A stretch of 64,000 bases of DNA from Christensenellaceae bacterium (lineage in GTDB: Bacteria; Bacillota; Clostridia; Christensenellales; Christensenellaceae). Below, piece by piece: positions 1 to 64,000 of the stretch. The position numbers and the translations under genes are program-made. The notes under the pieces were generated by a model that searched no databases, was not told the DNA's origin, and saw only the letters and a program-made list of their open reading frames with translations. How positions within the stretch are numbered: the stretch's first letter is position 1; each line of letters starts with the position of its first letter. Location of the stretch: assembly GCA_022846035.1 (NCBI GenBank), contig AP025580.1:1922001-1986000 (forward strand), read 5' to 3'.

Positions 1-3000
1 TGCGAAAATGCGGAGATGTTGGCACGGCTGTTGATGAGTCCGTACTGCTTGGAAAAGGCATCATAAAGAGCGTTTAATCGCTCCTGCTCCGCTTTAATTT
101 CCAAGTCGGGGTAATCTTCCGTCTGCAATTCAATCAGCTTTCTGACCGAATCACGGATGCGGATCATACCCTTTATGCGGTTCTCTGCGGTAGCGGATAC
201 CTCCACCGGAGCCATACGGCTGTTTTCTCGGAAGTAGATTTTATCGTCCAGCACCGTATAGGAGAAGTTACGGACGGTGGGATCTGCGGGAATGGAATTA
301 TCCTCCTCTGCAAGCTCATCCTCCACCTCATATGCAGTCAGCTCACCGTGAATATTGGAAACGGCTTCGCTGAGTTGCTCGGCAAGGTCTGCTCCCTCGT
401 AAGGGACGCAAGTGGCTTCGATACCGAAACGCCCCGACACCATTCTCATCTCTCCGAGTATCATTTCGGGATGCTCAACAAAGTAGCTGTTCATCAGGAT
501 ACCGTTTTCATCCGTGCCAAGCTGTACCCAATCCGGCTCTATATCCACAATGCGGTCACGCTTTTGCAGAATAAGAATGTCCGAAACGACCTCCGTTCCG
601 GCGTTACCCTTAAAGGTGTTGTTCGGCAAACGGATAGCACCAAGCAGGTCAGCTCGCTGAGCAATATACTTTCGGACAGCGGAGTTTTCCTTATCCATCG
701 TTCCCTTGCTGGTGATGAGCGCCATTACGCCGCCCGGACGGAGCTTGTCCAAGGATTTGGCGAAGAAGTAGTCGTGAATGAGGAACTTGTGCTTGTCGTA
801 ACGCTTGTCAGGAACCTTGAAATCCCCGAAGGGTACATTCCCCACAACGGCATCAAAGAAGCTGTCGGGGAGGTTGGTTCCCTCAAAGCCCTGTGCGGCG
901 ATAGAGGACTTTTGATATAACTGCTGTGCGATACCGGCAGAAATTGTGTCCAGTTCTACACCGTAGATCTTGCTTTCCTTCATTTCTTCGGGAAGCATAC
1001 CGATAAAATGCCCGATGCCGCAGGACGGTTCCAAGATGTTGCCCTCACGGAAGCCAAGCTGTTTCATCACCTTATACACGGCATTGATAACCGTTGGCGG
1101 CGTGTAGAAAGCGGTCAGAGTGCTTTCTCTTGCGGAAGCGTATTCCTCCGGTGTCAGGATGTTTTTCAGCATCCCGAACTCTGTCTGCCAAGAAACGGCT
1201 CTCTCATCAAAGGCTTCGGGAATACCGCCCCAGCCAACATACTTGGAAAGAATGATCTGCTCGTCCGGTGTGGCGAAGCGGTTTTCTTCCTGACACCTTT
1301 TCAGAACGGTGATCGCCGCATAGTTGCGGTGGAAGCGTTCTTTCTTGTTGACCTCCTCGACCTCGTGAGAAGCAAGGTCAAAGGTATGCCGGTCTGCCAT
1401 TGGGATTTCGGGATGAATATCAAAGGTCTGCACCCGGCTTTTCTTCGGCTGCTCCCAAACAGGGGTAAGGGGTGCTTCCACCCGTGCCAGTTCTTCCTCG
1501 GAGAGATAAACAAGGTCGTCAAAGGACAGTGCTTGCAGTCCTTTTTCGGTCAGTTCTTCAAGGGATGCATACTGTTCACTGCGGACGACTTTTCCATCCA
1601 CAAGGGTTTCGATGCGAAAATCCACAAGATTGACCCTTGCCTGTATTTCGTGCTTGTCATCCTCGGTGGTGGTATAGGCGATCTCAACATTGGAAGGGTC
1701 GGAATAATCCGCACCATCCTCACGCTGATACTCCTCACGGCAAAAATCGTCAATGAGATGCTTCGCCTTGTCCAGAGGATTTTCCGGCAGATACGGGCTG
1801 TCGATGATCTCAAAGCCCTTGGGCGGTGGGTCAAGCTGGGTGATAAAACTGTGCGGAATGGTGTTGCCGTCCTTGTCCTTATACAGAACAATACTCATCG
1901 GCACACCGTAGTAGTTTTCCTCCTTGATGTCCTTCTCAAACTGATAAGGACTGGTGTACTCGATGCTTTCACCGACCTTGCCGTCCGTGCCGAGATAGTC
2001 GATCCTGCCGATGGGTTTGGACTCCACCGGGTCTTCCTTATTGGTGGAAACCACGGTGCGGGTAATGCGTTTACCATCCTCCAAAGCATTGACCGCTACA
2101 TCGTACCCTCTGTCGGTCAGCATTGTAAGGTAGGTTTCCAAGCGGTGCTGCGAAAATCCCACCATAGGGACACGGGTGTTGTGATCGACGGCACGGGTAG
2201 TCTGTCTCAACTCAAGGGCTGTCCCGACGACCTCTGCGTCATCAGCATAGGCTTCAAAGAAATCTCCCATCTGATACAGTACAAGGCTACTCGGATTGTC
2301 TGCTTTGGTTTTAAGATACGCCTGATAGAACTCCGGCAAAGCAGCATCCTTTGGCTTTTCTCTTTCTGCCGCCTGTTCGATACGCTCCACAACGCTTTGC
2401 GGTAAGTCCTGCACAAAGAAGGTGATCTCACCTTCGGGGGAGATGTGGGCAATGTTCTGATAGTCCCCATTGACCTCCACGGCACGGTTCCAAACGGTCA
2501 GTCCGTTGCCGAGATAGCCCATCCCGATGTCATACTCGACCGCCTTTTCTTCGGACTGTTTATTAGCGACCTTCAAATGGTCATTCAGTGGGTTCTCCTG
2601 CACCTTGCTGTCGAATTCAGCTCTCGTCATTTCCTTGTTGAAAAGCGGAAACTGCGTATCATAGAGCATCACACGCTCATCATCAAAGGACAGGATTTCA
2701 TACTCGTTTGCGCCGAGATAGACGGTGCTACCGAGATGGTATTCGTATCGCTCGTTTTCCGGCTCCGTCTTTTCGGACGGTGCGGTAGACAAGATTTCTC
2801 TGTTCCTTCGTTCCTCGGCAAGTGCTGCACGGCGTTCCTCCTGCCTTTGCAGCCACTCAGGGTACTGTGCCTTTTCCTTGGGGTTCAGGTAACGGTCGAG
2901 TTTTATCAGCTCGGCAATACGCTTCTCCACCTGACTCCATTTCAGGTCGATATGAGGTTTATCGCTTCCGATACCTTTAGAAATACGGATGCCCTTGCCG

Positions 3001-4810
3001 TCGTGCTGCTCATCAACACCGGCTCCGACGATTACGGGATAAGCACCGCCCCAGCCGTATTCATTTTTCAGAAAGTCGGCATTTTCCTTTGCAGACAGGC
3101 TCTTGTGGAACTGCTCATAGATTCGCATTTTTCCCTCTGAAATGCCGCTGCCACGGGTGAGAACAGCATCAATGATCTCCTGAGAGAAAGTAAAAGCAGA
3201 GGGCTTTCGTTCCTCTGCTTCTGCTGTCATCAAGCTCAACTGCCCGTCAATGGACGGCAGCGGCTTCATCGTGTCCTGCAACTCCCCAAGCAGTCGCATC
3301 GCTTCAAAGTGCTGGGCAATTACGCCCCAATCATAGAAGCTCTGCGCTGTACGGGAGAGATAGCTGCCCTCCCAAAGCTGCAACACATTCTGATAGGTCT
3401 TGTAGCCCACACGCCGTCCATCGCTCAGAATGACCTCGGTATAGTCGTTGTTGAAAATGCTCTTGATATAAGAAATACGGGCGTCCTCATCAGCGATTGC
3501 TTCAAAGAATGCCCGTATCTCGTCTTTACTTGCTTTCAGGTGCGGCGTAGTGCCGAGGATTTCACGAACGGTATCGTCACCGCCGAAGAACGGCAGGCTT
3601 TTATCCTCGTGGCTTCGGTCGTAATAGTCTAAGCGAAGATTACCTCTGCCATCACGATCTCCTGAACCTGGCTCCGGATACTGTTCATCTTCCGAACCCA
3701 GCTCATCATATCCGTCGCTTTCAGATTCTCCGTCACGCCCTCCGACGCTGCCATCTGCTCCGTCAGCATCTGTTCCAGCTCGTTCGCTCTGCGCTCCGTG
3801 TCGTTCAGATGCTCGTTCAGGGCGCAGCTCGTCAGCAGGTTGTAGTAGCGTACCTTGTGATGCTCCTTCAGGAACTTCTTCCGCATCCGGGCGTACCTGC
3901 CCATCGACAGCTCCGGCTGCTCCGGCATTGTCAGATCGGGGAGCAGATAATCCCCCTGCATCGTGTAAGTGATCTCGTTCATCGTCAGGACTCCTTTCGG
4001 TTTTTTCTTTGCCTACATTGTAATCGGCTTTGGTTTTCTCTGCAATTATGCGATTTTGACGGTCGAGGGCAAGAATGGTACGGGAAATCTCCGCAAGTCC
4101 CATCTCCGCAATATCGCTGGTGGCATAGCCGAGGGCGTTCAGCGTGGCAGGCGTCGTAAAATTCACCACATCCCGAAGATCATCGGGTTCAAAGTATTCT
4201 CCGGCTTCAATGCCCAGGCGGGTCATCGTCATATAGGCGACGCTATTTCGCACCGCCGTTTTGAAAATGTGGGTGATTTCTTCTTCGGATACGCCGTCCA
4301 GGAAGCTGTCTTTCACGCTGTAGATCAGATCGGAGAGATAGTCGGGGATGTTGTCCTCTACGGCGTTTCTTGCCGCCGACTCGATGGCAACGGCAAGGGT
4401 TTCCTTGTCGTTCAACTCTCCGAAGGTGCTTTCCAGCGTGTCGATCACTTCTGCCGTGTATTCGTCCCGCATTTGCCAAATGGGAACTCTGCGGGAAAAG
4501 CGGCTGGGATGCGTGTCGGAAATATCGAAGTAGTGGACAAGCCGCTGGCGGCGTTGATCGGCATCCTCAAAAACGGCAATGCCGTGCGCCCCACGATTGA
4601 CCCATCGCCCAAACTTTTGGTTCCAGTCGTCGATCTGAAGAACGGCTGTGGCGTCCGGTCGCTGTGCGTGTACCAAAAGCTGCTCGTCAAAGCGCAGACG
4701 GTAGTTGTAGCAGGCAGAGCGCAGAAACGCTTCCCAGCTTGCGGGGTTTGCAACGACCGTTTTGCAGGTTCGGTTATACAGCTCCGAGATGAAGTCGTAT
4801 TTTCGTGCCA
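1..4810 (-). CDS. ICE-encoded DNA methylase/SNF2-helicase-type giant protein (N-terminal ~1,603 aa; C-terminus outside window)
   Basis: One open frame runs from ATG at 4810 (AAGGAGGTG seven bases upstream) to the left edge with no stop, so at least 1,603 residues. Residues 1-120 carry a block typical of these element proteins, including FGRWVNRGAHGIAVFED. Residues ~277-394 are an acidic, low-complexity linker that coincides with an out-of-frame tnpV gene. Residues ~817-907 resemble MutS domain I (SSLVLYQMGDFFEAYADDAE). Residues ~1255-1270 hold SAM motif I (LEPSCGIGHFIG) and ~1322-1330 the adenine-methylase motif IV variant NVPFG. In related conjugative elements such proteins continue into a SNF2/DEAD-type helicase; that part would lie beyond base 1. 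It is the last visible gene of the operon beginning at 7486. Likely role is protection or processing of element DNA during transfer (inference). Long plus-strand frames over it are antisense shadows. Confidence 0.85.
3629..3982 (-). CDS. tnpV: TnpV-family transposon-encoded protein, nested in another frame of the methylase gene
   Basis: This 117-aa protein matches the TnpV family in length and block order: ITYTMQGDYLLPDL at the N-terminus, GRYARMRKKFLKEHH, then a helical segment with EGVTENLKATDMMSWVRKMN and EIVMAEVIF at the end. It has its own ribosome binding site (AAAGGAG eight bases before ATG). It lies entirely inside the methylase gene on the same strand in another frame, and the methylase frame stays open across it, encoding only an acidic linker. 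TnpV proteins travel with transposons and conjugative elements; their biochemical function is not known to me. The alternative, that this is a chance frame, is unlikely because the family motifs sit in the tnpV frame and the host frame here is low complexity. Confidence 0.7.
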   Translation of the reverse strand: MNEITYTMQGDYLLPDLTMPEQPELSMGRYARMRKKFLKEHHKVRYYNLLTSCALNEHLNDTERRANELEQMLTEQMAASEGVTENLKATDMMSWVRKMNSIRSQVQEIVMAEVIFA

Positions 4811-4825
4811 TCGGCGGACACCTCC

Positions 4826-5764
4826 TTATCGTTCATAGTCTTTTGGCTTGATGGCTTTGCCGTTCTCGTCATAGCTCTTGGGTTTGGCGGCAATGGAGTC
4901 CCACCGGATCATAGAACCTGCAAGCATCGCCTGCTCCTGTGCCTTGCTGACACCCAGCTTTTCATTGAACTTGTCTTTGATTGCTTCGTTCTCCGCACGG
5001 TTCCCGTCGTTAAAACTTGTGGCGGTATAGCCCTTTTGCCAGCGGTCGATTTGAATGACTTCTCCGGTTGACGGGAGTATGGAATAGCACATCGGAGGCA
5101 AGGGAGGCTCCATAGGAGCGTAGGTACAGCCGCCTTGCTCCATACGCTCGGCAAACTCGCAAATGTGAAAGAGATTGCGTCCGACCTCTGTGTGATAGTT
5201 GTCAATATAGCGGCAGGGATAGCTTTCCGTCTTACCGTCACGGTCGGTCACAATGATGCGCTCTCCGTCCGGAATACGGAACAGCTCTTTATAGTGGCTG
5301 TCAATAAAGCGAATATCCCGGTTGGCTTCTTCGATGTGCTTGTCCAGCAATTCCTTTACATAGCAGAGGCAGTAGAAGTTATAGTCGCCCCTCGTTGGAT
5401 TACAGCGAAGCACGAACGCATATTTCTCGGTATCTGCTCGGAAGCCGAACTCAGTGGTATAAGCACCCTGCATTTCGCTTTCCTTGTTCTCACGCCCATA
5501 ACGCACCATCTGAGAACGGCTTTGAAGCAGTCCGTACTCCTCGGAGCGCAGGGCGTTTATTACATCATCCAAGTCCCGCTTGAACTCATTGCTTTTCCAT
5601 TGCGGTCGGGTATCAAACCAAGTGGTATAAAACTGATTGCCGCTTGAGCCGAAGTCCCCACGCAGATAACCGATATTGCCTGTCTGCCCTTGAAGCTGCG
5701 AGCTTTGAGCGTAGGTGTATTTGCGTTCGGGAACGGTCAGCGGTCGCAGTGTGAAATCTGTCAT
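4826..5764 (-). CDS. conserved ICE accessory protein, function unknown
   Basis: A 312-aa soluble protein with no signal peptide or membrane segment. The N-terminus (LRPLTVPERKYTYAQS, then GNIGYLRGDFGSSG) is of a type repeatedly seen in the accessory region of Tn1549-like clostridial conjugative elements. I do not recognise an enzymatic motif. The start ATG overlaps the stop of the upstream gene by one base (TAATG), implying translational coupling, and the stop lies only 15 bases before the methylase start, so it belongs to the same transcript. The C-terminus is lysine-rich. Function is not assignable from sequence. Confidence 0.75.
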   Translation of the reverse strand: MTDFTLRPLTVPERKYTYAQSSQLQGQTGNIGYLRGDFGSSGNQFYTTWFDTRPQWKSNEFKRDLDDVINALRSEEYGLLQSRSQMVRYGRENKESEMQGAYTTEFGFRADTEKYAFVLRCNPTRGDYNFYCLCYVKELLDKHIEEANRDIRFIDSHYKELFRIPDGERIIVTDRDGKTESYPCRYIDNYHTEVGRNLFHICEFAERMEQGGCTYAPMEPPLPPMCYSILPSTGEVIQIDRWQKGYTATSFNDGNRAENEAIKDKFNEKLGVSKAQEQAMLAGSMIRWDSIAAKPKSYDENGKAIKPKDYER

Positions 5765-6357
5765 TATCTTGCGCCCCTTTCTTGCGGTGTTCGTTGTTTT
5801 GGGATGTCAAAGCCGTAAACGGCGGCGATCTCATCCCCAAGTCGCCGGGTCAGCCGGGTAATATCGGCTCGTGTGGCTTTGCCGTGATAGATTTTATCTC
5901 TCAGGTTCTCCATCTGTGTTTCGGAAACACCGTCTTTGAACACACGGTAGAGATAGTGATTTGTGCCGTCGTGGTGAGTTGCATCGGCACGAAGATCGCC
6001 GTATTTATCTACATACCATTCGGCATAGTCGGTGTCGGCATACAGGCAATCTCGGATGTTGCCGGAGGGGATGTCCTTGTAGCCCATCACTCTGCCGTTC
6101 CATCTGCCGATGTCGCCAATGACAATGATCGGCTGGGAAAGCTGAACATTCAGGTTGACTCGCTCATCGGAGAGGTAGTCGTAATTGGTTTCCTCCATCC
6201 ACTCATAGAGCGCCTGCTCATCATTCGGGTCGTCGTCCAGCTCGTTGGCTTCAAGGAACTCCTTGTAGTCCTCTCGCCAGTCGTCCACATCAAGGTTTTG
6301 GTTGCTCCAAATGATGTGGCGGTCATTCGGTCGTGTCGCTTGGCTCATCTGTTCCAC
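5764..6357 (-). CDS. conserved ICE accessory protein, function unknown
   Basis: A 197-aa acidic soluble protein. It contains a run of aspartate/glutamate in the first 60 residues and a central block IIVIGDIGRWNGRVMGYKD followed by DYAEWYVDKYGDLRADATHH. It overlaps the upstream 83-aa gene by 35 bases and the downstream gene by one base, so it is part of a compact operon. No transmembrane segment or catalytic motif recognised. Its company (methylase, small acidic partners) fits an element-encoded accessory or anti-defence role, but that is only suggested by context. Confidence 0.7.
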   Translation of the reverse strand: MEQMSQATRPNDRHIIWSNQNLDVDDWREDYKEFLEANELDDDPNDEQALYEWMEETNYDYLSDERVNLNVQLSQPIIVIGDIGRWNGRVMGYKDIPSGNIRDCLYADTDYAEWYVDKYGDLRADATHHDGTNHYLYRVFKDGVSETQMENLRDKIYHGKATRADITRLTRRLGDEIAAVYGFDIPKQRTPQERGAR

Positions 6358-6574
6358 CTCCCAAGTATGAGAAAAGACGATTCTTTGCGACCTGCTCCTG
6401 AAGCTCGGTGATGACCGTCATATCCGGAACGGTCACATCGGGGATTTTCAGGATCGTCGGCAAGGTCAGCGCCTTCAAGTCTTTTTCGGTTTTACAGCCT
6501 GCGTCAAAGAGCTTTGCCAGCACCTTCATTTTCTGCTGCAAGCCCTGTTCGGCTGCGGTTTTCTTTGTTGCCAT
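6323..6574 (-). CDS. small conserved ICE protein, function unknown
   Basis: An 83-aa protein beginning MATKKTAAEQGLQQKMKVLA, mostly helical by composition, with a repeated IPDVTVPDMTVI segment in the middle and an acidic tail. GGAGG lies just upstream of the ATG. Its 3' end overlaps the next gene by 35 bases. No known domain recognised. Compact packing and position within the element operon support it as a real gene. Confidence 0.65.
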   Translation of the reverse strand: MATKKTAAEQGLQQKMKVLAKLFDAGCKTEKDLKALTLPTILKIPDVTVPDMTVITELQEQVAKNRLFSYLGGGTDEPSDTTE

Positions 6575-6588
6575 AGTAATCTGCCTCC

Positions 6589-7182
6589 TTATCGCTCGTG
6601 GTCTTTTCCTTGAATTGTGCGGCTAAAAGCAGCCGCTTTTTCTTTTGCCCAATCAGGCATACGCTCCGGCTTTACTTCACCCAGCACATCCATACGCTCA
6701 TAACGGGTATTCTTGCCATCATAGAGATTTTTGCAAAATACGGCGCTGCCACGGGCATTTGCTGAAGCGCCGAAGCCACCGGTCACATAATAGAGTTGCC
6801 GGTCAGATCGTTGATACTCCGGCTTGAGGATTGCTGGGTTGATGGCGATGATTTTGCCGTTGATGTCGTTCTTGTAGTGGTCGGGGATGCAGTCCGCTTG
6901 GGTGATTACCGTCACGGGAATATCCAGATTTTCAACCTCTGCCCGAAACCTCTCGGCGTCTTGCTTGATGCGCTCTGCAAAGAACAGCGCTGCATCAATA
7001 TAATCGTCACCAACAGCACACTCGGTAAACTTTTCAAATATGTCGTTGCGCTCTCCGTAGCAGCAGAGGAAGCGTTCTCCATTGCTATCCTGCTCATTCT
7101 CGGCAAGAATGATTTCACGGGAACCGATATTCACGGCGCAGAGGACGGTGTAATCACCGACCTTTCTCTTTTCATTTTCCAT
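6589..7182 (-). CDS. conserved ICE accessory protein, function unknown
   Basis: I place the start at ATG 7182 (MENEKRKVGDYTV), because GAGGT lies seven bases upstream; the longer frame reaching 7380 reads through the upstream gene and has a composition unlike the rest. The 197-aa product has an N-terminal beta-rich block (YTVLCAVNIGSREIILAE), a helical middle (AALFFAERIKQDAERFRAEVE) and the segment QLYYVTGGFGASANARG. Proteins of this type sit next to the same neighbours in clostridial conjugative elements. No catalytic motif or membrane segment seen; function unknown. Confidence 0.7.
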   Translation of the reverse strand: MENEKRKVGDYTVLCAVNIGSREIILAENEQDSNGERFLCCYGERNDIFEKFTECAVGDDYIDAALFFAERIKQDAERFRAEVENLDIPVTVITQADCIPDHYKNDINGKIIAINPAILKPEYQRSDRQLYYVTGGFGASANARGSAVFCKNLYDGKNTRYERMDVLGEVKPERMPDWAKEKAAAFSRTIQGKDHER

Positions 7183-7192
7183 AGCCGTTACC

Positions 7193-7486
7193 TCAGAGAA
7201 TGCCGATGATGATAACCATACTGTCATCGTCAGGGTTGGCGCTGCGGGAATATTCAGGGAAAAGTGACTGCACACGCTGCCTTGCCCTGCGGATGGTTTC
7301 AAAGCACGGCAGTCCGTAGACTTTGTAGTTGAATGCAAGGGCATTGAGAGGCAGTTCACCGGCTCTGAGATAAGTCGCATAGCGGTTGTAGTAGTGCATA
7401 ATAAGGATCATATCGTCGAACCTTGCTCTCGGACAGTCCTTCAAAATGGAGAGCACACGGCTTTCCACGGTATTCTGTTGATTCAT
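7193..7486 (-). CDS. small conserved ICE protein, function unknown
   Basis: A 97-aa protein (MNQQNTVESRVLSILKDCPR...). It looks like a compact helical, possibly DNA-associated protein: it carries FETIRRARQRVQSLFPEY, a basic helix often seen in small replication or accessory proteins of these elements. AAGGAGGGA precedes the ATG. Its stop lies ten bases before the start of the next gene. It is the first gene after a strong terminator (7510-7541), so it probably begins a new transcript, although no clear promoter was located in the short gap. Confidence 0.65.
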   Translation of the reverse strand: MNQQNTVESRVLSILKDCPRARFDDMILIMHYYNRYATYLRAGELPLNALAFNYKVYGLPCFETIRRARQRVQSLFPEYSRSANPDDDSMVIIIGIL

Positions 7487-7509
7487 TGAATCCCTCCTTC
7501 GGGTAGTAG

Positions 7510-7541
7510 AAAAGGGGCGGAGTTTTTGCTCCGCCCCTTGG
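7510..7541 (-). terminator. rho-independent terminator after the adhesin/30-aa peptide genes
   Basis: On the minus strand a GGGGCGGAG/CTCCGCCCC stem with a short A-rich loop is followed by TTTT. It sits 10 bases past the 30-aa membrane peptide gene and separates the surface-protein unit from the accessory genes. Confidence 0.85.
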
Positions 7542-7550
7542 ATAATCAGC

Positions 7551-7643
7551 TCACTTCTTGTTTTTCGATCTAATCTGCAAGAAGATAAATCCGCCGATGA
7601 TAAAGGCTACCAGAACGATAGCCACGATGGTTTTAGGTTCCAT
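7551..7643 (-). CDS. 30-aa single-pass membrane peptide
   Basis: ATG at 7643 overlaps the adhesin stop codon by one base (TAATG). The 30-residue product is MEPKTIVAIVLVAFIIGGFI followed by FLQIRSKNKK: one transmembrane helix with a basic cytoplasmic end. GGAGG of the coupled gene end can serve as ribosome binding site. Position directly after a sortase-type substrate suggests a helper for the adhesin or for the conjugation machinery, but no family is recognised. Being too short for ordinary gene callers, it is easily missed. Confidence 0.55.
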   Translation of the reverse strand: MEPKTIVAIVLVAFIIGGFIFLQIRSKNKK

Positions 7644-10600
7644 TAGTTACGATCCTCCTTTTTCTTTTTCTTGAATCCGATAACGCCGCACACAGCGATG
7701 CCCACTGCGGACAGTCCTACAAGGGTATAGAGCAGTGGCAGATTGGTGGTATCGCCGGTCTTAGGCGTATCACGCAGAACATTGTGCATCTCCACAATGG
7801 TTGTGGAGCCGAGCTTGACCGTTGCCTTCTTGTCGGCAGGCAGGACATACATCGAAGAAGCCGAGTTGCTTACCTCAGAAATGGTGTAGTCCCCGATGCG
7901 AAGCCCATCAATGAAGATCTCACCCTTGTCGTTGGTTTCAAGGATAATGTCATAGCCATTTGCTCCGGTAATGCGGAAAGCGAAGCCCTTAACCTTGCCG
8001 TCAGAGGAGGTCTTGACAATTTTCAGGTTGCCACGCATAGCATCATTGACGAAGCCGACACCTGCCTTGTTCTCCACCTCGTAGGTCTTGCCGTTGGTGT
8101 CGATCATCACTTCATACACGCCGGTATCGAGGACAAACGCCTCCGGGGCTTTGGTTTCCTTGACGAAGTAGCGACCGTGGAACAAGTCGTTCATACTGTA
8201 TTCGCCCTTTTCCTTTTCGGTCAGTGTGCCGAGCAGTTCATCACCGTCGTCCAGCTTGCCGGTTGCGTTACTGTCCTTATAGACCTCAAAGGTCGCTCCG
8301 GTCAGCTTATTATCGGGATATTCGGAATCCACCTTGGTCAGATGGATGTTTCCACGGACATATGTGTTGACGATCTTGATCTCCACGACCTGACCGTCTG
8401 CACCAATCGTCACGGGATAGACGGTATCGTCCAGCACAAAGCCGGCGGGCTGTTCGATTTCACGGACATACCAAGTGCCGTAAGGAATATTCTCAAAAGA
8501 AAAACTGCCATCTTCAGCAGAAGTGGCAGTCAGCAGAGCGTTTTCCTTTGTAAACTCGCCGTCATCCGTGCGGAACAGTCCAATCAGCGCACCGCCGAGG
8601 GAATCGCCGTTTTCATCGACCTTCTTACCGGAAACAGAACCGTAGATAAGATCATTTTCGATTGCCTTGCCGTCATTGGCGGCAATCTTTACAACTGCCG
8701 TATCCTGATCGGCATACCCAAAGGTAACGGGATACTTGGTATCGGAGAGCTTGTAGTGACTGTCGGTAGCAAGCTCCTGCACATAGTAGCTTCCAAAAGG
8801 AAGCTCGGTCTTAACCTTTGCCGTTCCGTCCTCATTCAGAGAGATGATCTCAACAAGACCATTTGCGGGAATGGAAGTGCCGCTGGCAGATACGATTTCC
8901 TCGGCGGCGAACAGCCCAAAGGAAATGTTCTTCATTTCACCGTTTGTGCCAATGCCGAAGCGCTCATTCTGCTCGATGGACTTTACAAGGCTGATTTCCA
9001 CCTTCTGACGCTCGTTCTCGAACGAAGTCGCCGTTTCTGTTACGGCAACATTCTGACCGGCGTAGACAAGCTCGACGCAGTGAGGTTCCGGGTTTAGCAC
9101 CATCCCGTCGGGTGCTGTGATCTCACGAACCTCGTATTTGCCGAGGTAGAGTTCACGGCTCACCGCTGTTCCGGTTTCATCGGTTGTAACGGTGTCTACA
9201 ACCTCACCCTTGTGATTTCGTGCAGTGCCGTCCGGCGTGACAATATCCTCTGCGGCTACGATCTCATATACCGCACCGGGAAGTCCACGCTTTTCATACT
9301 GCGGCTGATAGATGGTTGGCAATTCGTTTCCGCTTTCATCTACGCCGCCGATGACGGAAACGCCGAAGAACACCTCGCCGATTTTTTCCACGGTGATGGT
9401 GCCTTTCTGTGCCATATTGGGCTTATCCACTTTTACTACCGTAACCCCGCTTTCTTCTGTGGAATTATCCTCCGTGACATCGAAGTACACGGGCGTTTCG
9501 TCGAGGACATAGCCGTAGGGAGCCTGCACCTCGACAATAGAGTACCCCTTTCCAAAGGACAGCTTTTCCGGCGTAACAAGAGAACCTTCTGCATTGGTGT
9601 AGAACACATCAATGGTGGTGGGCGTCGGGTAAGTGAAGGTCATTGTTACGGGGTTGCCATCCGGGTCATAAATCTTAAATCCCGCACCGGCGTAAGGAAT
9701 GGTCTTTCCGGTTTCTGCGTCCTGCTTCACGATTTTGATGAAGCTGTTAAAGGGTGCATTGTTGATAAGGTAGCGATAAGTCGCCCCGTTTTGAGAGATG
9801 AACACATCAAAGTCGGGCATCAGCTCGCTGCCCTCCCACCCGGACACCTGATGGACGGTGTAAATGCCGTAAGGCATATCCTTGGTCTGAGCAAAGCCGT
9901 TTTCGTCACAGGTGAGATAATCACGCTCGGAAGCCTTTGCGCTATCATAGGAGCCAGCGGCTTTCAGATGCACCGCAAACTCGGCACCATTTTCGGGTGT
10001 TTCGATCTGCGTATCACCGTTATCGGTGTGCTTGATGATGGCGATATTGCCCTTTGCGACCTGCTCGGTCACATCATTTGCCGTCTGATTATGCTCCACG
10101 GTATAAAGCTGCGGCTCTGCACCGATCTTATGAACGGTGGCATCAAGCAGATAGCCCTCGGAGGGTGTGATTTCTCGCACCGTCCAGTCGTTATCGCAGA
10201 TATACTCCTTGGTAACGAACTGCCCGTTTTTGTCAGTGGTGTAGGTATCCACAAGGGTTTCGCCCTTATAGATGCCGTAAACAGCACCGGCAAGAGAAGC
10301 ATCACCCTGCGCCGTGCCGGTTTCGGCATCGCTCTTGGTGACGGTCACGGAAAACTTCTTCAAAATATTGAGGAAGCTACGGTTCGTGACCTCGTTCCAG
10401 TTGATAGGCGCAGACTGCGCTTCGGGAACAACATAGCGAACAGCAGTGTCCACTTCCTCCACGGTATAAGGTGTGGAACCGGAAATGAGGACATCTTCAA
10501 AGGTCGCCACGCCGTTTGCATCGGTTGCGGCATACTCGTCTACGGCAATGCCGGAGAGTGAAGTGCCGTAAAGGTGGAAGGTCACGCCCTCGTTGAGATT

Positions 10601-11917
10601 ATCCTCCGAGGACTTCACGATCTGCAAATCTCCACGCTTGAGCTTGTTGTTGAAGGTCACGGTAGAAACCTGACCGGAAACTACCGTCACACGGCGGGAC
10701 TCCTGCGGCTCATACTTGTCGTAATCCATCTCGGTCACGGTATAGACACCGGGCATCAGGTTGTCGATCTGAATTTCACCTCTTGCATTGGTCTTGACCG
10801 TCTGATTGACCCCGTTGCCGGTGACGGTAAAGGTGAGGTTGTCCACCTTGCCGTCCTCGCTCGTTTTGACGATCTTGGCAGAGCCGTAGGACACCTTCAG
10901 ATTGAGGAACGCCTGCACGGGGTCACTGACCGACTGTGCGTAGGTGATGACATCCTGCTTGCCGCTTCCCTGATTGAATGTTCCGTCCGTCCAGGTGATG
11001 ACACCACGACGGGACGAGCCAACCTTATTGGCGGTAATTCTTACGCTGTCAGAAGGAGCATCCGTTGCTGTGATAACAAGCTGGTTTCCGCTGACGCTGA
11101 AAGAAACGCCATCCTCATTCGCAGAAAAGCTGTAATCGGAAAGCACTCGGTTGTGGTCTGTCAGGGTAGCGGTGTAACCGCTACCGTCCCATTCCAGTTC
11201 CACGCTCTGCGCTCTGTTCGGGTTTTTGGACATAAAGCTGGGGATGGCGGAGTGACGCTGAACGCTTGCTTCAATGCTGTCATAGTAATCGCAAAACAGG
11301 TCATACAGCGGATGGGCAGTGCTGATAATGCCCTTAACAGCATCGTAGCTACCGGGGCTTACATAATCGAAGTCCTCGTCACGCTCACCGACAACGGTTT
11401 CCCAAATGAGAACCTGTGTTGCCATAGCTTCCGCCAGCGTTGCGGCATCAGCAGGGTTCTGTGAACGCCACGAGGTGCTGATGGGTCCCGTGTAACCGTA
11501 CTGCATAATACGCCCGATGAACAGCTTCATATCATAGGGGGAAATAGTGCTGTTGATGTCTGAGGGCAGGTTGTCCCAAAAGGTTTCGTCCTTACTGGTA
11601 TAAGTGTCGCCGGTATCCTGCCGCACTCCCGGCTCAATGCAGTAACAGATGTTACCGTCATACGAGTGCATTGCTCGAATGGTAGTGTACTTGGACTCAC
11701 CGGAATGCCAGCCGTTCATATACCGGAGATTGGGATGCCCCCAAGTGCCGCTGTAATCAATATTAGCATCGCCGCTTCTCGGAAAAGAAACAAGGTAGAC
11801 CTCTGCTCTTTCTCCTGCGGCATAGGCAGTGGTTGTGCCAATCCCCACAAGGGCTGTCAGGCACATCACGAGGGAAAGCAGTCCCGCCATCCCTCGCTTG
11901 AAAAGGTTCTTTTTCAT
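7643..11917 (-). CDS. large cell-wall-anchored adhesin: thioester (TQXA) domain plus ~10 SpaA/CnaB repeats
   Basis: Start placed at ATG 11917 (AAGGAGGTAAC upstream), giving 1,424 aa; the longer frame adds an implausible leader. Residues 1-33 are a signal peptide ending TTTAYA-A. The next ~250 residues form a thioester domain: Cys in YCIEPG and Gln in ATQVLIWE are the residues that would form the covalent thioester. About ten SpaA/CnaB-like repeats follow, each with an E-box such as YTVTEMD, WTVREI, YEVREI or YFVKET; one has Gln instead of Glu (YTVHQV). Such Glu residues drive intramolecular isopeptide bonds. The C-terminus has a sorting-like TPKTG in place of LPXTG, a hydrophobic helix and a KKKKKEDRN tail. 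Likely function is covalent attachment to host or partner cells during transfer (inference from thioester adhesins). Confidence 0.9.
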   Translation of the reverse strand: MKKNLFKRGMAGLLSLVMCLTALVGIGTTTAYAAGERAEVYLVSFPRSGDANIDYSGTWGHPNLRYMNGWHSGESKYTTIRAMHSYDGNICYCIEPGVRQDTGDTYTSKDETFWDNLPSDINSTISPYDMKLFIGRIMQYGYTGPISTSWRSQNPADAATLAEAMATQVLIWETVVGERDEDFDYVSPGSYDAVKGIISTAHPLYDLFCDYYDSIEASVQRHSAIPSFMSKNPNRAQSVELEWDGSGYTATLTDHNRVLSDYSFSANEDGVSFSVSGNQLVITATDAPSDSVRITANKVGSSRRGVITWTDGTFNQGSGKQDVITYAQSVSDPVQAFLNLKVSYGSAKIVKTSEDGKVDNLTFTVTGNGVNQTVKTNARGEIQIDNLMPGVYTVTEMDYDKYEPQESRRVTVVSGQVSTVTFNNKLKRGDLQIVKSSEDNLNEGVTFHLYGTSLSGIAVDEYAATDANGVATFEDVLISGSTPYTVEEVDTAVRYVVPEAQSAPINWNEVTNRSFLNILKKFSVTVTKSDAETGTAQGDASLAGAVYGIYKGETLVDTYTTDKNGQFVTKEYICDNDWTVREITPSEGYLLDATVHKIGAEPQLYTVEHNQTANDVTEQVAKGNIAIIKHTDNGDTQIETPENGAEFAVHLKAAGSYDSAKASERDYLTCDENGFAQTKDMPYGIYTVHQVSGWEGSELMPDFDVFISQNGATYRYLINNAPFNSFIKIVKQDAETGKTIPYAGAGFKIYDPDGNPVTMTFTYPTPTTIDVFYTNAEGSLVTPEKLSFGKGYSIVEVQAPYGYVLDETPVYFDVTEDNSTEESGVTVVKVDKPNMAQKGTITVEKIGEVFFGVSVIGGVDESGNELPTIYQPQYEKRGLPGAVYEIVAAEDIVTPDGTARNHKGEVVDTVTTDETGTAVSRELYLGKYEVREITAPDGMVLNPEPHCVELVYAGQNVAVTETATSFENERQKVEISLVKSIEQNERFGIGTNGEMKNISFGLFAAEEIVSASGTSIPANGLVEIISLNEDGTAKVKTELPFGSYYVQELATDSHYKLSDTKYPVTFGYADQDTAVVKIAANDGKAIENDLIYGSVSGKKVDENGDSLGGALIGLFRTDDGEFTKENALLTATSAEDGSFSFENIPYGTWYVREIEQPAGFVLDDTVYPVTIGADGQVVEIKIVNTYVRGNIHLTKVDSEYPDNKLTGATFEVYKDSNATGKLDDGDELLGTLTEKEKGEYSMNDLFHGRYFVKETKAPEAFVLDTGVYEVMIDTNGKTYEVENKAGVGFVNDAMRGNLKIVKTSSDGKVKGFAFRITGANGYDIILETNDKGEIFIDGLRIGDYTISEVSNSASSMYVLPADKKATVKLGSTTIVEMHNVLRDTPKTGDTTNLPLLYTLVGLSAVGIAVCGVIGFKKKKKEDRN

Positions 11918-11993
11918 TGTGTTTGTTACCTCCTTGAAAACGAAAAACGCACCGTACAATGACGATGCGTTTCGGGTGAAATGTGTTTTGTTG

Positions 11994-12683
11994 TTATGCG
12001 TAGCCGATATAGATTTCATAAGAGCCGCTTCCGGTCTGCTCATACCAAATCCACACATCGGTGATGTCGCCGTCCTTGGCATATCGGTCGAGATAGCCAC
12101 GAATATCCCGTTCGGTGTATTTGCATTTTACACCTGCGGCGATGGGGTTATCCCAGCAATACACGGCTCCGCTGTCGAGCGCAAGTCCGATGCTCTCAGC
12201 GTAGCTCTTGGCAAAGCTGATCCAGTAGTCAATGTCAAAAACCGGCTCAGTAGGTTCTTCTTTCGGCGGTTCCGGTGGCGTCGATTCCTCAGTTGCCGGA
12301 GGTGTGGGCTGTTCTTTTTCTGTCGGGGCAGCGGTTTCCGGTCGGCGTTCGGACTCGTCTGTTTTCTTTTCAGGTTCGCTCGGCTGTGGCAGCACTGCCG
12401 TGCTGTGGTCAGCCTGATCGGGAACCTCTGTTGTTTGGGTGTCACTTTCCGATACGCTTGCCGGGAACTCTGCGACACGGTTTTCTGTTTGTGATTCTGT
12501 GCTTTGGGGACGGTCAACCTCCGTTTTCTTTTCTGCCTGAGCCGTTTCTGATTCGCTGGGGACGATGTTACTGTCCGAAGAAGAAATGGGGTCAGGCGTT
12601 TCTGCAATATGCGAGGCGTTGTTGCATCCCGTAGTCAGACACAGAAACACTGCGAGTAGAATAACTGCGATTTTGGATTTCAT
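11994..12683 (-). CDS. ICE lipoprotein with Pro/Glu/Ser/Thr-rich stalk
   Basis: Start chosen at ATG 12683 (GGGAG eight bases upstream), giving 229 aa. The N-terminus MKSKIAVILLAVFLCLTTGC is a type II signal peptide with lipobox LTTG-C. Residues ~25-150 are low complexity, rich in Pro, Glu, Ser and Thr, as expected of a wall-spanning stalk. The C-terminal ~80 residues (from FDIDYWISFAKSYAE) form a small globular domain with two cysteines. The gene is 76 bases upstream of the adhesin and on the same strand, suggesting joint surface display. Function unknown. Confidence 0.8.
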   Translation of the reverse strand: MKSKIAVILLAVFLCLTTGCNNASHIAETPDPISSSDSNIVPSESETAQAEKKTEVDRPQSTESQTENRVAEFPASVSESDTQTTEVPDQADHSTAVLPQPSEPEKKTDESERRPETAAPTEKEQPTPPATEESTPPEPPKEEPTEPVFDIDYWISFAKSYAESIGLALDSGAVYCWDNPIAAGVKCKYTERDIRGYLDRYAKDGDITDVWIWYEQTGSGSYEIYIGYA

Positions 12684-12931
12684 ACGCTTCACTCCCTTCG
12701 ACAACATTCTACCCGATGAGAACTGCTCCGACAAAGGTACGTTTTGAAGCGCAACTTTTCATCATACCGCCAAAACGCAGTTTTCCGAATTGTGCGAACT
12801 CCGTTTGCTCTTAGATAGATTTAACTTAGAGAGATTAAGATAAATCAGGAGATAGTTTATTTCGGATAGTCTGGAAGTTCTCAGGGGTTGGAGTGTGAGG
12901 AAGGGGACAGCAGAAAAAATCCTCCGTGTGT

Positions 12932-13867
12932 CTATCGGCTGTCACGCTCTGCCCGCTGACGAAGAAAACGGCTGTAATGCTCCAGTGCTTTGACCACATA
13001 ATCCTCCGTTTGGCTTACGGGGATATTTTTCGGGATCAGACTTCGCACTTTGTCCCCACGCAGGACGATCTTCTCACGCTGATTTGGTTTTTCCTCGCCC
13101 ATAATGGCGGACACCACCTCCGGCGTGAGTTTTCCATCTGTGAAGAACTTCCGCATACGAATGGTCTGATCGTGGGACGGGGTGCATTGGTTCAGGTCGA
13201 TTTCATCAACCACCGCCCGCTGGCTGTCCTCGTCCAAATAGGAAAGCTCCACCGCAGGACGCATTTTAATTTTGCCCTCGTCCACAAGGTCAAGAAGCTC
13301 CGGCACAAGGTTTGTCAGACGGATATAGCGCTGGATCTGCGTTTGGCTTTCACCACTCTGTTCGGAAAGCTCGACCCGTGAAAAATTTAGTCCCACTGGG
13401 ACTAAATTATCTTTGCTCGGTCTGCCAGCTTGTCGCTTCATAGCCTCAAGCCTCATTTTATAGGCAAACGCCTTTTCCGAGGGAAGTATCTGCGACCGCT
13501 GGTAATTGCTCTCCACCATAAGGACGGTGGCGGCGTCACGGTCAAGGTCTACGACCTCGCAACGGAGTGCTTCAAACCCGGCAAGCTCACAAGCCCGTTT
13601 TCGCCTGTGACCGGAAATCAGCTCATACCTACCGTCCTCTTTCTGACGGACGGTAGCCGGAGTAATGACTCCTCGCTCCTTGACGCTCTCCACAAGCTGT
13701 ATCATATCCTCGTCGTCCCGTACCTTAAATGGATGGTCGGGAAAATCGTCGATCAGCTCAAGGGGAATATCTCGGATTTTACTGAGCTTGGCATCGTCCC
13801 GAAGCTCCTGTGTAGAAAACAGGTCATCGAGCGTCGGCAGAGTGAAGTCGCTCTTTCTTCCTGCCAT
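12932..13867 (-). CDS. parB: ParB/RepB-family partition protein
   Basis: Start placed at ATG 13867 (AAGGAGGTG upstream), 311 aa. Residues ~35-125 are the ParB N-terminal nuclease-like fold: IPLELIDDFPDHPFKVRDDE, then ESVKERGVITPATVR and the signature YELISGHRRKRACELAG. A helix-turn-helix region follows (SRVELSEQSGESQTQIQRYI). The start lies 44 bases inside the end of parA, so the two are translationally coupled. It should bind centromere-like sites on the element and work with ParA to keep the excised form stable; it could also act as a transcriptional regulator of the element. Confidence 0.9.
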   Translation of the reverse strand: MAGRKSDFTLPTLDDLFSTQELRDDAKLSKIRDIPLELIDDFPDHPFKVRDDEDMIQLVESVKERGVITPATVRQKEDGRYELISGHRRKRACELAGFEALRCEVVDLDRDAATVLMVESNYQRSQILPSEKAFAYKMRLEAMKRQAGRPSKDNLVPVGLNFSRVELSEQSGESQTQIQRYIRLTNLVPELLDLVDEGKIKMRPAVELSYLDEDSQRAVVDEIDLNQCTPSHDQTIRMRKFFTDGKLTPEVVSAIMGEEKPNQREKIVLRGDKVRSLIPKNIPVSQTEDYVVKALEHYSRFLRQRAERDSR

Positions 13868-14648
13868 CGGCAGACACCTCCTTTGCGAACTCAGCATAAG
13901 CCTTTGCAACAGGACTGCTCGGCTCATACTTGTAGATGCTTACGCCCTTGGAGGCAACCTCTGCGGCTTTCACTGCCATAGGAATGGAGGAACGGTATAT
14001 CTTAATAACGCTCCCAAAGTTCTTTCGCAGTGCGTCGGCAGTGCTTTTTGCGAGGTTGGTGCGGTTATCTACGATGTTCAATAGGATACCGTCGATTCGC
14101 AGGCTCGGATTGATGTACTGCCTGACCTTTCCAATGGTCTGCATCAGTTGGGTCATTCCCTTTGCCGGAAGATATTGCGCCTGCACGGGAATGATTACGC
14201 TATCTGCCGCCGCCAAAGCATTCAGAGTTACCATACCGAGCGAAGGCATACAATCAATCAGTACATAATCATAATTGTCTTTGACCTTGCTCAGATAGCT
14301 TCTCAGAATGGTTTCACGGCTCATTGCGGTGACAAGCATCATTTCCATAGCAGACAGCTCGATGTTGGCAGGGAGCAGATCGACATTTTCCTCGTGATGC
14401 AGAATGCCGCTTCGTGGGTCTGTATGATCTTCACGGATAACCCCGGATAGCTTATCGGTAATGGTCGTCGTAAGACTGTCATTATCTCGCCATCCGAGGC
14501 AAGTCGTAAGGTCGCCCTGCGGGTCGGCATCTACAAGGAGTACCTTCTTGCCGAGTCGTGCAAGCCCGACACCCAAATTGACCGTTGTGGTCGTTTTGCC
14601 TGTGCCGCCTTTCTGATTGCAGATAGCAATGGCTTTACAGTTTGGCAT
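13824..14648 (-). CDS. parA: ParA-family partition ATPase
   Basis: Start placed at ATG 14648 (GGAGG nine bases upstream), 274 aa. It begins with the deviant Walker A motif KGGTGKTTTT, followed by VLLVDADPQGD (Walker A') and YVLIDCMPSLG (Walker B region), the standard ParA/Soj layout. No N-terminal DNA-binding extension, so it is the short type (Soj-like). It overlaps parB by 44 bases. Upstream (14649-14730) is an inverted repeat in the leader. Likely function: ATP-dependent positioning or maintenance of the element. Confidence 0.93.
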   Translation of the reverse strand: MPNCKAIAICNQKGGTGKTTTTVNLGVGLARLGKKVLLVDADPQGDLTTCLGWRDNDSLTTTITDKLSGVIREDHTDPRSGILHHEENVDLLPANIELSAMEMMLVTAMSRETILRSYLSKVKDNYDYVLIDCMPSLGMVTLNALAAADSVIIPVQAQYLPAKGMTQLMQTIGKVRQYINPSLRIDGILLNIVDNRTNLAKSTADALRKNFGSVIKIYRSSIPMAVKAAEVASKGVSIYKYEPSSPVAKAYAEFAKEVSADGRKKERLHSADAR

Positions 14649-14688
14649 TTCGCTTTTCCTCCTTCTTATTAGATTTGGATCGCTCGAT

Positions 14689-14726
14689 CCACCAAAACAC
14701 AGGAAACTTGTCCTGTGCTTTGGTGG
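14689..14726 (-). repeat. inverted repeat in the parA leader
   Basis: CCACCAAA-N-CACAGGA and its complement TCCTGTG-N-TTTGGTGG face each other across six bases: 15 paired bases with one mismatch, about 40 bases before the parA start. No T-run follows, so it is more likely a protein-binding or RNA control hairpin (for example ParB or a repressor autoregulating parA) than a terminator. Confidence 0.6.
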
Positions 14727-15143
14727 TCGCATTTAGCTCGATCTCATCCCCCAAATGCGTAAAAGGAAATCAACAGGCGTTCGGCTGCTGACCGAACTCA
14801 TAGGAATCTCACCTCTGCCGGGTACTCCGCCAGCCCCATAGGGAAGTATCATTGTCCCTGATTCGTTTCATCGCCTTATCCGTTGCAAGCGGATATTTCA
14901 GAATGGTTCGGAATCGCTACCAACCTTGCTTTCCGTGATAACCCCTGTGGGCAGGAAGTTCGTGGCGCACCTTCATTCGGCTGGGGCTTTCGCCCCCGAT
15001 CAGGAATGTACCTGTTGAATGTCTATTCGATTTTCAAGGTTCGTGAGGTTTTTGCCCTCACTAACCAACTGGGAAATTTTTTTCGATTTGTACGAAGTTT
15101 TTTTGAGATTTTTCAAAAAAATTTTTCGACCACCTTTCAGGAG

Positions 15144-15184
15144 CAAAAAAAGCCCCTATCACATCACAAAAATGTAATAGGGGC
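15144..15184 (-). terminator. rho-independent terminator (second of tandem pair)
   Basis: On the minus strand GCCCCTAT pairs with ATAGGGGC across a 17-base loop and is followed by TTTTTTT. It would stop transcription coming from lysS into the element. Confidence 0.75.
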
Positions 15185-15192
15185 AGAAATAG

Positions 15193-15222
15193 AAAAAGCC
15201 CGCTGATTGAAATCAGCGGGTT
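15193..15222 (-). terminator. rho-independent terminator (first of tandem pair)
   Basis: On the minus strand CCCGCTGATT pairs with AATCAGCGGG with a two-base loop, followed by CTTTTTC. It lies 130 bases after the lysS stop codon. Confidence 0.75.
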
Positions 15223-15288
15223 TAAATCATATGAAATTATCGTATGCTATCGGAACTTGTCTGCAATCGCAAAATTCCAAACGCATTT

Positions 15289-15331
15289 TTGGCGTAAGCT
15301 CGGAGTAAATTGGCGTAAGTTGTGGCGTAAG
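15289..15331. repeat. three direct GGCGTAAG repeats at the element-lysS junction
   Basis: GGCGTAAG occurs at 15291, 15312 and 15324, with spacings of 21 and 12 bases, within 60 bases of the lysS stop. Short direct repeats at the end of an element are typical of recombinase arm-type binding sites; this assignment is an inference. Confidence 0.45.
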
Positions 15332-15351
15332 CACCGACAATTTAGGGTCAA

Positions 15352-17289
15352 TCAATAGAGCTTTGCGCCTGCCGGAATGTGAGGATCGACCATCAGCAAA
15401 TGCAACTTTTCTTCACCGTTTTCGTGATGCACGGCTGAGATCAACATACCGCAGGAGTCGATACCCATCATCGCTCTTGGAGGCAGATTGGTGATTGCAA
15501 TGCAGGTCTTACCAACCAGTTCTTCCGGCTCATAATATTCGTGAATTCCACTCAAAATGACCCTATCTACGCCGGTTCCGTCGTCCAAAACGAACTTTAA
15601 GAGCTTTTTGGACTTCTTCACGGCTTCGCATTCCTTGACCTTTACGGCACGGAAATCGCTCTTGGAGAAGGTGTCAAAATCGACCTGATCCTGGAACAGT
15701 GGCTCGATCTGAACATTGGAAAAATCAATTTTTTCTTCCACAACGGGAGCAGTCTGAGCAGCCTCCGCAGGAGCAGAAACTTCCTTGGAAACCTTCTTGT
15801 CAGAGTCCAACGGCTTCATTGTCGGGAACAGCAGTACGTCACGGATGGAAAAGCAATCCGTCAGTAGCATAACCAGGCGGTCTACGCCAATACCCATACC
15901 GCCTGTGGGCGGCATCGCGTACTTAAGCGCGGTGACAAAATCCTCGTCCATCATATTGGCTTCCTCGTCGCCCTCCGCACGCTTTCTGGCCTGCTCTAAA
16001 AACCGCTCGCGCTGGTCGTCCGGATCGTTGAGCTCCGAAAAGGCATTTGCCAGCTCCCGTCCTGTAATAAACAGTTCAAACCGCTCCGTGAGCCAGTCGC
16101 TGCCCGGCTTTTTCTTTGCGAGCGGCGATACCTCGATCGGATAATCGTAAATAAAGGTCGGCTGGATAATGTTCTCCTCCACTTTCTGCTCGAAAGCCTC
16201 GTTTAAAAGCATGCCCCGCGTCAGCGTTCCTTCGAAGTCGATCCCCGCCTTTTTGGCAAGCTCGCGCGCCTGCTCGTCCGATTCGCATGACGCAAAATCC
16301 ACACCCGCGTATTCCTTGACCGCTTCATTCATCGTAAGACGCTTCCACGGGCTGCCGAGGTCGATTTCCGTTCCCTGGTATGTGATTACATCGCTGCCGT
16401 TTACCTGCCGCGAGCAATAGCGGAACAACTCCTCGCACAAATTCATCATGCCTTGATAATCCGTATATGCCTGGTAAAGCTCAACCGTCGTAAATTCCGG
16501 ATTGTGCTTGGGGTCCATGCCCTCGTTGCGGAAGATACGGCCGATCTCGTATACGCGTTCAAAACCGCCTACGATAAGGCGTTTTAAGTGCAGTTCGGTG
16601 GCGATACGCAAATACATATCAATATCAAGCGTATTGTGGTGCGTGATAAACGGCCGCGCCGCCGCGCCGCCCGCGCTCGTCTGCAGCACCGGCGTCTCCA
16701 CCTCGATGTATCCCTGTTCGTCCAGGAAATCGCGGATACCCTTGATAATCTTGGAGCGCGCATAAAATACGTTTTTCGCCTCCGGATTTACGATCAGGTC
16801 CACATAACGCTGGCGGTACCGAAGATCCGTATCCTTAAGGCCGTGCCATTTCTCCGGCAGGGGCAAAAGCGATTTGGAAAGCAGCTTCACCGTATGGGAC
16901 TTAATGGAAATTTCACCTGCGTTCGTTTTGAATACTTCGCCCGTAATGCCTACAATATCGCCAATATCGAATTTCTTGTATTCCGCATAGGGTTCGTCGC
17001 CCATCACGTCGCGCCGCGCGTAGATCTGTATTTTCCCACGGCCGTCCATAATATGGAAAAAGCTTGCTTTACCCATCACACGCTTGGAAATGATCCTCCC
17101 TGCAACGCAGACTTCTTTCCCCTCAAGCGTATCGAAGTTGTTCAGAATGTCCTCCGAGGAATAATTCTTTTCAAATACCGTGACTTCGTAAGGATCGCGT
17201 CCGTCGTCCTTTAACGCCTGCAGCTTTTCCCGCCGCACGCGCAATATTTCGGACATTTCCTGCTGCGTCTTTTGTTCCTGTTCCGCCAT
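15352..17289 (-). CDS. lysS: lysine--tRNA ligase (class II) with C-terminal EMAPII/Trbp111-like tRNA-binding domain
   Basis: The 645-aa protein charges tRNA-Lys with lysine. Residues ~60-165 are the OB-fold anticodon-binding domain ([20 protein letters not shown]). The class II core shows motif 2 ([15 protein letters not shown]) and motif 3 ([14 protein letters not shown]). After residue ~500 a short Ala/Glu/Pro linker leads to a ~110-aa extra domain ([20 protein letters not shown], then [20 protein letters not shown]) of the tRNA-binding type normally found on MetRS or as free Trbp111/CsaA. Standard bacterial LysRS is about 490-500 aa, so this is a fusion. It follows greA by 13 bases and shares its promoter. 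The element described at 1-15.35 kb abuts its stop codon without altering the protein. Confidence 0.95.
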
Positions 17290-17302
17290 TTTCCGCTCCT
17301 TC

Positions 17303-17779
17303 TTATCTGTGGATATCGAGAATCTTCAGCTTAACGGTGCCTCCCGGCGTTTCCACTTTAACCGTGTTGCCCACTTTTTTGCCCAGCAACGCGCGTCCCA
17401 CGGGTGATTCGTTGGAGATTTTGTTCTGGCTCATATTCGCTTCCGCAGAGCCTACGATCATATATTCGACCTCTTCGTCAAACTCTTTATCATAAACCTT
17501 TACCGTTGTGCCTACGTTGACGCGCTGTACATCCACGTCGTCCTGGTCGACGACCGTAGCGTTCCTGAGCATCTTTTCGAGCATAACGATCTCGCCTTCG
17601 ATCTTGGCCTGTTCGTTTTTCGCTTCATCGTATTCCGCATTCTCCGAAAGGTCGCCGAAAGCGCGCGCTGTTTTGATCTCTTCCGCGATCTCCAGGCGCC
17701 GTACCGTTTTCAAATACTCCAGCTTTTCCTCGAGTTCCTTTACCCCTTGATGCGTCAAGACTACATCGTCATTTGCCAT
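17303..17779 (-). CDS. greA: transcription elongation factor GreA
   Basis: A 158-aa protein of normal GreA length. The N-terminal coiled coil carries [17 protein letters not shown] with the acidic tip residues that act in the RNA polymerase secondary channel to stimulate cleavage of backtracked RNA. The C-terminal FKBP-like domain ends [22 protein letters not shown] precedes the start. A strong promoter lies immediately upstream, and lysS follows in the same transcript, a common clostridial arrangement. Confidence 0.97.
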
Positions 17780-17842
17780 TCGTTATATCCTCCTGTTGAG
17801 CGCTCTAAAAGCGCACAAATTTCCATTTTTTACATGACATCT

Positions 17843-17870
17843 ATTATATAGAAATTCTATACTTTGTCAA
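17843..17870 (-). promoter_or_regulatory. strong vegetative promoter of greA-lysS
   Basis: On the minus strand TTGACA (17865-17870) and TATAAT (17843-17848) are both perfect and are 16 bases apart. The -35 box overlaps the sigH stop codon. The start site would lie about 55 bases before greA. Confidence 0.85.
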
Positions 17871-18547
17871 GTTTTGGGCCGGGCGGCGTCAAGGAACTTA
17901 TCGATCTTTCCCTTGGCCCTCTGGAGCGCATTATCAATGGATTTTTCATGTCTTCCCATGGTCTTGGCGATCTCCTGGTACGACTGCCCCTGCAGGTAAT
18001 AGCCCAGCACCCGCTTCTCTAAGCCCGAGAGCATTTTTGTGATTTCTTCCTCGATACTGGCGTAATCTTCCTTATCGATGATGATCTCTTCCGGATTCGT
18101 AATCTTGGTCGCCGCAATCAGATCCACCAGCGTACGCTCAGATTCTTCGTCGTATACCGGCTTGTTTAAGGATACATATGAATTGAGAGGCTTATGCTTT
18201 TGCCTTGTAGCCGTCTTGATGGCCGTGATGATCTGCCGCGTCACGCACAGTTCAGCAAAGGCGCGAAAGGACGCCTTTTTATCTGCGTCGTAATCGCGCA
18301 CCGCCTTATAAAGACCGATCATACCCTCCTGTACAATATCTTCCTTATCCGCGCCGATCAAAAAATAAGAGCGCGCCTTGGAGCGCACAAAATTTTTATA
18401 TTTATGCAGGATAAATTCGAGGGCGTCCGGTTCTTTATCCGCCAGCCCCACGATTTCTTCGTCGCTCAAAGCCGCATACCGCTCAAGCCCCCGATGCTCT
18501 TCATCCAATTCCGTCTCGTCTAACCGTTTGTCTTCGCCAAACTGCAA
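17867..18547 (-). CDS. sigH: RNA polymerase sigma factor SigH (sigma-30)
   Basis: A sigma-70-family factor with region 2 (EDIVQEGMIGLYKAVRDYD) and region 4 (YQEIAKTMGRHEKSIDNALQ) in the SigH arrangement. In Bacillota SigH drives early sporulation, competence or stationary-phase genes. Start choice matters: the longest frame begins with TTG at 18574 inside the rlmB end with no good ribosome binding site, whereas TTG at 18547 (reading MQFGEDKRL) has GAGGAG nine bases upstream, so I prefer 226 aa from 18547. It is the last gene of the cyclase-to-sigH string, overlapping or abutting rlmB. The neighbourhood mrnC-thyX-rlmB-sigH is a classical clostridial order. Confidence 0.93.
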   Translation of the reverse strand: MQFGEDKRLDETELDEEHRGLERYAALSDEEIVGLADKEPDALEFILHKYKNFVRSKARSYFLIGADKEDIVQEGMIGLYKAVRDYDADKKASFRAFAELCVTRQIITAIKTATRQKHKPLNSYVSLNKPVYDEESERTLVDLIAATKITNPEEIIIDKEDYASIEEEITKMLSGLEKRVLGYYLQGQSYQEIAKTMGRHEKSIDNALQRAKGKIDKFLDAARPKT

Positions 18548-18560
18548 CTGCCTGTTCTCC

Positions 18561-19328
18561 TCATTTCGCCGCAAGGTCCTGCCGGCGTTTTTCGTACATC
18601 ATAATGCTTGCCGCGCAGGACGCGTTCAGAGATGTGGTACGGCCCTCCATCTCGATCTTAACGACCACGTCGCACAATTCCTTTGTCAGCCGTGCGACAC
18701 CCTCGGATTCCCCGCCGATAACCAGCGCGTACGCGCCTTTCAGGTCCGTTCCTGAAAGGGGCTGCCCGTCCATATCCGCTGCCGCCGTCCAGATGTTCTG
18801 TTTTTTCAGATCCTCGATCGTATGGTTGATATTCGTGACCTTGACAATCGGGATATACTGTGCTGCGCCGCAGGACACCTTGAATGCCGCCGTTGTCAGC
18901 GACGCCGCGCGGCGCTTGCCAATGATAACGCCATGCGCGCCCAACGCTTCCGCGCTCCTGATGATTGCGCCCAGGTTATGCGGATCCTGTATGCTGTCCA
19001 ATATCACGATAAACGGCTCCTCCCCCCGCATACGCGCCAACGCAAAAATATCGTCCATATCACTGTATTTAAAGGCCGGCACCTGCGCCACGACTCCCTG
19101 GTGGTTGCCGATATGCCCGTCCGCTCCCATCCCTGCGCACAGCTCGTCGAGCTTGGCGCGCGGCACCTCCACAATCACCAGTTTACTGCCGCGGGCGAGC
19201 ATCAATAACTCGCGTATACTTCCATCCACAAGTCCCTGCTGGAAAAAGATCTTATCGATCTGTTCCCCAGAGCGGAGCGCCTCGCGCACGCTGTTGCGTC
19301 CGATGATGAATTCCCTCTGTTCATCCAT
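18561..19328 (-). CDS. rlmB: 23S rRNA (guanosine-2'-O-)-methyltransferase RlmB-type (SpoU family)
   Basis: A 255-aa SPOUT methyltransferase. The N-terminal substrate-binding domain starts IIGRNSVREALRSG. The knotted SAM-binding core shows ILDSIQDPHNLGAIIRSAEA (motif 1), YALVIGGESEGVARL (motif 2) and VKIEMEGRTTSLNASCAASI (motif 3). Length and motif spacing fit RlmB/TrmH group 3. It overlaps thyX by eight bases at its start and sigH at its end, consistent with one transcript. Exact methylated nucleotide cannot be decided from sequence. Confidence 0.93.
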   Translation of the reverse strand: MDEQREFIIGRNSVREALRSGEQIDKIFFQQGLVDGSIRELLMLARGSKLVIVEVPRAKLDELCAGMGADGHIGNHQGVVAQVPAFKYSDMDDIFALARMRGEEPFIVILDSIQDPHNLGAIIRSAEALGAHGVIIGKRRAASLTTAAFKVSCGAAQYIPIVKVTNINHTIEDLKKQNIWTAAADMDGQPLSGTDLKGAYALVIGGESEGVARLTKELCDVVVKIEMEGRTTSLNASCAASIMMYEKRRQDLAAK

Positions 19329-20064
19329 GGGTAACGTCCTCCATCAATTTTTTTTGTTTTGCACGTATTTCTTCCATTTTCCCACAACTCTTACGCCCCT
19401 CCGCGCATTTACCGCCTACGCACGACGGTCCCGCGTTTTTGAACAATGCCGGCGCGACTTCCATCACCAGCGCCAGCATCTGCCACGCCAGCTCGCGGAT
19501 TTCCCACTGCGCTCTATTGCAGCACCGCAGCTCAAAGAAATGCAGCAACTCGCGCGCGTTCATGGTAATAATCATCTTGGTTTCGCACGCGTTGGGCAGT
19601 ACGAAACGCGCGTCTTCATTGGATTTTTCTCCGTTTGCCCCGAGCGCCAGCACCCACTGCTCATACCATTTCTGCATAGTCTCCATCTGCTTTTCAAACC
19701 TTGCTACCGCATCTGGCCCCAGCGCCTCGATACTCGGCGGGATGATATAGGAAAATTCGCCCTTTTTCTTGCTCTGGTTTACATAACGCTGCGACTGTAC
19801 GGAAAAACTCGCCAGGCGGTGGCGCGTAATTTGAGCGAGCAGGGCGCGCGACACGCCTTCCACGCCAAATGAAAACGACGCGTGCTCGATGGGCGACAAA
19901 TGCCCCATCTGCGTCAGCCTGTCGATAAACTCCTCGCTTTTGGCGGTCTCCTTAAGCTGCTCAATATCCGCGTGCGAATAACAAAGCTTCGCCCCCATGG
20001 AAACGATCAGCTCCGGATCGGGCGTAGTCATCAGAAGCACTGTCTTTAATGTCGTTTTTGGCAT
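19321..20064 (-). CDS. thyX: FAD-dependent thymidylate synthase
   Basis: Makes dTMP from dUMP using methylenetetrahydrofolate and FADH2. The ThyX signature RHRLASFSVQSQR is intact (pattern RHRxxSxxxxSQR). I set the start at ATG 20064 (MPKTTLK) because AGAGGAT lies seven bases upstream; a longer reading from TTG at 20085 consumes that ribosome binding site. The product is 247 aa. The C-terminus is unusually Cys/Lys-rich (CVGGKCAEGRKSCGK). Flanked tightly by mrnC and rlmB. No thyA is in the window. Confidence 0.95.
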   Translation of the reverse strand: MPKTTLKTVLLMTTPDPELIVSMGAKLCYSHADIEQLKETAKSEEFIDRLTQMGHLSPIEHASFSFGVEGVSRALLAQITRHRLASFSVQSQRYVNQSKKKGEFSYIIPPSIEALGPDAVARFEKQMETMQKWYEQWVLALGANGEKSNEDARFVLPNACETKMIITMNARELLHFFELRCCNRAQWEIRELAWQMLALVMEVAPALFKNAGPSCVGGKCAEGRKSCGKMEEIRAKQKKLMEDVTHG

Positions 20065-20088
20065 ATCTGTATCCTCTTTTCTCAAGGG

Positions 20089-20499
20089 TTATAAATCGAA
20101 TTCCATCGTTCCCAGTATATCGCTTATACGCTGCGACTGCCCGCTCAGGTATAAATAACCGATCACCGCTTCCATCGCCGTCGCGTATTTGTAATCCGCA
20201 ACGCTCATATTTTTGGGCACGGTCTGGCTTTTGGCGTTGCGTCCGCGCATAAAAACCTCTTTTTCCGCAGCGGTGAATTGTTCCATCCACCGGCGCGCAA
20301 ACGCCGCCTGCGAGCGCGCATTAACAAGCCTGATACTCATGGCGTGCAGCTTGCCAGCGTTCTTTTGGCTGTTTAAAGCGTATTTGGTACGCACATACAG
20401 ATCGAACACGCTGTCGCCGATATACGCTAACGTGAGCGGCGCTAGCTGCGCGGCCTTTTCCTCGCTCAATACATATTCGTCCTGCAATCTACCCAGCAT
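20089..20499 (-). CDS. mrnC: Mini-ribonuclease III (23S rRNA maturation)
   Basis: A 136-aa RNase III catalytic domain without a double-stranded RNA-binding domain, as expected of Mini-III. TLAYIGDSVFDLYVR is the signature with acidic catalytic residues, and Glu in AMEAVIGYLYLSG is the second catalytic cluster. In Bacillus this enzyme trims 23S rRNA ends. In many Bacillota it is directly beside cysS; here it is in the tsaD-amidase-thyX-rlmB string while cysS is 5 kb away. Confidence 0.95.
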   Translation of the reverse strand: MLGRLQDEYVLSEEKAAQLAPLTLAYIGDSVFDLYVRTKYALNSQKNAGKLHAMSIRLVNARSQAAFARRWMEQFTAAEKEVFMRGRNAKSQTVPKNMSVADYKYATAMEAVIGYLYLSGQSQRISDILGTMEFDL

Positions 20500-21217
20500 T
20501 CGCTTTACTCCACTCGAAATATTTGATTCCGTCTACGATCGCCTCTGTCACCTGATCCTGATAGGATGAATCCTGCAGCTTTTTTTCTTCTTCCGGATTG
20601 GTAAAAAAACCGCATTCCACCGTCACGCTCGGCTGCTTGCCCGGCGTAAGCAGCCGGTATCTGCCGCAGTTTTTCTTGCGCGGCTCCTTGGGATCGAGCC
20701 GCTCGTTCATCACCGTTTGGATACATCCGGCGAGCATCGCGCCCATATTGGAGTCCGTATGGTAGAAAATCTGCGGACCCGAGGCATTTTCGTCTTCAAA
20801 GCTGTTTTGGTGCACGCCGACATACATATCGGCGTTTGCGTCTGTGATAATTTGCTCGCGTTTCTGCATATCCGCTTCCTTGCGTTTGGCAATATCCGTT
20901 TCGTCCGCCGCCGCGATCGGCTCGTCCGTCTCCCGCGTCATGATCACGGTAACGCCCTCCTTTTCAAGGGCGGACTTTAGCTTTAGGGCTATCTCTAGAT
21001 TGACTTCCTTTTCGTATCTGCCCGTCGAAACGCCGATTGTTCCCACATCCGTATCTCCGTGCCCCGCATCGACGATAATCTTAAGCCCCTCAAGACTCAC
21101 GCCGGAAAGATCAGGCAAACCTGCACTGGTTTCCTTTGCTTCTTCCCCGCCGCACGATGTAAGCGTAAACAGCATAGCTCCCGCAAGGAGCAACAAAACG
21201 AGCCTTTTCAGTAGCAT
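20489..21217 (-). CDS. lipoprotein N-acetylmuramoyl-L-alanine amidase (Amidase_3, CwlD-like)
   Basis: A 242-aa protein. Residues 1-23 form a lipoprotein signal (LFTLTSC lipobox). The Amidase_3 domain shows IIVDAGHGDTDVG (zinc His), EKEVNLEIALKLKSALE (zinc Glu), YVGVHQNSF (second His) and VTVECGFFTNPEE (catalytic Glu). It cleaves the bond between MurNAc and the stem peptide. CwlD acts in spore cortex formation, but CwlD itself usually is not a lipoprotein, so a vegetative wall role is equally possible. Its end overlaps mrnC by 11 bases. Confidence 0.88.
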   Translation of the reverse strand: MLLKRLVLLLLAGAMLFTLTSCGGEEAKETSAGLPDLSGVSLEGLKIIVDAGHGDTDVGTIGVSTGRYEKEVNLEIALKLKSALEKEGVTVIMTRETDEPIAAADETDIAKRKEADMQKREQIITDANADMYVGVHQNSFEDENASGPQIFYHTDSNMGAMLAGCIQTVMNERLDPKEPRKKNCGRYRLLTPGKQPSVTVECGFFTNPEEEKKLQDSSYQDQVTEAIVDGIKYFEWSKANAG

Positions 21218-21239
21218 TTACGCCTCTCTTTCTAATGCG

Positions 21240-22247
21240 TTATAATTCCATAACGGGCTGCGCGTTCAAATCAAGTCCGGCCCGCGTTCCTTTCTCATAT
21301 TCAAAATAAGCGCATGACGCGATCATTGCCGCATTGTCCGTGCAATATCCGGCCTCAGGAAAATACAAAGCTATCCCCGCTTCTCCGGCCTTTTTTTCAA
21401 ACGCCATACGTATCTGCTCGTTTGCCGATACGCCGCCTGCGACCGCCAGTATCTTCGCACCCGTGCGCCGCGCGGCCTCAAAGGTATTTTTCGTCAGCGT
21501 ATCTGCCACATTTCTCAAAAATGACGCGGCCACATCCGCCTTGTTATATACCTCGTCCTTTTGGTCGAATCCATGCAGCAGATTGATCACCGCCGTTTTT
21601 AGGCCGCTGAACGAAAAGTCCAGGTGGTCCTCGCCGCGAAAGCTGCGCGGAAAACGGTATTTGTTCTCATCGCCTTGTTTTGCCAGCTCCTGCAGGTTTG
21701 GCCCGCCCGGATACGCAAGACCTAAAACGCGTGCGACCTTGTCGATCGCTTCTCCCGCCGCGTCGTCGCGCGTACGTCCCAGCGTTTCATAAGTCGTTTC
21801 ATCCTTGGCCCATACGATCTGCGTATGCCCGCCCGATACCACGAGACATAAAAAGGGCGGTTTTAAGTCCGCGTGAGAAATGTAATTCGCGCAGATATGG
21901 CCGGCAATATGGTTCACGGGCACAAGCGGCTTTTTAGCCGCGTACGCCAAGCCCTTGGCATAGGAGACTCCAGTCAAAAGAGCGCCCACAAGCCCCGGTC
22001 CGCTCGTTACGGCGATGGCGTCTATGTTGTCCATCCCGCCCGCGCCGTCGATCGCCGCTTCTACTACCTGCGGCAACTTCACCACATGGTTGCGCGAAGC
22101 GATTTCCGGCACTACGCCGCCAAATTCCTTATGGATCGAAATCTGCGTGTACAAGGCCTGCGAAACGACCTGCCGTCCGTTTTTGACAACCGCCGCCGCC
22201 GTCTCGTCGCACGAGGTTTCAATCGCCAGTATATTAACGCCTTTCAT
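21240..22247 (-). CDS. tsaD: tRNA N6-adenosine threonylcarbamoyltransferase TsaD
   Basis: Start placed at ATG 22247 (MKGVNILAIETSCDETAAAV), 335 aa, with AAGGA nine bases upstream; the longer frame from 22295 is antisense-like. The Kae1/TsaD motifs are present: HIAGHICANYI (metal-binding histidines), CLVVSGGHTQIV and ILAVAGGVSANEQIR. It transfers the threonylcarbamoyl group to A37 of ANN-decoding tRNAs. Partners tsaB, tsaE and tsaC are not in the window. Its start overlaps the end of the DUF1461 gene by 14 bases. Confidence 0.96.
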   Translation of the reverse strand: MKGVNILAIETSCDETAAAVVKNGRQVVSQALYTQISIHKEFGGVVPEIASRNHVVKLPQVVEAAIDGAGGMDNIDAIAVTSGPGLVGALLTGVSYAKGLAYAAKKPLVPVNHIAGHICANYISHADLKPPFLCLVVSGGHTQIVWAKDETTYETLGRTRDDAAGEAIDKVARVLGLAYPGGPNLQELAKQGDENKYRFPRSFRGEDHLDFSFSGLKTAVINLLHGFDQKDEVYNKADVAASFLRNVADTLTKNTFEAARRTGAKILAVAGGVSANEQIRMAFEKKAGEAGIALYFPEAGYCTDNAAMIASCAYFEYEKGTRAGLDLNAQPVMEL

Positions 22248-22953
22248 GCTTCGCCATCCTTTTATTAATGATTCCCGCCGCCGCCATCGCGCCAATCACG
22301 ACCGCCAGGAAGACGGCCAGTATACGCGCCACCAGGTCGGCGAACAGCTGTTCTTCGAACATGACGATCATACGGGACGTTCGCGGATCGAGTATCCACA
22401 AGTCGTTGGTAAAAAACACATGATGGAAGCTGATCCAGAAATGATTGAAATCAACCGCCGCCCATACGCCGATGCACACGAAAAAAACAAGCACGCCTAC
22501 CGTCGCCCAGAAATACGTTTGCAGCGTCTGCCGCAAATAGCTGCGTTTTTTATACAGCATGCTCAAGGCAAGCAGCACACCGCCCACGGAAAAGCCGACG
22601 GCCATGAAAGTAAGCGCGTGCTCGTAGAGCGCCTTTACGTCTACCATATGCGCTTTTTCACGCTCGTTGTAATATTCGTCTTCCCCATTCGTTCCCATAA
22701 CCAGGCCGAGGTTTTCTTCCTTGCCCTGCAGGTAACCAAGAAGCTGGTCGGTCGCGCGGTCTAAGTTTGCCGCGCCCGCGTTATCCAGTTTCTTTGCCGT
22801 ACCAAGGCTTTGGTATTCGCGTTTATAAAAAGAGGAATCGAACGCGATCCCTTTGACGCAGGCAACAAGTGTCGAAAATACGATCAGCACCGTCGCAATA
22901 GCGGCGAAGACGCGCGTAAGCACGCTTCCCTTTCGCGTCCACGATTCCCCCAT
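22234..22953 (-). CDS. DUF1461/TIGR01906 integral membrane protein
   Basis: Start placed at ATG 22953 (MGESWTRKG), 239 aa, with AGGAG upstream; the longer frame is antisense to the cyclase gene and rejected. Four hydrophobic segments are visible: near residues 12-32, 110-130, 145-165 and 205-230. The family hallmark EYYNEREKAHMVDVKALYE is present in the outer loop. This family is widespread in Bacillota with no established function. It begins five bases after the cyclase stop and overlaps tsaD. Confidence 0.8.
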   Translation of the reverse strand: MGESWTRKGSVLTRVFAAIATVLIVFSTLVACVKGIAFDSSFYKREYQSLGTAKKLDNAGAANLDRATDQLLGYLQGKEENLGLVMGTNGEDEYYNEREKAHMVDVKALYEHALTFMAVGFSVGGVLLALSMLYKKRSYLRQTLQTYFWATVGVLVFFVCIGVWAAVDFNHFWISFHHVFFTNDLWILDPRTSRMIVMFEEQLFADLVARILAVFLAVVIGAMAAAGIINKRMAKHERR

Positions 22954-22958
22954 CTCAT

Positions 22959-23528
22959 TTATTCTCCTATTCCCTCGATCAGGCAGGCGCGAATCGGCGA
23001 CCCGTCCGTATCGATTTTCAACGGCAATGCGCACAGGAAATATTCTCCCGGTGTCACACGGTTCAATTTCAGGGATTCCAGGATACACACCTCTTCTGAA
23101 AGCAGGATCGTATGCACCGCATCGTTGCCGATGGAAAGCGCATCCGTGCCGATGATGCGGATACCCGCGTCCACAAGGATCCGCGCGTGGCGCTCGGATA
23201 TACGCGCCTCGCCCTTTTCCGATCCCTTGATAATCAGCCGTTTCGTGCCATTGGGGATCGTGATTTCCGATTTTTCCACCACAAGGCACTCTCCGACCAG
23301 GTCGGTAAGGGGGATCTCACGCACTGTCTTCCCTCCGCTGATAACGTGCGCAGGCGCGTCGATATGCGTTCCGCTATGCGAGCCCATACTCAGCTTAGAG
23401 ACCGCATACCCGTAATTATCCACTGTGAAAAACTTTTCCAGGCGGATATGCGGATCGCCCTCATATATCTTTGTGTCTTTTCCCAGTTCCTGGGTAATAT
23501 CAATAATCCTAATTTTCTTGCACCTCAT
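22959..23528 (-). CDS. cyclase-family metal-dependent hydrolase (kynurenine formamidase-like fold)
   Basis: A 189-aa protein with the family signature HSGTHIDAPAHVISGG (HxGTHxDxPxH), which binds the metal and catalytic water. Substrate is unknown; relatives hydrolyse N-formylkynurenine or other amides. No ribosome binding site precedes the ATG at 23528, but GAGGTG occurs just inside the frame eight bases before an ATT codon that would give MRIIDITQELG, a more typical family start, so a non-canonical start is possible. It is the first gene downstream of a clear promoter. Confidence 0.85.
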   Translation of the reverse strand: MRCKKIRIIDITQELGKDTKIYEGDPHIRLEKFFTVDNYGYAVSKLSMGSHSGTHIDAPAHVISGGKTVREIPLTDLVGECLVVEKSEITIPNGTKRLIIKGSEKGEARISERHARILVDAGIRIIGTDALSIGNDAVHTILLSEEVCILESLKLNRVTPGEYFLCALPLKIDTDGSPIRACLIEGIGE

Positions 23529-23563
23529 ATATCATAATCTATACCGAATATATAGTATCTTTT

Positions 23564-23592
23564 ATTATAATAATTTTCATCTTTGTTTTCAA
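23564..23592 (-). promoter_or_regulatory. promoter of the cyclase-tsaD-sigH gene string
   Basis: On the minus strand TTGAAA (23587-23592) and a perfect TATAAT (23564-23569) are separated by 17 bases, about 35 bases before the cyclase start. Confidence 0.75.
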
Positions 23593-23612
23593 CCGTTGCA
23601 TAAATTATTAAC

Positions 23613-23640
23613 AAAAGGACAGTCATACGACTGTCCTTTT
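23613..23640 (-). terminator. rho-independent terminator after the C_GCxxG_C_C gene
   Basis: AAAAGGACAGT and ACTGTCCTTTT form an 11-bp stem with a six-base loop. The symmetric A/T runs mean it could work in both directions; on the minus strand it lies 22 bases after the stop codon. Confidence 0.8.
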
Positions 23641-23662
23641 GCAGCTTCGCGTCTCTGATCCT

Positions 23663-24103
23663 TTAAAGCGTTTTTTCGACGATTGCCGCCGCGCATTCCA
23701 CAAGATCCGCGCATGGCCGTTTTTTATAATATTCTGCCGTACGTTCCGCCGGATTTGCTTCTTTCGGTTTTGCAGTAAGGCCCAAGAGTTCCTTGCATAC
23801 GATAGAACCATTCTTTTCCCTGAATTTTGCCGCAAGGTCCTGTATACGCTGATAATGCGCTTTTTTGCTTACCTTGTCCGTTGGCGAGGTATAGCCATGC
23901 TTCATACCCTCCACGATAAACATACCCGTTACCGCACCGCACACTTCCCTAAGCTGGCCCATTCCGCCGCCAAACGAAGCCGCGATCTTTAGCGCTGTTT
24001 CCTGATCGAGTCCGACCTCCTCAGCGTATGTTAGTACGACTGCCTGGCAGCAGTTATATCCTTCCTCAAAATATGCCTTGGCCCGCATCGACTTTTCACT
24101 CAT
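23663..24103 (-). CDS. C_GCxxG_C_C family redox/metal protein
   Basis: A 146-aa protein of the C_GCxxG_C_C family: EGYNCCQAV (first Cys pair), FGGGMGQLREVCGAVTG (GCxxG-type motif), IVCKELLG and CADLVECAA (last Cys pair). Conserved cysteines suggest a redox or metal-binding role; the function is not established. Its ribosome binding site GGGGGAG is the end of the upstream Mrp gene, so they form an operon. Pairing with an Fe-S carrier ATPase supports a metal-related role. Confidence 0.88.
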   Translation of the reverse strand: MSEKSMRAKAYFEEGYNCCQAVVLTYAEEVGLDQETALKIAASFGGGMGQLREVCGAVTGMFIVEGMKHGYTSPTDKVSKKAHYQRIQDLAAKFREKNGSIVCKELLGLTAKPKEANPAERTAEYYKKRPCADLVECAAAIVEKTL

Positions 24104-24105
24104 TT

Positions 24106-24948
24106 TTACTCCCCCTTTTGATAAGCGGCAACTACGTCCGCCGCCTCATCCAGCCACTTTCCCTCTATCTCTTCGATTTTGCCCTCGTCCGCCGCCTGCG
24201 CGATGTGCGGATCGATAGGTATTCTGCCCAAAACAGGCAGATTGTATTTTTGGGATGTTTCCTCGATATGACTCTCGCCGAACACCTTGATTTCTTTTCC
24301 GCAATCCGGACATGAGAGATAACTCATATTTTCCACCAGTCCGATAATCGGGATATTCATCATATTTGCCATCGAAACCGCCTTGCCTACGATCATAGAT
24401 ACCAGCTCCTGCGGCGATGTAACCACAATGATACCGTCTACCGGCAGGGACTGGAACACCGTCAGGGGCACGTCGCCCGTTCCCGGCGGCATATCCACGA
24501 ACAGGCAGTCAACGTCCGTCCATACCGTATCCGTCCAAAACTGCTTGACCGTCGCGCCGATAACCGGTCCGCGCCAAACGACAGGCGTCGTTTCCTCTGG
24601 CAGCAGCAGGTTCACGGACATGATCTGTATGCCGTCCTTAGTATAAATGGGAAAGATCGTTTCTCCCGCGCCCGTCGCTTTTTCCTTAACGCCGAACATT
24701 TTAGGAATGGACGGTCCGGTAATATCTGCGTCCAAAATTGCCGTTACCAGGCCTTTTTTGCGCAGCTTGACCGCCATCATGGCTGTTACCAGCGATTTTC
24801 CCACGCCGCCTTTGCCGCTGACTACGCCGATCACTTTCTTAACGGTGCTCAGTTCGTGCGGCTTTTCGATAAAGTCATTCGGGTCTGCCTGCCGCGAAGC
24901 GCAGCTTTCGCCGCAGCTCGAGCAGTCATGCGTACAATTTTCACTCAT
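24106..24948 (-). CDS. Mrp/NBP35-family iron-sulfur carrier ATPase
   Basis: A 280-aa P-loop ATPase. The N-terminus has a cysteine cluster (CTHDCSSCGESC) as in NBP35-type proteins. Then come the deviant Walker A GKGGVGKS, DADITGPSIPKMFG, and DCLFVDMPPGTGD. Near residue 215 a CPDC pair provides the Fe-S bridging site of the dimer. It likely assembles and transfers [4Fe-4S] clusters, relevant to the hydrogenases elsewhere in the window. Followed by the C_GCxxG_C_C gene. Confidence 0.92.
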   Translation of the reverse strand: MSENCTHDCSSCGESCASRQADPNDFIEKPHELSTVKKVIGVVSGKGGVGKSLVTAMMAVKLRKKGLVTAILDADITGPSIPKMFGVKEKATGAGETIFPIYTKDGIQIMSVNLLLPEETTPVVWRGPVIGATVKQFWTDTVWTDVDCLFVDMPPGTGDVPLTVFQSLPVDGIIVVTSPQELVSMIVGKAVSMANMMNIPIIGLVENMSYLSCPDCGKEIKVFGESHIEETSQKYNLPVLGRIPIDPHIAQAADEGKIEEIEGKWLDEAADVVAAYQKGE

Positions 24949-24984
24949 TTTCTTCGTCTTCTTTCTTTATAAATATCCAGGCCA

Positions 24985-25344
24985 TTACTGGCCTTTATGC
25001 GTTTTGATCATATCCGATTCGCGGATTTCCTTGTTCAGGAAGTAAGAGATCACGGTACGGATTGCTACAATAGCCGCAAGGCGGACGATGTCCTCCAGCG
25101 TTGGCTTGACGATCGTGTCGATAATGTCTGCCACGATCAGGATTTCAAGGCTCAAAAGAATATAGCCGCCAAGGCTGTTTTTGGTATCCTGCAGCCTTAC
25201 GAGCCGCTCCGCCTTATCCCTGCTGCGCACATGCGCAACCAGATAATCTTTTACGCTCAGGATAACGCCCCACACCAAAATAATGACGGATACAAGATTC
25301 AGGCACGTCGTAACGACGTCCAGTACCGGCGCGAACGCTGCCAT
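24985..25344 (-). CDS. DUF1622 membrane protein
   Basis: A 119-aa protein with three membrane segments (residues ~9-30, 62-85, 87-104) and a charged loop (RSRDKAERLVRLQDTKNSLG) typical of the DUF1622 family. Function unknown. It lies 36 bases upstream of the Mrp gene on the same strand and downstream of a terminator at 25400-25430. Confidence 0.8.
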   Translation of the reverse strand: MAAFAPVLDVVTTCLNLVSVIILVWGVILSVKDYLVAHVRSRDKAERLVRLQDTKNSLGGYILLSLEILIVADIIDTIVKPTLEDIVRLAAIVAIRTVISYFLNKEIRESDMIKTHKGQ

Positions 25345-25399
25345 AGCCCTTTTTCTCCTTACGTTTGATTTTTCGTTCCTGCTTGCTTATAAACAAAAA

Positions 25400-25430
25400 A
25401 ACGCAACCAAAAACGCTGCGTCTTTTTTTC
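25400..25430. terminator. short terminator-like hairpin with T-runs on both strands
   Basis: ACGCA pairs with TGCGT across 11 bases. TTTTTTT follows on the plus strand, and TTTTTTT follows on the minus strand too. On the minus strand it lies just after the 113-aa membrane protein gene. The stem is only five base pairs, so it may be weak. Confidence 0.5.
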
Positions 25431-25435
25431 GCCTG

Positions 25436-25777
25436 CTATTTTTTGGGTACATTTTTACGCGGATCGCGCAGGTATTCCCTGAAACGGACTTTGAAAACGA
25501 TGAAATACCACACCACGCAAGCAAGGATATACACGATGCTGATGATACCCCAGATGGACGAAATCCCCTGGCCTGCCGTGTATTCGAGTACGGAGAGGAC
25601 CAGCAGCGGTATGCCCGCGATCCAGCAGAATTTGCGCAACAATTTGGCGTGCGGCTCTTTCATCTCCGCCGGATAATCGTTTTCATATACCTTTCCCGTA
25701 CCTTTAATCGCGTAATAGAGCAGATAAATCGCGATAAAGATATTAAACAATATCATAAAACTAAAAGCGCCATCCAT
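25436..25777 (-). CDS. small membrane protein, function unknown
   Basis: A 113-aa protein with three hydrophobic segments (residues 5-24, 50-68, 74-96) and a basic C-terminal tail (RDPRKNVPKK). AGGGGGAA lies upstream of the ATG. It starts 15 bases after the cysS stop codon, so it is likely co-transcribed with cysS. No family recognised. Confidence 0.7.
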   Translation of the reverse strand: MDGAFSFMILFNIFIAIYLLYYAIKGTGKVYENDYPAEMKEPHAKLLRKFCWIAGIPLLVLSVLEYTAGQGISSIWGIISIVYILACVVWYFIVFKVRFREYLRDPRKNVPKK

Positions 25778-25792
25778 TTAAAAACGTTCCCC

Positions 25793-27172
25793 CTAAATCT
25801 TGTTTATTTTTACGCCGTCCGGCGTATCCTTTAATTCGTATCCCAATGCTTTCAATTCGTCGCGCAGGCGGTCTGCCTCCGTCCAGTTCTTTTCCGCACG
25901 CGCGGCCTGGCGTTTTTCAGCCATTTCCACGATTTCCTGCGGAATGCTTTCTTCTTCATCCGGCTCGATGCCGAGCACGTCAAGAAGCGTATCCAGCGTC
26001 TTAAGGGCCGCCTGCGCATCCTGTGCGCGACCGCCGTCTTCAAACATCGTATTAAGTTCCTTGACATATTCAAAAATCCCGCCGATCGCGTCCGCGGTAT
26101 TCAGGTCGTCGTCCATAGCGGCGTTAAATTTCTCCATCACCGTGTCGATCGCCTTTTGTACATCCGCCGGCGCATCTTTGGGATTAGCGATGACAAATTT
26201 TAAGTTCGCGCGGCAGTTAAGTATCCTGTCGTATGCGCTTTCCGCCTGCTTAAGCAGCTCGCGCGAAAAATTGATCGGATTTGAATAGTGCGCGTTCAAC
26301 ATGAAAAGGCGCACCGCGCTCCCACGGAACTCTTTTAATATATCGCGTACGGTAAAAAAATTCCCCGCCGATTTGGACATCTTTTTGTTATCGATATTGA
26401 TGTAACCGTTGTGCATCCAATAGTTGGCAAACGGTTTACCCGTCGCCGCCTCGCTCTGCGCGATCTCGTTTTCGTGGTGCGGGAACTTCAGGTCCTGTCC
26501 GCCTCCATGAATATCGAGCGTATCGCCAAGGTATTTCATGCTCATCGCCGAGCATTCGATGTGCCAGCCCGGGCGTCCCTTGCCCCACGGGCTGTCCCAG
26601 GCGATCTCGCCGTCTTTCTGCGCTTTCCACAAGGCAAAATCCATCGGACTTTTTTTGTTTTCGTTGATGTCGATACGCGCGCCCAGCTCCAGCTCCGATA
26701 AATCCTGACCGGAAAGCTTACCGTACTCCGGAAAGCTCTGCGTATCGAAATACACATCGCCCCCAAGCTCATAGGCATGCCCGCTGTCCACAAGTTTTTT
26801 TACCAATGCGATAATATCGCCGATATGTTCCGTAGCTTTGGGATGTACGGTCGCCTTGCGGATATGAAGCGCTTTCGCGTCCTTGAAATACTCGGCGATA
26901 AAGCGGTCGCCAAGCTCCTTGACCGTGATTCCCTCTTCTGCCGCCACGCGGATCATTTTATCGTCCACGTCCGTAAAATTCTGTACGAAATTCACCTTGT
27001 AGCCCCGATATTCCAGATAGCGGCGCAAGGTATCGAATATAATGAAAGGCCGCGCGTTTCCGATATGGAAATAATTATAGACTGTCGGACCGCACGCATA
27101 GATGTTAAACTGCCCTGGTACCAGTGGGTTTAACTCTTCTTTTTTTCCTGTCATCGAGTTGAAGATTTTCAA
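25793..27172 (-). CDS. cysS: cysteine--tRNA ligase
   Basis: A class I aminoacyl-tRNA synthetase: YACGPTVYNYFHIGNAR contains the zinc Cys and HIGH motif, GWHIECSAMSMKYLG and GGGQDLKFPHHENEIAQSEA the other zinc ligands, and KMSKSAGNF is the KMSKS loop. I set the start at TTG 27172 because a promoter -10 box ends three bases before the ATG at 27205, leaving that ATG at or before the transcript start and without a ribosome binding site, while AAAGGTG precedes TTG 27172. That gives 459 aa. The alternative is the 470-aa form from 27205. Confidence 0.95.
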   Translation of the reverse strand: MKIFNSMTGKKEELNPLVPGQFNIYACGPTVYNYFHIGNARPFIIFDTLRRYLEYRGYKVNFVQNFTDVDDKMIRVAAEEGITVKELGDRFIAEYFKDAKALHIRKATVHPKATEHIGDIIALVKKLVDSGHAYELGGDVYFDTQSFPEYGKLSGQDLSELELGARIDINENKKSPMDFALWKAQKDGEIAWDSPWGKGRPGWHIECSAMSMKYLGDTLDIHGGGQDLKFPHHENEIAQSEAATGKPFANYWMHNGYINIDNKKMSKSAGNFFTVRDILKEFRGSAVRLFMLNAHYSNPINFSRELLKQAESAYDRILNCRANLKFVIANPKDAPADVQKAIDTVMEKFNAAMDDDLNTADAIGGIFEYVKELNTMFEDGGRAQDAQAALKTLDTLLDVLGIEPDEEESIPQEIVEMAEKRQAARAEKNWTEADRLRDELKALGYELKDTPDGVKINKI

Positions 27173-27208
27173 ATTCTTTTCACCTTTTTCCTTATCGCAA
27201 TCCATTCT

Positions 27209-27237
27209 ATTATAATATATCCACAGGCAAGTAGCAA
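27209..27237 (-). promoter_or_regulatory. promoter of cysS
   Basis: On the minus strand TTGCTA (27232-27237) and TATAAT (27209-27214) are 17 bases apart. This position argues for the downstream TTG start of cysS. No T-box leader was found. Confidence 0.7.
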
Positions 27238-27339
27238 CACAATAAACTAAATTTCATGGCATACGAAAACCCCGGAGGTATGCGGCCGGGGTCTTCTGAG
27301 GTCGTTATGAACATCCCAAAAATTAGGGGAGGTAACCAA

Positions 27340-27891
27340 TTAATAACTCATGATCGTTTTTCCGTTCAATATAAGCTCGTCAAACGCACATTTGCAGTCC
27401 CGATAGCTTGCAAAAAGCTTTTGCGCTTTCCGTTTTCCGGCATACACTTTCCACGGTCCTGCAAGCTTGTAGTTCTTGCCCCGATGCCGGATGAAGCCGA
27501 GTACGTCGCTTAGGGGATAGCCCAAAAACAGACCGATCTCATGCGGGAATTTCTCACATTCCCGCACACGCAGTGCCAAATGCCTGAGCATCGCCTCAAA
27601 GGATGTTTCCTTATAACCGCAGCCATAAAGGTACGCGCGCACGTTTGGTTTGCGCAGCGTTCTTTTAAGCAATTTTTCATGGTAAACGAGTACCAGCATG
27701 CGGTCTTTGCAGTCACATAGCTCATAAAAGCGCAAGCCGCGCTTTTCCATTCCCCTCGTATACCAGAAAAGCCATTTTTCCGCCTCCACCCTCGTCGTGT
27801 TAAACGATACCAGGCTTGCGGGTTTTTTCCCCGCGAGCGTGGGGGCGCAGTGCCGTGCCAATATCATTTCAAACTCTTTGTGCGTACCCAT
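27340..27891 (-). CDS. DUF3793 family protein
   Basis: A 183-aa soluble protein with the family landmarks CAPTLAGKKPASLVSF near the N-terminus and FPHEIGLFLGYPLSDVLGFI plus GPWKVYAGKRKAQKLF near the C-terminus. DUF3793 genes are common in Clostridia, often near iron-uptake (feo) or flavodoxin genes, and their function is unknown. Here it stands alone, with a strong promoter, two operator-like palindromes and a terminator-like hairpin in its leader, so expression is probably tightly controlled. Confidence 0.88.
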   Translation of the reverse strand: MGTHKEFEMILARHCAPTLAGKKPASLVSFNTTRVEAEKWLFWYTRGMEKRGLRFYELCDCKDRMLVLVYHEKLLKRTLRKPNVRAYLYGCGYKETSFEAMLRHLALRVRECEKFPHEIGLFLGYPLSDVLGFIRHRGKNYKLAGPWKVYAGKRKAQKLFASYRDCKCAFDELILNGKTIMSY

Positions 27892-27920
27892 TATTGCTTG
27901 CTACTCCTATCGCTCATTAG

Positions 27921-27936
27921 GTTAGCAATAGCTAAC
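27921..27936. promoter_or_regulatory. operator-like palindrome GTTAGC-N4-GCTAAC, proximal copy
   Basis: A perfect 6+6 inverted repeat with four spacer bases, 30 bases before the DUF3793 start codon. It shares both half-sites with the copy at 27979-27994. The half-site resembles those of DtxR/MntR-like metal regulators, which would fit the usual iron link of DUF3793; the regulator itself is not in the window. Confidence 0.6.
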
Positions 27937-27943
27937 TATCCTC

Positions 27944-27976
27944 TAAAAAAGAAAGAGAACTTTTTCCTCTCTTTTT
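27944..27976 (-). terminator. terminator-like hairpin in the DUF3793 leader (possible attenuator)
   Basis: On the minus strand AAAGAG and CTCTTT pair across about 11 bases and are followed by CTTTTTT. It lies downstream of the DUF3793 promoter and between the two palindromes, so it either ends the ABC-F transcript or attenuates the DUF3793 message. Confidence 0.6.
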
Positions 27977-27978
27977 AA

Positions 27979-27994
27979 GTTAGCGTTCGCTAAC
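27979..27994. promoter_or_regulatory. operator-like palindrome GTTAGC-N4-GCTAAC, at the transcription start
   Basis: Second copy of the same perfect palindrome, beginning just after the -10 box of the DUF3793 promoter, where a bound repressor would block initiation. Confidence 0.65.
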
Positions 27995-28001
27995 CAATAT
28001 C

Positions 28002-28030
28002 ATAATATACGATTCCCTCTGACTTGTCAA
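28002..28030 (-). promoter_or_regulatory. strong promoter of the DUF3793 gene
   Basis: On the minus strand a perfect TTGACA (28025-28030) is followed after 17 bases by TATTAT (28002-28007). It starts directly behind the ABC-F stop codon. Confidence 0.8.
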
Positions 28031-28033
28031 CCC

Positions 28034-29941
28034 TTAATTTTGATTTTCCGTATCCAGCTTCATCCATTCTTCAAAACACGCGTCATAGCGCGCTTTGAGT
28101 GCTTCCAGTTTGGCACAGTTGGCGCTCAGCAGTTCATAATCCGCCGGATTTTGGGCAATCTCTTCATTCAGGCGTTTCTCCTGCTCATCGAGTTCTCTGA
28201 GTTCTTTTTCGAGTGCAGAAAGCTGCTGGCGACGTTTTGCCTCTTCCGCGCGGCGCTGCCTGGGGTTCACGCTTAATCGCGTCTCGTCTTCCTGTTTGGC
28301 CTGCATTTTTGGGTTCTGCTGTCCATCGTTTTGCTGCGCAGCCTCCTTTACGTTTTGATATTCGTCGAACGTTCCTATGAATTCGCTCACCTTGCAGTCC
28401 GCGATTTCGTAAATCTTTTCCGCCAGCGCGTTGATGAAATACCTGTCGTGCGATACGAAAAGCAGCGTGCCTTTATATTCCTTGAGCGCCCGCTCGAGCG
28501 CCTCACGCGCGGGCAGGTCAAGATGGTTGGTCGGCTCATCCAAAAGCAACACGTTAAAATTCCCGCACATCAGCAACGCAAGCCCGACCTTGGCGCGTTC
28601 ACCGCCCGATAAGTCTCCTACCCGTTTAAAGACCGCTTCCCCCGTAAGGAGTACGCGCCCGAGCATGGAGCGCGCTCCGTACTCGAGCAAGGACGGATAA
28701 GCGTCCCATACTTCGCTCAACACTGTTTTTGTGGGCGTCATGTTTCTATTTTCCTGGTCGTAATAGCCGACAATAGTATTTTTTCCAAATACAATATGCT
28801 CGTCCGCCGGCTTGCCCGCCTGCTGCATGAGCAATTTGATGAGCGTGGATTTTCCCGTTCCGTTGTCGCCGATGACGGCGGCCTTTTGGCCGCGCCTCAG
28901 TTCCATATTCACTTCGCGCGCGAGCACCTTTTTTTCTTCGCCTACAGCGATCGTAAGATCGTTTACGGTCAGGACGTCGCCTGCCGGACGCACGGAAAAA
29001 TCAAAAGAAAAACTGGGCGCGCTCACATGCGTCCTCGGCTTGCTGATCCTCTCCATGCTGCTCAGCTTTTTGACGCGGCTTTGCGCGCTTTTCGCCGTCG
29101 AAGCGCGCGCCAGATTCCGCGCGACATAGTCCTCCATGTGCGCGATCTGGCGGGACTGCTTCTCGTATTCCTTTAACTGGAATGAAATATATTCCGCCTT
29201 AAGCTGCTTATACTGCGTATAGTTTCCCGTATATTCCGTGAGCTCATGGTCTTCCACTTCCCAGATACGCTGTGCAAGCCTGTCCAGGAAATACCTGTCG
29301 TGCGACACGATAAGTACCGCGCCTTTATAGCCGCGTAAATATTCTTCCAGCCACATAAGCGTTTTAAAATCGAGATGGTTGGTCGGCTCGTCTAAAATCA
29401 GCAGCTCCGGATCCATAAGCAGCAGCCGCGCGATCGCAAGGCGCGTCTTTTCACCGCCTGAAAGCGTGGCAATACTTGTATTATATGCCTTATCCGAAAA
29501 GCCCATACCGTTCAGTATCTTTTTGATATTGACCTCGATCTGGTAGCCGTCCTGCGCGTCAAAGACCGCCTGCGCGCGCGCGTAATCGCGCTGCAGTCCC
29601 TGTTCGTTCGGATGCGCGTTCATCTCGCGCTCTAAACGGCGCATTTCCTCCTTGGCGGCAAGCGCCTCATGAAATACCGAGCGCATTTCCGCGATAATCG
29701 TGTTTTCTCCATTAAGGCCGCTGTTCTGCTCCAGATACCCGATGGAAAGGCCGGATTTATGGGTCACGCTGCCCGATTCCGGAAGAGTCCGCTTCACGAG
29801 GGTATTAAGCAGTGTGGTCTTCCCCGCGCCGTTTGCGCCAATGAGGCCAATCTTATCTCCGGCGCTTAAATTTGCCGAGATGTTTTTCAATATAATTGCG
29901 TCGCCGTAGGCGACGGTCACGTCCGTAAATGATACCAGCAT
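28034..29941 (-). CDS. ABC-F family ATPase (ribosome-associated, two ABC domains)
   Basis: A 635-aa soluble protein with two nucleotide-binding domains: first Walker A GANGAGKTT and signature TLSGGEKTRLAIARLL, second Walker A GDNGTGKST and signature DLSGGERAKVGLALLM. Between them is the ABC-F linker (P-site tRNA interaction motif) with KQSRQIAHMEDYVARNLARA. The C-terminus (~540-635) is a charged coiled coil (RRAEEAKRRQQLSALEKELR). No membrane segment. The layout is that of YdiF/Uup-type translation factors acting on stalled ribosomes; a resistance role (as in Vga/Lsa) cannot be excluded but there is no evidence for it. Confidence 0.92.
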   Translation of the reverse strand: MLVSFTDVTVAYGDAIILKNISANLSAGDKIGLIGANGAGKTTLLNTLVKRTLPESGSVTHKSGLSIGYLEQNSGLNGENTIIAEMRSVFHEALAAKEEMRRLEREMNAHPNEQGLQRDYARAQAVFDAQDGYQIEVNIKKILNGMGFSDKAYNTSIATLSGGEKTRLAIARLLLMDPELLILDEPTNHLDFKTLMWLEEYLRGYKGAVLIVSHDRYFLDRLAQRIWEVEDHELTEYTGNYTQYKQLKAEYISFQLKEYEKQSRQIAHMEDYVARNLARASTAKSAQSRVKKLSSMERISKPRTHVSAPSFSFDFSVRPAGDVLTVNDLTIAVGEEKKVLAREVNMELRRGQKAAVIGDNGTGKSTLIKLLMQQAGKPADEHIVFGKNTIVGYYDQENRNMTPTKTVLSEVWDAYPSLLEYGARSMLGRVLLTGEAVFKRVGDLSGGERAKVGLALLMCGNFNVLLLDEPTNHLDLPAREALERALKEYKGTLLFVSHDRYFINALAEKIYEIADCKVSEFIGTFDEYQNVKEAAQQNDGQQNPKMQAKQEDETRLSVNPRQRRAEEAKRRQQLSALEKELRELDEQEKRLNEEIAQNPADYELLSANCAKLEALKARYDACFEEWMKLDTENQN

Positions 29942-29988
29942 TGCTTAAGTATATCACAACAGATCGCGCCCTTCAAACCTTTCTCTAC

Positions 29989-30017
29989 TTGTGCGGCGCT
30001 CCCGTCTTTTGTATAAT
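29989..30017 (+). promoter_or_regulatory. promoter of the YdcF-like gene
   Basis: TTGTGC (29989-29994) and a perfect TATAAT (30012-30017) are 17 bases apart, about 27 bases before the gene start. Confidence 0.65.
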
Positions 30018-30044
30018 AAAAGAAAAAACGCCGGAGAATTTTAT

Positions 30045-30788
30045 ATGCCTGATACCGCCCTTAAAAACGACATCAATACGCTGTGCCGCTTCCTTGCAAA
30101 GCGCGACATCCGTTCGCTTTCGTCCGCCGCCTTGTACGAAGCATGCGGCCATCACCATGTGGACGTACTCTTTGTATTCGGGTGTGAGGTCTTAAGCGTG
30201 ATCGAGTGCGCCGCGCATGCCGCCGCGCTGCATTTGTGTACCAACGTCGTTTTCAGCGGTGGGATCGGCCATTCCACCGAGAACCTTGTCCGCAATGTGC
30301 GCAAAATGTTCGGCCGGACCTGTAACGGCATGTCCGAAGCCGAGATCATGGCCTTTGTGGCGACAAAATTTTATGATATGAATCCTTCGATGATCCTGAT
30401 GGAGGGAAAGTCCACCAATTCCGGTGAAAATTCGCGTTTTTCGCTGGAACTCCTGGAAAGGCGTGGCATTCACTTCCAAAACGCCGTCCTGCTGCAAGAC
30501 CCGTTCATGCAGTTGCGCAGCCACTATACGCTTCACAAATACCTCGATCCGTCCATCCCGCTCTTAAGTTACGCCCCTTTCATTCCTTATGCCGGAATGG
30601 AATGCGGCAGCAGGAAAGGCTTGTGGAGCAAGGACCGTTTCCGCGAATTTTTACTGCGGGAAATCCCCCGTATCCGTGACGATGAGAACGGCTACGGGCC
30701 GAACGGCGCGGGTTTTATGGAACATGTCGATATTCCGCCGGAGGTTGAGGAAAGCTACCGGCATATCTGCCGCGCATACGAACAATAA
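30045..30788 (+). CDS. YdcF/SanA-like (DUF218) family protein
   Basis: Start set at ATG 30045 (MPDTALKND), 247 aa, with CGGAGA eight bases upstream; the longer reading overlaps the promoter. The core DUF218 pattern is present: VDVLFVFGCEVLS near residue 40, CTNVVFSGGIGHST, and MILMEGKSTNSGENSRFS. The family fold is Rossmann-like; some members act on envelope or bind SAM-like ligands, but the substrate is unclear. It has no signal peptide or membrane helix, so it is cytoplasmic. It is convergent with the carbamate kinase gene. Confidence 0.85.
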   Translation: MPDTALKNDINTLCRFLAKRDIRSLSSAALYEACGHHHVDVLFVFGCEVLSVIECAAHAAALHLCTNVVFSGGIGHSTENLVRNVRKMFGRTCNGMSEAEIMAFVATKFYDMNPSMILMEGKSTNSGENSRFSLELLERRGIHFQNAVLLQDPFMQLRSHYTLHKYLDPSIPLLSYAPFIPYAGMECGSRKGLWSKDRFREFLLREIPRIRDDENGYGPNGAGFMEHVDIPPEVEESYRHICRAYEQ

Positions 30789-30807
30789 GCCGCGATTGCG
30801 CTTCGGC

Positions 30808-30837
30808 GGACGTACATCTTGTACGTCCTGCTTTTTA
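30808..30837 (+). terminator. terminator of the YdcF-like gene
   Basis: GGACGTACA and TGTACGTCC form a tight hairpin followed by TGCTTTTTATT. It overlaps the last codons of the convergent carbamate kinase gene. Confidence 0.75.
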
Positions 30838-31770
30838 TTTCACCTCGATCAGCGTACCGCTTTTCCCCTCGAGAGCCAGAGGTGCCTTTTCCAGCGAACC
30901 GATGATCGCTTTCCTGCCCTCTCTGCTCTTAGCAAATTCGCATGCAGCTTGTACCTTAGGCAGCATACTGCCCGCCGCGAACTGATTCTCGTCCATATAC
31001 GCCTGCGCCTCTTTTGGCGTCATCCGAATGATTTCCTTTTGGTCCGGTTTGCCGAAATTGATACATACGCGGTCTACCGCCGTCAATATAAACAGGTATT
31101 CCGCGTGCACGAGTTCTGCCAGTTTTTCTGCGGCAAAGTCCTTGTCCACAACCGCCGCCACGCCTTTATAGCCATCTTTTGTATGAATAACCGGAATACC
31201 GCCCCCGCCGCCCGCGATGATAACTTCGCGCGCGCTGATCAGCGTGTCAAGAGTCATATACTCGTAAATGCTGACCGGCTTTGGCGATGCGACTACACGC
31301 CGCCAGCCTCGCCCTGCGTCTTCCACATATTTGCATCCTGTTTCCGCCATCAGTTTCTTCGCCGTTTCCTCGTCATAAAAGGCCCCGATCGGCTTGGTCG
31401 GGTTTTTAAAAGCGGGGTCGTTTTCGTCAACGATGACCTGCGTGAGCATCGTGATTACGGGCGTATCGTCGCTGCCGTTGCGGACAAGCTCCGCATCTAT
31501 GGCCTGCTGCAAATGGTAGCCGATGTATCCCTGACTCATGGCCGTACATTCCGCAAGCGGCATCATGGGCGTATAACCGCCCTCGAATCCTTTTTCAAAC
31601 GCCAGGTTGATCATGCCGACCTGCGGCCCGTTCCCGTGGCATACGATAATATCGTTGCCCGCAAGAATGAGTGGCACAATCGACTTTGCCGCAAATTTTA
31701 CTTTTTCCATCTGTTCCTCGGGCGTATTGCCGAGCGCATTGCCCCCGAGCGCGATTACCATTCTGCACAT
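30835..31770 (-). CDS. arcC: carbamate kinase
   Basis: A 311-aa kinase that turns carbamoyl phosphate plus ADP into ATP, carbamate then decaying to ammonia and CO2. Family blocks: MVIALGGNALG, VCHGNGPQVGMINLA, VVASPKPVSI, IIAGGGGGIPVI and AGSMLPKVQAACEF. It is the last gene of the agmatine operon (aguB-aguD-aguA-arcC) and supplies the pathway's ATP yield; in that context it can be called aguC. A 190-base gap with several GC-rich hairpins separates it from agmatine deiminase. Confidence 0.96.
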   Translation of the reverse strand: MCRMVIALGGNALGNTPEEQMEKVKFAAKSIVPLILAGNDIIVCHGNGPQVGMINLAFEKGFEGGYTPMMPLAECTAMSQGYIGYHLQQAIDAELVRNGSDDTPVITMLTQVIVDENDPAFKNPTKPIGAFYDEETAKKLMAETGCKYVEDAGRGWRRVVASPKPVSIYEYMTLDTLISAREVIIAGGGGGIPVIHTKDGYKGVAAVVDKDFAAEKLAELVHAEYLFILTAVDRVCINFGKPDQKEIIRMTPKEAQAYMDENQFAAGSMLPKVQAACEFAKSREGRKAIIGSLEKAPLALEGKSGTLIEVK

Positions 31771-31964
31771 AATTGTTTACCGCCTTTTCCGGTTTTTTGA
31801 TAGCGAAACCAAAAGCGGATCAAAAATCCGTTTTAAAGCCGCGTCAATACAATTTCCCCAATGGATTTTCGCGCGCCGGCCGCGCGGGGCCTTAGTGCCC
31901 CGCCGCCCGCGCTGTTCGTTATAAGGTCTATCACGCGGGACGCTTTCCCGCGCAAACGTGAGAG

Positions 31965-33071
31965 TTAAAGTTGCTTTTTACCTGAAGGCTGCTGCTGCGT
32001 AATGCAGTGGACATTCCCGCCGCCCAGCAGGATTTCCCGCGCGGGGATCTGTACGATCTCGCGGTCTGGGAAACATTCCCTAAGTGTTGCCACCGCTTTT
32101 TCGTCGTTCGGGTCGCCAAAGCCCGGCACCACGATGCCGCCGTTCGCGATATAGAAATTGACGTACGATGCCGCCAGACGGTCTCCCTCCAGCCTCGGCA
32201 GCGTGCCGTCCACCGCGTCTACGCCCTCTTCTTCTTCCTTTGTTATCGTAATAGGCGCAGGTACATACAGTTTGACGACCTCAAGCTTCCTGCCTTTTGC
32301 GTCCGTCTCCGCTTCGAGAATATCAAGGTTTTCCTTGCTGATCGCGTACTGCGGGTCGCTTTCATCGTCCGTCCACGCGAGCAATACCTTTCCCGGCTTG
32401 ACGAAGCAGCAGATATTGTCCACATGCCCGTTCGTTTCGTCGAGGTAAATACCGTTTTTCAGCCAGATGACCTTGTCCGCGCCGAGGTAATCGCACAGTA
32501 CCTGCGTGATCTCCTCTTTTGTAAGATCTGGATTCCGGCCCTCGGAAAGCAGGCATTCCTCCGTCACTATCACGGTGCCATCGCCGTCCGAATGGATGCT
32601 GCCTCCCTCGAGTACGAAATCGTTGAGGCGGTAACGCCCCTTGCGTTCAATATCGCACATCTTACGCGCTACCTCGTCGTCCTTGTCCCACGGGAAGTAA
32701 AGGCCATCCACCAGGCCGCCCCAGGAGTTGAACGTCCAGTCTACGCCGCGCACCTCGCCCGCGTCGTTTACAACAAACGTTGCACCGCAGTCGCGGATCC
32801 ACGAGTCGTTGTTGGACATTTCCACTACGCGGATCTCCTCTGGGAGCATGCCGCGCGCATTTTCGTACTGGTCCTCGTTCACGCCCACTGTGACAGGCTC
32901 GAATTTATTAATCGCCTTTGCGACTTCCACGAACACTTTCTGCGCGGGTTTGCCGCCCAGGCGCCAGTTATCCGGACGCTGCGGCCACAGAATCCAGCAG
33001 CCGTCGTGAGGTTCAAATTCTCCCGGCATCCGAAATCCGTCAGCCTTTGGTTTTGAATCGTAATTAATCAT
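31965..33071 (-). CDS. aguA: agmatine deiminase
   Basis: A 368-aa peptidylarginine-deiminase-fold enzyme hydrolysing agmatine to N-carbamoylputrescine and ammonia. Catalytic landmarks: [44 protein letters not shown] (His/Asp) and the nucleophile Cys in [15 protein letters not shown]. Length is normal. It lies between the antiporter and carbamate kinase genes on one strand. Confidence 0.97.
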
Positions 33072-33125
33072 GATAATACATCGCCTTTCTTTGTTTTTTA
33101 ACTTACCGTATAAGTCTGAAGCGTC

Positions 33126-34523
33126 TTATTGTTTTTTCTGTTCCAGCGCTTCCTGTTTATCTTTCTTTCCCGCGCAAACCGCAGCGATAATTTCGCCCAG
33201 CACCACGGAGATCACCACGCCGATGATCAGTACCACATCCGGCTCCAGCATCCCGGTATCCGCATTATAGGGGAACAGCAGGAAGAAGATCGCCAGGATG
33301 AGCAGCGCGAACGGTACCCATGTCATGATTCCGATCATGCCCTTTTTGCCCGGCACCTTGTATGGACGTTCCCTGTCGGGATCTTTCTTGCGCAGTTTTT
33401 GGAAAGCCGGAAACATAAAGATATAGGAGGCAAGCAGCGTAACAACGTTGAGGGCAAACAAAGTCCAGAAAGAATCCACTGCGTCCGGATTGACCTGCCC
33501 TAAAATGGCCGCGACCACGACGATCACGGTCGCCACCACCCCGTTGATGATATTTGCGCTGGACGGAACCTCGTCCTTGTTTTCTTTCTCGAACACTTTA
33601 GGCATCGCATGGTCGCGCGCCGCGTACATCGCGACGTAATTCACGCCGAACGACCACGAGGAGAGGTTGGCGATCAGTGAGAACATAAAGAGGATGCCGA
33701 TAATCGTGAGGATGATACCCGGCGCTCCTGCAAGCAGGATACCCGCCGCGTCCATAAAGCCGCTGTCCACGGAAAGCTCATTATACGGGATTGCCGCGCT
33801 GACGCCGAACGCGCCGAACAGGTAAAATACCGCGATCAGGATACCGCCGACTACGATCGCTTTCGGGATTTCCTTTTTGGGGTTCTGCATATCGCCCGCA
33901 AAGGTAGTAACGACCTCAAAGCCCATGAAGTTAAAGAGAATGATCGAAATGAACGAAATACCCATCAGCGGCGAGATATCCGCCAAGGAACCGGAGTTCG
34001 CGAAACCGTTTACAACCGCGCCGTAAATCCCCAGGACGCCCATCGCGACAATCAGTATGACCTTGACGATGGTGCCGATATTGATCAGCCACTTACTTTG
34101 ACTGACACGGTAATTGCTGATGAGAATTACCACCCAGATAAAAACGAGCTGTATCACGAGTGTCAAAATCCAGTTGATCTCGATTCCGGCCGCCGCCATC
34201 AGAATATCTGTGAAAAGCACCGCGAGGGACGCCATCCACAGGGGGAAGTTTACCCAGTAATACCATGCGACGCGCGAGCCGTTGCGCCGCCCGAACGCGC
34301 GCTTTACCCAGTCGTAAAGACCTCCCTCGTCGTCGTACGTCGTACCGAGCTCTGCTGAAATCATGCCGTACGGCAGGAAGAATGCAATGAGCATAATCGC
34401 CCACCAAATGTACTGCCATGGGCCGATCGCCGCCGCCGGCGCTACCGCTTCGACAACAAGCACGATACATACCGCAGCCAGCACCGCGTCAAAAAGTTTG
34501 AATTTTTTCTTTGTAGTCATCAT
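33126..34523 (-). CDS. aguD: agmatine/putrescine antiporter (APC superfamily)
   Basis: A 465-aa integral membrane protein with about 12 helices and the APC-family start region (AVCIVLVVEAVAPAAAIGPW). Helix 1 has the unwound GPW-type motif of amino-acid/polyamine transporters, and GFEVVTTFAGDMQNPKKEIP is the conserved helix 6-7 region. Two adjacent ATG codons occur; AAGGAGGG lies upstream. Its place between putrescine carbamoyltransferase and agmatine deiminase marks it as the agmatine-in/putrescine-out exchanger. Confidence 0.92.
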   Translation of the reverse strand: MMTTKKKFKLFDAVLAAVCIVLVVEAVAPAAAIGPWQYIWWAIMLIAFFLPYGMISAELGTTYDDEGGLYDWVKRAFGRRNGSRVAWYYWVNFPLWMASLAVLFTDILMAAAGIEINWILTLVIQLVFIWVVILISNYRVSQSKWLINIGTIVKVILIVAMGVLGIYGAVVNGFANSGSLADISPLMGISFISIILFNFMGFEVVTTFAGDMQNPKKEIPKAIVVGGILIAVFYLFGAFGVSAAIPYNELSVDSGFMDAAGILLAGAPGIILTIIGILFMFSLIANLSSWSFGVNYVAMYAARDHAMPKVFEKENKDEVPSSANIINGVVATVIVVVAAILGQVNPDAVDSFWTLFALNVVTLLASYIFMFPAFQKLRKKDPDRERPYKVPGKKGMIGIMTWVPFALLILAIFFLLFPYNADTGMLEPDVVLIIGVVISVVLGEIIAAVCAGKKDKQEALEQKKQ

Positions 34524-34552
34524 CTACCAAATCCCTCCTTTTCAGTTGTGTC

Positions 34553-34579
34553 GGGAAAGGGAAATTGCCTCCCTTTCCC
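34553..34579. other. intercistronic hairpin between aguB and aguD
   Basis: GGGAAAGG and CCTTTCCC form a stable stem with a short loop in the 70-base gap between the two genes. No T-run follows, so it may protect or process the message rather than end it. Confidence 0.5.
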
Positions 34580-34593
34580 ATGCCCTGATTTTT

Positions 34594-35616
34594 TCAGATC
34601 AGCTTGATTTCTTTCATATATGCTTCAAGGCCCGCTTTGGACGCGTCCCTGGCCACAATATCCACCGGTTTTTCCGGATACATAAAGTATACAAGCAGGC
34701 TGCGCATCGCGCTCAGGCGGTTTTCCGCCTCGTCGATGACGATGGAATACGGCGCGTCGATGACTTCGTCCGTCACTTCTTCGCCGCGCGTAGCTGGCAG
34801 GCAGTGCATAAACTTCACCGTCGGCGCCGCCTTGCCGATCATTTCAGCGTCTACCTGGTATTTGGGATAGAAGATACGCATGCGGTCTTCCTTGGAAAGT
34901 TCCGCTTCGTAAAGGCCGTACCAAACGTCCGTATAAATAAAGTCCGCATCCTTGACCGCTTCGTCCTCGTCTTCCGTAAGCAGGAACGAACCGCCCGAAA
35001 CCTTGCAGTTTTCTTCGCAAATCTTCCGGAAGTTTTCTTTGAGCTGGAAATCCTTGGGCCCGAACTGTACGAATTTCATGCCCAGCTTCGTGGTGAGCAT
35101 GGCGAGGGATGCGCACACCTGCGTAGCGTCGCCCACGAATACGACCTTGCAGTCCTCCATCTTCTTGCCCTCCGGCAGGTGTTCTTTCATGGTGATGGCG
35201 TCGCCCATTTCCTGCGTTGGATGGTTATAATCGCTCATGCCGTTGATGACAGGAATGGAAGCGCCCTCCGCCATTTCCAGGATCGTCTGGTGGCGCTCCA
35301 CCCGCGCCATCAGGATGTCCACCAGGCGAGACAGAACGCGTACCGTATCGCCTACAGATTCGTGTTTGCCCATCTGTATCTGCCCCGGGGCCAGATATTG
35401 CGCGTGCCCGCCCATTTGCGCCATCGCCGTTTCAAAGGAAACGCGCGTACGCGTCGAGGACTGTTCAAAAATCATCCCCAGCACTTTATTTTTCATCAAC
35501 TGCGGATAATACCCCAGCTTGATGCATTTCTTGATCGCGATCCCCAGATCGATGATCTCCATTAATTCTTTCTTGGTAAAATCGGTGGTGTCGACAAAGT
35601 CTTTGATACGAGCCAT
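34594..35616 (-). CDS. aguB: putrescine carbamoyltransferase
   Basis: Start set at ATG 35616 ([10 protein letters not shown]) with AAGGAGGATG nine bases upstream, 340 aa. It phosphorolyses N-carbamoylputrescine to putrescine and carbamoyl phosphate. Carbamoyl-phosphate motif [22 protein letters not shown] and the substrate loop [12 protein letters not shown] are intact. The C-terminal extension after residue ~310 ([20 protein letters not shown]) is typical of putrescine carbamoyltransferases and distinguishes them from ornithine enzymes. The partner genes confirm the assignment. First gene of the agmatine operon; no aguR-type regulator is adjacent. Confidence 0.95.
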
Positions 35617-35705
35617 AATTAGCATCCTCCTTGATAAATGAATTGTTTATGTGACCGAAATCTTCTTCGGCAGTCCGGCGTTTGAATGTTTCGCATTTGT
35701 TTTTT

Positions 35706-35719
35706 GCAAAATTTTACAG
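35706..35719. promoter_or_regulatory. near-palindrome upstream of aguB
   Basis: TGCAAAATTTTACA is a 14-base near-perfect palindrome 90 bases before the aguB start. It could be an operator for the agmatine operon; no matching regulator gene is seen. Confidence 0.35.
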
Positions 35720-35738
35720 ATGCGGCGCATATCCTTTT

Positions 35739-36209
35739 TCAGGCTTCGTTTGTCTCTTTTTTGCGTAAACGTTCTTGCCTGCGCTTTTGCGCACGCGCAT
35801 ATTCCTTTTTCTCGTTTTCTGTCTTTGGAACAAAGGCCTCTACCTCAATCGGTTTTCCGTCGTAACCAAGCGCCACAAAAACCAGATAAGCCGTGTTGGT
35901 ACGTATTTTTTCATCCGTAGTACATTTTTCGCTGTAAACATCCACACGCACCTCAAGCGAAGTTCGTCCACTCCATGTCACGTATGCCTTTAGCGTGACA
36001 ATACCGCCGAGCGGCACCGGATGCTTAAAATCCATACTGTCGAGGACTGCCGTCGTGACGATACGGCGGGTATGCCGCGTCGCTGCCACTGCGCCGATGA
36101 TGTCTACCCACTGCATGAGCGTGCCGCCATGCAGATTCCCGAGCTGGTTGATATTCTCGGACATCACGATATGCGTCGTTTCCGCATATCCTTTTCCACT
36201 GTATTCCAT
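35739..36209 (-). CDS. acyl-CoA thioesterase (hotdog fold, YciA/BFIT type)
   Basis: A 156-aa hotdog protein. The signature NQLGNLHGGTLMQWVDIIGA contains the catalytic Asp and the CoA-loop Gly residues; the second half carries HPVPLGGIVTLKAYVTW. The C-terminus is a long charged, Arg/Lys/Glu-rich helix (RAQKRRQERLRKK) beyond the usual fold. It hydrolyses acyl-CoA esters; chain preference is unknown. Transcribed toward aguB with about 120 bases between, so it may share its transcript. Confidence 0.9.
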   Translation of the reverse strand: MEYSGKGYAETTHIVMSENINQLGNLHGGTLMQWVDIIGAVAATRHTRRIVTTAVLDSMDFKHPVPLGGIVTLKAYVTWSGRTSLEVRVDVYSEKCTTDEKIRTNTAYLVFVALGYDGKPIEVEAFVPKTENEKKEYARAQKRRQERLRKKETNEA

Positions 36210-36370
36210 TTTTATCCCCCCCCTAAAGGCCTGTTATATTCCTACTTATACCCCGCTTTATTTGTTTTATGCAAAAATCCTAATTCTTTTTTGCATATCC
36301 CGCCTGTTTTTGTTTATCTATAATGCGTCAAACCATGGTCTTTAAATAGGAATAAAGGATATTAAGCAAC

Positions 36371-37783
36371 ATGAAAAAAATCGGCTTTTTACAATTGATG
36401 TTTTTGACGATGGCGTTTTTCGCTTCGATCCGGCGTGTTCCCAATATTGCATATGCGGGATGGGAATCCGTTTCCTTTATGATTTTTGCCATTGTCATGT
36501 TTGTGATCCCCGTATCTTTCGTTTCGGCGGAGCTTGCCACGGCAATGCCCGTCGACGGAGGGCTTCCCGTATGGATCAGCAAAGCGCTTTCTCCGCGCTG
36601 GGGTTTTGTCGCGGCCTGGTTGGTATGGATACAGATGTGCTTCGGTATGGTCACCGTCGGCGCCGCCTTTGCGGATATGCTGGCCACTATGCTGGGCGCC
36701 AAGGATCTTTTGAGTAACAACATCTTCATCGGCATTGTCGTAATCGCCGTCTTTTGGCTGATCACGCTGCTGATCATCAAAGGAGTCCCCATCACGGCTA
36801 TCAGCACCTACGGAACGATCTTCGGGCTTTTTGTTCCCCTTGCCGTACTGCTCATCTGCGGCACGGTATTTGCCGCCGCTAACGACGCGGCAGCCTTTAC
36901 GCCGCCGCCCGTCTCGCAAATCATTCCCAACGCTTCGAACTTTGATACGCTGTCCCGCCTTTCGGGCATTATCTTCCTCTTTGCCGGAATGGAGCAGGCT
37001 TCCAGTTTTGCCAACCGCATCGACAACCCGCGTAAGAATTACCCGCGCGCCATTATTTTGGCGACAGGATTCGTGGCCGTCCTTTTCACCTACGCCGGCA
37101 TCGTGACAGACGCGATCGTCAAACAATCCGGGGTGGCGCTTGCCGACCCCGCTCAGGCTTTTTCCGTTATGTTCGACCATTGGGGCCTCGGCTGGATCAC
37201 CACCATCATCGCCGTGATGATCGCGCTTTCATGCGTTACCGAAATCTCGGCCTGGACTTCCGGTCCTTCACGCAGTATGCTCCGGTGCGCCAACGCGGGT
37301 AATCTCCCGCCCGTGTTCCAAAAAGTCAATAAGCACGATATTCCCGTTCCGATCATGATTTTGCAAGCTTTCATCGTCACCGGCGTGGCGCTGATCTTCG
37401 TCTTCATCCCCGGTACAAACGGTGTATTCAATACCATCCTCACGATGGCTGTCGTACTTTACTGTATCGTCTACATCATGATCCTTTTATCCGGCATCAT
37501 TTTCCGCCGCAGGCATCCGCGTGACTTACACGCTTTTAAGATTCCCGGCGGCATGCCCGGCATGTGGATTTTTTCCATCATCGGTTTTATCGGTATCGCT
37601 TTCGTGATTTTCACCAGCTTTATCCCTCCCGCTTCGCTGCGGACGGATACGGCCTCAATTACCGGCTATATCCTCTTTATCCTCATCGGTTCCATTGTTT
37701 TGACAGTCATCCCGCTCCTGATTTACAAATTCCGTAAAAAGGAATGGCGCAACGCGCAACAAACAGGCGGCGCACAGCAGTAA
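36371..37783 (+). CDS. APC-family amino acid transporter
   Basis: A 470-aa membrane protein with about 12 helices. The start MKKIGFLQLMFLTMAFFASI and the stretch ELATAMPVDGGLPVWISKAL, with ASSFANRIDNPRKNYPRAI in the helix 6-7 loop, resemble the glutamate/GABA antiporter branch of the APC superfamily. Substrate not certain. It is the only plus-strand gene between 31 and 55 kb and has no obvious enzymatic partner. Confidence 0.85.
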   Translation: MKKIGFLQLMFLTMAFFASIRRVPNIAYAGWESVSFMIFAIVMFVIPVSFVSAELATAMPVDGGLPVWISKALSPRWGFVAAWLVWIQMCFGMVTVGAAFADMLATMLGAKDLLSNNIFIGIVVIAVFWLITLLIIKGVPITAISTYGTIFGLFVPLAVLLICGTVFAAANDAAAFTPPPVSQIIPNASNFDTLSRLSGIIFLFAGMEQASSFANRIDNPRKNYPRAIILATGFVAVLFTYAGIVTDAIVKQSGVALADPAQAFSVMFDHWGLGWITTIIAVMIALSCVTEISAWTSGPSRSMLRCANAGNLPPVFQKVNKHDIPVPIMILQAFIVTGVALIFVFIPGTNGVFNTILTMAVVLYCIVYIMILLSGIIFRRRHPRDLHAFKIPGGMPGMWIFSIIGFIGIAFVIFTSFIPPASLRTDTASITGYILFILIGSIVLTVIPLLIYKFRKKEWRNAQQTGGAQQ

Positions 37784-37789
37784 GAAATT

Positions 37790-37825
37790 AAAAAGGGCTG
37801 CGCACTTACGCGCGCAGCCCTTTTT
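37790..37825. terminator. bidirectional terminator between the APC transporter and GGDEF-EAL genes
   Basis: AAAAAGGGCTGCGC and GCGCAGCCCTTTTT form a 13-bp symmetric hairpin between two convergent genes, with T-runs on both strands. Confidence 0.9.
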
Positions 37826-37840
37826 AATCGCCTGTTCCTT

Positions 37841-39946
37841 TTAAATATATCTCCGCTCATATTCTTCAATCGGAATCGGACGGCTGAACAGATAGCCCTG
37901 CGCCTGTTCGCAGCCGATTTTGCTTAAAATATCGAACTGTTCCTCTGTTTCCACGCCCTCCACGACCATACGAATATCCATCTTGCGGCAGATGCCCGCT
38001 ATGGATTCAACGACCATTTGCGCCTTACGGTTATCCTGTATGTTTTCCGCGAGGCTTTTGTCGATCTTCAGCACGTCGAAATTAACGGACGTAAACAACG
38101 ACAGGTTTGCATAATTAACGCCAAAATCGTCGATAGAGATCGCAAAGCCCTCTTCTTTGATTTTGTCGATCAGGCGGATCATATCGATACCCTCCGTACC
38201 CTTAACGCTTTCGGTGATCTCGATCTCCACCATCTTTTTGTCAATATCGTACTTCCCACAGATCTCCTTAAGCCGTGAAAGGAAATCTTTTTCCGCGAGT
38301 GTATACCGCGAAAAATTGACGGATACCGGCACAACTTTCTTCCCTTCCCTGACCCATTGCGCAATTTTGCCGCAGGCATAATCAAAGACAAAAAAATCCA
38401 GCATGCCGATGATCTTGGCGTCTTCGAGGACGGATAAAAACTGTCCCGGCTCTAAGATGACATCGTCCGCTATCTGGTAGCGCACCAGCGCCTCGGCGCC
38501 AATCAGCGAGCGATCAGAAAATGATACTTTCGGCTGCAGGTATACTTTAAAGTGTCCATCATCCAGCAGTTGCTTAAGCTTGCCCTTTTTGGTCAGGCCG
38601 AGCACATCATCGTTATAATGACGGTAACGGTCGCTGGATAGGTTTTTGCGGTAAAACTGCTTCTTATCCTCATACATCATCGCATCCGCCGTGAAAATCA
38701 GGCGCTGTATATCGTCTGCCGTCTCCGTCCATTGGTAACCGATCGCAGCCTGGCACCGTTCGCTCACCGCAAACTGATTCTTGAGCTCGCGTATATCCTG
38801 ATAAAACCGTTCTTTCGATATACCTGCGCAAATCACCACAAACTCATCCCCGCCCAGCCGGTAAAAATCGCTTTCCTCAAAGACCTGTTCGATGATGTGC
38901 GTGCATTCGACCAGAATATCGTCCCCATACGAATGCCCGAATTCGTCATTCAACTTCTTAAGGCCGTTTATATCAATATACACGATTCCCACCTGCTTGG
39001 CTCCGGAAAACGTGGCGAGGTCCTGGATATAGCGGTTGCGGTTATAAAAGCCCGTTAGCATATCCTCGAAGCTCAATTGCACAAGCATCCTCTCATCCTC
39101 CACCCTGCGGATGGTGGACATCAGAAAATAACGCAGAGTATGGAAAAGGGGCACAATATTGCGTACTTTTTCACTGGGCGGATTATCTACGCCGAAATAA
39201 CCGATCAGCCTGCCGTCCTGCTCAAGCGGGGCAGTCACAAGGCTTGTAATCCCCTGCATGCTGAGAATATCATATTCTTCCCTGCTGCTGTCTTTAATCT
39301 GTTCAACATCTTCCACGACGACGCATTCGCACTGGTCAAACTTCTCCCGCCACCTGTCAATCAGCGAAAGGTCAATCCCTTGCAGCTTATCGATTTCGGG
39401 CGTGACATGTTCCGCGCACCATTCGTACGTATTGTATAGTTTATCCCCGTGGATCTCAAAAACATACGTCCTGTCCGCATGCAAAAACAAACCGATCTTC
39501 CTGAGCACATAATTGATCGCTTCGCCTAAATTCTCTGTTTCATAAAGCTTACGTACACAGTCCTTGATGACAATTTCGGCATTTAGCGCATTTTTGAGCG
39601 CGATTTTTTCCTGCTGGCTTTCCGTTATATCCGTGGCGATCTCCATACGTGCTATACGGCCGTTCCAGTCCACAAGCTTGTCTTTCAACAAAAAATGCCT
39701 GCCGACCATCTCGTTTGTAAACTCCCATGAATAAACTTTATCAAACGTTAATTTATCGTTGGTACAAAAAGAGCAGGGTTCGTCAAGTCCCTGCAACACT
39801 TTGTAACATTTTGCGTTCCCAAGAGTGCTGATTCCAAATTTTTCCTGTCCGGCCGAATTGATGTATAAAAGCTCGTGCGTCTCAACGTCCGCGACGTACA
39901 CCAGTTCCAGCATCTGATCGAGCAGGTCCATTAACACGTTCTGCAA
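37841..39946 (-). CDS. PAS-GAF-GGDEF-EAL cyclic-di-GMP turnover protein
   Basis: A 701-aa soluble signalling protein. Residues 1-110: PAS domain with a cysteine set (CYKVLQGLDEPCSFC). ~125-280: GAF domain. ~290-430: GGDEF domain with intact YRLGGDEFVVIC. ~450-701: EAL domain with EAL (IGAEALVRYQ), SVNFSRYTL, VEIEITES, IDDFGVNYANL, KIDKS and VVEGVETEEQ all present. Both diguanylate cyclase and phosphodiesterase sites look functional, so net activity depends on the sensors. The start is TTG at 39946 with GGGAGGG eight bases upstream. Not membrane-bound. It faces the phosphorelay operon across an insertion sequence. Confidence 0.93.
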   Translation of the reverse strand: MQNVLMDLLDQMLELVYVADVETHELLYINSAGQEKFGISTLGNAKCYKVLQGLDEPCSFCTNDKLTFDKVYSWEFTNEMVGRHFLLKDKLVDWNGRIARMEIATDITESQQEKIALKNALNAEIVIKDCVRKLYETENLGEAINYVLRKIGLFLHADRTYVFEIHGDKLYNTYEWCAEHVTPEIDKLQGIDLSLIDRWREKFDQCECVVVEDVEQIKDSSREEYDILSMQGITSLVTAPLEQDGRLIGYFGVDNPPSEKVRNIVPLFHTLRYFLMSTIRRVEDERMLVQLSFEDMLTGFYNRNRYIQDLATFSGAKQVGIVYIDINGLKKLNDEFGHSYGDDILVECTHIIEQVFEESDFYRLGGDEFVVICAGISKERFYQDIRELKNQFAVSERCQAAIGYQWTETADDIQRLIFTADAMMYEDKKQFYRKNLSSDRYRHYNDDVLGLTKKGKLKQLLDDGHFKVYLQPKVSFSDRSLIGAEALVRYQIADDVILEPGQFLSVLEDAKIIGMLDFFVFDYACGKIAQWVREGKKVVPVSVNFSRYTLAEKDFLSRLKEICGKYDIDKKMVEIEITESVKGTEGIDMIRLIDKIKEEGFAISIDDFGVNYANLSLFTSVNFDVLKIDKSLAENIQDNRKAQMVVESIAGICRKMDIRMVVEGVETEEQFDILSKIGCEQAQGYLFSRPIPIEEYERRYI

Positions 39947-40164
39947 AAAAAATCCCTCCCAGTTCTCCCTGAACCATGACGCTTATGACGGGCATACTAT
40001 TTTTATGGCATTACTATTATCATAGACCTTTTTTACGAAAATGGGAAGCATAAAAATATTTTTTAATCCGGAACTTCAATGTACGTTAAAAAGGCCCTGC
40101 CCATGTAGACGGAACCCGGAAGAACGGACAAAGAAAAAAGGGGCTATCGCAGGAAAGCTAAAGA

Positions 40165-41037
40165 TTACACGGTCATACTCCTGATTTCAAAAGGAGTGTG
40201 ACCGTTCTTCGTTTGGATACGTTCAAAATTATAAAAATGTATGTATTCATGTATCAACATTTTTGCGTCTTTCATTGTTTGGATTTTTTGGCGGCGAATC
40301 CACTCGCTTTTGAGCATACCGAAAAAGTTCTCAGCCGGCGCGTTATCAAGCGGCGTTCCAGGTCTTGACATAGACGGCGTAATAGAATATTGTTTAAGTA
40401 GGTTTGAATACCCGTGGGACGTGTATTGGAACCCCTGGTCGCTGTGGAGGATGAGTCCATCAGCGACCTTTTTCTTTCCGCAAGGTAGGCTTCGCACTGC
40501 TTTTTGGATCGTTCTGTAGACAAGCGCGTTGTCCTGCACGGTACCCATATCATATGACACAATGAAATGATCATACAAATCTTTGATCATAGATAGATAC
40601 AACGTTCCCTCTTTGGTTTTGATATAGCTGATGTCGGTCACCCATTTCTGATTTGGCTGTTCAGCCGAGAAGTGACGGTTAAGGCGATTTGCATATACCA
40701 TCATCTGCCGTTGCCTTTGGTATAGCGGCCTCGGCCTGCGGATTACCGCAAGCAATCCATATTTGCGCATCACACGCAGTACAGCCTTGTGGTTTATGCA
40801 AAGACCGTGCTCCCGCTTAAGCCATAATCTTACGCGCCTATACCCATAGGTCTGTTTGGTTTGCTGCTGACATTGTTGTATCAGTCGTCCAATCACAGCG
40901 TCCCGATCAGTATCGCCTTGGCGGGAACGCCAACTGTAATATCCGCTGCGCGAAACCTCAAAGAAACGGCACATCAGCTTCACGGAATATTTGTTATGAT
41001 GCTTTTCGATCGCTGCATACTTTACCTTTGCACTCAC
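40165..41037 (-). CDS. IS3-family transposase OrfB (DDE integrase core)
   Basis: A 290-aa product with the rve integrase core: first Asp in WVTDISYIKTKEG, second Asp in LHSDQGFQYTSH, and Glu in ENFFGMLKSEW, i.e. an intact DDE triad. The N-terminal region has an HTH_21-like segment (LWLKREHGLCINHKAVLRVM). It begins with GTG at 41037 overlapping the orfA stop (GTGA), so it is made by coupling or by frameshifting to an OrfAB fusion. Apparently intact. Confidence 0.93.
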   Translation of the reverse strand: MSAKVKYAAIEKHHNKYSVKLMCRFFEVSRSGYYSWRSRQGDTDRDAVIGRLIQQCQQQTKQTYGYRRVRLWLKREHGLCINHKAVLRVMRKYGLLAVIRRPRPLYQRQRQMMVYANRLNRHFSAEQPNQKWVTDISYIKTKEGTLYLSMIKDLYDHFIVSYDMGTVQDNALVYRTIQKAVRSLPCGKKKVADGLILHSDQGFQYTSHGYSNLLKQYSITPSMSRPGTPLDNAPAENFFGMLKSEWIRRQKIQTMKDAKMLIHEYIHFYNFERIQTKNGHTPFEIRSMTV

Positions 41038-41321
41038 ATCCTTCCAGCAGCTTGAAGAAAAGACCGATACAGTTCCACTTCCATTTCTAATTGCTTAATC
41101 CTATCTCGATACTCTGCTTCGGTTGATATTGGACGTATTCGTGGACGTCCACGTTTTTTCGGCATGTTCCATATTCTGTTTTTTCTATTGTATCGTTCTA
41201 CTAATTTTTTAATTTGTGTCTTGCTTAATCCATACTCTTCTCCTATTTCACGGTGTGTCAGTCCTTGCTCCTTTTTCTTCATTACAGTTTCTATGATCTG
41301 CTTTCCATAGTGCTTTCCCAT
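41034..41321 (-). CDS. IS3-family OrfA (helix-turn-helix)
   Basis: A 95-aa protein with an HTH (GLTHREIGEEYGLSKTQIKK) and a C-terminal leucine-rich helix (IKQLEMEVELYRSFLQAAG) as in IS150-type OrfA. Its ribosome binding site AGGAGG is buried in the hairpin at 41330-41360. Confidence 0.9.
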   Translation of the reverse strand: MGKHYGKQIIETVMKKKEQGLTHREIGEEYGLSKTQIKKLVERYNRKNRIWNMPKKRGRPRIRPISTEAEYRDRIKQLEMEVELYRSFLQAAGRM

Positions 41322-41329
41322 ACAAAAAA

Positions 41330-41360
41330 CCTCCTATCGTTATTATCCTACGATAGGAGG
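41330..41360. terminator. hairpin sequestering the orfA ribosome binding site, with T-runs on both strands
   Basis: CCTCCTATCG and CGATAGGAGG form a 10-bp stem with an 11-base loop. On the minus strand AGGAGG is the orfA ribosome binding site and TTTTTT follows; on the plus strand CCTTTTTT follows. It can act as a terminator in both directions and hide the ribosome binding site in read-through messages. Confidence 0.7.
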
Positions 41361-41418
41361 CCTTTTTTCTCAATGTCCTTTTTTGGGGGGGCCGTCTACA
41401 TAACGCAGGGCCTTTTTT

Positions 41419-42465
41419 TTATAAATTTTCCTTGTAGCTTTCATAGATAGTCCGGCAGTTATCGCCCACCAGCTTGAGCGTCTCCGTCATCACCGGCGAA
41501 AACTTCTGAGCTTCGGCCGCCATCAGAGTACGCAGCGCCTGTTCATGGTTGCCGCCATATTTGCACATCAGCTCGTCGTATTGATGCGCAAGCGCCACCG
41601 CCTGCGCACAAATCGGAATATTGTCGCCCGAAAGTTTGTCCGGATAACCGCTTCCATCCCACCGTTCATGATGATACCGGCAGATATTGTAGCAATAATT
41701 TGCATATAATTCGTTTTCCAAGTTCTTAAGCGGATCGATAAGACGGCATCCTTTGATCGTATGCGTCATGAAGATCGCTTCTTCCTCCGGCGACAGCTTG
41801 TCCCGCTTGTTGACAATTGCCTCCGGCAGCATCAGTTCCCCTACGTCGTGCAGGATCGCCGCCATTCCCATCATTTCTATGGTTTGCGGCGTTAAGCTGT
41901 AGTTGTCGTCATAATACTCATAAATATACCTGAGGATTTCCTTGGTATACAGGCGGATACGCTGGATATGCTCTTTTGTCTCCATGGTCTTGGTTTCCAT
42001 AACGGATGTCAAGACAGCGACGATCATCTCATTAATATCCGAGAGGACCTCCGTCTTTTCCTCGATCGCCTCTTCCAGATGGTTCTGGTATTTGTAAAGA
42101 TCCATAAGCGTACGCACGCGGCGTTTGACAATGCCCGGGGCAAACGGCTTGCGGATATAATCCACCGCGCCCCGCTCAAGTCCTTTTTCTTCCATCTCGT
42201 CCGAGCCCGCAGCCGTGATCAAGATAACCGGAATATCCCGCAGAATATTGTGGAAACCCATATAATCCAGCACGTCATAACCGTTGACATCCGGCATAAT
42301 AACGTCTAATAGCACCATGGATATTTCATCTCTCTGCTTTTCTAAAATCTCCACCGCCTGCTGTCCGCCGTCAGCAGTCAAAATCTCGTATTCTTCTTTC
42401 AAAAGCTCCTGTAACATTTCGCGGTTGCTGTCAATATCGTCAACCACTAATATCTTATTCGCCAT
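41419..42465 (-). CDS. response regulator with HD-GYP phosphodiesterase output
   Basis: A 348-aa protein. Residues 1-125: receiver domain with phospho-acceptor Asp in VLLDVIMPDVNGYD and Lys in YIRKPFAPG. ~140-348: HD-GYP domain with ILHDVGELMLPE (HD pair) and HHERWDGSGYPDKLSGD (complete GYP signature), so active hydrolysis of cyclic-di-GMP is expected. It follows the HPt gene by 11 bases and is the output of the phosphorelay. Confidence 0.95.
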   Translation of the reverse strand: MANKILVVDDIDSNREMLQELLKEEYEILTADGGQQAVEILEKQRDEISMVLLDVIMPDVNGYDVLDYMGFHNILRDIPVILITAAGSDEMEEKGLERGAVDYIRKPFAPGIVKRRVRTLMDLYKYQNHLEEAIEEKTEVLSDINEMIVAVLTSVMETKTMETKEHIQRIRLYTKEILRYIYEYYDDNYSLTPQTIEMMGMAAILHDVGELMLPEAIVNKRDKLSPEEEAIFMTHTIKGCRLIDPLKNLENELYANYCYNICRYHHERWDGSGYPDKLSGDNIPICAQAVALAHQYDELMCKYGGNHEQALRTLMAAEAQKFSPVMTETLKLVGDNCRTIYESYKENL

Positions 42466-42476
42466 CCTGCCCCCCC

Positions 42477-42824
42477 TCAGTCTAACTCTTTGATAATATC
42501 AATTGCCTTCTGATAGGCCCGATCAAGCCCGTCCGTATCAATATCCTGCTTTCCCTGCCGCAGCTTATCCACTGCCTGTGCACTTTGCTCATAAAGCGTG
42601 CGCAGCCCTAAATTCCCCGCAAGCCCCTTGAGCGTATGGACGCTGAACTCTGCCTTCTCCCTGTCTCCCTGCTTTTGCGCCTCGCAAAACGCCTCATAAT
42701 GCGGATCATCCAGAAATCTGTTAAGGAATTTCAGGTAAAGCTCCTCGTTTCCGCACATTCGTTTCAACGCGTTTTCTACATCAATATCCTGCGGATACTT
42801 TTGGCCCGCCTCATCAATCGTCAT
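42477..42824 (-). CDS. HPt phosphotransfer protein
   Basis: A 115-aa four-helix HPt domain. The phosphorylated His is in FSVHTLKGLAGNLG, the canonical H-x-x-K-G-x-x-x-x-x-G pattern. It lies between the hybrid kinase and the HD-GYP regulator, so it should carry phosphate from the kinase's receiver to the regulator. Confidence 0.93.
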   Translation of the reverse strand: MTIDEAGQKYPQDIDVENALKRMCGNEELYLKFLNRFLDDPHYEAFCEAQKQGDREKAEFSVHTLKGLAGNLGLRTLYEQSAQAVDKLRQGKQDIDTDGLDRAYQKAIDIIKELD

Positions 42825-42858
42825 GTTTTCTCCCTCCCGCCATCCGGCTCCGCTTTCA

Positions 42859-45468
42859 TTATATCAAAAAATCCCTCAATACCGCAAAGACCACTTTCGC
42901 ATCGATGGGCTTTGCTACGTGCGCGTTCATACCGTTTTTGATGGACTCGGCTATGTCTTCCCGAAAAGCGTTTGCCGTCATTGCCACAATAACAATACTT
43001 TTGGCGTCGCGCTTCCCGCTTGCGCGAATGGCGCGCGTCGCCTCGTATCCATCCATAACGGGCATTTGTACATCCATCATGATCACGTCGTAATATCCCT
43101 CCGGCGCGTTTCGGTACATATCGAGCGCTTGCTGTCCGTCGCCTGCCGTTTCCACCGTAAAGCCCACATGTTCGCTTAAGGCCTGCCCGATTTCCCTGTT
43201 AATATCGCTGTCGTCCACCATCAACATTCGTTTTCCCGTGAAATCAAACGCCTCTTTTTCTTCTTCCCTGCCGCCTGAACCCTCGCCGTACATCTCTCCC
43301 AATATCCGGTAGACGTCCTCGCGCAGCACAGGTTTCTTTAAAAAGCTTGTAACGCCCGCGTCGCGCGCTTCCTGTTCTACGCGCTTGTAATCATACGCCG
43401 ACACCAACACAATCATAATCTTATTCCCGGCTTCATTCCTGATCCATTCCGCGGTGCGGATTCCGTCTACATCCGGCATATAAAGATCGACAAAGGCAAT
43501 ATCGAACGGTTCTTCCGAGTTTTTGAGGATATGCACGGCTTCCGCGCCCGAGGACGCGCTCTGCGTTTCAATGCCGAGTTGCTCGCACATCAGCTTCAGG
43601 TGCTCGCGCATTTCAATCTCGTCGTCCACCAACAGCACGCGCAGGCTCCTGAACCTATCCGGCGTCTTAAGCGGCGCGTCCGCAAAGGGAAGCCACAGGT
43701 CAAAAGAGAACTTACTGCCTTTCCCTGCTACGCTTTCAACATAAATGCTGCCGCCCATCGTTTCCACAAACGATTTAGAAAGTGCCATCCCAAGGCCCGA
43801 GCCGCCGAACTTGCGCGATATGGTTTCATCCGCCTGTTCAAACGGCTGGAATATCCTGTCCGTAAACTCCGGCTCCATGCCCATCCCGTTATCCGTGACC
43901 GAAAAGTTCAGACAGGCCGCGTTTCCGCGCTGCGCCATCTGGCGAATCACAAGCTTGATTTTCCCGCCCTCCGGCGTAAACTTGACGGCATTCGAAAGGA
44001 AATTCAGCAGCACTTGCCTGATTCGCAGCTCCGCCCCGATAAAATTATCGCTCGCAACATCGCGCAGCATAACGTCAAAAACCTGGCGCTTTTCTTCCGC
44101 TTTCGGTCCCATAATCATCGATATTTCAGAAAGCATGACGTTTAAGCTGAATTCCCGTTGCTCGAATTCCATCTTTCCGCTTTCGATCTTGGACGTATCC
44201 AGAAGATCGTTAATAAGTTCCAAAAGATGCTGGGCGGCAATATTGATCTTCCGCAAGTCTTCCTTGTTTTTCCTTTGGTCTCCGGAGTCGTTTTTCATGA
44301 CTTCCACAAGTCCGATGATCGTGTTTAGGGGCGTACGAATTTCGTGACTCATGCGCGATAAGAACTGCCGTTTTGCTTCGTTGGCCCTCTGCGCGGTGTC
44401 GACCGCCGATTCGAGCATCTTTTGCGAGGCCTTGACCGCCGTCATATCGCTGGTCACAAACACCTGCTTAATAACCCGCCCGTTATCGCAAATAGGATAT
44501 ATCTTACTGCGCAGCTCACGCTCTTCTCCAGTACGGGGATTGCGCAGCACAAAATCGTATGCCCCGATCTCTTTTTGCTCGCCAAGCGCCAACGAATTGC
44601 ATATCCTCATGAAATCGTCGTCGCTCAGGTAAGAACGCGCGATCCACATGTTATGCTTATAGTCCTCCGCAGGCAAGCCCAGGATGCGCTCGGCATTGTC
44701 GCTCAAATATTCCACCCGCTCACCCACGCAATCATAGATCATGAATACATCGTCCACATTTTCCGAAATAATCTGGAACAGCATATCGTTATGGTAAATA
44801 TCCTCGTTCTTTTTCGAAATCGTCCGTACGCTAAGGATGGACAGCAGCAGCGTCAGCGCAATGAGTACGCTGCCCCATACGAGCGCCATCAAATTGGTAC
44901 GCTCGTTAAGGTCCGTGGTAAGCTTCACATAATCCGCAATGTTCTGCTGTGAATCTTCCAGTACCTGCGCGATAATATCGTCCGCTTCCTGGTAGACCGG
45001 ATAGGCTTCGCCGTAGAGGATCGCCTGCGCTTCATCCACCTTTCCCTGATTGATCAGTTCGATGCATTCGTCGTGCAGTGCACGCAATTTTTCAAAATCG
45101 TCGACCAGCGTTGTGATCATTTGAGGATCGCCCTGATACTGTTCCCGGAGCGTACGCTCGATCGCTATCTGCGTTTTTCGGTATTCATGCATTATTTCCA
45201 GGTTTTTCTGCTGGTTGTCCCGATAATTGCTGTCTGTCAGCATGTTGAGCATTGTATTGCGCGCGAACAAAATCTGCATACGCATATTCCACGCCGCTTC
45301 GTTAACGGCATATGGTTCCTGATATATTTCATTTGCGTACCGCGCTAAATTATCCGTATTCATAATCGTCATGCCTGTAAACGCAGCCACGCCGATAGAA
45401 ATGATCAAGACGGCCACTACAAGAATTGTATTGATATTCTTAAGCTTCCATCTCTTCTTGTTCCCCAT
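42859..45468 (-). CDS. membrane hybrid sensor histidine kinase with two receiver domains
   Basis: An 869-aa protein. TM1 at residues ~12-33, a periplasmic-type four-helix (4HB_MCP-like) sensor of ~160 residues rich in Gln/Asp/Glu, TM2 at ~195-215, PAS at ~225-345, HisKA with phospho-His in FLSRMSHEIRTPLNTIIGL, HATPase with VLLNFLSNAVKFT, DNGMGMEPEFTDRIF and FGGSGLGMALSK, then two receivers with Asp in IAFVDLYMPDVDG and VIMMDVQMPVMDG. This is the start of a phosphorelay whose HPt and HD-GYP partners follow directly. The ligand is unknown; the sensor type suggests a small molecule. Confidence 0.94.
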   Translation of the reverse strand: MGNKKRWKLKNINTILVVAVLIISIGVAAFTGMTIMNTDNLARYANEIYQEPYAVNEAAWNMRMQILFARNTMLNMLTDSNYRDNQQKNLEIMHEYRKTQIAIERTLREQYQGDPQMITTLVDDFEKLRALHDECIELINQGKVDEAQAILYGEAYPVYQEADDIIAQVLEDSQQNIADYVKLTTDLNERTNLMALVWGSVLIALTLLLSILSVRTISKKNEDIYHNDMLFQIISENVDDVFMIYDCVGERVEYLSDNAERILGLPAEDYKHNMWIARSYLSDDDFMRICNSLALGEQKEIGAYDFVLRNPRTGEERELRSKIYPICDNGRVIKQVFVTSDMTAVKASQKMLESAVDTAQRANEAKRQFLSRMSHEIRTPLNTIIGLVEVMKNDSGDQRKNKEDLRKINIAAQHLLELINDLLDTSKIESGKMEFEQREFSLNVMLSEISMIMGPKAEEKRQVFDVMLRDVASDNFIGAELRIRQVLLNFLSNAVKFTPEGGKIKLVIRQMAQRGNAACLNFSVTDNGMGMEPEFTDRIFQPFEQADETISRKFGGSGLGMALSKSFVETMGGSIYVESVAGKGSKFSFDLWLPFADAPLKTPDRFRSLRVLLVDDEIEMREHLKLMCEQLGIETQSASSGAEAVHILKNSEEPFDIAFVDLYMPDVDGIRTAEWIRNEAGNKIMIVLVSAYDYKRVEQEARDAGVTSFLKKPVLREDVYRILGEMYGEGSGGREEEKEAFDFTGKRMLMVDDSDINREIGQALSEHVGFTVETAGDGQQALDMYRNAPEGYYDVIMMDVQMPVMDGYEATRAIRASGKRDAKSIVIVAMTANAFREDIAESIKNGMNAHVAKPIDAKVVFAVLRDFLI

Positions 45469-45855
45469 AACATACCCCTACTTATATTATATGCTGAACG
45501 CCGAAAAAATATTCTCGGGAATATAAGAACATCACTTTATATGTATTCGATACCTGCGTGCCTTTTCCCTGTTGTTTTTGGCCTGAATCCAAAACAAATT
45601 ATGCTGTAAATACCTTTAGCCATTATATATTTCTTTTTCGGTAATATTTATATAATATAACCCAATACCGTTTCCCTGTAACAGCCTTTTCGCTTTTTCC
45701 AAATCAAAAGGCGCGGACATGTCCGCGCCTTTTTCTCAGATAGCTGCACTTTTACGCATAAAACGCTCCGCTCGGCGGATATTCACCCAAAAAGAGTCCA
45801 AAGGCTATTTTCCAGTGTGACGGCGTGGCAGCAAAATACGCCGTATATGGTTTTA
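45469..45855. other. gap between histidine kinase and TnpB-like gene
   Basis: Contains a TATAAT-like box (45486-45491, minus strand) before the kinase gene, an A/T-rich stretch, the 28-base perfect palindrome terminator at 45706-45733, and a ~120-base transcribed but non-coding tail (45735-45855) after the TnpB-like gene. No gene seen. Confidence 0.6.
45706..45734. terminator. bidirectional terminator ending the hydrogenase operon
   Basis: AAAAGGCGCGGACAT followed by its perfect reverse complement and T-runs on both strands. It ends the minus-strand transcript 120 bases after the TnpB-like stop codon. Confidence 0.88.
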
Positions 45856-47418
45856 TCACATGTCCACGATCGCGATTTCTTCTCGCGGATTCGTGATGCC
45901 GATAAACTTTTTATAATAGCTGATCTTTTTCGCGCCGGCACGCAGGGGAACGCTTTCTGCCAGCTTCCACTTTTCCACCAACTGCGCGATATATTCATAA
46001 AAGCCGTCCACTGCTTCGCGCGTATAATCCGTTTCGTAGCGAATATCGAGCATTTCGTTTGTAAACGTAATACGTCCATGCTTTATGCTCGCCTTAAAGG
46101 GCAGCAGCGAACCGCCGTATTTCCTTAAACGCTGCGCGGCGTTCAGCGCGCCCACGCGCTCGATTTCCCCTGTATACCCACACCGGATACACATGAATTT
46201 ATCGTGCATGAAACGGTTTTTCATGGTATGCACGCCGCAGCGCGGACAGGTATAAAAAAGTCCGCGCGGGCTCACCGCGACCGGCTTTTTAAGCCCCGCA
46301 AGCTCTGCCTTGTAGGTAATCATCGCGTTTAACTTATTAAACTGTCCGGCTGTCAGGGCCGCCAGGCAATTATCCCGTGAAAGCTGATCCCCCAGGCTGC
46401 CCAGATGATAACTGACAATCCGGCTTTCATACTGCCGCGCGATACCGACAATACTTTTTGCCGCAATATGAAAATCATTTTTCTCCGGCGGCTGCGGCAT
46501 CATAAGTTCGCGCTCCAAAAGCACCGCGCCCTCCCCGTCCGTCACCGTATAACGCGCCGCGCATGAAATGCCGCGTACGATCCCCAGCGTTGTTCTGCCT
46601 GGAATTCTCTCCGTTGTATTGACCGCAACGCTCACCAGCAGGTAATATTCCCCGTTCTTTTCCTTGAGGCGCGCCGTTTTGAACATAGTCGGGTCCTTGC
46701 GCCCCTGCTCCAGCACCTCTTTTTGCTTTTTCCCAAACGAGAGGGGCACCACCAGGTAGCGTTCACGCTTATTATCCTCGGCCAGGTAACCGCCGTCCTT
46801 TGAAATATAGGCCAGCCTGTTGCCGCCGCGCTTCAGTCCGCCGCGCCGGTCCTCATCCTTGACGCTCATCAGGTACAGCTTTGCATAGTATCTGCCGCTT
46901 TGTTCGTCGTAAAGCAGGCAATAGTCCCTGTTTTTCGCATAACGCCCGAAAAGCACGGGCTTTTTCATGCGCAAGCCCTCGTAAAGCTTTTTTAGCTGCA
47001 GCCCCAGCAGGCGGCGGGAAAGGCCGCCGTTCCCGTACCGTTCGACCAATGCATAAAACGCGTCGTCAAATTTCTTCCCGTCCCTTACGACCTGTGGATA
47101 GCCTGCATGCTGCGTCCGCCTGAGCGCAAGGTAAGCGATCATAGTCATCGCATAATCCAGTTTCAGGGAATCCTTAAAGGGTTGTACGCCAAACACATTG
47201 AGCGCATCCATCAGGTCCTTTGAAAGAAGCGAGGTGATCCTGCGCGACAAAAAACTCCCGCCGCTGTGCATCTCGCTCTCGATCTCCGGAATATTGTCTT
47301 TGGTATGCTCAAACAGATAACCGATCGCGTCGTTGTAACGCTCTATCGCGCGGTCCAGCACCCGCTTTTTTTCAGCAGTCGGTTTATGCAGTTTCAATAC
47401 GAGCGTCTTGATTACCAT
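45856..47418 (-). CDS. TnpB/Cas12-like protein with apparently inactive RuvC site
   Basis: A 520-aa intact frame. The N-terminus (MVIKTLVLKLHKPTAEKKRV, then LDRAIERYNDAIGYL) is of TnpB/Cas12 type. The RuvC-like core and zinc ribbon lie at ~275-430: CPRCG (C391, C394) and CIRCGY (C410, C413) are intact. The three catalytic positions look replaced: RuvC-I is TTLGIVRGI with Val281 where GID is expected, RuvC-II is RIVSYHLG with Tyr337 for Glu, and RuvC-III is GEIERVGALNAAQ with Glu420 for Asp. It is longer than usual TnpB (~400 aa), has no adjacent TnpA and no element ends. ATG directly follows the phosphatase stop (TGA ATG), so it is part of the hydrogenase operon. A nuclease-dead RNA-guided regulator (TldR-like) is the leading idea; a decaying transposon gene is the alternative. 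Confidence 0.72.
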   Translation of the reverse strand: MVIKTLVLKLHKPTAEKKRVLDRAIERYNDAIGYLFEHTKDNIPEIESEMHSGGSFLSRRITSLLSKDLMDALNVFGVQPFKDSLKLDYAMTMIAYLALRRTQHAGYPQVVRDGKKFDDAFYALVERYGNGGLSRRLLGLQLKKLYEGLRMKKPVLFGRYAKNRDYCLLYDEQSGRYYAKLYLMSVKDEDRRGGLKRGGNRLAYISKDGGYLAEDNKRERYLVVPLSFGKKQKEVLEQGRKDPTMFKTARLKEKNGEYYLLVSVAVNTTERIPGRTTLGIVRGISCAARYTVTDGEGAVLLERELMMPQPPEKNDFHIAAKSIVGIARQYESRIVSYHLGSLGDQLSRDNCLAALTAGQFNKLNAMITYKAELAGLKKPVAVSPRGLFYTCPRCGVHTMKNRFMHDKFMCIRCGYTGEIERVGALNAAQRLRKYGGSLLPFKASIKHGRITFTNEMLDIRYETDYTREAVDGFYEYIAQLVEKWKLAESVPLRAGAKKISYYKKFIGITNPREEIAIVDM

Positions 47419-48591
47419 TCAGCAATACTCAATCTCTACGTCTTTTCCCATCGCGCGCATGATCTGCACGATATCCTTTACCAGCCGCAGTTTCAGGCTC
47501 AGGTCAATGGGAAGATCGGGGTTCTGGTGGGCGGGATTTAAGGCCCTTCCCACGATAAAGTGCGCGCGGGTGCAATCCTCCAGCAATATCTTAGCCAGCC
47601 GCGATGCGCCGTCGTCCTTGTATAAATTGAAAATATCGTCCATATCGCTGGCAGACGACATATACTTTTGCATAATCTCCATCGTCTTTGCCAGCGTCAC
47701 AACGCCCTCCGTCACAAGGTCTATCCCGTCGATAATGCCAACCGGCGGCACGCCCGGATCCTTATAATCAATCTTCACCTTTAAATCCCTGCCCGAAATC
47801 CGGCTCACAATCTGGGAGGTCGTCCCGCCGCAGATAACTTTCAGGCCGTCCACACACAGCAGGCGCCTGACGATCTCTTCATCGCGCGCACTGTCTACCG
47901 GCGGTCCCACCATGATGTGGGCGGGGCGCGACTTGCGTATTTTCGTAGTCACAAACGTGGTATCATCGCCCGGCTTTTCGTCGTAAAGCGAATCACACGC
48001 GGACAAAAGCAGCTTCGTCATCGCGCGGGCGGGCATATCTTTCTTATAGGCGCGGCACGCATATTCCACGATGTTTTCGCGCTGCCAGCCAAAATTCAAA
48101 AGCTGACCTACGCCCGCATGGATAGCGCCGTCCGAAAACGCGATGCACATATCGCCCTCTTTCATCTCAAAACGGCTTTCGAGAATTTTCTTGTCGCCGA
48201 TCTCAATCTCTTCCTTTTCGATCGAGACTTCTTTCCCGTCCCGCACGAGAATCACCTGCGGATTGTCAAACTCCACAAGGTGCGCCTGCCCCGACTGACC
48301 TACGCGCAAAATCGTAAACGTGCAATAGGCAAGCCCGCGCACGCTGCATACAGGAAGCGTAGACGCCACCGTCTCTACCGTCTCATATATATCCGCGCCG
48401 TCGGCGAGCATGGTCGCGGCGATCTTCGAGGTGAGCGTCGAGAGTATGTTGGCCTTGACCCCGCTTCCGAGGCCGTCCGCGAGGACGATGGTAACAACGT
48501 CACCTTTACGTACGATTTCTACCTTATCGCCGCAAAGCTCCTCGCCAAATTTAAAAAGGCTATCGTTGCTCGTCTCAATAAATACGCTCAT
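47419..48591 (-). CDS. SpoIIE/PP2C-type serine/threonine phosphatase of the hydrogenase operon
   Basis: Start set at ATG 48591 (MSVFIETSNDS), inside the end of the sensor hydrogenase gene (17-base overlap) with AGGAG upstream; the longer frame is antisense-like Arg-rich. The 390-aa product has PP2C metal-binding acidic motifs VLADGLGSG, IAFSDGAIHAG and KPGDDTTFVT. After residue ~230 is a further domain (from IMVGPPVDSARDEEIVRRLL) without recognised motifs. Phosphatases of this kind accompany group C (sensory) [FeFe] hydrogenases. It would relay the sensor's signal by dephosphorylating a partner; the substrate is unknown. Confidence 0.88.
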   Translation of the reverse strand: MSVFIETSNDSLFKFGEELCGDKVEIVRKGDVVTIVLADGLGSGVKANILSTLTSKIAATMLADGADIYETVETVASTLPVCSVRGLAYCTFTILRVGQSGQAHLVEFDNPQVILVRDGKEVSIEKEEIEIGDKKILESRFEMKEGDMCIAFSDGAIHAGVGQLLNFGWQRENIVEYACRAYKKDMPARAMTKLLLSACDSLYDEKPGDDTTFVTTKIRKSRPAHIMVGPPVDSARDEEIVRRLLCVDGLKVICGGTTSQIVSRISGRDLKVKIDYKDPGVPPVGIIDGIDLVTEGVVTLAKTMEIMQKYMSSASDMDDIFNLYKDDGASRLAKILLEDCTRAHFIVGRALNPAHQNPDLPIDLSLKLRLVKDIVQIMRAMGKDVEIEYC

Positions 48592-50293
48592 CTTCGCTCT
48601 CCTGGATATATTTCTTAAGGTTCGTGAGCGCGATCTTGGTTTCCGCCGTCGTTTCCCCCAGCAGGCTTGCGATCTCCTGCGCCACGCGCATCTGCTTGTC
48701 GATGACCTTTTGCGTGACCTCCACCGTCTCCGCGCGCATTTCATTCATCTTCTGCTGCTGGTGCTCGTCCTCCGTAATATCCTTGATCAGCAGCAGGTAA
48801 ATGGAGTTTTCTTTGATGAAGATAGTGGACTGCTCCACCGTAATATCAAGGTCTCTATAATATACCTTACGGTCGTAGATATTTTCTCCCGTTTCCTTTA
48901 CCTCGTCGATGTCGTCGCAGTCGATAATCATGGAAATCGGCCTGCCCACATAATTTTTTTTGTTGAGTTTAAAAAGATCTGCCGCCGCGCTGTTATATTC
49001 CATAAGATTGAAATCGCCGTCCAAAATAACGATGGCATTGGGCGTGTTGTCCAGCACCACATTGGAAATACTTTCCGCTTTTTCGCGCATGAACGGCAGG
49101 CACATGCGCATATCCGCCTTGCCCTGCAATACCGCGATTGCTTTGTCCCGACAAGTCGAATAGCCACAGCCGCCGCAATTCAGTATCTTATCGTCGCTTG
49201 TTTTTCCCATACGCAAAAACACCTGTTGGATCTCTTCCTCGGTAGGCTCGTGCCGCTTAGGAACGCGGTTTTCGTACTGCCAATGAAGATCGAGCCGCGT
49301 ATCCTCCGATACCGGCGCGAGCTTGCCGCTGCGGTTTTTCACATATTTGAGCGTATTGTCTTTGGACTGCAAATATGCCGGACTGCATTCCTTAAGGCCC
49401 GGCCCTCCAAGGCAGCTTCCCGGGCATGCGTTCATCTCAAGGAAATAGTTCGTGATTTCCCCGTCCTTTAAGGAGTCCAGTATTTCCACGCAGCGGTCGA
49501 TACCGTCAATGGCGACGCATTTATAATTAGCGCGCGCCTGCTTGTCCAGTGTCTGGATAATACCGCCTGGAATAGGATACAAGCGGTTGATCGTGGCTTT
49601 CATCTCACGCACGTCTCCGTCTTCCTGCTCTAAATCGATACCCTCTTCTTTCAGCCAGTTCATCACTTCGTCAAAGAGCAGCACCGCGTCGATCGCGCCG
49701 CCGCCTTTTTCTTCCTGCGCCTCGTGTATTTTTGAGATACACGGACCGATGAAAACTGTTTTAATACGGTTTCCGTATACTTCTTTCATCATCTTGCCGT
49801 GCGCCGTCATGGGGGCGGCTACAGGCGCCAGATACTTGATCAGCTCCGGATAGTATTTTTCTACCAGCAGCACAAGCGTCGGGCAGCAGGTCGTGATGAT
49901 ATTGCCCATCTTATGCTCTTTCATCAACTCTTCAAAGTTACGGCTTACCTGCGCCGCGCCGATCGACGTTTCCTCTACGCCCGTAAAGCCCAGTTTTTTG
50001 AGAGCTGCCGAAATTTTGGGGAACGTCGCGTCCTTATAGCAGCTTGCAAAGGACGGCGCCACGGATACATACACCTTCTCGCCGTTTTTGATATATCCCT
50101 TTACAATATCAAGGCTGGAGTTGATGAATTTCGCGTTCTGCGGGCAGGCAAGGAAGCAATGTCCGCACAAAATACACTCCCTTTCGGTGATCTCCGCCTG
50201 CTCGTTTCTGAAAGCGATGGATTTCACCTGGCAGCTCCTGATACATTTATAACAGTTTTTGCAATTTGCTTCTTTGAATTGAATGATACTCAT
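48575..50293 (-). CDS. group C-type [FeFe] hydrogenase with PAS domain (putative H2 sensor HydS)
   Basis: A 572-aa protein. Residues 1-60: two [4Fe-4S] ferredoxin motifs. ~75-330: H-cluster domain with altered motifs: TTCCPTL (usual TSCCP), GPCISKIHE (usual MPCxxKxxE) and EMNACPGSCLGGPG. ~360-410: an extra Cys-rich cluster motif NCGGCGYSTCRDKA. ~415-520: PAS domain (VVLDNTPNAIVILDGDFN). No histidine kinase domain. The order H-cluster, Fe-S, PAS, plus downstream PP2C phosphatase, matches sensory hydrogenases thought to report hydrogen rather than turn it over. Stop overlaps the phosphatase gene. Confidence 0.88.
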   Translation of the reverse strand: MSIIQFKEANCKNCYKCIRSCQVKSIAFRNEQAEITERECILCGHCFLACPQNAKFINSSLDIVKGYIKNGEKVYVSVAPSFASCYKDATFPKISAALKKLGFTGVEETSIGAAQVSRNFEELMKEHKMGNIITTCCPTLVLLVEKYYPELIKYLAPVAAPMTAHGKMMKEVYGNRIKTVFIGPCISKIHEAQEEKGGGAIDAVLLFDEVMNWLKEEGIDLEQEDGDVREMKATINRLYPIPGGIIQTLDKQARANYKCVAIDGIDRCVEILDSLKDGEITNYFLEMNACPGSCLGGPGLKECSPAYLQSKDNTLKYVKNRSGKLAPVSEDTRLDLHWQYENRVPKRHEPTEEEIQQVFLRMGKTSDDKILNCGGCGYSTCRDKAIAVLQGKADMRMCLPFMREKAESISNVVLDNTPNAIVILDGDFNLMEYNSAAADLFKLNKKNYVGRPISMIIDCDDIDEVKETGENIYDRKVYYRDLDITVEQSTIFIKENSIYLLLIKDITEDEHQQQKMNEMRAETVEVTQKVIDKQMRVAQEIASLLGETTAETKIALTNLKKYIQESEDERIY

Positions 50294-50322
50294 ACTTTAC
50301 CTCTTTTTACACCGATTCCGCC

Positions 50323-50565
50323 TCACACCCTGGCGAGCACCTGGTTTTTGAAGAACTCGCCCACGTTGTCCGAATTGACGGAGAATACTTCCTCGCCGAT
50401 TTGTACGGAAACCGCGTCCGTGCAGTGTCCGAGACAGAATACGCCCGTAAGCTCCACCTCGTCGCCCAGTTTATGCTCCTCGATCATCTCCTGCAGCTCG
50501 CTCACCACGTTGTAAGACCCTTTCAGGTGGCATGCGCTCCCGATACATACGCTGATTGTCATCAT
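50323..50565 (-). CDS. thioredoxin-like [2Fe-2S] ferredoxin
   Basis: An 80-aa protein of the NuoE-like thioredoxin-fold ferredoxin type. The four ligand cysteines are in CIGSACHLKGS and FCLGHC. It overlaps the end of hydA by four bases (start at 50565) and precedes the sensor gene. It could pass electrons between the bifurcating hydrogenase and the sensor; this role is inferred from position. Confidence 0.9.
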   Translation of the reverse strand: MMTISVCIGSACHLKGSYNVVSELQEMIEEHKLGDEVELTGVFCLGHCTDAVSVQIGEEVFSVNSDNVGEFFKNQVLARV

Positions 50566-52286
50566 GATTTTGTTCCCTCCCCTTTTGTGTAATTAACGTG
50601 CAGCAGTTCGTGCACCTTATTTTTCAAAATCCCACTATACAGTGACATCATAACCGGATTTTCTTCCGAACGCTTGACCTGGCATAGCTTGTCCGCGTCG
50701 TACAGCCCCCTTGAGCGTTCCTGTTTTCCCTCCTGGCGGGCAAATGGCTGCCCCGCGCCCGCAATACAGCCGCCCGGACATGCCATAACTTCCACAAAGT
50801 CGTAGCTTGCCTTGCCGCTTTTGATCTTCCCGATCAGCCGCTCCGCGTTTAAAAGGCCGTTTACAACCGCGATCTTTATGCGTTTATCCTCGCCAAACGG
50901 AATATTCGCTTCTTTTGTACCGTCAAGGCCGCGCACGCCCGTATAGGCAATGTTGTGCAGCATGTTATTGCTCTTGTCGTCCACCACACGGCGGATAACC
51001 GCTTCCGCCACGCCGCCCGTCACACCAAAGATGACGCCCGCGCCGGACGTAATGCCAAACGGCATGTCCGCAGCCTCCGGCTCGATGTCCTCGAACACGA
51101 TGCCCGCCTGTTTTAAGATACTGGCAAATTCCTGTGTGGTGATAACGCCGTCCGTATCCCGCGATCCGTCTGCATGGATAAATTCCGGCCGTACCTGCTC
51201 ATCCTTTTTGGCCGTGCACGGCATGATGGCAAACACGACCGTTTCCTTGCCGTCCACTTCTTTCACCTGCTCAAAATGCTCCTTGATCACAGCCGAGAAA
51301 ATCTGCATGGGCGATTTGCATGTAGACACCTGTCCCATCAGCTCGGGGTGCGTATTTTCCGCATATTTGACCCATGCGGGACAGCAGGACGTAAACAACG
51401 GCAACTGCGTTCCCTCTTTATATTTCTTCAAAAACTCTTTCGACTCCTCCATGACCGTCAAATCTGCGCCCATCGTCGTATCGTAAACCTCGTCCACGCC
51501 CATCTTCCTAAGCGCGCCTACAATTTTTCCGGCAACGTTTACGCCCGGTTCCAGCCCAAACTCGTCGCCCAGCGCCACGCGTACGGCAGGCGCAAACTGT
51601 ACGACCACGCGCTTGGTGTCGTCATAAAGCGCGTCCCAGAATTTCTGCGTGCAGTTGCGGATAACGATCGCGCCCGTCGGGCATACCGACGCACACTGTC
51701 CGCAGTTGACGCAGTTTGTTTGCGCAAGCGGCTTGCCCCACGCTGTCGAAACCGTCATATTGGAACCACGGTGCGCAAAGTCGATCGCTCCTACATTCTG
51801 AATTTCCGAGCACATGCGCACACAGTCGCCGCATAGGATACACTTGGATTCATCGCGGATGATAGACAACGCCGAATCGTCTACCCGCGCTTCTTTTTTG
51901 GTGTTTTCAAAGCGCACGCTGTCGATACCGAAGCGAAGCGCCAGTTCCTGCAGGCGGCACTTGCCGTTTTTGGGACACGTCGTACAATCGCGGCAGTGGC
52001 TTGCCAGCAGCAGCTCCAAAATCATCTTGCGGTGGCGAAATAGCTGCGGCGTATTGGTCTTAATTTTCATTTTATCGCGCGGCGGCGTGGAGCACGAGGC
52101 GATAACGCCGCCCCATTCGTCCTCCACCACGCACATACGGCACGCCCCGTAAATGGACAGATCGGAATAGTAACAGAACGTGGGCAGCTCGATACCCGCC
52201 TTGCGGATGACCGCCAAAATATTCTGCTCGTCATCATAATTTACGATCTGTCCGTCTATAATCATATGCTTTTTATCAGTCATCAT
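50562..52286 (-). CDS. hydA: [FeFe] hydrogenase catalytic subunit HydA
   Basis: A 574-aa enzyme reducing protons with electrons from NADH and ferredoxin via the bifurcating complex. N-terminal [2Fe-2S] domain (YSDLSIYGACRMC), a His-Cys3 [4Fe-4S] motif (HCRDCTTCPKNGKC), two [4Fe-4S] motifs (CILCGDCVRMC, CVNCGQCASVCPTGA), then the H-cluster with all three signatures: TSCCPAW, MPCTAKKDE and MACPGGCIAGAGQP. The C-terminal small-subunit-like tail (SLYSGILKNKVHELLH) is complete. It follows hydB by nine bases. Confidence 0.97.
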   Translation of the reverse strand: MMTDKKHMIIDGQIVNYDDEQNILAVIRKAGIELPTFCYYSDLSIYGACRMCVVEDEWGGVIASCSTPPRDKMKIKTNTPQLFRHRKMILELLLASHCRDCTTCPKNGKCRLQELALRFGIDSVRFENTKKEARVDDSALSIIRDESKCILCGDCVRMCSEIQNVGAIDFAHRGSNMTVSTAWGKPLAQTNCVNCGQCASVCPTGAIVIRNCTQKFWDALYDDTKRVVVQFAPAVRVALGDEFGLEPGVNVAGKIVGALRKMGVDEVYDTTMGADLTVMEESKEFLKKYKEGTQLPLFTSCCPAWVKYAENTHPELMGQVSTCKSPMQIFSAVIKEHFEQVKEVDGKETVVFAIMPCTAKKDEQVRPEFIHADGSRDTDGVITTQEFASILKQAGIVFEDIEPEAADMPFGITSGAGVIFGVTGGVAEAVIRRVVDDKSNNMLHNIAYTGVRGLDGTKEANIPFGEDKRIKIAVVNGLLNAERLIGKIKSGKASYDFVEVMACPGGCIAGAGQPFARQEGKQERSRGLYDADKLCQVKRSEENPVMMSLYSGILKNKVHELLHVNYTKGEGTKS

Positions 52287-52295
52287 AATCCTCCG

Positions 52296-54170
52296 TTAAA
52301 ACTGCTCGGTGACAGCGCCAAAGCTGCAAGCGTCAGCGCACGCGCCGCACTTAATACATTTATCCTGGTCAATGATATAAGGCTTCTTGATCTCACCCGC
52401 AATCGCCCCCACCGGACACGCTCGCGCACATTTGCTGCATCCTTTGCACTGCTCACTTACAATCACGTACCTCTTCATCGCCTGGCAGTTTTTCGCCGGA
52501 CATTTTTTATCCACGACGTGCTTAAGGTACTCGTCTTCAAAATATTTGAGCGTACTGATAACAGGCGATGGCGCCGTCTTTCCGAGGCCGCACAGCGCGG
52601 TCTTGGAGATGGTATCCGCCAGCTCGCGCAGCATATCAAGGTCTTCCTCTTCTCCCTTGCCCGCGACGATACGTTCCAAAATCTCCAGCATACGCATCGT
52701 ACCCTCGCGGCACGGTACGCATTTGCCGCATGATTCGTTTTGTGTGAAGTTCATAAAAAAGCGCGCCACTTCGACCATGCAGGTATCCTCGTCCATAACG
52801 ACGAGGCCCCCCGAGCCGATCATCGCTCCCGCTTTTTTGAGCGAGTCAAAGTCAAGCGGCAGGTCAAGATGTTCTTTGGTAAGGCATCCGCCCGAGGGGC
52901 CGCCGATCTGCACCGCTTTGAATTCCTTTCCGTTTTTAACGCCGCCACCAATATCGAAAATGATCTCGCGCAGCGTCGTGCCCATCGGCACTTCGATAAG
53001 GCCTGTGTTGTTGACGTTGCCCGTTAAGGCGAAAGCCTTGGTTCCCGGGCTTGATTCCGTTCCCATCCCGCGATACCAATCAGAGCCGTTTAGAATAATC
53101 ATTGGGATGTTGGCGTATGTTTCTACATTGGAAAGCACCGTCGGCTTGCCGAACAACCCCTGCTCCACCGTACGCGGGGGTTTGACGCGCGGCATGCCAC
53201 GGTTTCCTTCAATGGAAGCCGTCAGCGCGCTGCCCTCTCCGCATACGAATGCGCCCGCGCCCTGGTTAATCCTGAGGTCAAAGGCAAAGCCGCTCCCGAG
53301 AATGTTCTCTCCCAAAAGGCCCTCTTTACGCGCGGCAGCGATAGCCGTCTGCAACCGCTTGACTGCCAACGGATATTCCGCCCGCACATAAATATAGCCT
53401 TCGTGGGCGCCTGTCGCGATACCCGCGATCATCATCCCCTCGATCATACGGTGTGAATCGCCCTCCATGATGCTCCTGTCCATAAACGCGCCCGGGTCGC
53501 CTTCGTCGCCGTTGCACACCACATATTTCATAGGCTCCGCCTGCCGCGCGACCTGCTGCAGCTTGCGTCCTGTAGGAAAACCGCCGCCTCCGCGTCCGCG
53601 CAGGCCGCAGTCGAGGATTTCCTGCACAATAGCCTCCGGCTGCATATCGAAAAGCGCCTTTGCAACCGCCTGGTAGCCGCCGCGCGCGATATATTCCATC
53701 AAAGATTCCGTATCCGTATGCCCGCAGTTGGAAAGCACCATCCGAGTCTGCTTACTGTAAAAGGGAATGTCCTCCTGTGCGGCATACGCCTTGCCGTCCT
53801 GCGTAAACAGCAGGCGCTCCACCGGTTCGCTGCCCACAAGGCTCTTTTCCAGAATCTCTTCGCAATCTTCCGGCGCCACCTTGACGTACAGCCAGCCGTG
53901 CGGCTCAATGCGCAGCAACGGTCCCATTTCGCAAAATCCGTGACAGCCGCTCTTCTTAAAAGCGATCTCCTCGTGCGGCTCCGCTTTCAGTTCCACCGAC
54001 ACAGGGAGGCCTTTTTGTTCTGCGAGTTCCTTTAGACACTCATAGATTTCCAGCGATCCGCCCGCCACACAGCCTGTGCCCGCACAAACCAGCACTTTCT
54101 TATATTGCGCGTCAAGCGATTTTTTGTATTGCTCTTTCGTTTGATTCAGCTCTGTTATATTTTGTATCAT
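52296..54170 (-). CDS. hydB: NADH-binding/bifurcating hydrogenase subunit HydB (NuoF-like)
   Basis: A 624-aa flavoprotein. Residues ~25-115: thioredoxin-like [2Fe-2S] domain (CAGTGCVAGGS and GCHGFCEMG). ~150-470: NuoF domain with GRGGGGFPTGRK (FMN) and CNGDEGDPGAFMDR (NADH). ~470-560: [4Fe-4S] site ESCGKCVPCREGTMR. C-terminus: two ferredoxin motifs (CKGCSKCARACPVGA, CIKCGACADACSFGA). This is the electron-confurcating core accepting NADH. Located between hydC and hydA. Confidence 0.97.
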   Translation of the reverse strand: MIQNITELNQTKEQYKKSLDAQYKKVLVCAGTGCVAGGSLEIYECLKELAEQKGLPVSVELKAEPHEEIAFKKSGCHGFCEMGPLLRIEPHGWLYVKVAPEDCEEILEKSLVGSEPVERLLFTQDGKAYAAQEDIPFYSKQTRMVLSNCGHTDTESLMEYIARGGYQAVAKALFDMQPEAIVQEILDCGLRGRGGGGFPTGRKLQQVARQAEPMKYVVCNGDEGDPGAFMDRSIMEGDSHRMIEGMMIAGIATGAHEGYIYVRAEYPLAVKRLQTAIAAARKEGLLGENILGSGFAFDLRINQGAGAFVCGEGSALTASIEGNRGMPRVKPPRTVEQGLFGKPTVLSNVETYANIPMIILNGSDWYRGMGTESSPGTKAFALTGNVNNTGLIEVPMGTTLREIIFDIGGGVKNGKEFKAVQIGGPSGGCLTKEHLDLPLDFDSLKKAGAMIGSGGLVVMDEDTCMVEVARFFMNFTQNESCGKCVPCREGTMRMLEILERIVAGKGEEEDLDMLRELADTISKTALCGLGKTAPSPVISTLKYFEDEYLKHVVDKKCPAKNCQAMKRYVIVSEQCKGCSKCARACPVGAIAGEIKKPYIIDQDKCIKCGACADACSFGAVTEQF

Positions 54171-54195
54171 ACCGTTATATTCTCTCCTAAGCGGT

Positions 54196-54657
54196 TTATT
54201 TCAGCGTGTCCAGCAACTCGCACGCCGATTCGGGTGTCATGGCCGGATAGACCTTGTCATTGACTGTTAAAACAGGCGCGAGGCCGCACGCTCCCAGGCA
54301 TGAAACCGTTTCCACCGTATAAAGCATGTCTTCTGTCGTTTTCTTTTTATCTGTTAAATGCAGCTTTTTGCGGAGCGCGTCTAAAATCGGTATGGACTTA
54401 CGCACATGGCACGCTGTACCGTCGCAGATCTTGATTACGTATTTTCCCTTGGGTTCTAATGAAAAGTTTTCATAAAAGGTGGCAATGGAGTAGACTTTTG
54501 CTTCGCCGACGTTCAGCATTTTCGCGACATACGAAAGCGCTTCTTTGGGCAGATAGCGGTAATTCTTCTGTATATCCTGCAGAATCGGAATGATTTCCGA
54601 CCGTTTGTTGTGCTCGCTCAAAATCTCGTCGAGCTTTTGCTTCATCTCAAGGTCCAC
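54196..54657 (-). CDS. hydC: hydrogenase subunit HydC (NuoE-like [2Fe-2S])
   Basis: A 153-aa thioredoxin-like [2Fe-2S] protein with ligands in CDGTACHVRKS and CLGACGLAP. The N-terminal helical region (LSYVAKMLNVGEAKVYSIAT) matches NuoE. First gene of the hydrogenase operon, 26 bases before hydB. AGGAGGAGTT precedes the ATG. Behind a Rex-regulated promoter. Confidence 0.96.
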   Translation of the reverse strand: MDLEMKQKLDEILSEHNKRSEIIPILQDIQKNYRYLPKEALSYVAKMLNVGEAKVYSIATFYENFSLEPKGKYVIKICDGTACHVRKSIPILDALRKKLHLTDKKKTTEDMLYTVETVSCLGACGLAPVLTVNDKVYPAMTPESACELLDTLK

Positions 54658-54697
54658 GTTTTAACTCCTCCTGTTTTTCCGCACATTCCGCGGCATA

Positions 54698-54715
54698 TTG
54701 TTAAATTATTAACAT
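54698..54715. promoter_or_regulatory. Rex operator upstream of hydCBA
   Basis: TTGTTAAATTATTAACAT matches the Rex consensus TTGTTAAnnnnTTAACAA at all but the last base. It covers about +8 to +25 relative to the predicted start site, so Rex bound at low NADH would block transcription. Confidence 0.85.
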
Positions 54716-54723
54716 ACGGTTCT

Positions 54724-54752
54724 ATTTTATATGATTTCATACTATTAGGCAA
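54724..54752 (-). promoter_or_regulatory. promoter of the hydrogenase operon
   Basis: On the minus strand TTGCCT (54747-54752) and TAAAAT (54724-54729) are 17 bases apart and immediately precede the Rex operator. Confidence 0.65.
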
Positions 54753-54790
54753 CATAGGATATGGTTTTTTGATAAAAACTTTTTGTAAAT

Positions 54791-54819
54791 AAAAAGAAGC
54801 ACAGCATGTGCTTCTTTAC
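54791..54819 (-). terminator. terminator of the DeoR-family gene
   Basis: AAAGAAGCACA and TGTGCTTCTTT form an 11-bp stem with a three-base loop; on the minus strand TTTTTATTT continues the run. It insulates the regulator from the hydrogenase promoter. Confidence 0.8.
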
Positions 54820-54844
54820 TTCAAAGATATGCGTATATTTTCTC

Positions 54845-55597
54845 TTACACGATCTCCACTCCCGCCCCCATCGCATAGCGCAGCGCATCCTTATTCAGCC
54901 CTCCGTCCGAAACAAGGACGCTGATGTCCTCTATCTGCGCGAAAGTAAAGGGCAATACCTTATCCATCTTGGTGCTGTCCATCAGTATGATGACCCGCCG
55001 CGCGCGTCCCAGCACTTCTTTTTTGATTTCCGCTTCCGTATATGTACCCGTAGTAAAGCCGTTTTCGACGGAAAATCCACTGGCCGCCAAAAAGGCGGTG
55101 TCGATGTTTACTTCCTGTATAAAGCGCGTACAGTTCGTACCCGAAACGGCCACCGTGTTACGGTTCACCTGCCCGCCGATCAGCGTCACGCTCACTTTCG
55201 TTTTTTTGATCAGTTCAAGGGCGATGTTGACCCCGGAAGTGAGCACGGAAAGATATTCGTCCGGCATCTCCTTTACAAACTGCATCATCGTAGAACCCGC
55301 GTCAATAAAGATAGATCGTCCGGGTTCTATATAATTAAGAGCCTTTTGTGCGATTTGGCACTTTTCGTCCACACACTCGGTTGCGCGGCGCGAATATATA
55401 TTTTCCGCTTCCAGGGAAAGCGCGTGCAGCGCGACAGCTCCGCCGTGTGTCCGTTTGAGCGCGCCCTGCTCCTCCAGAAACTTCAGGTCGCGGCGCAGCG
55501 TAACGCCTGAGCTTTCGGGGAACTTCTCCTCCAGCTCTTTTAGGGTGATTTCCCCACGGTCCTTAAGCAGCTCTTTGATTTCCTCTCGTCTTTTCAT
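54845..55597 (-). CDS. DeoR/GlpR-family transcriptional regulator
   Basis: Start set at ATG 55597 (MKRREEIKELLKDRG), 250 aa; a TTG at 55606 would add three residues. The N-terminal winged HTH (ITLKELEEKFPESSGVTLRR DLKFLEEQG region) is standard for DeoR. The C-terminal sugar-phosphate sensor domain has SIFIDAGSTMMQF, NIALELIKKT, LIGGQVNRNT and LMDSTKMDKVLPF. Targets are probably sugar or sugar-phosphate catabolic genes, none of which is adjacent. It stands alone between two intergenic regions, with its own terminator. Confidence 0.92.
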   Translation of the reverse strand: MKRREEIKELLKDRGEITLKELEEKFPESSGVTLRRDLKFLEEQGALKRTHGGAVALHALSLEAENIYSRRATECVDEKCQIAQKALNYIEPGRSIFIDAGSTMMQFVKEMPDEYLSVLTSGVNIALELIKKTKVSVTLIGGQVNRNTVAVSGTNCTRFIQEVNIDTAFLAASGFSVENGFTTGTYTEAEIKKEVLGRARRVIILMDSTKMDKVLPFTFAQIEDISVLVSDGGLNKDALRYAMGAGVEIV

Positions 55598-55773
55598 CGC
55601 CGACAATCCCCGCTCTTTTTCTTCTCATTATGCATGTATTATACCATTTACGGTACCGTTATGTAAATTCTCATGACAAATCTTACTATCATATAGAAAA
55701 ATTTTTAAATTTTTTTATATTTGAACATTTTTTGAATAAATTCCGCAAATGCGAAGATATCGCATTTTTTAAA

Positions 55774-55787
55774 TGAACGCACGTTCA
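55774..55787. promoter_or_regulatory. TetR-type operator, distal copy
   Basis: TGAACGCACGTTCA is a perfect 14-base palindrome about 50 bases upstream of the -35 box of the radical SAM gene. It shares half-sites with the copy at 55875-55889. Confidence 0.65.
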
Positions 55788-55836
55788 CAGAGTGTCCATT
55801 TTATCCTCAAAAGCCCATTAAAAAGCCTTTTTTGCC

Positions 55837-55865
55837 TTGACTTTTTCATTTTGAAATCGTACTAT
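55837..55865 (+). promoter_or_regulatory. promoter of the radical SAM gene
   Basis: TTGACT (55837-55842) and TACTAT (55860-55865) are 17 bases apart. The second operator starts ten bases further on, over the expected transcription start. Confidence 0.7.
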
Positions 55866-55874
55866 ATACATTAA

Positions 55875-55889
55875 ATGAACTGCGTTCAT
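55875..55889. promoter_or_regulatory. TetR-type operator, proximal copy
   Basis: ATGAACTGCGTTCAT is a perfect palindrome around a central base, with the same TGAAC/GTTCA half-sites as the distal copy, located at the predicted transcription start. Such paired sites are typical of TetR-family control, often of lipid genes. Confidence 0.7.
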
Positions 55890-55952
55890 ATAAGATTTTT
55901 CAGAGATATGTCGCAAAAAGCACATTAGGATTTATTTGGAGGTTTTATTATT

Positions 55953-57437
55953 ATGGCAAGTGTAAAAGACGCAATTAAAGGCGCGGGCGCAAACGTTGCT
56001 TTCTCGGCAGCCTTTAAGTATCTGGAAAAAGATCCGGTAAAAAATCTTCCCAAGCTTCTGAAATGGGCCGACAATTTTACCAAGGGTAACCAGTGGAACA
56101 AATCTGTAAAGAATTTCCAGGATTGGTGGGATCAGCAGACATGGCAGGGCGTACTGATGAAACGCGTACTGACCGACGTAAACGTGAATTACCTCAAACG
56201 TTTCATCCTGAACTTTTTCCTCAACTCCGGCGTAAAGGGCATGCCCATCGCGCAGGCCAAGGGTAAAGAAATGGGCGTTCAGGTTCCGTGGGCGATCCTC
56301 ATGGATCCGACATCTGCCTGTAACCTGAAATGTATCGGTTGCTGGGCTGCTGAATACGGCAAGCACTACAACCTGACTTATGAAAAAATGGACGAGATCA
56401 TCGAGCAGGGTAAAGAACTGGGTATCTATGTATACCTGTTCTCCGGCGGCGAGCCGCTCGTCCGTAAAAAAGACCTGATCCGCCTCGCGGAAAAACATTC
56501 GGACTGCGCGTTCGGCGCGTTCACGAACGCTACGTTGATCGACGAAGACTTTGTGCAGGACCTGCTGCGTGTCGGTAACTTCACGTTTATGATTTCCGTA
56601 GAAGGTACGCCGGAAGAAACAGACGCACGTCGCGGTCAGGGTACGTATGACAAGGTTATGAAAGCGATGAAACTCTTAAAGGACGCAGGCATTCCGTTTG
56701 GTTACTCCGCTTGCTACCACAGCAAGAACTACAAGACGATCGCCAGCGACGAATGGAACAATACGATGATCGAAGCAGGCTGCCTGTTCGGTTGGCTGTT
56801 CACTTACATGCCCATCGGCAAGGACGCTGTTATGGACCTGTGCGTAACGCCTGAGCAGCGCGCTTACATGTATCAGCGCGTTCGCGAAATGCGCGAATAC
56901 AAGCCGATCTTCATCCTCGACTTCTGGAACGACGGCGAGTATGTCGGCGGATGTATCGCAGGCGGACGCCGTTATTTCCACATCAACTCCAACGGCGACT
57001 GCGAACCGTGCGCGTTCATCCATTACGCGACGCACAATATCAACGAATGCACGCTTGAAGAAGCTCTTGGCAGCCCGCTCTTCCGTAAATACCAGGAGGG
57101 CCAGCCCTTCTCCGATAACCTGCTGCGTCCGTGCCCGCTTCTTGACAATCCGGAAGGACTCAGAAAAGCGGTCAACGAATCCGGTGCCCATCCGACGCAG
57201 GACTTAGACCTTGAGGGCGTTGACGTGCTGACGGCGAAGACAGACAAAATCGCTGAAAACTGGAAAGTCAAAGCGGATGAAATCTGGGCTTGCGGCCACT
57301 TCCCTTTCAACGGTATCATTAACCACGCAATGGACAAGAGGGTGGATACGACAAACGGCCAGGGCGCTGCTGCCTGCGGCAACTGCGGACATGTTCCGTG
57401 CGACCGTGCGACAGAAAAGCCCGCCGGACTCGACTAA
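55953..57437 (+). CDS. radical SAM protein, possibly acting on membrane lipids
   Basis: A 494-aa protein. Residues 1-105: N-terminal helical region (AFKYLEKDPVKNLPKLLKWA). ~110-330: radical SAM core with CNLKCIGCW (CxxxCxxC) and FSGGEPLV. ~335-400: SPASM-like cysteines in GGCIAGGRR and GDCEPCAF. C-terminus: another Cys group (ACGNCGHVPC). Strong ribosome binding site (TTGGAGG) and uniformly favoured codons suggest high expression. Followed by convergent glycolipid-synthase-like and murG genes. Radical SAM enzymes of this build include lipid C-C coupling enzymes; a membrane-spanning-lipid role is a hypothesis from context, and peptide or cofactor modification is an alternative. Confidence 0.85.
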   Translation: MASVKDAIKGAGANVAFSAAFKYLEKDPVKNLPKLLKWADNFTKGNQWNKSVKNFQDWWDQQTWQGVLMKRVLTDVNVNYLKRFILNFFLNSGVKGMPIAQAKGKEMGVQVPWAILMDPTSACNLKCIGCWAAEYGKHYNLTYEKMDEIIEQGKELGIYVYLFSGGEPLVRKKDLIRLAEKHSDCAFGAFTNATLIDEDFVQDLLRVGNFTFMISVEGTPEETDARRGQGTYDKVMKAMKLLKDAGIPFGYSACYHSKNYKTIASDEWNNTMIEAGCLFGWLFTYMPIGKDAVMDLCVTPEQRAYMYQRVREMREYKPIFILDFWNDGEYVGGCIAGGRRYFHINSNGDCEPCAFIHYATHNINECTLEEALGSPLFRKYQEGQPFSDNLLRPCPLLDNPEGLRKAVNESGAHPTQDLDLEGVDVLTAKTDKIAENWKVKADEIWACGHFPFNGIINHAMDKRVDTTNGQGAAACGNCGHVPCDRATEKPAGLD

Positions 57438-57449
57438 TCAACATAAATC

Positions 57450-57479
57450 AAAAAGGCATCCGCATTGGATGCCTTTTTT
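57450..57479. terminator. bidirectional terminator between radical SAM and glycosyltransferase genes
   Basis: AAAAGGCATCC and GGATGCCTTTTTT pair with a five-base loop between the two convergent genes. Confidence 0.85.
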
Positions 57480-57491
57480 GTATTTTGTTAT

Positions 57492-58604
57492 TTATACCAG
57501 TTTCTCGATGAACTTCGCGAGCATTTCCGCGCTGTCCTTTTTCCCCCATTTTTTTTGCGCGCTTTTCATTTCGCCAAACTTTAAATCATTCAGGCGCATC
57601 TGCCTTAACACCATACTAAGCGGCTGGTAGTCGTTCGCGTGTGCGGCCAGCGAATTATTGAGCAGGAATGCGAGATTCATATTTTCAACGCCTGGCATAG
57701 GCTTGGTAAGTATCATAGGCTTGCCCTTGGCGATGGTTTCGGAAGTGGAAAGCCCGCCCGGTTTAGTGATTACCATATCCGACGCGTCGATATATTCATC
57801 CATATTGTCAACAAAACCCATGATATGCACCGGATTATTGAATTCCATTGCCAACAGTTTGTTTTTCAGCCGCGTATTAGTCCCGCATATGGCCACGACC
57901 TGCGTTTCCTCTACCGTATCAATATCCCGCAGCACGGGCACAAGACCTGCAAACCCCATGCCGCCCGAGGCCATAAGCACGGTGAACATATCCGGATCCA
58001 ATCCCAGCTTTTCGCGTGCTTCTTTCTGCGGGATCGAGCGCGCGAATTTAGGCGCGATCGGGATGCCTGTCGGCAGTATCTTGTTTTCGGCGATGCCCCG
58101 GGACGTAAACTCCGGAATCAGCAATTCGTTCGCCGCTACAAAATAATCCATGACCGTATATTCCCAGAAAGGATGCAGCGAATAGTCCGTCACGATCCCA
58201 ATACTCTTGATATTGGGATCGATCATCCCCGCTTCCTTGAGCGACGTAATCAATATCGCCGTCATCACGATCGAGCAAACGATCACATCCGGCTTTGTCT
58301 CATCAATATATTTCTGCATTTTGCTTTTGGTGAGGTTGGCAAACGCCCATGGAAAATACATCTTCATATCCGCCCTGCCGCTGGCCTTCTCCGCCGCCTT
58401 ATAGATGTTTTCGTTGAGTTTGGGCACAAACCGCCCCATTGCCGTATATCCTTTGTCAAAACCAAGGCCGATCGCCTTGTTCAGGAATTTATAAGTATCC
58501 AGTATTTCACAGGTGTGCCCCCGTTTTTCAAGGCACGCACGCAGTGCTTTGCTTGTCGAATTATGTCCCTGCCCCACTGTCATGCTCAAAACCAATACTC
58601 TCAT
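57492..58604 (-). CDS. diacylglycerol glycosyltransferase (MGDG synthase/UgtP type)
   Basis: A 370-aa GT28-type enzyme. N-terminal MGDG-synthase domain: SMTVGQGHNSTSKALRACLE with the GQGHN motif. The C-terminal UDP-sugar domain has VLMASGGMGFAGLVPVL, VHIMGFVDNMDEYIDASDMV and ITKPGGLSTSETIAKGKPMI. No signal peptide. Expected to make glucosyl- or galactosyl-diacylglycerol at the inner membrane face, the anchor of lipoteichoic acid or bulk glycolipids. Divergent from murG and convergent with the radical SAM gene. Confidence 0.9.
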   Translation of the reverse strand: MRVLVLSMTVGQGHNSTSKALRACLEKRGHTCEILDTYKFLNKAIGLGFDKGYTAMGRFVPKLNENIYKAAEKASGRADMKMYFPWAFANLTKSKMQKYIDETKPDVIVCSIVMTAILITSLKEAGMIDPNIKSIGIVTDYSLHPFWEYTVMDYFVAANELLIPEFTSRGIAENKILPTGIPIAPKFARSIPQKEAREKLGLDPDMFTVLMASGGMGFAGLVPVLRDIDTVEETQVVAICGTNTRLKNKLLAMEFNNPVHIMGFVDNMDEYIDASDMVITKPGGLSTSETIAKGKPMILTKPMPGVENMNLAFLLNNSLAAHANDYQPLSMVLRQMRLNDLKFGEMKSAQKKWGKKDSAEMLAKFIEKLV

Positions 58605-58820
58605 AGTAAAACCTCTTTATACCGCGTTTTTAACAAATTTAATATATCATAGATAACCACTTCATTCAATGTCATAACTATGAAACCTTTCTTAAGATTC
58701 CTTTTACAAATCGCACTATTGCGGCGCGCGGCGCGTTGTGCTATGATAGATGTTAGCCTTTTTTGCATTTTTCTGCTGTCTTTACAGGTCAGCAAGGCTT
58801 ATCGGAGAGGTATATTGTTT

Positions 58821-59891
58821 ATGGAAAATCAAAAGAAAACGATCATACTTACGGGAGGCGGCAGCGCGGGACACGTCACGCCCAACTTAGCGCTTGTACC
58901 CGGTCTGCTGAGCCATGATATAGACGTACATTATGTCGGTACCGCAGACGGTATCGAAAAAACGCTGGTGCATGATATTCCTTTTCACGCCATCAGCGCC
59001 GGAAAGATGCGCCGTTACGCGAGCGTTAAAAACGTGACGGATATTTTCAAAATATTCAAAGGCGTCAAGGAGGCCAAACGGATTTTAAAGGAACTAAAAC
59101 CAGACCTTGTTTTTGCCAAAGGCGGCTTTGTCTCCGTACCTGTTGTGTGGGCTGCGGCGAAGCTGAAAATTCCCGTCATCCTGCACGAGAGCGATTATAC
59201 GCCCGGCCTTGCCAACAGGCTGTGTATCAAAAAAGCGCAAAAAATATGCTTGTCCTTTGATACGGACGATCAGCGCAGCGGGCGCAGTATTTTGACTGGT
59301 TCTCCCATCCGCCGCGACCTGCTTGGCGGCGACCGCGCCTCAGGACTTATGCGTCTAAAGTTTAACGGTAGCAAACCTGTGTTATTAATAATGGGAGGCT
59401 CCCTGGGAGCCCAGGCAATAAACGACGTGGTGGACGCGGCGATCGCCCCTTTGTGCGAGCGTTACGACATTGTCCATTTGCGCGGAAAAGGCAAGCTCAA
59501 TCCTGAGCTGGAAAGCAATGAGAGTTACAGGCAATATGAATATATGGAAGATGGGCTTCCCGACGTGTTTGCGGCGGCGGATATCGCCCTTTCCCGTTCG
59601 GGTGCAAACGCCATTTTTGAGTTTCTGGCGCTGCGTCTGCCCGCTTTGCTTGTTCCGCTTCCGCTTTCCGCGAGCCGCGGCGACCAGATCCTGAACGCGC
59701 AGTACTTTGCAAAGCGTGGATATGCGCGTGTTTTGGAGCAGGAAAACTTAACCGCGCAATCCCTTCCAGACGCGCTTTTTAGCCTCGATGCGCATAGGAA
59801 CGAAATGATAGAGGCAATGAGAAACAGTAAAGAGGCTGACGGCACTGCCAACGTACTAAGCGTTATCCTTGAAAGCATGGGAGTTAAATGA
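58821..59891 (+). CDS. murG: MurG-type GlcNAc transferase (lipid II synthesis)
   Basis: Start set at ATG 58821 (MENQKKTIILTGGGSAGHVT), 356 aa, with GGAGAGG upstream; the frame back to 58680 lacks a ribosome binding site and is rejected. GGGSAGHVTPNLAL is the MurG G-loop, VFAKGGFVSVPV the second, VLLIMGGSLGAQAIND and RSGANAIFEFLALRLPALLV the UDP-GlcNAc-binding part. It adds GlcNAc to lipid I. It is unusual in standing outside a dcw cluster and being coupled (ATGA overlap) to an RNA methyltransferase gene, so a second MurG-like glycosyltransferase with another acceptor is possible. Confidence 0.87.
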   Translation: MENQKKTIILTGGGSAGHVTPNLALVPGLLSHDIDVHYVGTADGIEKTLVHDIPFHAISAGKMRRYASVKNVTDIFKIFKGVKEAKRILKELKPDLVFAKGGFVSVPVVWAAAKLKIPVILHESDYTPGLANRLCIKKAQKICLSFDTDDQRSGRSILTGSPIRRDLLGGDRASGLMRLKFNGSKPVLLIMGGSLGAQAINDVVDAAIAPLCERYDIVHLRGKGKLNPELESNESYRQYEYMEDGLPDVFAAADIALSRSGANAIFEFLALRLPALLVPLPLSASRGDQILNAQYFAKRGYARVLEQENLTAQSLPDALFSLDAHRNEMIEAMRNSKEADGTANVLSVILESMGVK

Positions 59892-61369
59892 AAGTAGCAG
59901 AAATCACGGAATTTGTAAAAAACTATAACGACCTTCCGGCAGCTGATCGTAAGGAGGGCATCGCCGAGTTGTTGAAAAAGGGCGATCTCCAAAAGGTTTA
60001 CGCGCAGATCAAAAGTGGAAATGCGCGTGCTGTGCTGCGCATCTTCGCGGACATGGGGCCGCGCGCGAGGGAAGTCGTACTGAACAATATTGACGGCCTT
60101 TTAAAGCTGCTGCGCGATGCCGATCCCAAGGTGCGTATGCTGGCGGCACAGGTCATCGGCAATACCTGCGCGGCGGATTACCTGGACGAACTGATCGAAG
60201 GCGTGATGCATGAGCAGACCGTGTTTGCTCTGCCCTCTTACCTGCTTGCCATCGGGCGGGCCAAATCTGACCGTGCCAAGCGTTTTTTGGAATCATACCA
60301 GTTGCGCAGCGATTTAGAAAAACACCGCGACGAGGAAAACGCGGCTCTTAATAAGGCGCTTGCCAACTTCGTCATGCGCACCAAGGCGCGCGTGCGCGTT
60401 CTCCCCTCGGATGTGATCGTGCTCGCATCCCCCAATTTGAACGTAACGTATTCCCAGTGCAGGGAAGCGGGACTTAAGCCCCGTAAATTCGGCAAATATA
60501 TCGCCGTTACTTCCCTTGCCGATTTTTATGACATCTATAAGCTGCGCGCCTATACGGATGCATATATTTACCTCGGTTCCTCGCCCGTCAGCGATCTGCC
60601 CGCGTTTCTTTCTCAGCGTGAGGCGGCGGTCATGCAGCGCACGGGCGTAACGGGCTACCGGCTCGAAGTACGCAGCGTGGCGCACGAAGTGCGCATCGAC
60701 ATCATCAAAAAGTGCGTAGCGGCTATGAACAAGCTGGTTAACACACCGTCCTCGTATTCGGTGGAAATCATGATCGAAATCGACGGAGACAGCGCGCAGG
60801 TGTTCTTAAATCCCCTCACGGATAATCGCTTTGACTATCGTAAAAAGGCTATCTCGGCAAGTATCAATCCGGGCGTAGCGGCCAGCGTATGTGCATACGC
60901 CAGTGAGTTTTTCAATCCGGACGCGCGTGTGCTCGATAACTTCTGCGGCAGCGGCACCATGCTTTACGAGCGCGGTTTTTATCCGCATCACTCTCTGACG
61001 GGAGCGGACATCAACGTGACGGCTATCGAAGCGGCCAAGGAAAACAGCCGCTATGCGCATGTGCATCCGCAGTTCCACTACATCGACGCGCTGAAATTCA
61101 CAGCCAAAAAATACGATGAAATCATCGTCAACATGCCTTTCGGGCTTCGTGTGGGAAACCATTCGCATAACGAACGGCTGTATAAGGCATATTTCCGTAT
61201 CCTGCCGGAAATCCTGACGGACAAGGGCATTGCGGTTTTGTATACGCATGAAAAAAACCTGACGGAAAACCTGATCAAAAATGGAAGCAGCTTTGAGGTT
61301 TTAAAGCGCGCGACGTTCGATGCGGGCGGACTGTATCCGGCGGTGTACGTTCTGAGGAAAAAGGGGTAA
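59888..61369 (+). CDS. HEAT-repeat/THUMP/SAM methyltransferase fusion (putative RNA methylase)
   Basis: A 493-aa protein. Residues ~1-155: HEAT-like helical repeats (ARAVLRIFADMGPRAREVVL, LLRDADPKVRMLAAQVIG). ~160-310: THUMP/ferredoxin-like RNA-binding region. ~315-493: Rossmann methyltransferase with motif I VLDNFCGSGTMLYERGF, motif II LTGADINVTAI and motif IV IIVNMPFGLRVG in place of NPPYG. The C-terminal part resembles the Trm14/RlmL-type tRNA or rRNA guanine N2-methyltransferases. The N-terminal HEAT part is not usual for that family. Starts four bases before the murG stop (ATGA). Confidence 0.8.
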   Translation: MKVAEITEFVKNYNDLPAADRKEGIAELLKKGDLQKVYAQIKSGNARAVLRIFADMGPRAREVVLNNIDGLLKLLRDADPKVRMLAAQVIGNTCAADYLDELIEGVMHEQTVFALPSYLLAIGRAKSDRAKRFLESYQLRSDLEKHRDEENAALNKALANFVMRTKARVRVLPSDVIVLASPNLNVTYSQCREAGLKPRKFGKYIAVTSLADFYDIYKLRAYTDAYIYLGSSPVSDLPAFLSQREAAVMQRTGVTGYRLEVRSVAHEVRIDIIKKCVAAMNKLVNTPSSYSVEIMIEIDGDSAQVFLNPLTDNRFDYRKKAISASINPGVAASVCAYASEFFNPDARVLDNFCGSGTMLYERGFYPHHSLTGADINVTAIEAAKENSRYAHVHPQFHYIDALKFTAKKYDEIIVNMPFGLRVGNHSHNERLYKAYFRILPEILTDKGIAVLYTHEKNLTENLIKNGSSFEVLKRATFDAGGLYPAVYVLRKKG

Positions 61370-61379
61370 CGACGCACAA

Positions 61380-61600
61380 AGCCCATTGCTTATCATGATT
61401 CTATCTTCCCCTGAAAACCGGCACTTTAGGATCACCGCCACATCAACACTTTCGAGTACTCCCGCATCCTTTTGCATTTCCGCGAAAGTAAACGGCGGCG
61501 CGCTGCTGTCGTTGGAATAGACGAGCGCCATCAGGACCGTGTCCACTCATTCGACACCCCAATATTCTACCAGGGAGATTGTCCGTTCTTTGACAGAAGA
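61380..61600 (-). pseudogene. possible remnant of a DeoR-family regulator C-terminus
   Basis: On the minus strand, TVLMALVYSNDSSAPPFTFA followed by EMQKDAGVLESVDVAVIL can be aligned with the intact regulator at 54.8 kb (LMDSTKMDKVLPFTFAQIED, then ISVLVSDGG). A stop codon interrupts the frame immediately upstream and no DNA-binding domain is left. The match is short, so this is tentative. Confidence 0.3.
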
Positions 61601-61784
61601 TCGTTCCCGTTTTTCTTTCATTGTTCTTTTTTATAAAGGTCCACCTGCGGCTCGCCGACACTTTTGTATATCCGCATCAGGTACGTCGTAGTCCGACAAA
61701 CGGCTGTCAAGCGGGATCATTTGCGGCAAGCGGCTTGTATGCTGTCAGTATTTTGCACGCACGGCAGTATCCAGCTTAAAACAG

Positions 61785-61816
61785 AAAAGGCTGTGAGGTT
61801 ATTATCACAGCCTTTT
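61785..61816. terminator. terminator after the HdeD/DUF308 gene
   Basis: AAAAGGCTGTGA and TCACAGCCTTTT form a perfect 12-bp stem with an eight-base loop; it is symmetric and may serve both directions. Confidence 0.85.
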
Positions 61817-61844
61817 GCGTATTTGTTGTACATGAATACATTTT

Positions 61845-62393
61845 TTAATTTGACGAAACCCGTTCGGCGATCCACTGTACAAGCCCAACGATCGAGAAAA
61901 TGATCAGGATAATTCCGAAGATCGCGCCGATCGCATTGCCGCCTGCTATCATACTGATAATGATAATAACGCCCAGCGCCAGAATAATTGCCGCAAGAAT
62001 CATTTTAGCCATCCAGTTACCGCCGGAATTTTTGATCTTAAAGGCCTTCGAAAGACTGATTACACCTTGGATAATCGCCCAGATTCCTACGATCAACGGG
62101 AGAATGATCCCTGCGGTCGGCCCGTTGAAGAGTATCAACAGGATACCGAGTATCAGCAATACCACTGGCAGTACATAGGCGCTGCCCGTTTTGATGTGAC
62201 GCGAATAATCCATGATAATGTTAACTGCGCCATAAACGATCAGGGCAATCCCCAGAATAATAACGATCGTCTGCATTCCTCCTACGGGATTTGCCAGCAG
62301 CGCGATTCCGATCACTAAAAGTACGATAAACAGAATCAGATTAAATAGATTATTTGATTTTACCCCTTCGCTTTTTTGTGTCATTTCAACCAT
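61845..62393 (-). CDS. HdeD/DUF308-family membrane protein
   Basis: A 182-aa protein with six hydrophobic helices in three pairs (NLILFIVLLVIGIALLANPV, TIVIILGIALIVYGAVNIIM, VLPVVLLILGILLILFNGPT and so on), as in HdeD/DUF308 proteins. AAGGAG nine bases upstream supports the ATG at 62393. In enterobacteria HdeD is linked to acid resistance; in Clostridia the role is unknown. Next to three small hydrophilic proteins transcribed away from it. Confidence 0.85.
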   Translation of the reverse strand: MVEMTQKSEGVKSNNLFNLILFIVLLVIGIALLANPVGGMQTIVIILGIALIVYGAVNIIMDYSRHIKTGSAYVLPVVLLILGILLILFNGPTAGIILPLIVGIWAIIQGVISLSKAFKIKNSGGNWMAKMILAAIILALGVIIIISMIAGGNAIGAIFGIILIIFSIVGLVQWIAERVSSN

Positions 62394-62744
62394 TTTTAAA
62401 CACTCCTTTTTAATGATTTATATTCTTTCTCTGCACATTTTATTTGTGAATTTGTGTAACATAAATACACGCGCAAAGGTTCCGTAAACAAAATATTTCA
62501 AGACGTATGGAATTTTAATGTTCCCTGCGCAAGGGAATTTTTTTACAAAAAAAGAAGCCGTATATATAATTTGTAGATACTCATTTTCAATCCGTTGCAG
62601 ACATGAAATTACATGAAGATTCGTGCATATTTTAATATAAAAAAACAACTCGAATTCGTTTATTTAAAATTTCTGTGGTTAAAATATTGTCACGATAACA
62701 TTGCACTGCAGGACAGTGTAAAAAAACGAAAGGAAGTGTAACAT
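62394..62744. other. A/T-rich intergenic region between HdeD-like and coiled-coil genes
   Basis: Divergent promoters must lie here. A possible general-stress-like pair, GTTTAT then GGTTAA 13 bases apart, is seen near 62658-62682 on the plus strand, but the match is partial. A short CACTG/CAGTG hairpin lies near 62704-62718. No gene; the 76-aa minus frame here has no ribosome binding site. Confidence 0.4.
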
Positions 62745-63011
62745 ATGTCCAGAGAGGATAAGATCGCAAGATTGCAAGAGGACCTTATAGAAGAAAAAAA
62801 GAGGGCCGACGAAAAGTTAGAAAAAATCAACTCCAAATTAAAGGTCGAGGAGCTTAGAACTGAGAAAAAGCTTACAAAACTCGAAAACCAGAGGGATGTT
62901 GAAATGAAAAAGACGCAACTCGAGAGTGCAAAAATTGAAAACAACACACGAGTCGAGCAAAAGGCGCAGGAAAAGGACACCGCCAAGGATATCCGGCAGA
63001 ATATCAGATAA
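62745..63011 (+). CDS. 88-aa charged coiled-coil protein, function unknown
   Basis: AAAGGAAGTG lies upstream of the ATG. The whole sequence is helical and charged (MSREDKIARLQEDLIEEKKR, then KLEKINSKLKVEELRTEKKL), with no cysteine, tryptophan or tyrosine, i.e. a single long coiled coil. No family recognised. First of three small hydrophilic genes on the plus strand; a hairpin with T-run separates it from the next. Confidence 0.65.
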   Translation: MSREDKIARLQEDLIEEKKRADEKLEKINSKLKVEELRTEKKLTKLENQRDVEMKKTQLESAKIENNTRVEQKAQEKDTAKDIRQNIR

Positions 63012-63028
63012 CCTAAGGCTAAAAAACC

Positions 63029-63053
63029 GGCTGTACGTACAGGCACAGCCTTT
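63029..63053 (+). terminator. weak terminator/attenuator between small genes
   Basis: GGCTGT and ACAGCC pair across ten bases, followed by TTTAAAAAGG. The T-run is short, so partial read-through to the next gene is likely. Confidence 0.4.
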
Positions 63054-63072
63054 AAAAAGGAGATGTTAAAAA

Positions 63073-63651
63073 ATGGCACAAACACAACAAAAATCGACCG
63101 CAAAAGGCGTAGGGGCGGTGCTCGGCGACGTATTGAACCAGGCCAAGGAAGGAATCATGTCCTTTGGCGAAACCGTTGCGAGTAAATCCAAAGAAGTGAT
63201 GGACAACACCAGGCTGACTACACAAAAGGCGCAAATCAAAGGCGAAAACGATATGTATTATCAAAAGCTCGGCCAGCTCGTCCGTGAAAAAAAGGAATAT
63301 ACCGATGAAATGGACAGTATCGTAGAGAAAATCGCCGATAATGAAAAGCGTTTGGAAGAGGTGGACTCTCAGCTCAATGACTTAAAAGGCGACGGAGATT
63401 CATCCGATAACGCTCAGGACAAAAAGTCCGAAAACAATAATTCTCGGAGCGAAAGTACGTCTTCTCACAGTAGCTCCGCTAGCAATAGTAACAGTTCGTC
63501 CAGTGGAGACACAAAAAGCCAGAGCAATCGGAATCAGAGCGGCGGCTCCACATCCGGAAAGCAGAAAACTGTAGAAAAGGAAACGACAAAAAGCAGTTCC
63601 GGAGCGGACTCTCATAAAGAAACCAAAAAAACTGTCAGTAAAAAATCCTGA
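63073..63651 (+). CDS. 192-aa protein: amphipathic/coiled-coil N-terminus with Ser/Asn-rich disordered tail
   Basis: AAAGGAGATG precedes the ATG. Residues ~10-45 form an amphipathic region (GAVLGDVLNQAKEGIMSFGE), ~50-105 a coiled coil (KKEYTDEMDSIVEKIADNEK), and from ~110 on the protein is a low-complexity Ser/Asn/Lys tail (SSSGDTKSQSNRNQSGGSTS). No signal peptide and no membrane span. The architecture is like small stress-associated hydrophilic proteins; no family recognised. Confidence 0.7.
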   Translation: MAQTQQKSTAKGVGAVLGDVLNQAKEGIMSFGETVASKSKEVMDNTRLTTQKAQIKGENDMYYQKLGQLVREKKEYTDEMDSIVEKIADNEKRLEEVDSQLNDLKGDGDSSDNAQDKKSENNNSRSESTSSHSSSASNSNSSSSGDTKSQSNRNQSGGSTSGKQKTVEKETTKSSSGADSHKETKKTVSKKS

Positions 63652-63693
63652 TAGTTAAAACATTGGATACAAAAAATTTAGGAGGAAATCATT

Positions 63694-63849
63694 ATGGAAA
63701 CAAAGAAAACAACAAAATCAACACCGCATAAGACGGTAGAAAAAAAGGTTAACAAACATGCGGACGGCAGTAAGCGCGTTGAGAAAACGACGGCCAAGAA
63801 AACCGCAAGCGGCGCAAAAAAAGTAGAACATAAAGTAAAGAACAAATAA
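63694..63849 (+). CDS. 51-aa lysine-rich basic protein
   Basis: AGGAGG eight bases before ATG 63694 strongly supports this short gene. The product has no acidic stretch and is dominated by lysine, threonine and alanine (METKKTTKSTPHKTVEKKVN, then KTTAKKTASGAKKVEHKVKN), resembling histone-H1-like or nucleoid-binding tails. It may bind nucleic acid, or be a desiccation-type protein. Followed by a strong terminator, so it ends the three-gene unit. Confidence 0.6.
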   Translation: METKKTTKSTPHKTVEKKVNKHADGSKRVEKTTAKKTASGAKKVEHKVKNK

Positions 63850-63871
63850 CCAAGGCGGCCAATATGCCCCT

Positions 63872-63912
63872 CAAAGGACCGGGCTTTGCATTGCAAAGAG
63901 CCTGGTCCTTTG
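63872..63912 (+). terminator. terminator after the lysine-rich protein gene
   Basis: CAAAGGACC and GGTCCTTTG form the outer stem and GGCTTTGCA/TGCAAAGAGCC the inner stem, with TTTG following. No gene is visible in the remaining 88 bases. Confidence 0.75.
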
Positions 63913-64000
63913 TATTTAAATCAACTATATCCCAATTACCGATAAATTTTCTCTGTAGCACTCCTCTATCATATCCTTTATAGAGATTTCCCGCATTTTT

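What the first reader, a model, noticed from the sequence alone, without database searches (positions are those of the whole stretch)
45856..47418. Apparently nuclease-dead TnpB/Cas12-like protein built into a hydrogenase operon
Seen: a complete 520-aa frame with TnpB/Cas12-type N-terminus and an intact four-Cys zinc ribbon, but Val281, Tyr337 and Glu420 where the RuvC Asp, Glu and Asp are expected. Its ATG directly follows the TGA of a PP2C phosphatase gene, and it is the last gene before the operon terminator. There is no TnpA, no element end and no decay. Known: TnpB derivatives that have lost RuvC activity (TldR proteins) act as RNA-guided transcription repressors. Inferred: this is a domesticated regulator, possibly coupled to hydrogen sensing. 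I know of no described link between such proteins and hydrogenases.
Basis: partly seen in the sequence, partly recalled or inferred. Interest (0 to 1): 0.9.

Follow-up and report, generated by a model that had tools for sequence, protein, structure and literature searches.

The report
RNA-guided regulator inside hydrogenase operons
A DNA-cutting protein of jumping genes appears to have lost its blade and, carrying a short guide RNA, become a built-in controller of hydrogen-making genes in some gut and other anaerobic bacteria, which would be a new job for this kind of protein.

Summary
Confirmed, with more to it. The gene lies on the minus strand (47418-45856): a complete 520-aa TnpB/Cas12f-like protein whose RuvC triad reads Val281/Tyr337/Glu420; an intact relative has Asp/Glu/Asp at these columns. 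It belongs to a conserved family: in 29 of 29 full-length members the first Asp is lost, the zinc ribbon kept, and HydS and PP2C genes of [FeFe]-hydrogenase loci lie upstream.

Directly behind each of the 29 genes lies a structured RNA ending GCAGC-UAUCU, with a covarying pseudoknot. AAACC[AGT]TAT[CT]T, a TAM-like block plus the RNA's UAUCU, lies upstream of hyd operons in 13 of 20 carrier loci and 0 of 40 without the gene (like for like, 6 of 20 against 0 of 40). Own guide and site match for 4-10 nt in 14 genera, better than shuffled (p 0.0005 strict, 0.019 with wobble).

Best reading: a TldR-like RNA-guided transcription factor controlling its own hydrogenase genes, probably with HydS/PP2C input. 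Its sign is unknown. In Christensenella itself the target is weak or absent. No experiment was possible.

The parts
45856..47418 (-). CDS, 520 aa, TnpB/Cas12f-like nuclease-dead protein
   Evidence: conserved in 6 of 6 genus genomes
46576..46578 (-). codon of Val281 (RuvC Asp lost)
   Evidence: Asp in intact relative at this column; V/T/A/G/S in 20 of 20
46408..46410 (-). codon of Tyr337 (RuvC Glu lost)
   Evidence: Glu in intact relative; Y6 Q9 K3 E2 of 20
46159..46161 (-). codon of Glu420 (RuvC Asp position)
   Evidence: Asp in intact relative; E13 D6 G1 of 20
45735..45844 (-). guide-RNA-like structured RNA (omega-RNA-like)
   Evidence: covariance model R1 built without this genus: 45.1 bits, E 1.4e-7 in the window; only match at E <= 0.01 in the genome, with 150 of 820 first-look candidates scored
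45828..45832 (-). pseudoknot 5' side GCUGC in the loop of stem P1
   Evidence: covaries with the 3' side in other loci
45743..45747 (-). pseudoknot 3' side GCAGC
   Evidence: alignment
45735..45742 (-). candidate guide UAUCUGAG (start of guide; 3' end unknown)
   Evidence: position directly after the pseudoknot; matches promoter sites in relatives
45706..45733 (-). strong hairpin (12 pairs), possible terminator
   Evidence: fold; not flagged by the consensus terminator scan
54757..54770 (-). candidate target upstream of hydC: AAAAAACCA (TAM-like) + TATCC
   Evidence: only AAAACCATATC in the 64-kb window, 0.04 expected; same position as AAAAAACCA-TATCT in sister genome G005; 4-nt match plus one wobble to the guide
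54701..54714 (-). TGTTAATAATTTAA, Rex-operator-like palindrome in the hydC promoter (operator name recalled)
47419..48591 (-). PP2C/SpoIIE-type phosphatase, 390 aa
   Evidence: PF07228 3.5e-16 on the longer 441-aa frame; 390-aa start as in relatives
48575..50293 (-). HydS-like [FeFe] hydrogenase with PAS domain, 572 aa
   Evidence: PF02906, FeS, PAS
50323..50565 (-). small 2Fe-2S protein
   Evidence: PF01257
50562..52286 (-). HydA, [FeFe] hydrogenase catalytic subunit
   Evidence: PF02906 7.3e-90
52296..54170 (-). HydB, NuoF-like subunit
   Evidence: PF01512
54196..54657 (-). HydC, NuoE-like subunit, first gene of the operon
   Evidence: PF01257

Best explanation
The protein is a domesticated, catalytically dead TnpB that still folds like Cas12f/TnpB and carries its own guide RNA, made from the structured RNA directly behind its gene. 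With that RNA it binds DNA without cutting, at sites made of a TAM-like block (A-rich, then ACC[AGT]) followed by a short match to the RNA end (UAUCU plus 0-5 further bases in most loci), upstream of the promoters of the hydrogenase operons that include its own gene. It so controls transcription of hydrogenase genes, probably together with the redox repressor Rex, whose operator-like palindrome lies in the promoter. HydS (hydrogenase with PAS domain) and the PP2C phosphatase, encoded just upstream, are the likely source of an H2 or redox signal. Shown by sequence: dead RuvC, conserved linkage, conserved RNA with pseudoknot covariation, promoter motif found only in carrier loci among those read, guide-site co-variation. 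Inferred: RNP formation, DNA binding, regulation and its sign, signal input.
For: Fold: AlphaFold model pLDDT 82.7, pTM 0.61; Foldseek best hits are Cas12f and TnpB complexes, E 1.8e-14 (7wju) to 1.6e-8 (8h1j), each over about 480-500 columns. Dead site: (first Asp lost in 29 of 29). Linkage: HydS and PP2C upstream in 20 of 20 loci and 9 of 9 later ones; the 15 full-length carriers among 391 class genomes are all within the 110 PP2C-positive ones. RNA: 12 of 24 pairs changed on both sides, 37 such cells against 14.0 in shuffles and at most 7 when slid; one match per genome, beside the gene, in 18 of 18, of which 7 genomes gave no row to the model; 9 of 9 later loci. Target: strict motif in 13 of 20 carrier loci against 0 of 40; Fdx/HydS promoters alone 6 of 20 against 0 of 40, p 0.00077, hydC promoters alone 9 of 16 against 0 of 5, p 0.045; 14-genus guide-site permutation p 0.0005 strict; a second site upstream of a second hydCB operon in G544. 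Published: TldR guides as short as 6 nt suffice (PMC13418256, passages).
Against: In Christensenella the strict motif is present in 1 of 6 genomes (G005); the window has TATCC, a 4-nt match plus one wobble; G001, G003 and G004 show none. AACCNTATCTG there has 33 sites against 46 for its reversed control, and over 18 genomes the exact AAAACCRTATCT has 76 sites against 60 for the control, so the signal is one of place, not of number. The pooled 13 of 20 against 0 of 40 (Fisher 1.5e-8) is not like for like: more bases per locus were read in carriers (29607 over 20 against 38582 over 40) and only 5 of 40 control loci hold a hydC start. With wobble the guide-site permutations are weak (p 0.019; 0.039 and 0.048 for nine genera), and none is corrected for relatedness. 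G744 has a TATTT site with a TATCT guide (3 nt), G1183 a TATCC guide with a TATCT site, G1170 no site. UAUCU is nearly invariant, so it could be scaffold. A looser pattern is common by chance (17 of 20 against 12 of 40; opposite strand 15 of 20). Confidence is lowered from a first 0.74 because of the split control.
Confidence: 0.7

Rival explanations
1. The protein and its RNA form an RNP, but the promoter motif AAAACC[AGT]TATCT is read by another, protein-type transcription factor that happens to occur in the same genomes; UAUCU in the RNA is scaffold and the resemblance is coincidence.
For: UAUCU is nearly invariant in the RNA; match length beyond it is short in many loci; wobble-tolerant permutations are weak.
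Against: The strict motif was not found upstream of Fdx/HydS in 40 of 40 loci without the gene; the orientation is right for TnpB/Cas12 (TAM 5' of the match; recalled); guide and site vary together in L026 (TATTT) and G1163 (TATCTTA), and longer matches occur in G448 (10 nt), G474 (8), G544 (8) and, by eye, G1162 (TATCTAAC).
Confidence: 0.16
2. The RNP acts on RNA, for example on hyd mRNA leaders or as a processing or antitermination factor, rather than on promoter DNA.
For: The RNA sits at the 3' end of the operon that it would control; the protein is basic (pI 9.61).
Against: Where a TTGAC box is visible (G567, G474, G448, G501, L025) it lies 23 or 52-54 nt downstream of the first target base, so these sites would not be in the mRNA from that promoter.
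Confidence: 0.07
3. It is still a working RNA-guided nuclease or a leftover of an IS605-type element.
For: Full-length TnpB/Cas12f fold and intact zinc ribbon; the third acid is Asp or Glu in 19 of 20.
Against: First Asp lost in 29 of 29, second Glu lost in 26 of 29; all 29 at the hydrogenase locus; no relative confirmed in viral contigs; phage and plasmid matches are partial, none covering 80% (2 and 12 records); purifying selection.
Confidence: 0.03
4. Co-opted as a plain DNA-binding or scaffold protein of the HydS/PP2C complex; the RNA is a terminator-linked 3' UTR element without guide function.
For: Some Christensenella genomes lack any recognisable target.
Against: The pseudoknot and three helices covary over families, and the RNA is present behind the gene in 29 of 29 loci.
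Confidence: 0.04

Closest known systems
TldR (TnpB-like nuclease-dead repressors), including fliC- and csrA-linked clades (PMC13418256, passages read)
   Same: Dead RuvC, TnpB descent, own gRNA encoded next to the gene, lasting link to non-transposon genes, short seed (6 nt suffices in TldR).
   Different: Linked to a HydS-type hydrogenase and PP2C instead of flagellin or csrA; sites, where the promoter is readable, lie upstream of -35, in tandem about 30 nt apart in G567, G474 and G448; longer TAM-like block; the operon carries its own target. TldR repression is tested; here the sign is unknown.
CRISPR Cas12f / TnpB (OMEGA) nucleases
   Same: Fold and C-terminal RuvC/zinc-ribbon similarity.
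   Different: No catalytic triad; no CRISPR-like array in window 40000-56000 (other loci not searched); no TnpA among the 13 window proteins scanned; guide nearly conserved.
Nuclease-dead Cas12f (PDB 9n9c, 9n9m; a sigma-factor partner is recalled, not read)
   Same: Dead Cas12f-type protein with gRNA, hit by the model; if the upstream site position means activation, the mode could be alike.
   Different: No sigma factor gene is seen as a shared neighbour; one sigma-70-type gene with an RsgI-like partner lies 2.7 kb downstream in L026. The loci were not searched for sigma factors otherwise.
HfsB/HfsC and HydS hydrogenase sensors of Thermoanaerobacterium and Ruminococcus albus (PMC5707799, PMC11837493, passages read)
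   Same: HydS-type hydrogenase with PAS domain; in Thermoanaerobacterium next to a serine phosphatase (HfsC).
   Different: A dead TnpB with RNA follows the phosphatase here; no such gene is mentioned in the passages read.

Membership tests
TldR | TnpB homologue with inactivated RuvC | tested here: met
   (inactivity inferred from residues)
TldR | Guide RNA encoded beside the gene | tested here: met
   covarying RNA directly downstream in 29 of 29; RNA binding itself not tested
TldR | Loss of transposon context, stable link to other genes | tested here: met
TldR | Guide matches a promoter next to a TAM | tested here: inconclusive
   13 of 20 against 0 of 40 pooled, split control, 14-genus co-variation, but weak or absent in Christensenella
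TldR | Represses transcription of the target | not testable with these tools
   no expression data; site position upstream of -35 leaves activation open
TldR | Falls in a described TldR clade of the TnpB tree | not tested
   the defining papers are not held; no TldR sequences were compared
Active TnpB / Cas12f nuclease | RuvC Asp-Glu-Asp | tested here: not met
Active TnpB / Cas12f nuclease | Four-Cys zinc ribbon | tested here: met
   20 of 20 and 9 of 9
IS605/IS607 element | TnpA beside TnpB, several copies | tested here: not met
   single copy; no TnpA among 13 window proteins scanned with Pfam
IS605/IS607 element | Element ends | not tested
   no search for left and right ends was run
HydS-type sensory hydrogenase locus | HydS with PAS next to PP2C | tested here: met

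The most novel reading that the evidence does not exclude
An RNA-guided transcription activator, or activator/repressor switch, of central energy metabolism: a dead TnpB with a very short natural guide binds sites 23 and about 53 nt upstream of the -35 box of hydrogenase operons, in step with Rex, and a HydS/PP2C hydrogen sensor sets its activity. This would be signal-responsive RNA-guided gene control built into a core metabolic operon across Clostridia.
Probability: 0.33. Interest if true: 0.96.

Novelty: new variant of a known kind. Interest (0 to 1): 0.88.

Why it matters
RNA-guided transcription factors derived from TnpB are a recent discovery, with flagellin control as the worked example (PMC13418256, passages). 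A family fixed in hydrogenase operons of several Clostridia families would show that RNA-guided control has been taken into core energy metabolism, with a possible H2 or redox input. It could supply a missing output of the HydS/PP2C sensor, whose route to adhE in Thermoanaerobacterium is not known (PMC5707799, passages), and it bears on H2 turnover by gut bacteria such as Christensenella.

Tried and rejected
Considered and rejected. (1) Active nuclease or transposon copy. (2) A known Rfam RNA: no match comes near its gathering score. (3) AlphaFold with six genus sequences only: poor, pLDDT 60.5, replaced by the 20-row alignment. (4) Third RuvC residue read as Ala424 by a shift of the NAA motif: rejected after the intact relative fixed it at 420. 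(5) Two weak RNA-model hits in loci without the gene (L156, 25.9 bits, E 0.014; L158, 19.6 bits): L156 lacks the loop motif and is AT-rich, taken as chance; L158 was not read. (6) A wider regulon: of 76 exact AAAACCRTATCT sites in 18 genomes (60 for the reversed control), 12 lie at the carriers' own hyd loci and one at a second hydCB operon in G544 (L144). Of the ten sites whose frames I read, eight lie inside frames; no wider regulon is claimed. (7) Targets in Christensenella by a genome-wide pattern: 33 sites against 46 for the control; of 30 of these 33 read, 26 lie in frames (crude ORF call). L220 in G000 and L233 in G001 lie in promoter-like stretches but are not shared. (8) PP2C tree of 60 loci: carriers do not form one clade (13 together, Christensenella and L026 apart), so one gain by descent with the phosphatase is not shown. 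(9) Order-level (7 of 396: six Christensenella plus one weak partial) and phylum-level (1 of 398, the window's own) searches gave no new full-length members. (10) Two papers holding both TnpB and hydrogenase were looked into by passages and do not link the two.

Rows dropped: four weak partial matches of the class search (G512, G524, G750, G760) and G006 and G017 of the family search were left out as ordinary partial TnpB matches. The RNA model used 12 of the 14 sequences outside Christensenella (L065 and L026 left out). G1188 was dropped from the out-of-sample set because it is the genome of L025 (a first, wrongly oriented check had missed this). The 40 control loci are 40 of 95 phosphatase-positive genomes without the gene, mostly the best-scoring ones. 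Permutations used all 17 loci with a site and two sets of nine, one per genus; one search used 14 genera.

Full report
What is there. The gene is on the minus strand, 47418-45856, 520 aa. Its ATG abuts the TGA of a PP2C/SpoIIE-type phosphatase gene, itself behind a HydS-like hydrogenase with PAS domain, a small 2Fe-2S protein, HydA, HydB and HydC. The genome is one 2.77-Mb contig with a single copy and no other PF07282 match over the cut-off. Named relatives place it in Christensenella (C. hongkongensis, C. intestinihominis, C. sp. Marseille-P2438).

The protein. Pfam, NCBIfam, PDB-sequence and PADLOC comparisons all give TnpB/Cas12f, mainly over the last third. A model from 20 relatives (pLDDT 82.7, pTM 0.61) hits Cas12f and TnpB complexes over about 480-500 columns (7wju E 1.8e-14; TnpB 8h1j 1.6e-8). 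TM-scores by query length are modest: 0.42 for the first hit, 0.20-0.45 in the 50 rows listed. A structural alignment that would place the catalytic residues could not be run.

The nuclease site. The closest intact relative that I found, on a Pseudoalteromonas spongiae plasmid (26.9% identity over 276 residues), reads MGIDRG, VVIEDL and ADIVGALN where the window reads LGIVRG, IVSYHL and IERVGALN. Over 20 family members position 281 is V2 T4 A4 G2 S8, never Asp, beside an invariant Arg282; 337 is Y6 Q9 K3 E2; 420 is E13 D6 G1; the four Cys are invariant. In nine further members 281 is S or A in 9 of 9. So the first Asp is gone in 29 of 29, the Glu in 26 of 29, and the third acid is mostly kept or conservatively changed. 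The window protein has all three changed. dN/dS over four pairs is 0.17, 0.11, 0.08 and 0.09 (from; dS is 1.35 in the first).

Linkage. The gene is in 6 of 6 Christensenella genomes, the window's included, at 50-69% identity to it, in the same operon. More distant members (31-35%) come from Caproiciproducens faecalis, an unnamed Clostridia MAG and further Clostridia families. In all 20 full-length loci HydS and PP2C lie upstream; in four of them (L025, L057, L058, L059) an 867-868-aa gene sits between PP2C and this gene, an aldehyde/alcohol dehydrogenase of the AdhE type in the one scanned (L057). In L026 the phosphatase is short and divergent (241 aa). Among 391 genomes of the class, 19 matched and 15 were full length; 110 have the phosphatase, and all 15 carriers are among them. 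The other 95 phosphatase genomes lack the gene. Nine later genomes, not used to build anything, show HydS and PP2C upstream in 9 of 9, within about 150 nt in 6 and within 2.9 kb in 3. A phosphatase tree puts carriers in three places, so linkage was either kept through losses or made more than once.

The RNA. Directly behind the gene every locus has the same RNA: a stem closing a loop with GCUGC, a hairpin with CUUAC/GUAAG or UCCGC/GCGGA, a variable hairpin, then GCAGC-UAUCU and a hairpin (in the window). On 12 of the 14 sequences outside Christensenella, with a structure that I derived from them, 92.1% of cells pair; 12 of 24 pairs change on both sides (shuffled mean 7.9, reached in 4 of 500); 37 cells do so against 14.0 in shuffles and at most 7 when the partners are slid; the number of further pair types is not unusual (22 against 19.6, reached in 71 of 500); the pseudoknot pairs in 100% of cells, with two pairs changed on both sides. 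A covariance model from these 12 finds the window RNA at 45735-45844 (E 1.4e-7), the five other Christensenella RNAs and L026, none of them used in it, and one match at E <= 0.01 in each of 18 genomes, always beside the gene (11 of the 18 genomes gave rows to the model, and 150 candidates per genome were scored). It finds 9 of 9 later loci. In 40 loci with the phosphatase but without the gene it finds only two weak hits. No Rfam family fits. A pseudoknot just before a short variable end is what TnpB guide RNAs look like (recalled).

The targets. Upstream of the hydrogenase operons AAACC[AGT]TAT[CT]T, on the operon strand, is found in 13 of 20 carrier loci and 0 of 40 loci without the gene; the opposite strand gives 0 and 0. 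This pooled count (Fisher p 1.5e-8) is not like for like, because few control loci hold a hydC start. Split: upstream of Fdx or HydS 6 of 20 against 0 of 40 (p 0.00077); upstream of hydC 9 of 16 against 0 of 5 (p 0.045). Over the whole stretches the motif occurs 20 times forward and 2 reverse in 378 kb of carrier loci, 3 and 2 in 583 kb of control loci. In G567, G474 and G448 a site starts 23 nt before TTGAC and a second one 53-54 nt before it; G501 and L025 have one at 52 and 54. The promoters also hold a Rex-operator-like palindrome (name recalled). Reading the RNA from UAUCU as guide, own guide and own site match for 3-10 nt: G448 10, G474 8, G544 8, G478 and G1163 7, G744 3. Where the guide departs, the site does too in L026 (UAUUU with TATTT) and G1163 (UAUCUUA with TATCTTA), but not in G1183 or G744. 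Dealing the guides out anew among 14 genera gives p 0.0005 strict and 0.019 with wobble. In G544 a second site precedes a second hydCB operon elsewhere on the contig. Of the later loci, seven show a hydC start; ACC[AGT]TATCT lies upstream in six of them and the strict motif in three; G1183 has GCCGTATCT there; G1170, read at Fdx/HydS only, has none; G1161 is on a short contig.

The weak side. In the window the site is AAAAAACCA-TATCC, about 108 nt upstream of hydC; AAAACCATATC occurs nowhere else in the 64 kb. Its sister G005 has TATCT at the same place. G002 has only TTTTTCCA-TATCC, and G001, G003 and G004 show nothing. Genome-wide search in the six Christensenella shows no excess (33 sites, control 46). 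So targeting is well supported for the family and only suggested for the window's own genus.

How it may work. Inferred: the protein takes its guide from the operon's own 3' RNA, binds upstream of the hydrogenase promoters and changes their transcription. Sites upstream of -35 rather than over it fit activation at least as well as repression; I could not decide. HydS and the phosphatase are the natural sensor. In Thermoanaerobacterium, deletion of the HydS homologue hfsB raises adhE expression by a route not fully known (PMC5707799, passages). In TldR, guides as short as 6 nt act in vivo (PMC13418256, passages), so a short guide is no obstacle.

Known or new. It works like TldR and meets the features I could test; repression and clade membership were not tested, so I file it as a new variant of nuclease-dead TnpB regulators. 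Searches for TnpB with hydrogenase, for exapted or nuclease-dead TnpB, for TldR, and for these with Christensenella and Clostridia listed no paper on such a link (held open-access library only, listings seen, two papers checked by passages). The main TldR and TnpB classification papers are not held, so a mention there cannot be excluded.

Noticed in passing
window 41422-45468 (-): Hybrid histidine kinase, Hpt protein and HD-type response regulator lie downstream; frames with like beginnings follow the locus in the five other Christensenella genomes, but no kinase match directly follows it in the other families read, apart from a weak one in L061.
   Followed up: partly
window 40165-41321 (-): rve-type (IS3-like, name recalled) transposase with a small upstream frame about 4.5 kb from the gene; unrelated to TnpB.
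   Followed up: partly
L057, L058, L059, L025 (between PP2C and the TnpB-like gene): An AdhE-type gene (Pfam on L057 only) sits between the phosphatase and the TnpB-like gene, which echoes the reported hfsB-adhE link.
   Followed up: partly
40 loci without the gene (L145-L184): In many loci without the TnpB-like gene a further HydA-type hit, or HydC-HydB-HydA, follows PP2C, so the dead TnpB may have taken an hfsD-like position. Not counted.
   Followed up: no
L203 3001-3894 and Pseudoalteromonas phage J2-1 (MF370964.1): Intact TnpB relatives nearest to this family in the two collections searched sit on a marine plasmid and a phage; the plasmid one has the IDRG and VGALN motifs. A possible outgroup; the phage one was not read.
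   Followed up: partly
L016, L018, L019, between the gene and the RNA: TATAGTATAAT stretch just before the RNA suggests that it may have its own promoter in some Christensenella.
   Followed up: no
L026 14261-15818: Sigma-70-type factor and RsgI-like anti-sigma gene 2.7 kb downstream of the TnpB-like gene in Caproiciproducens faecalis.
   Followed up: no
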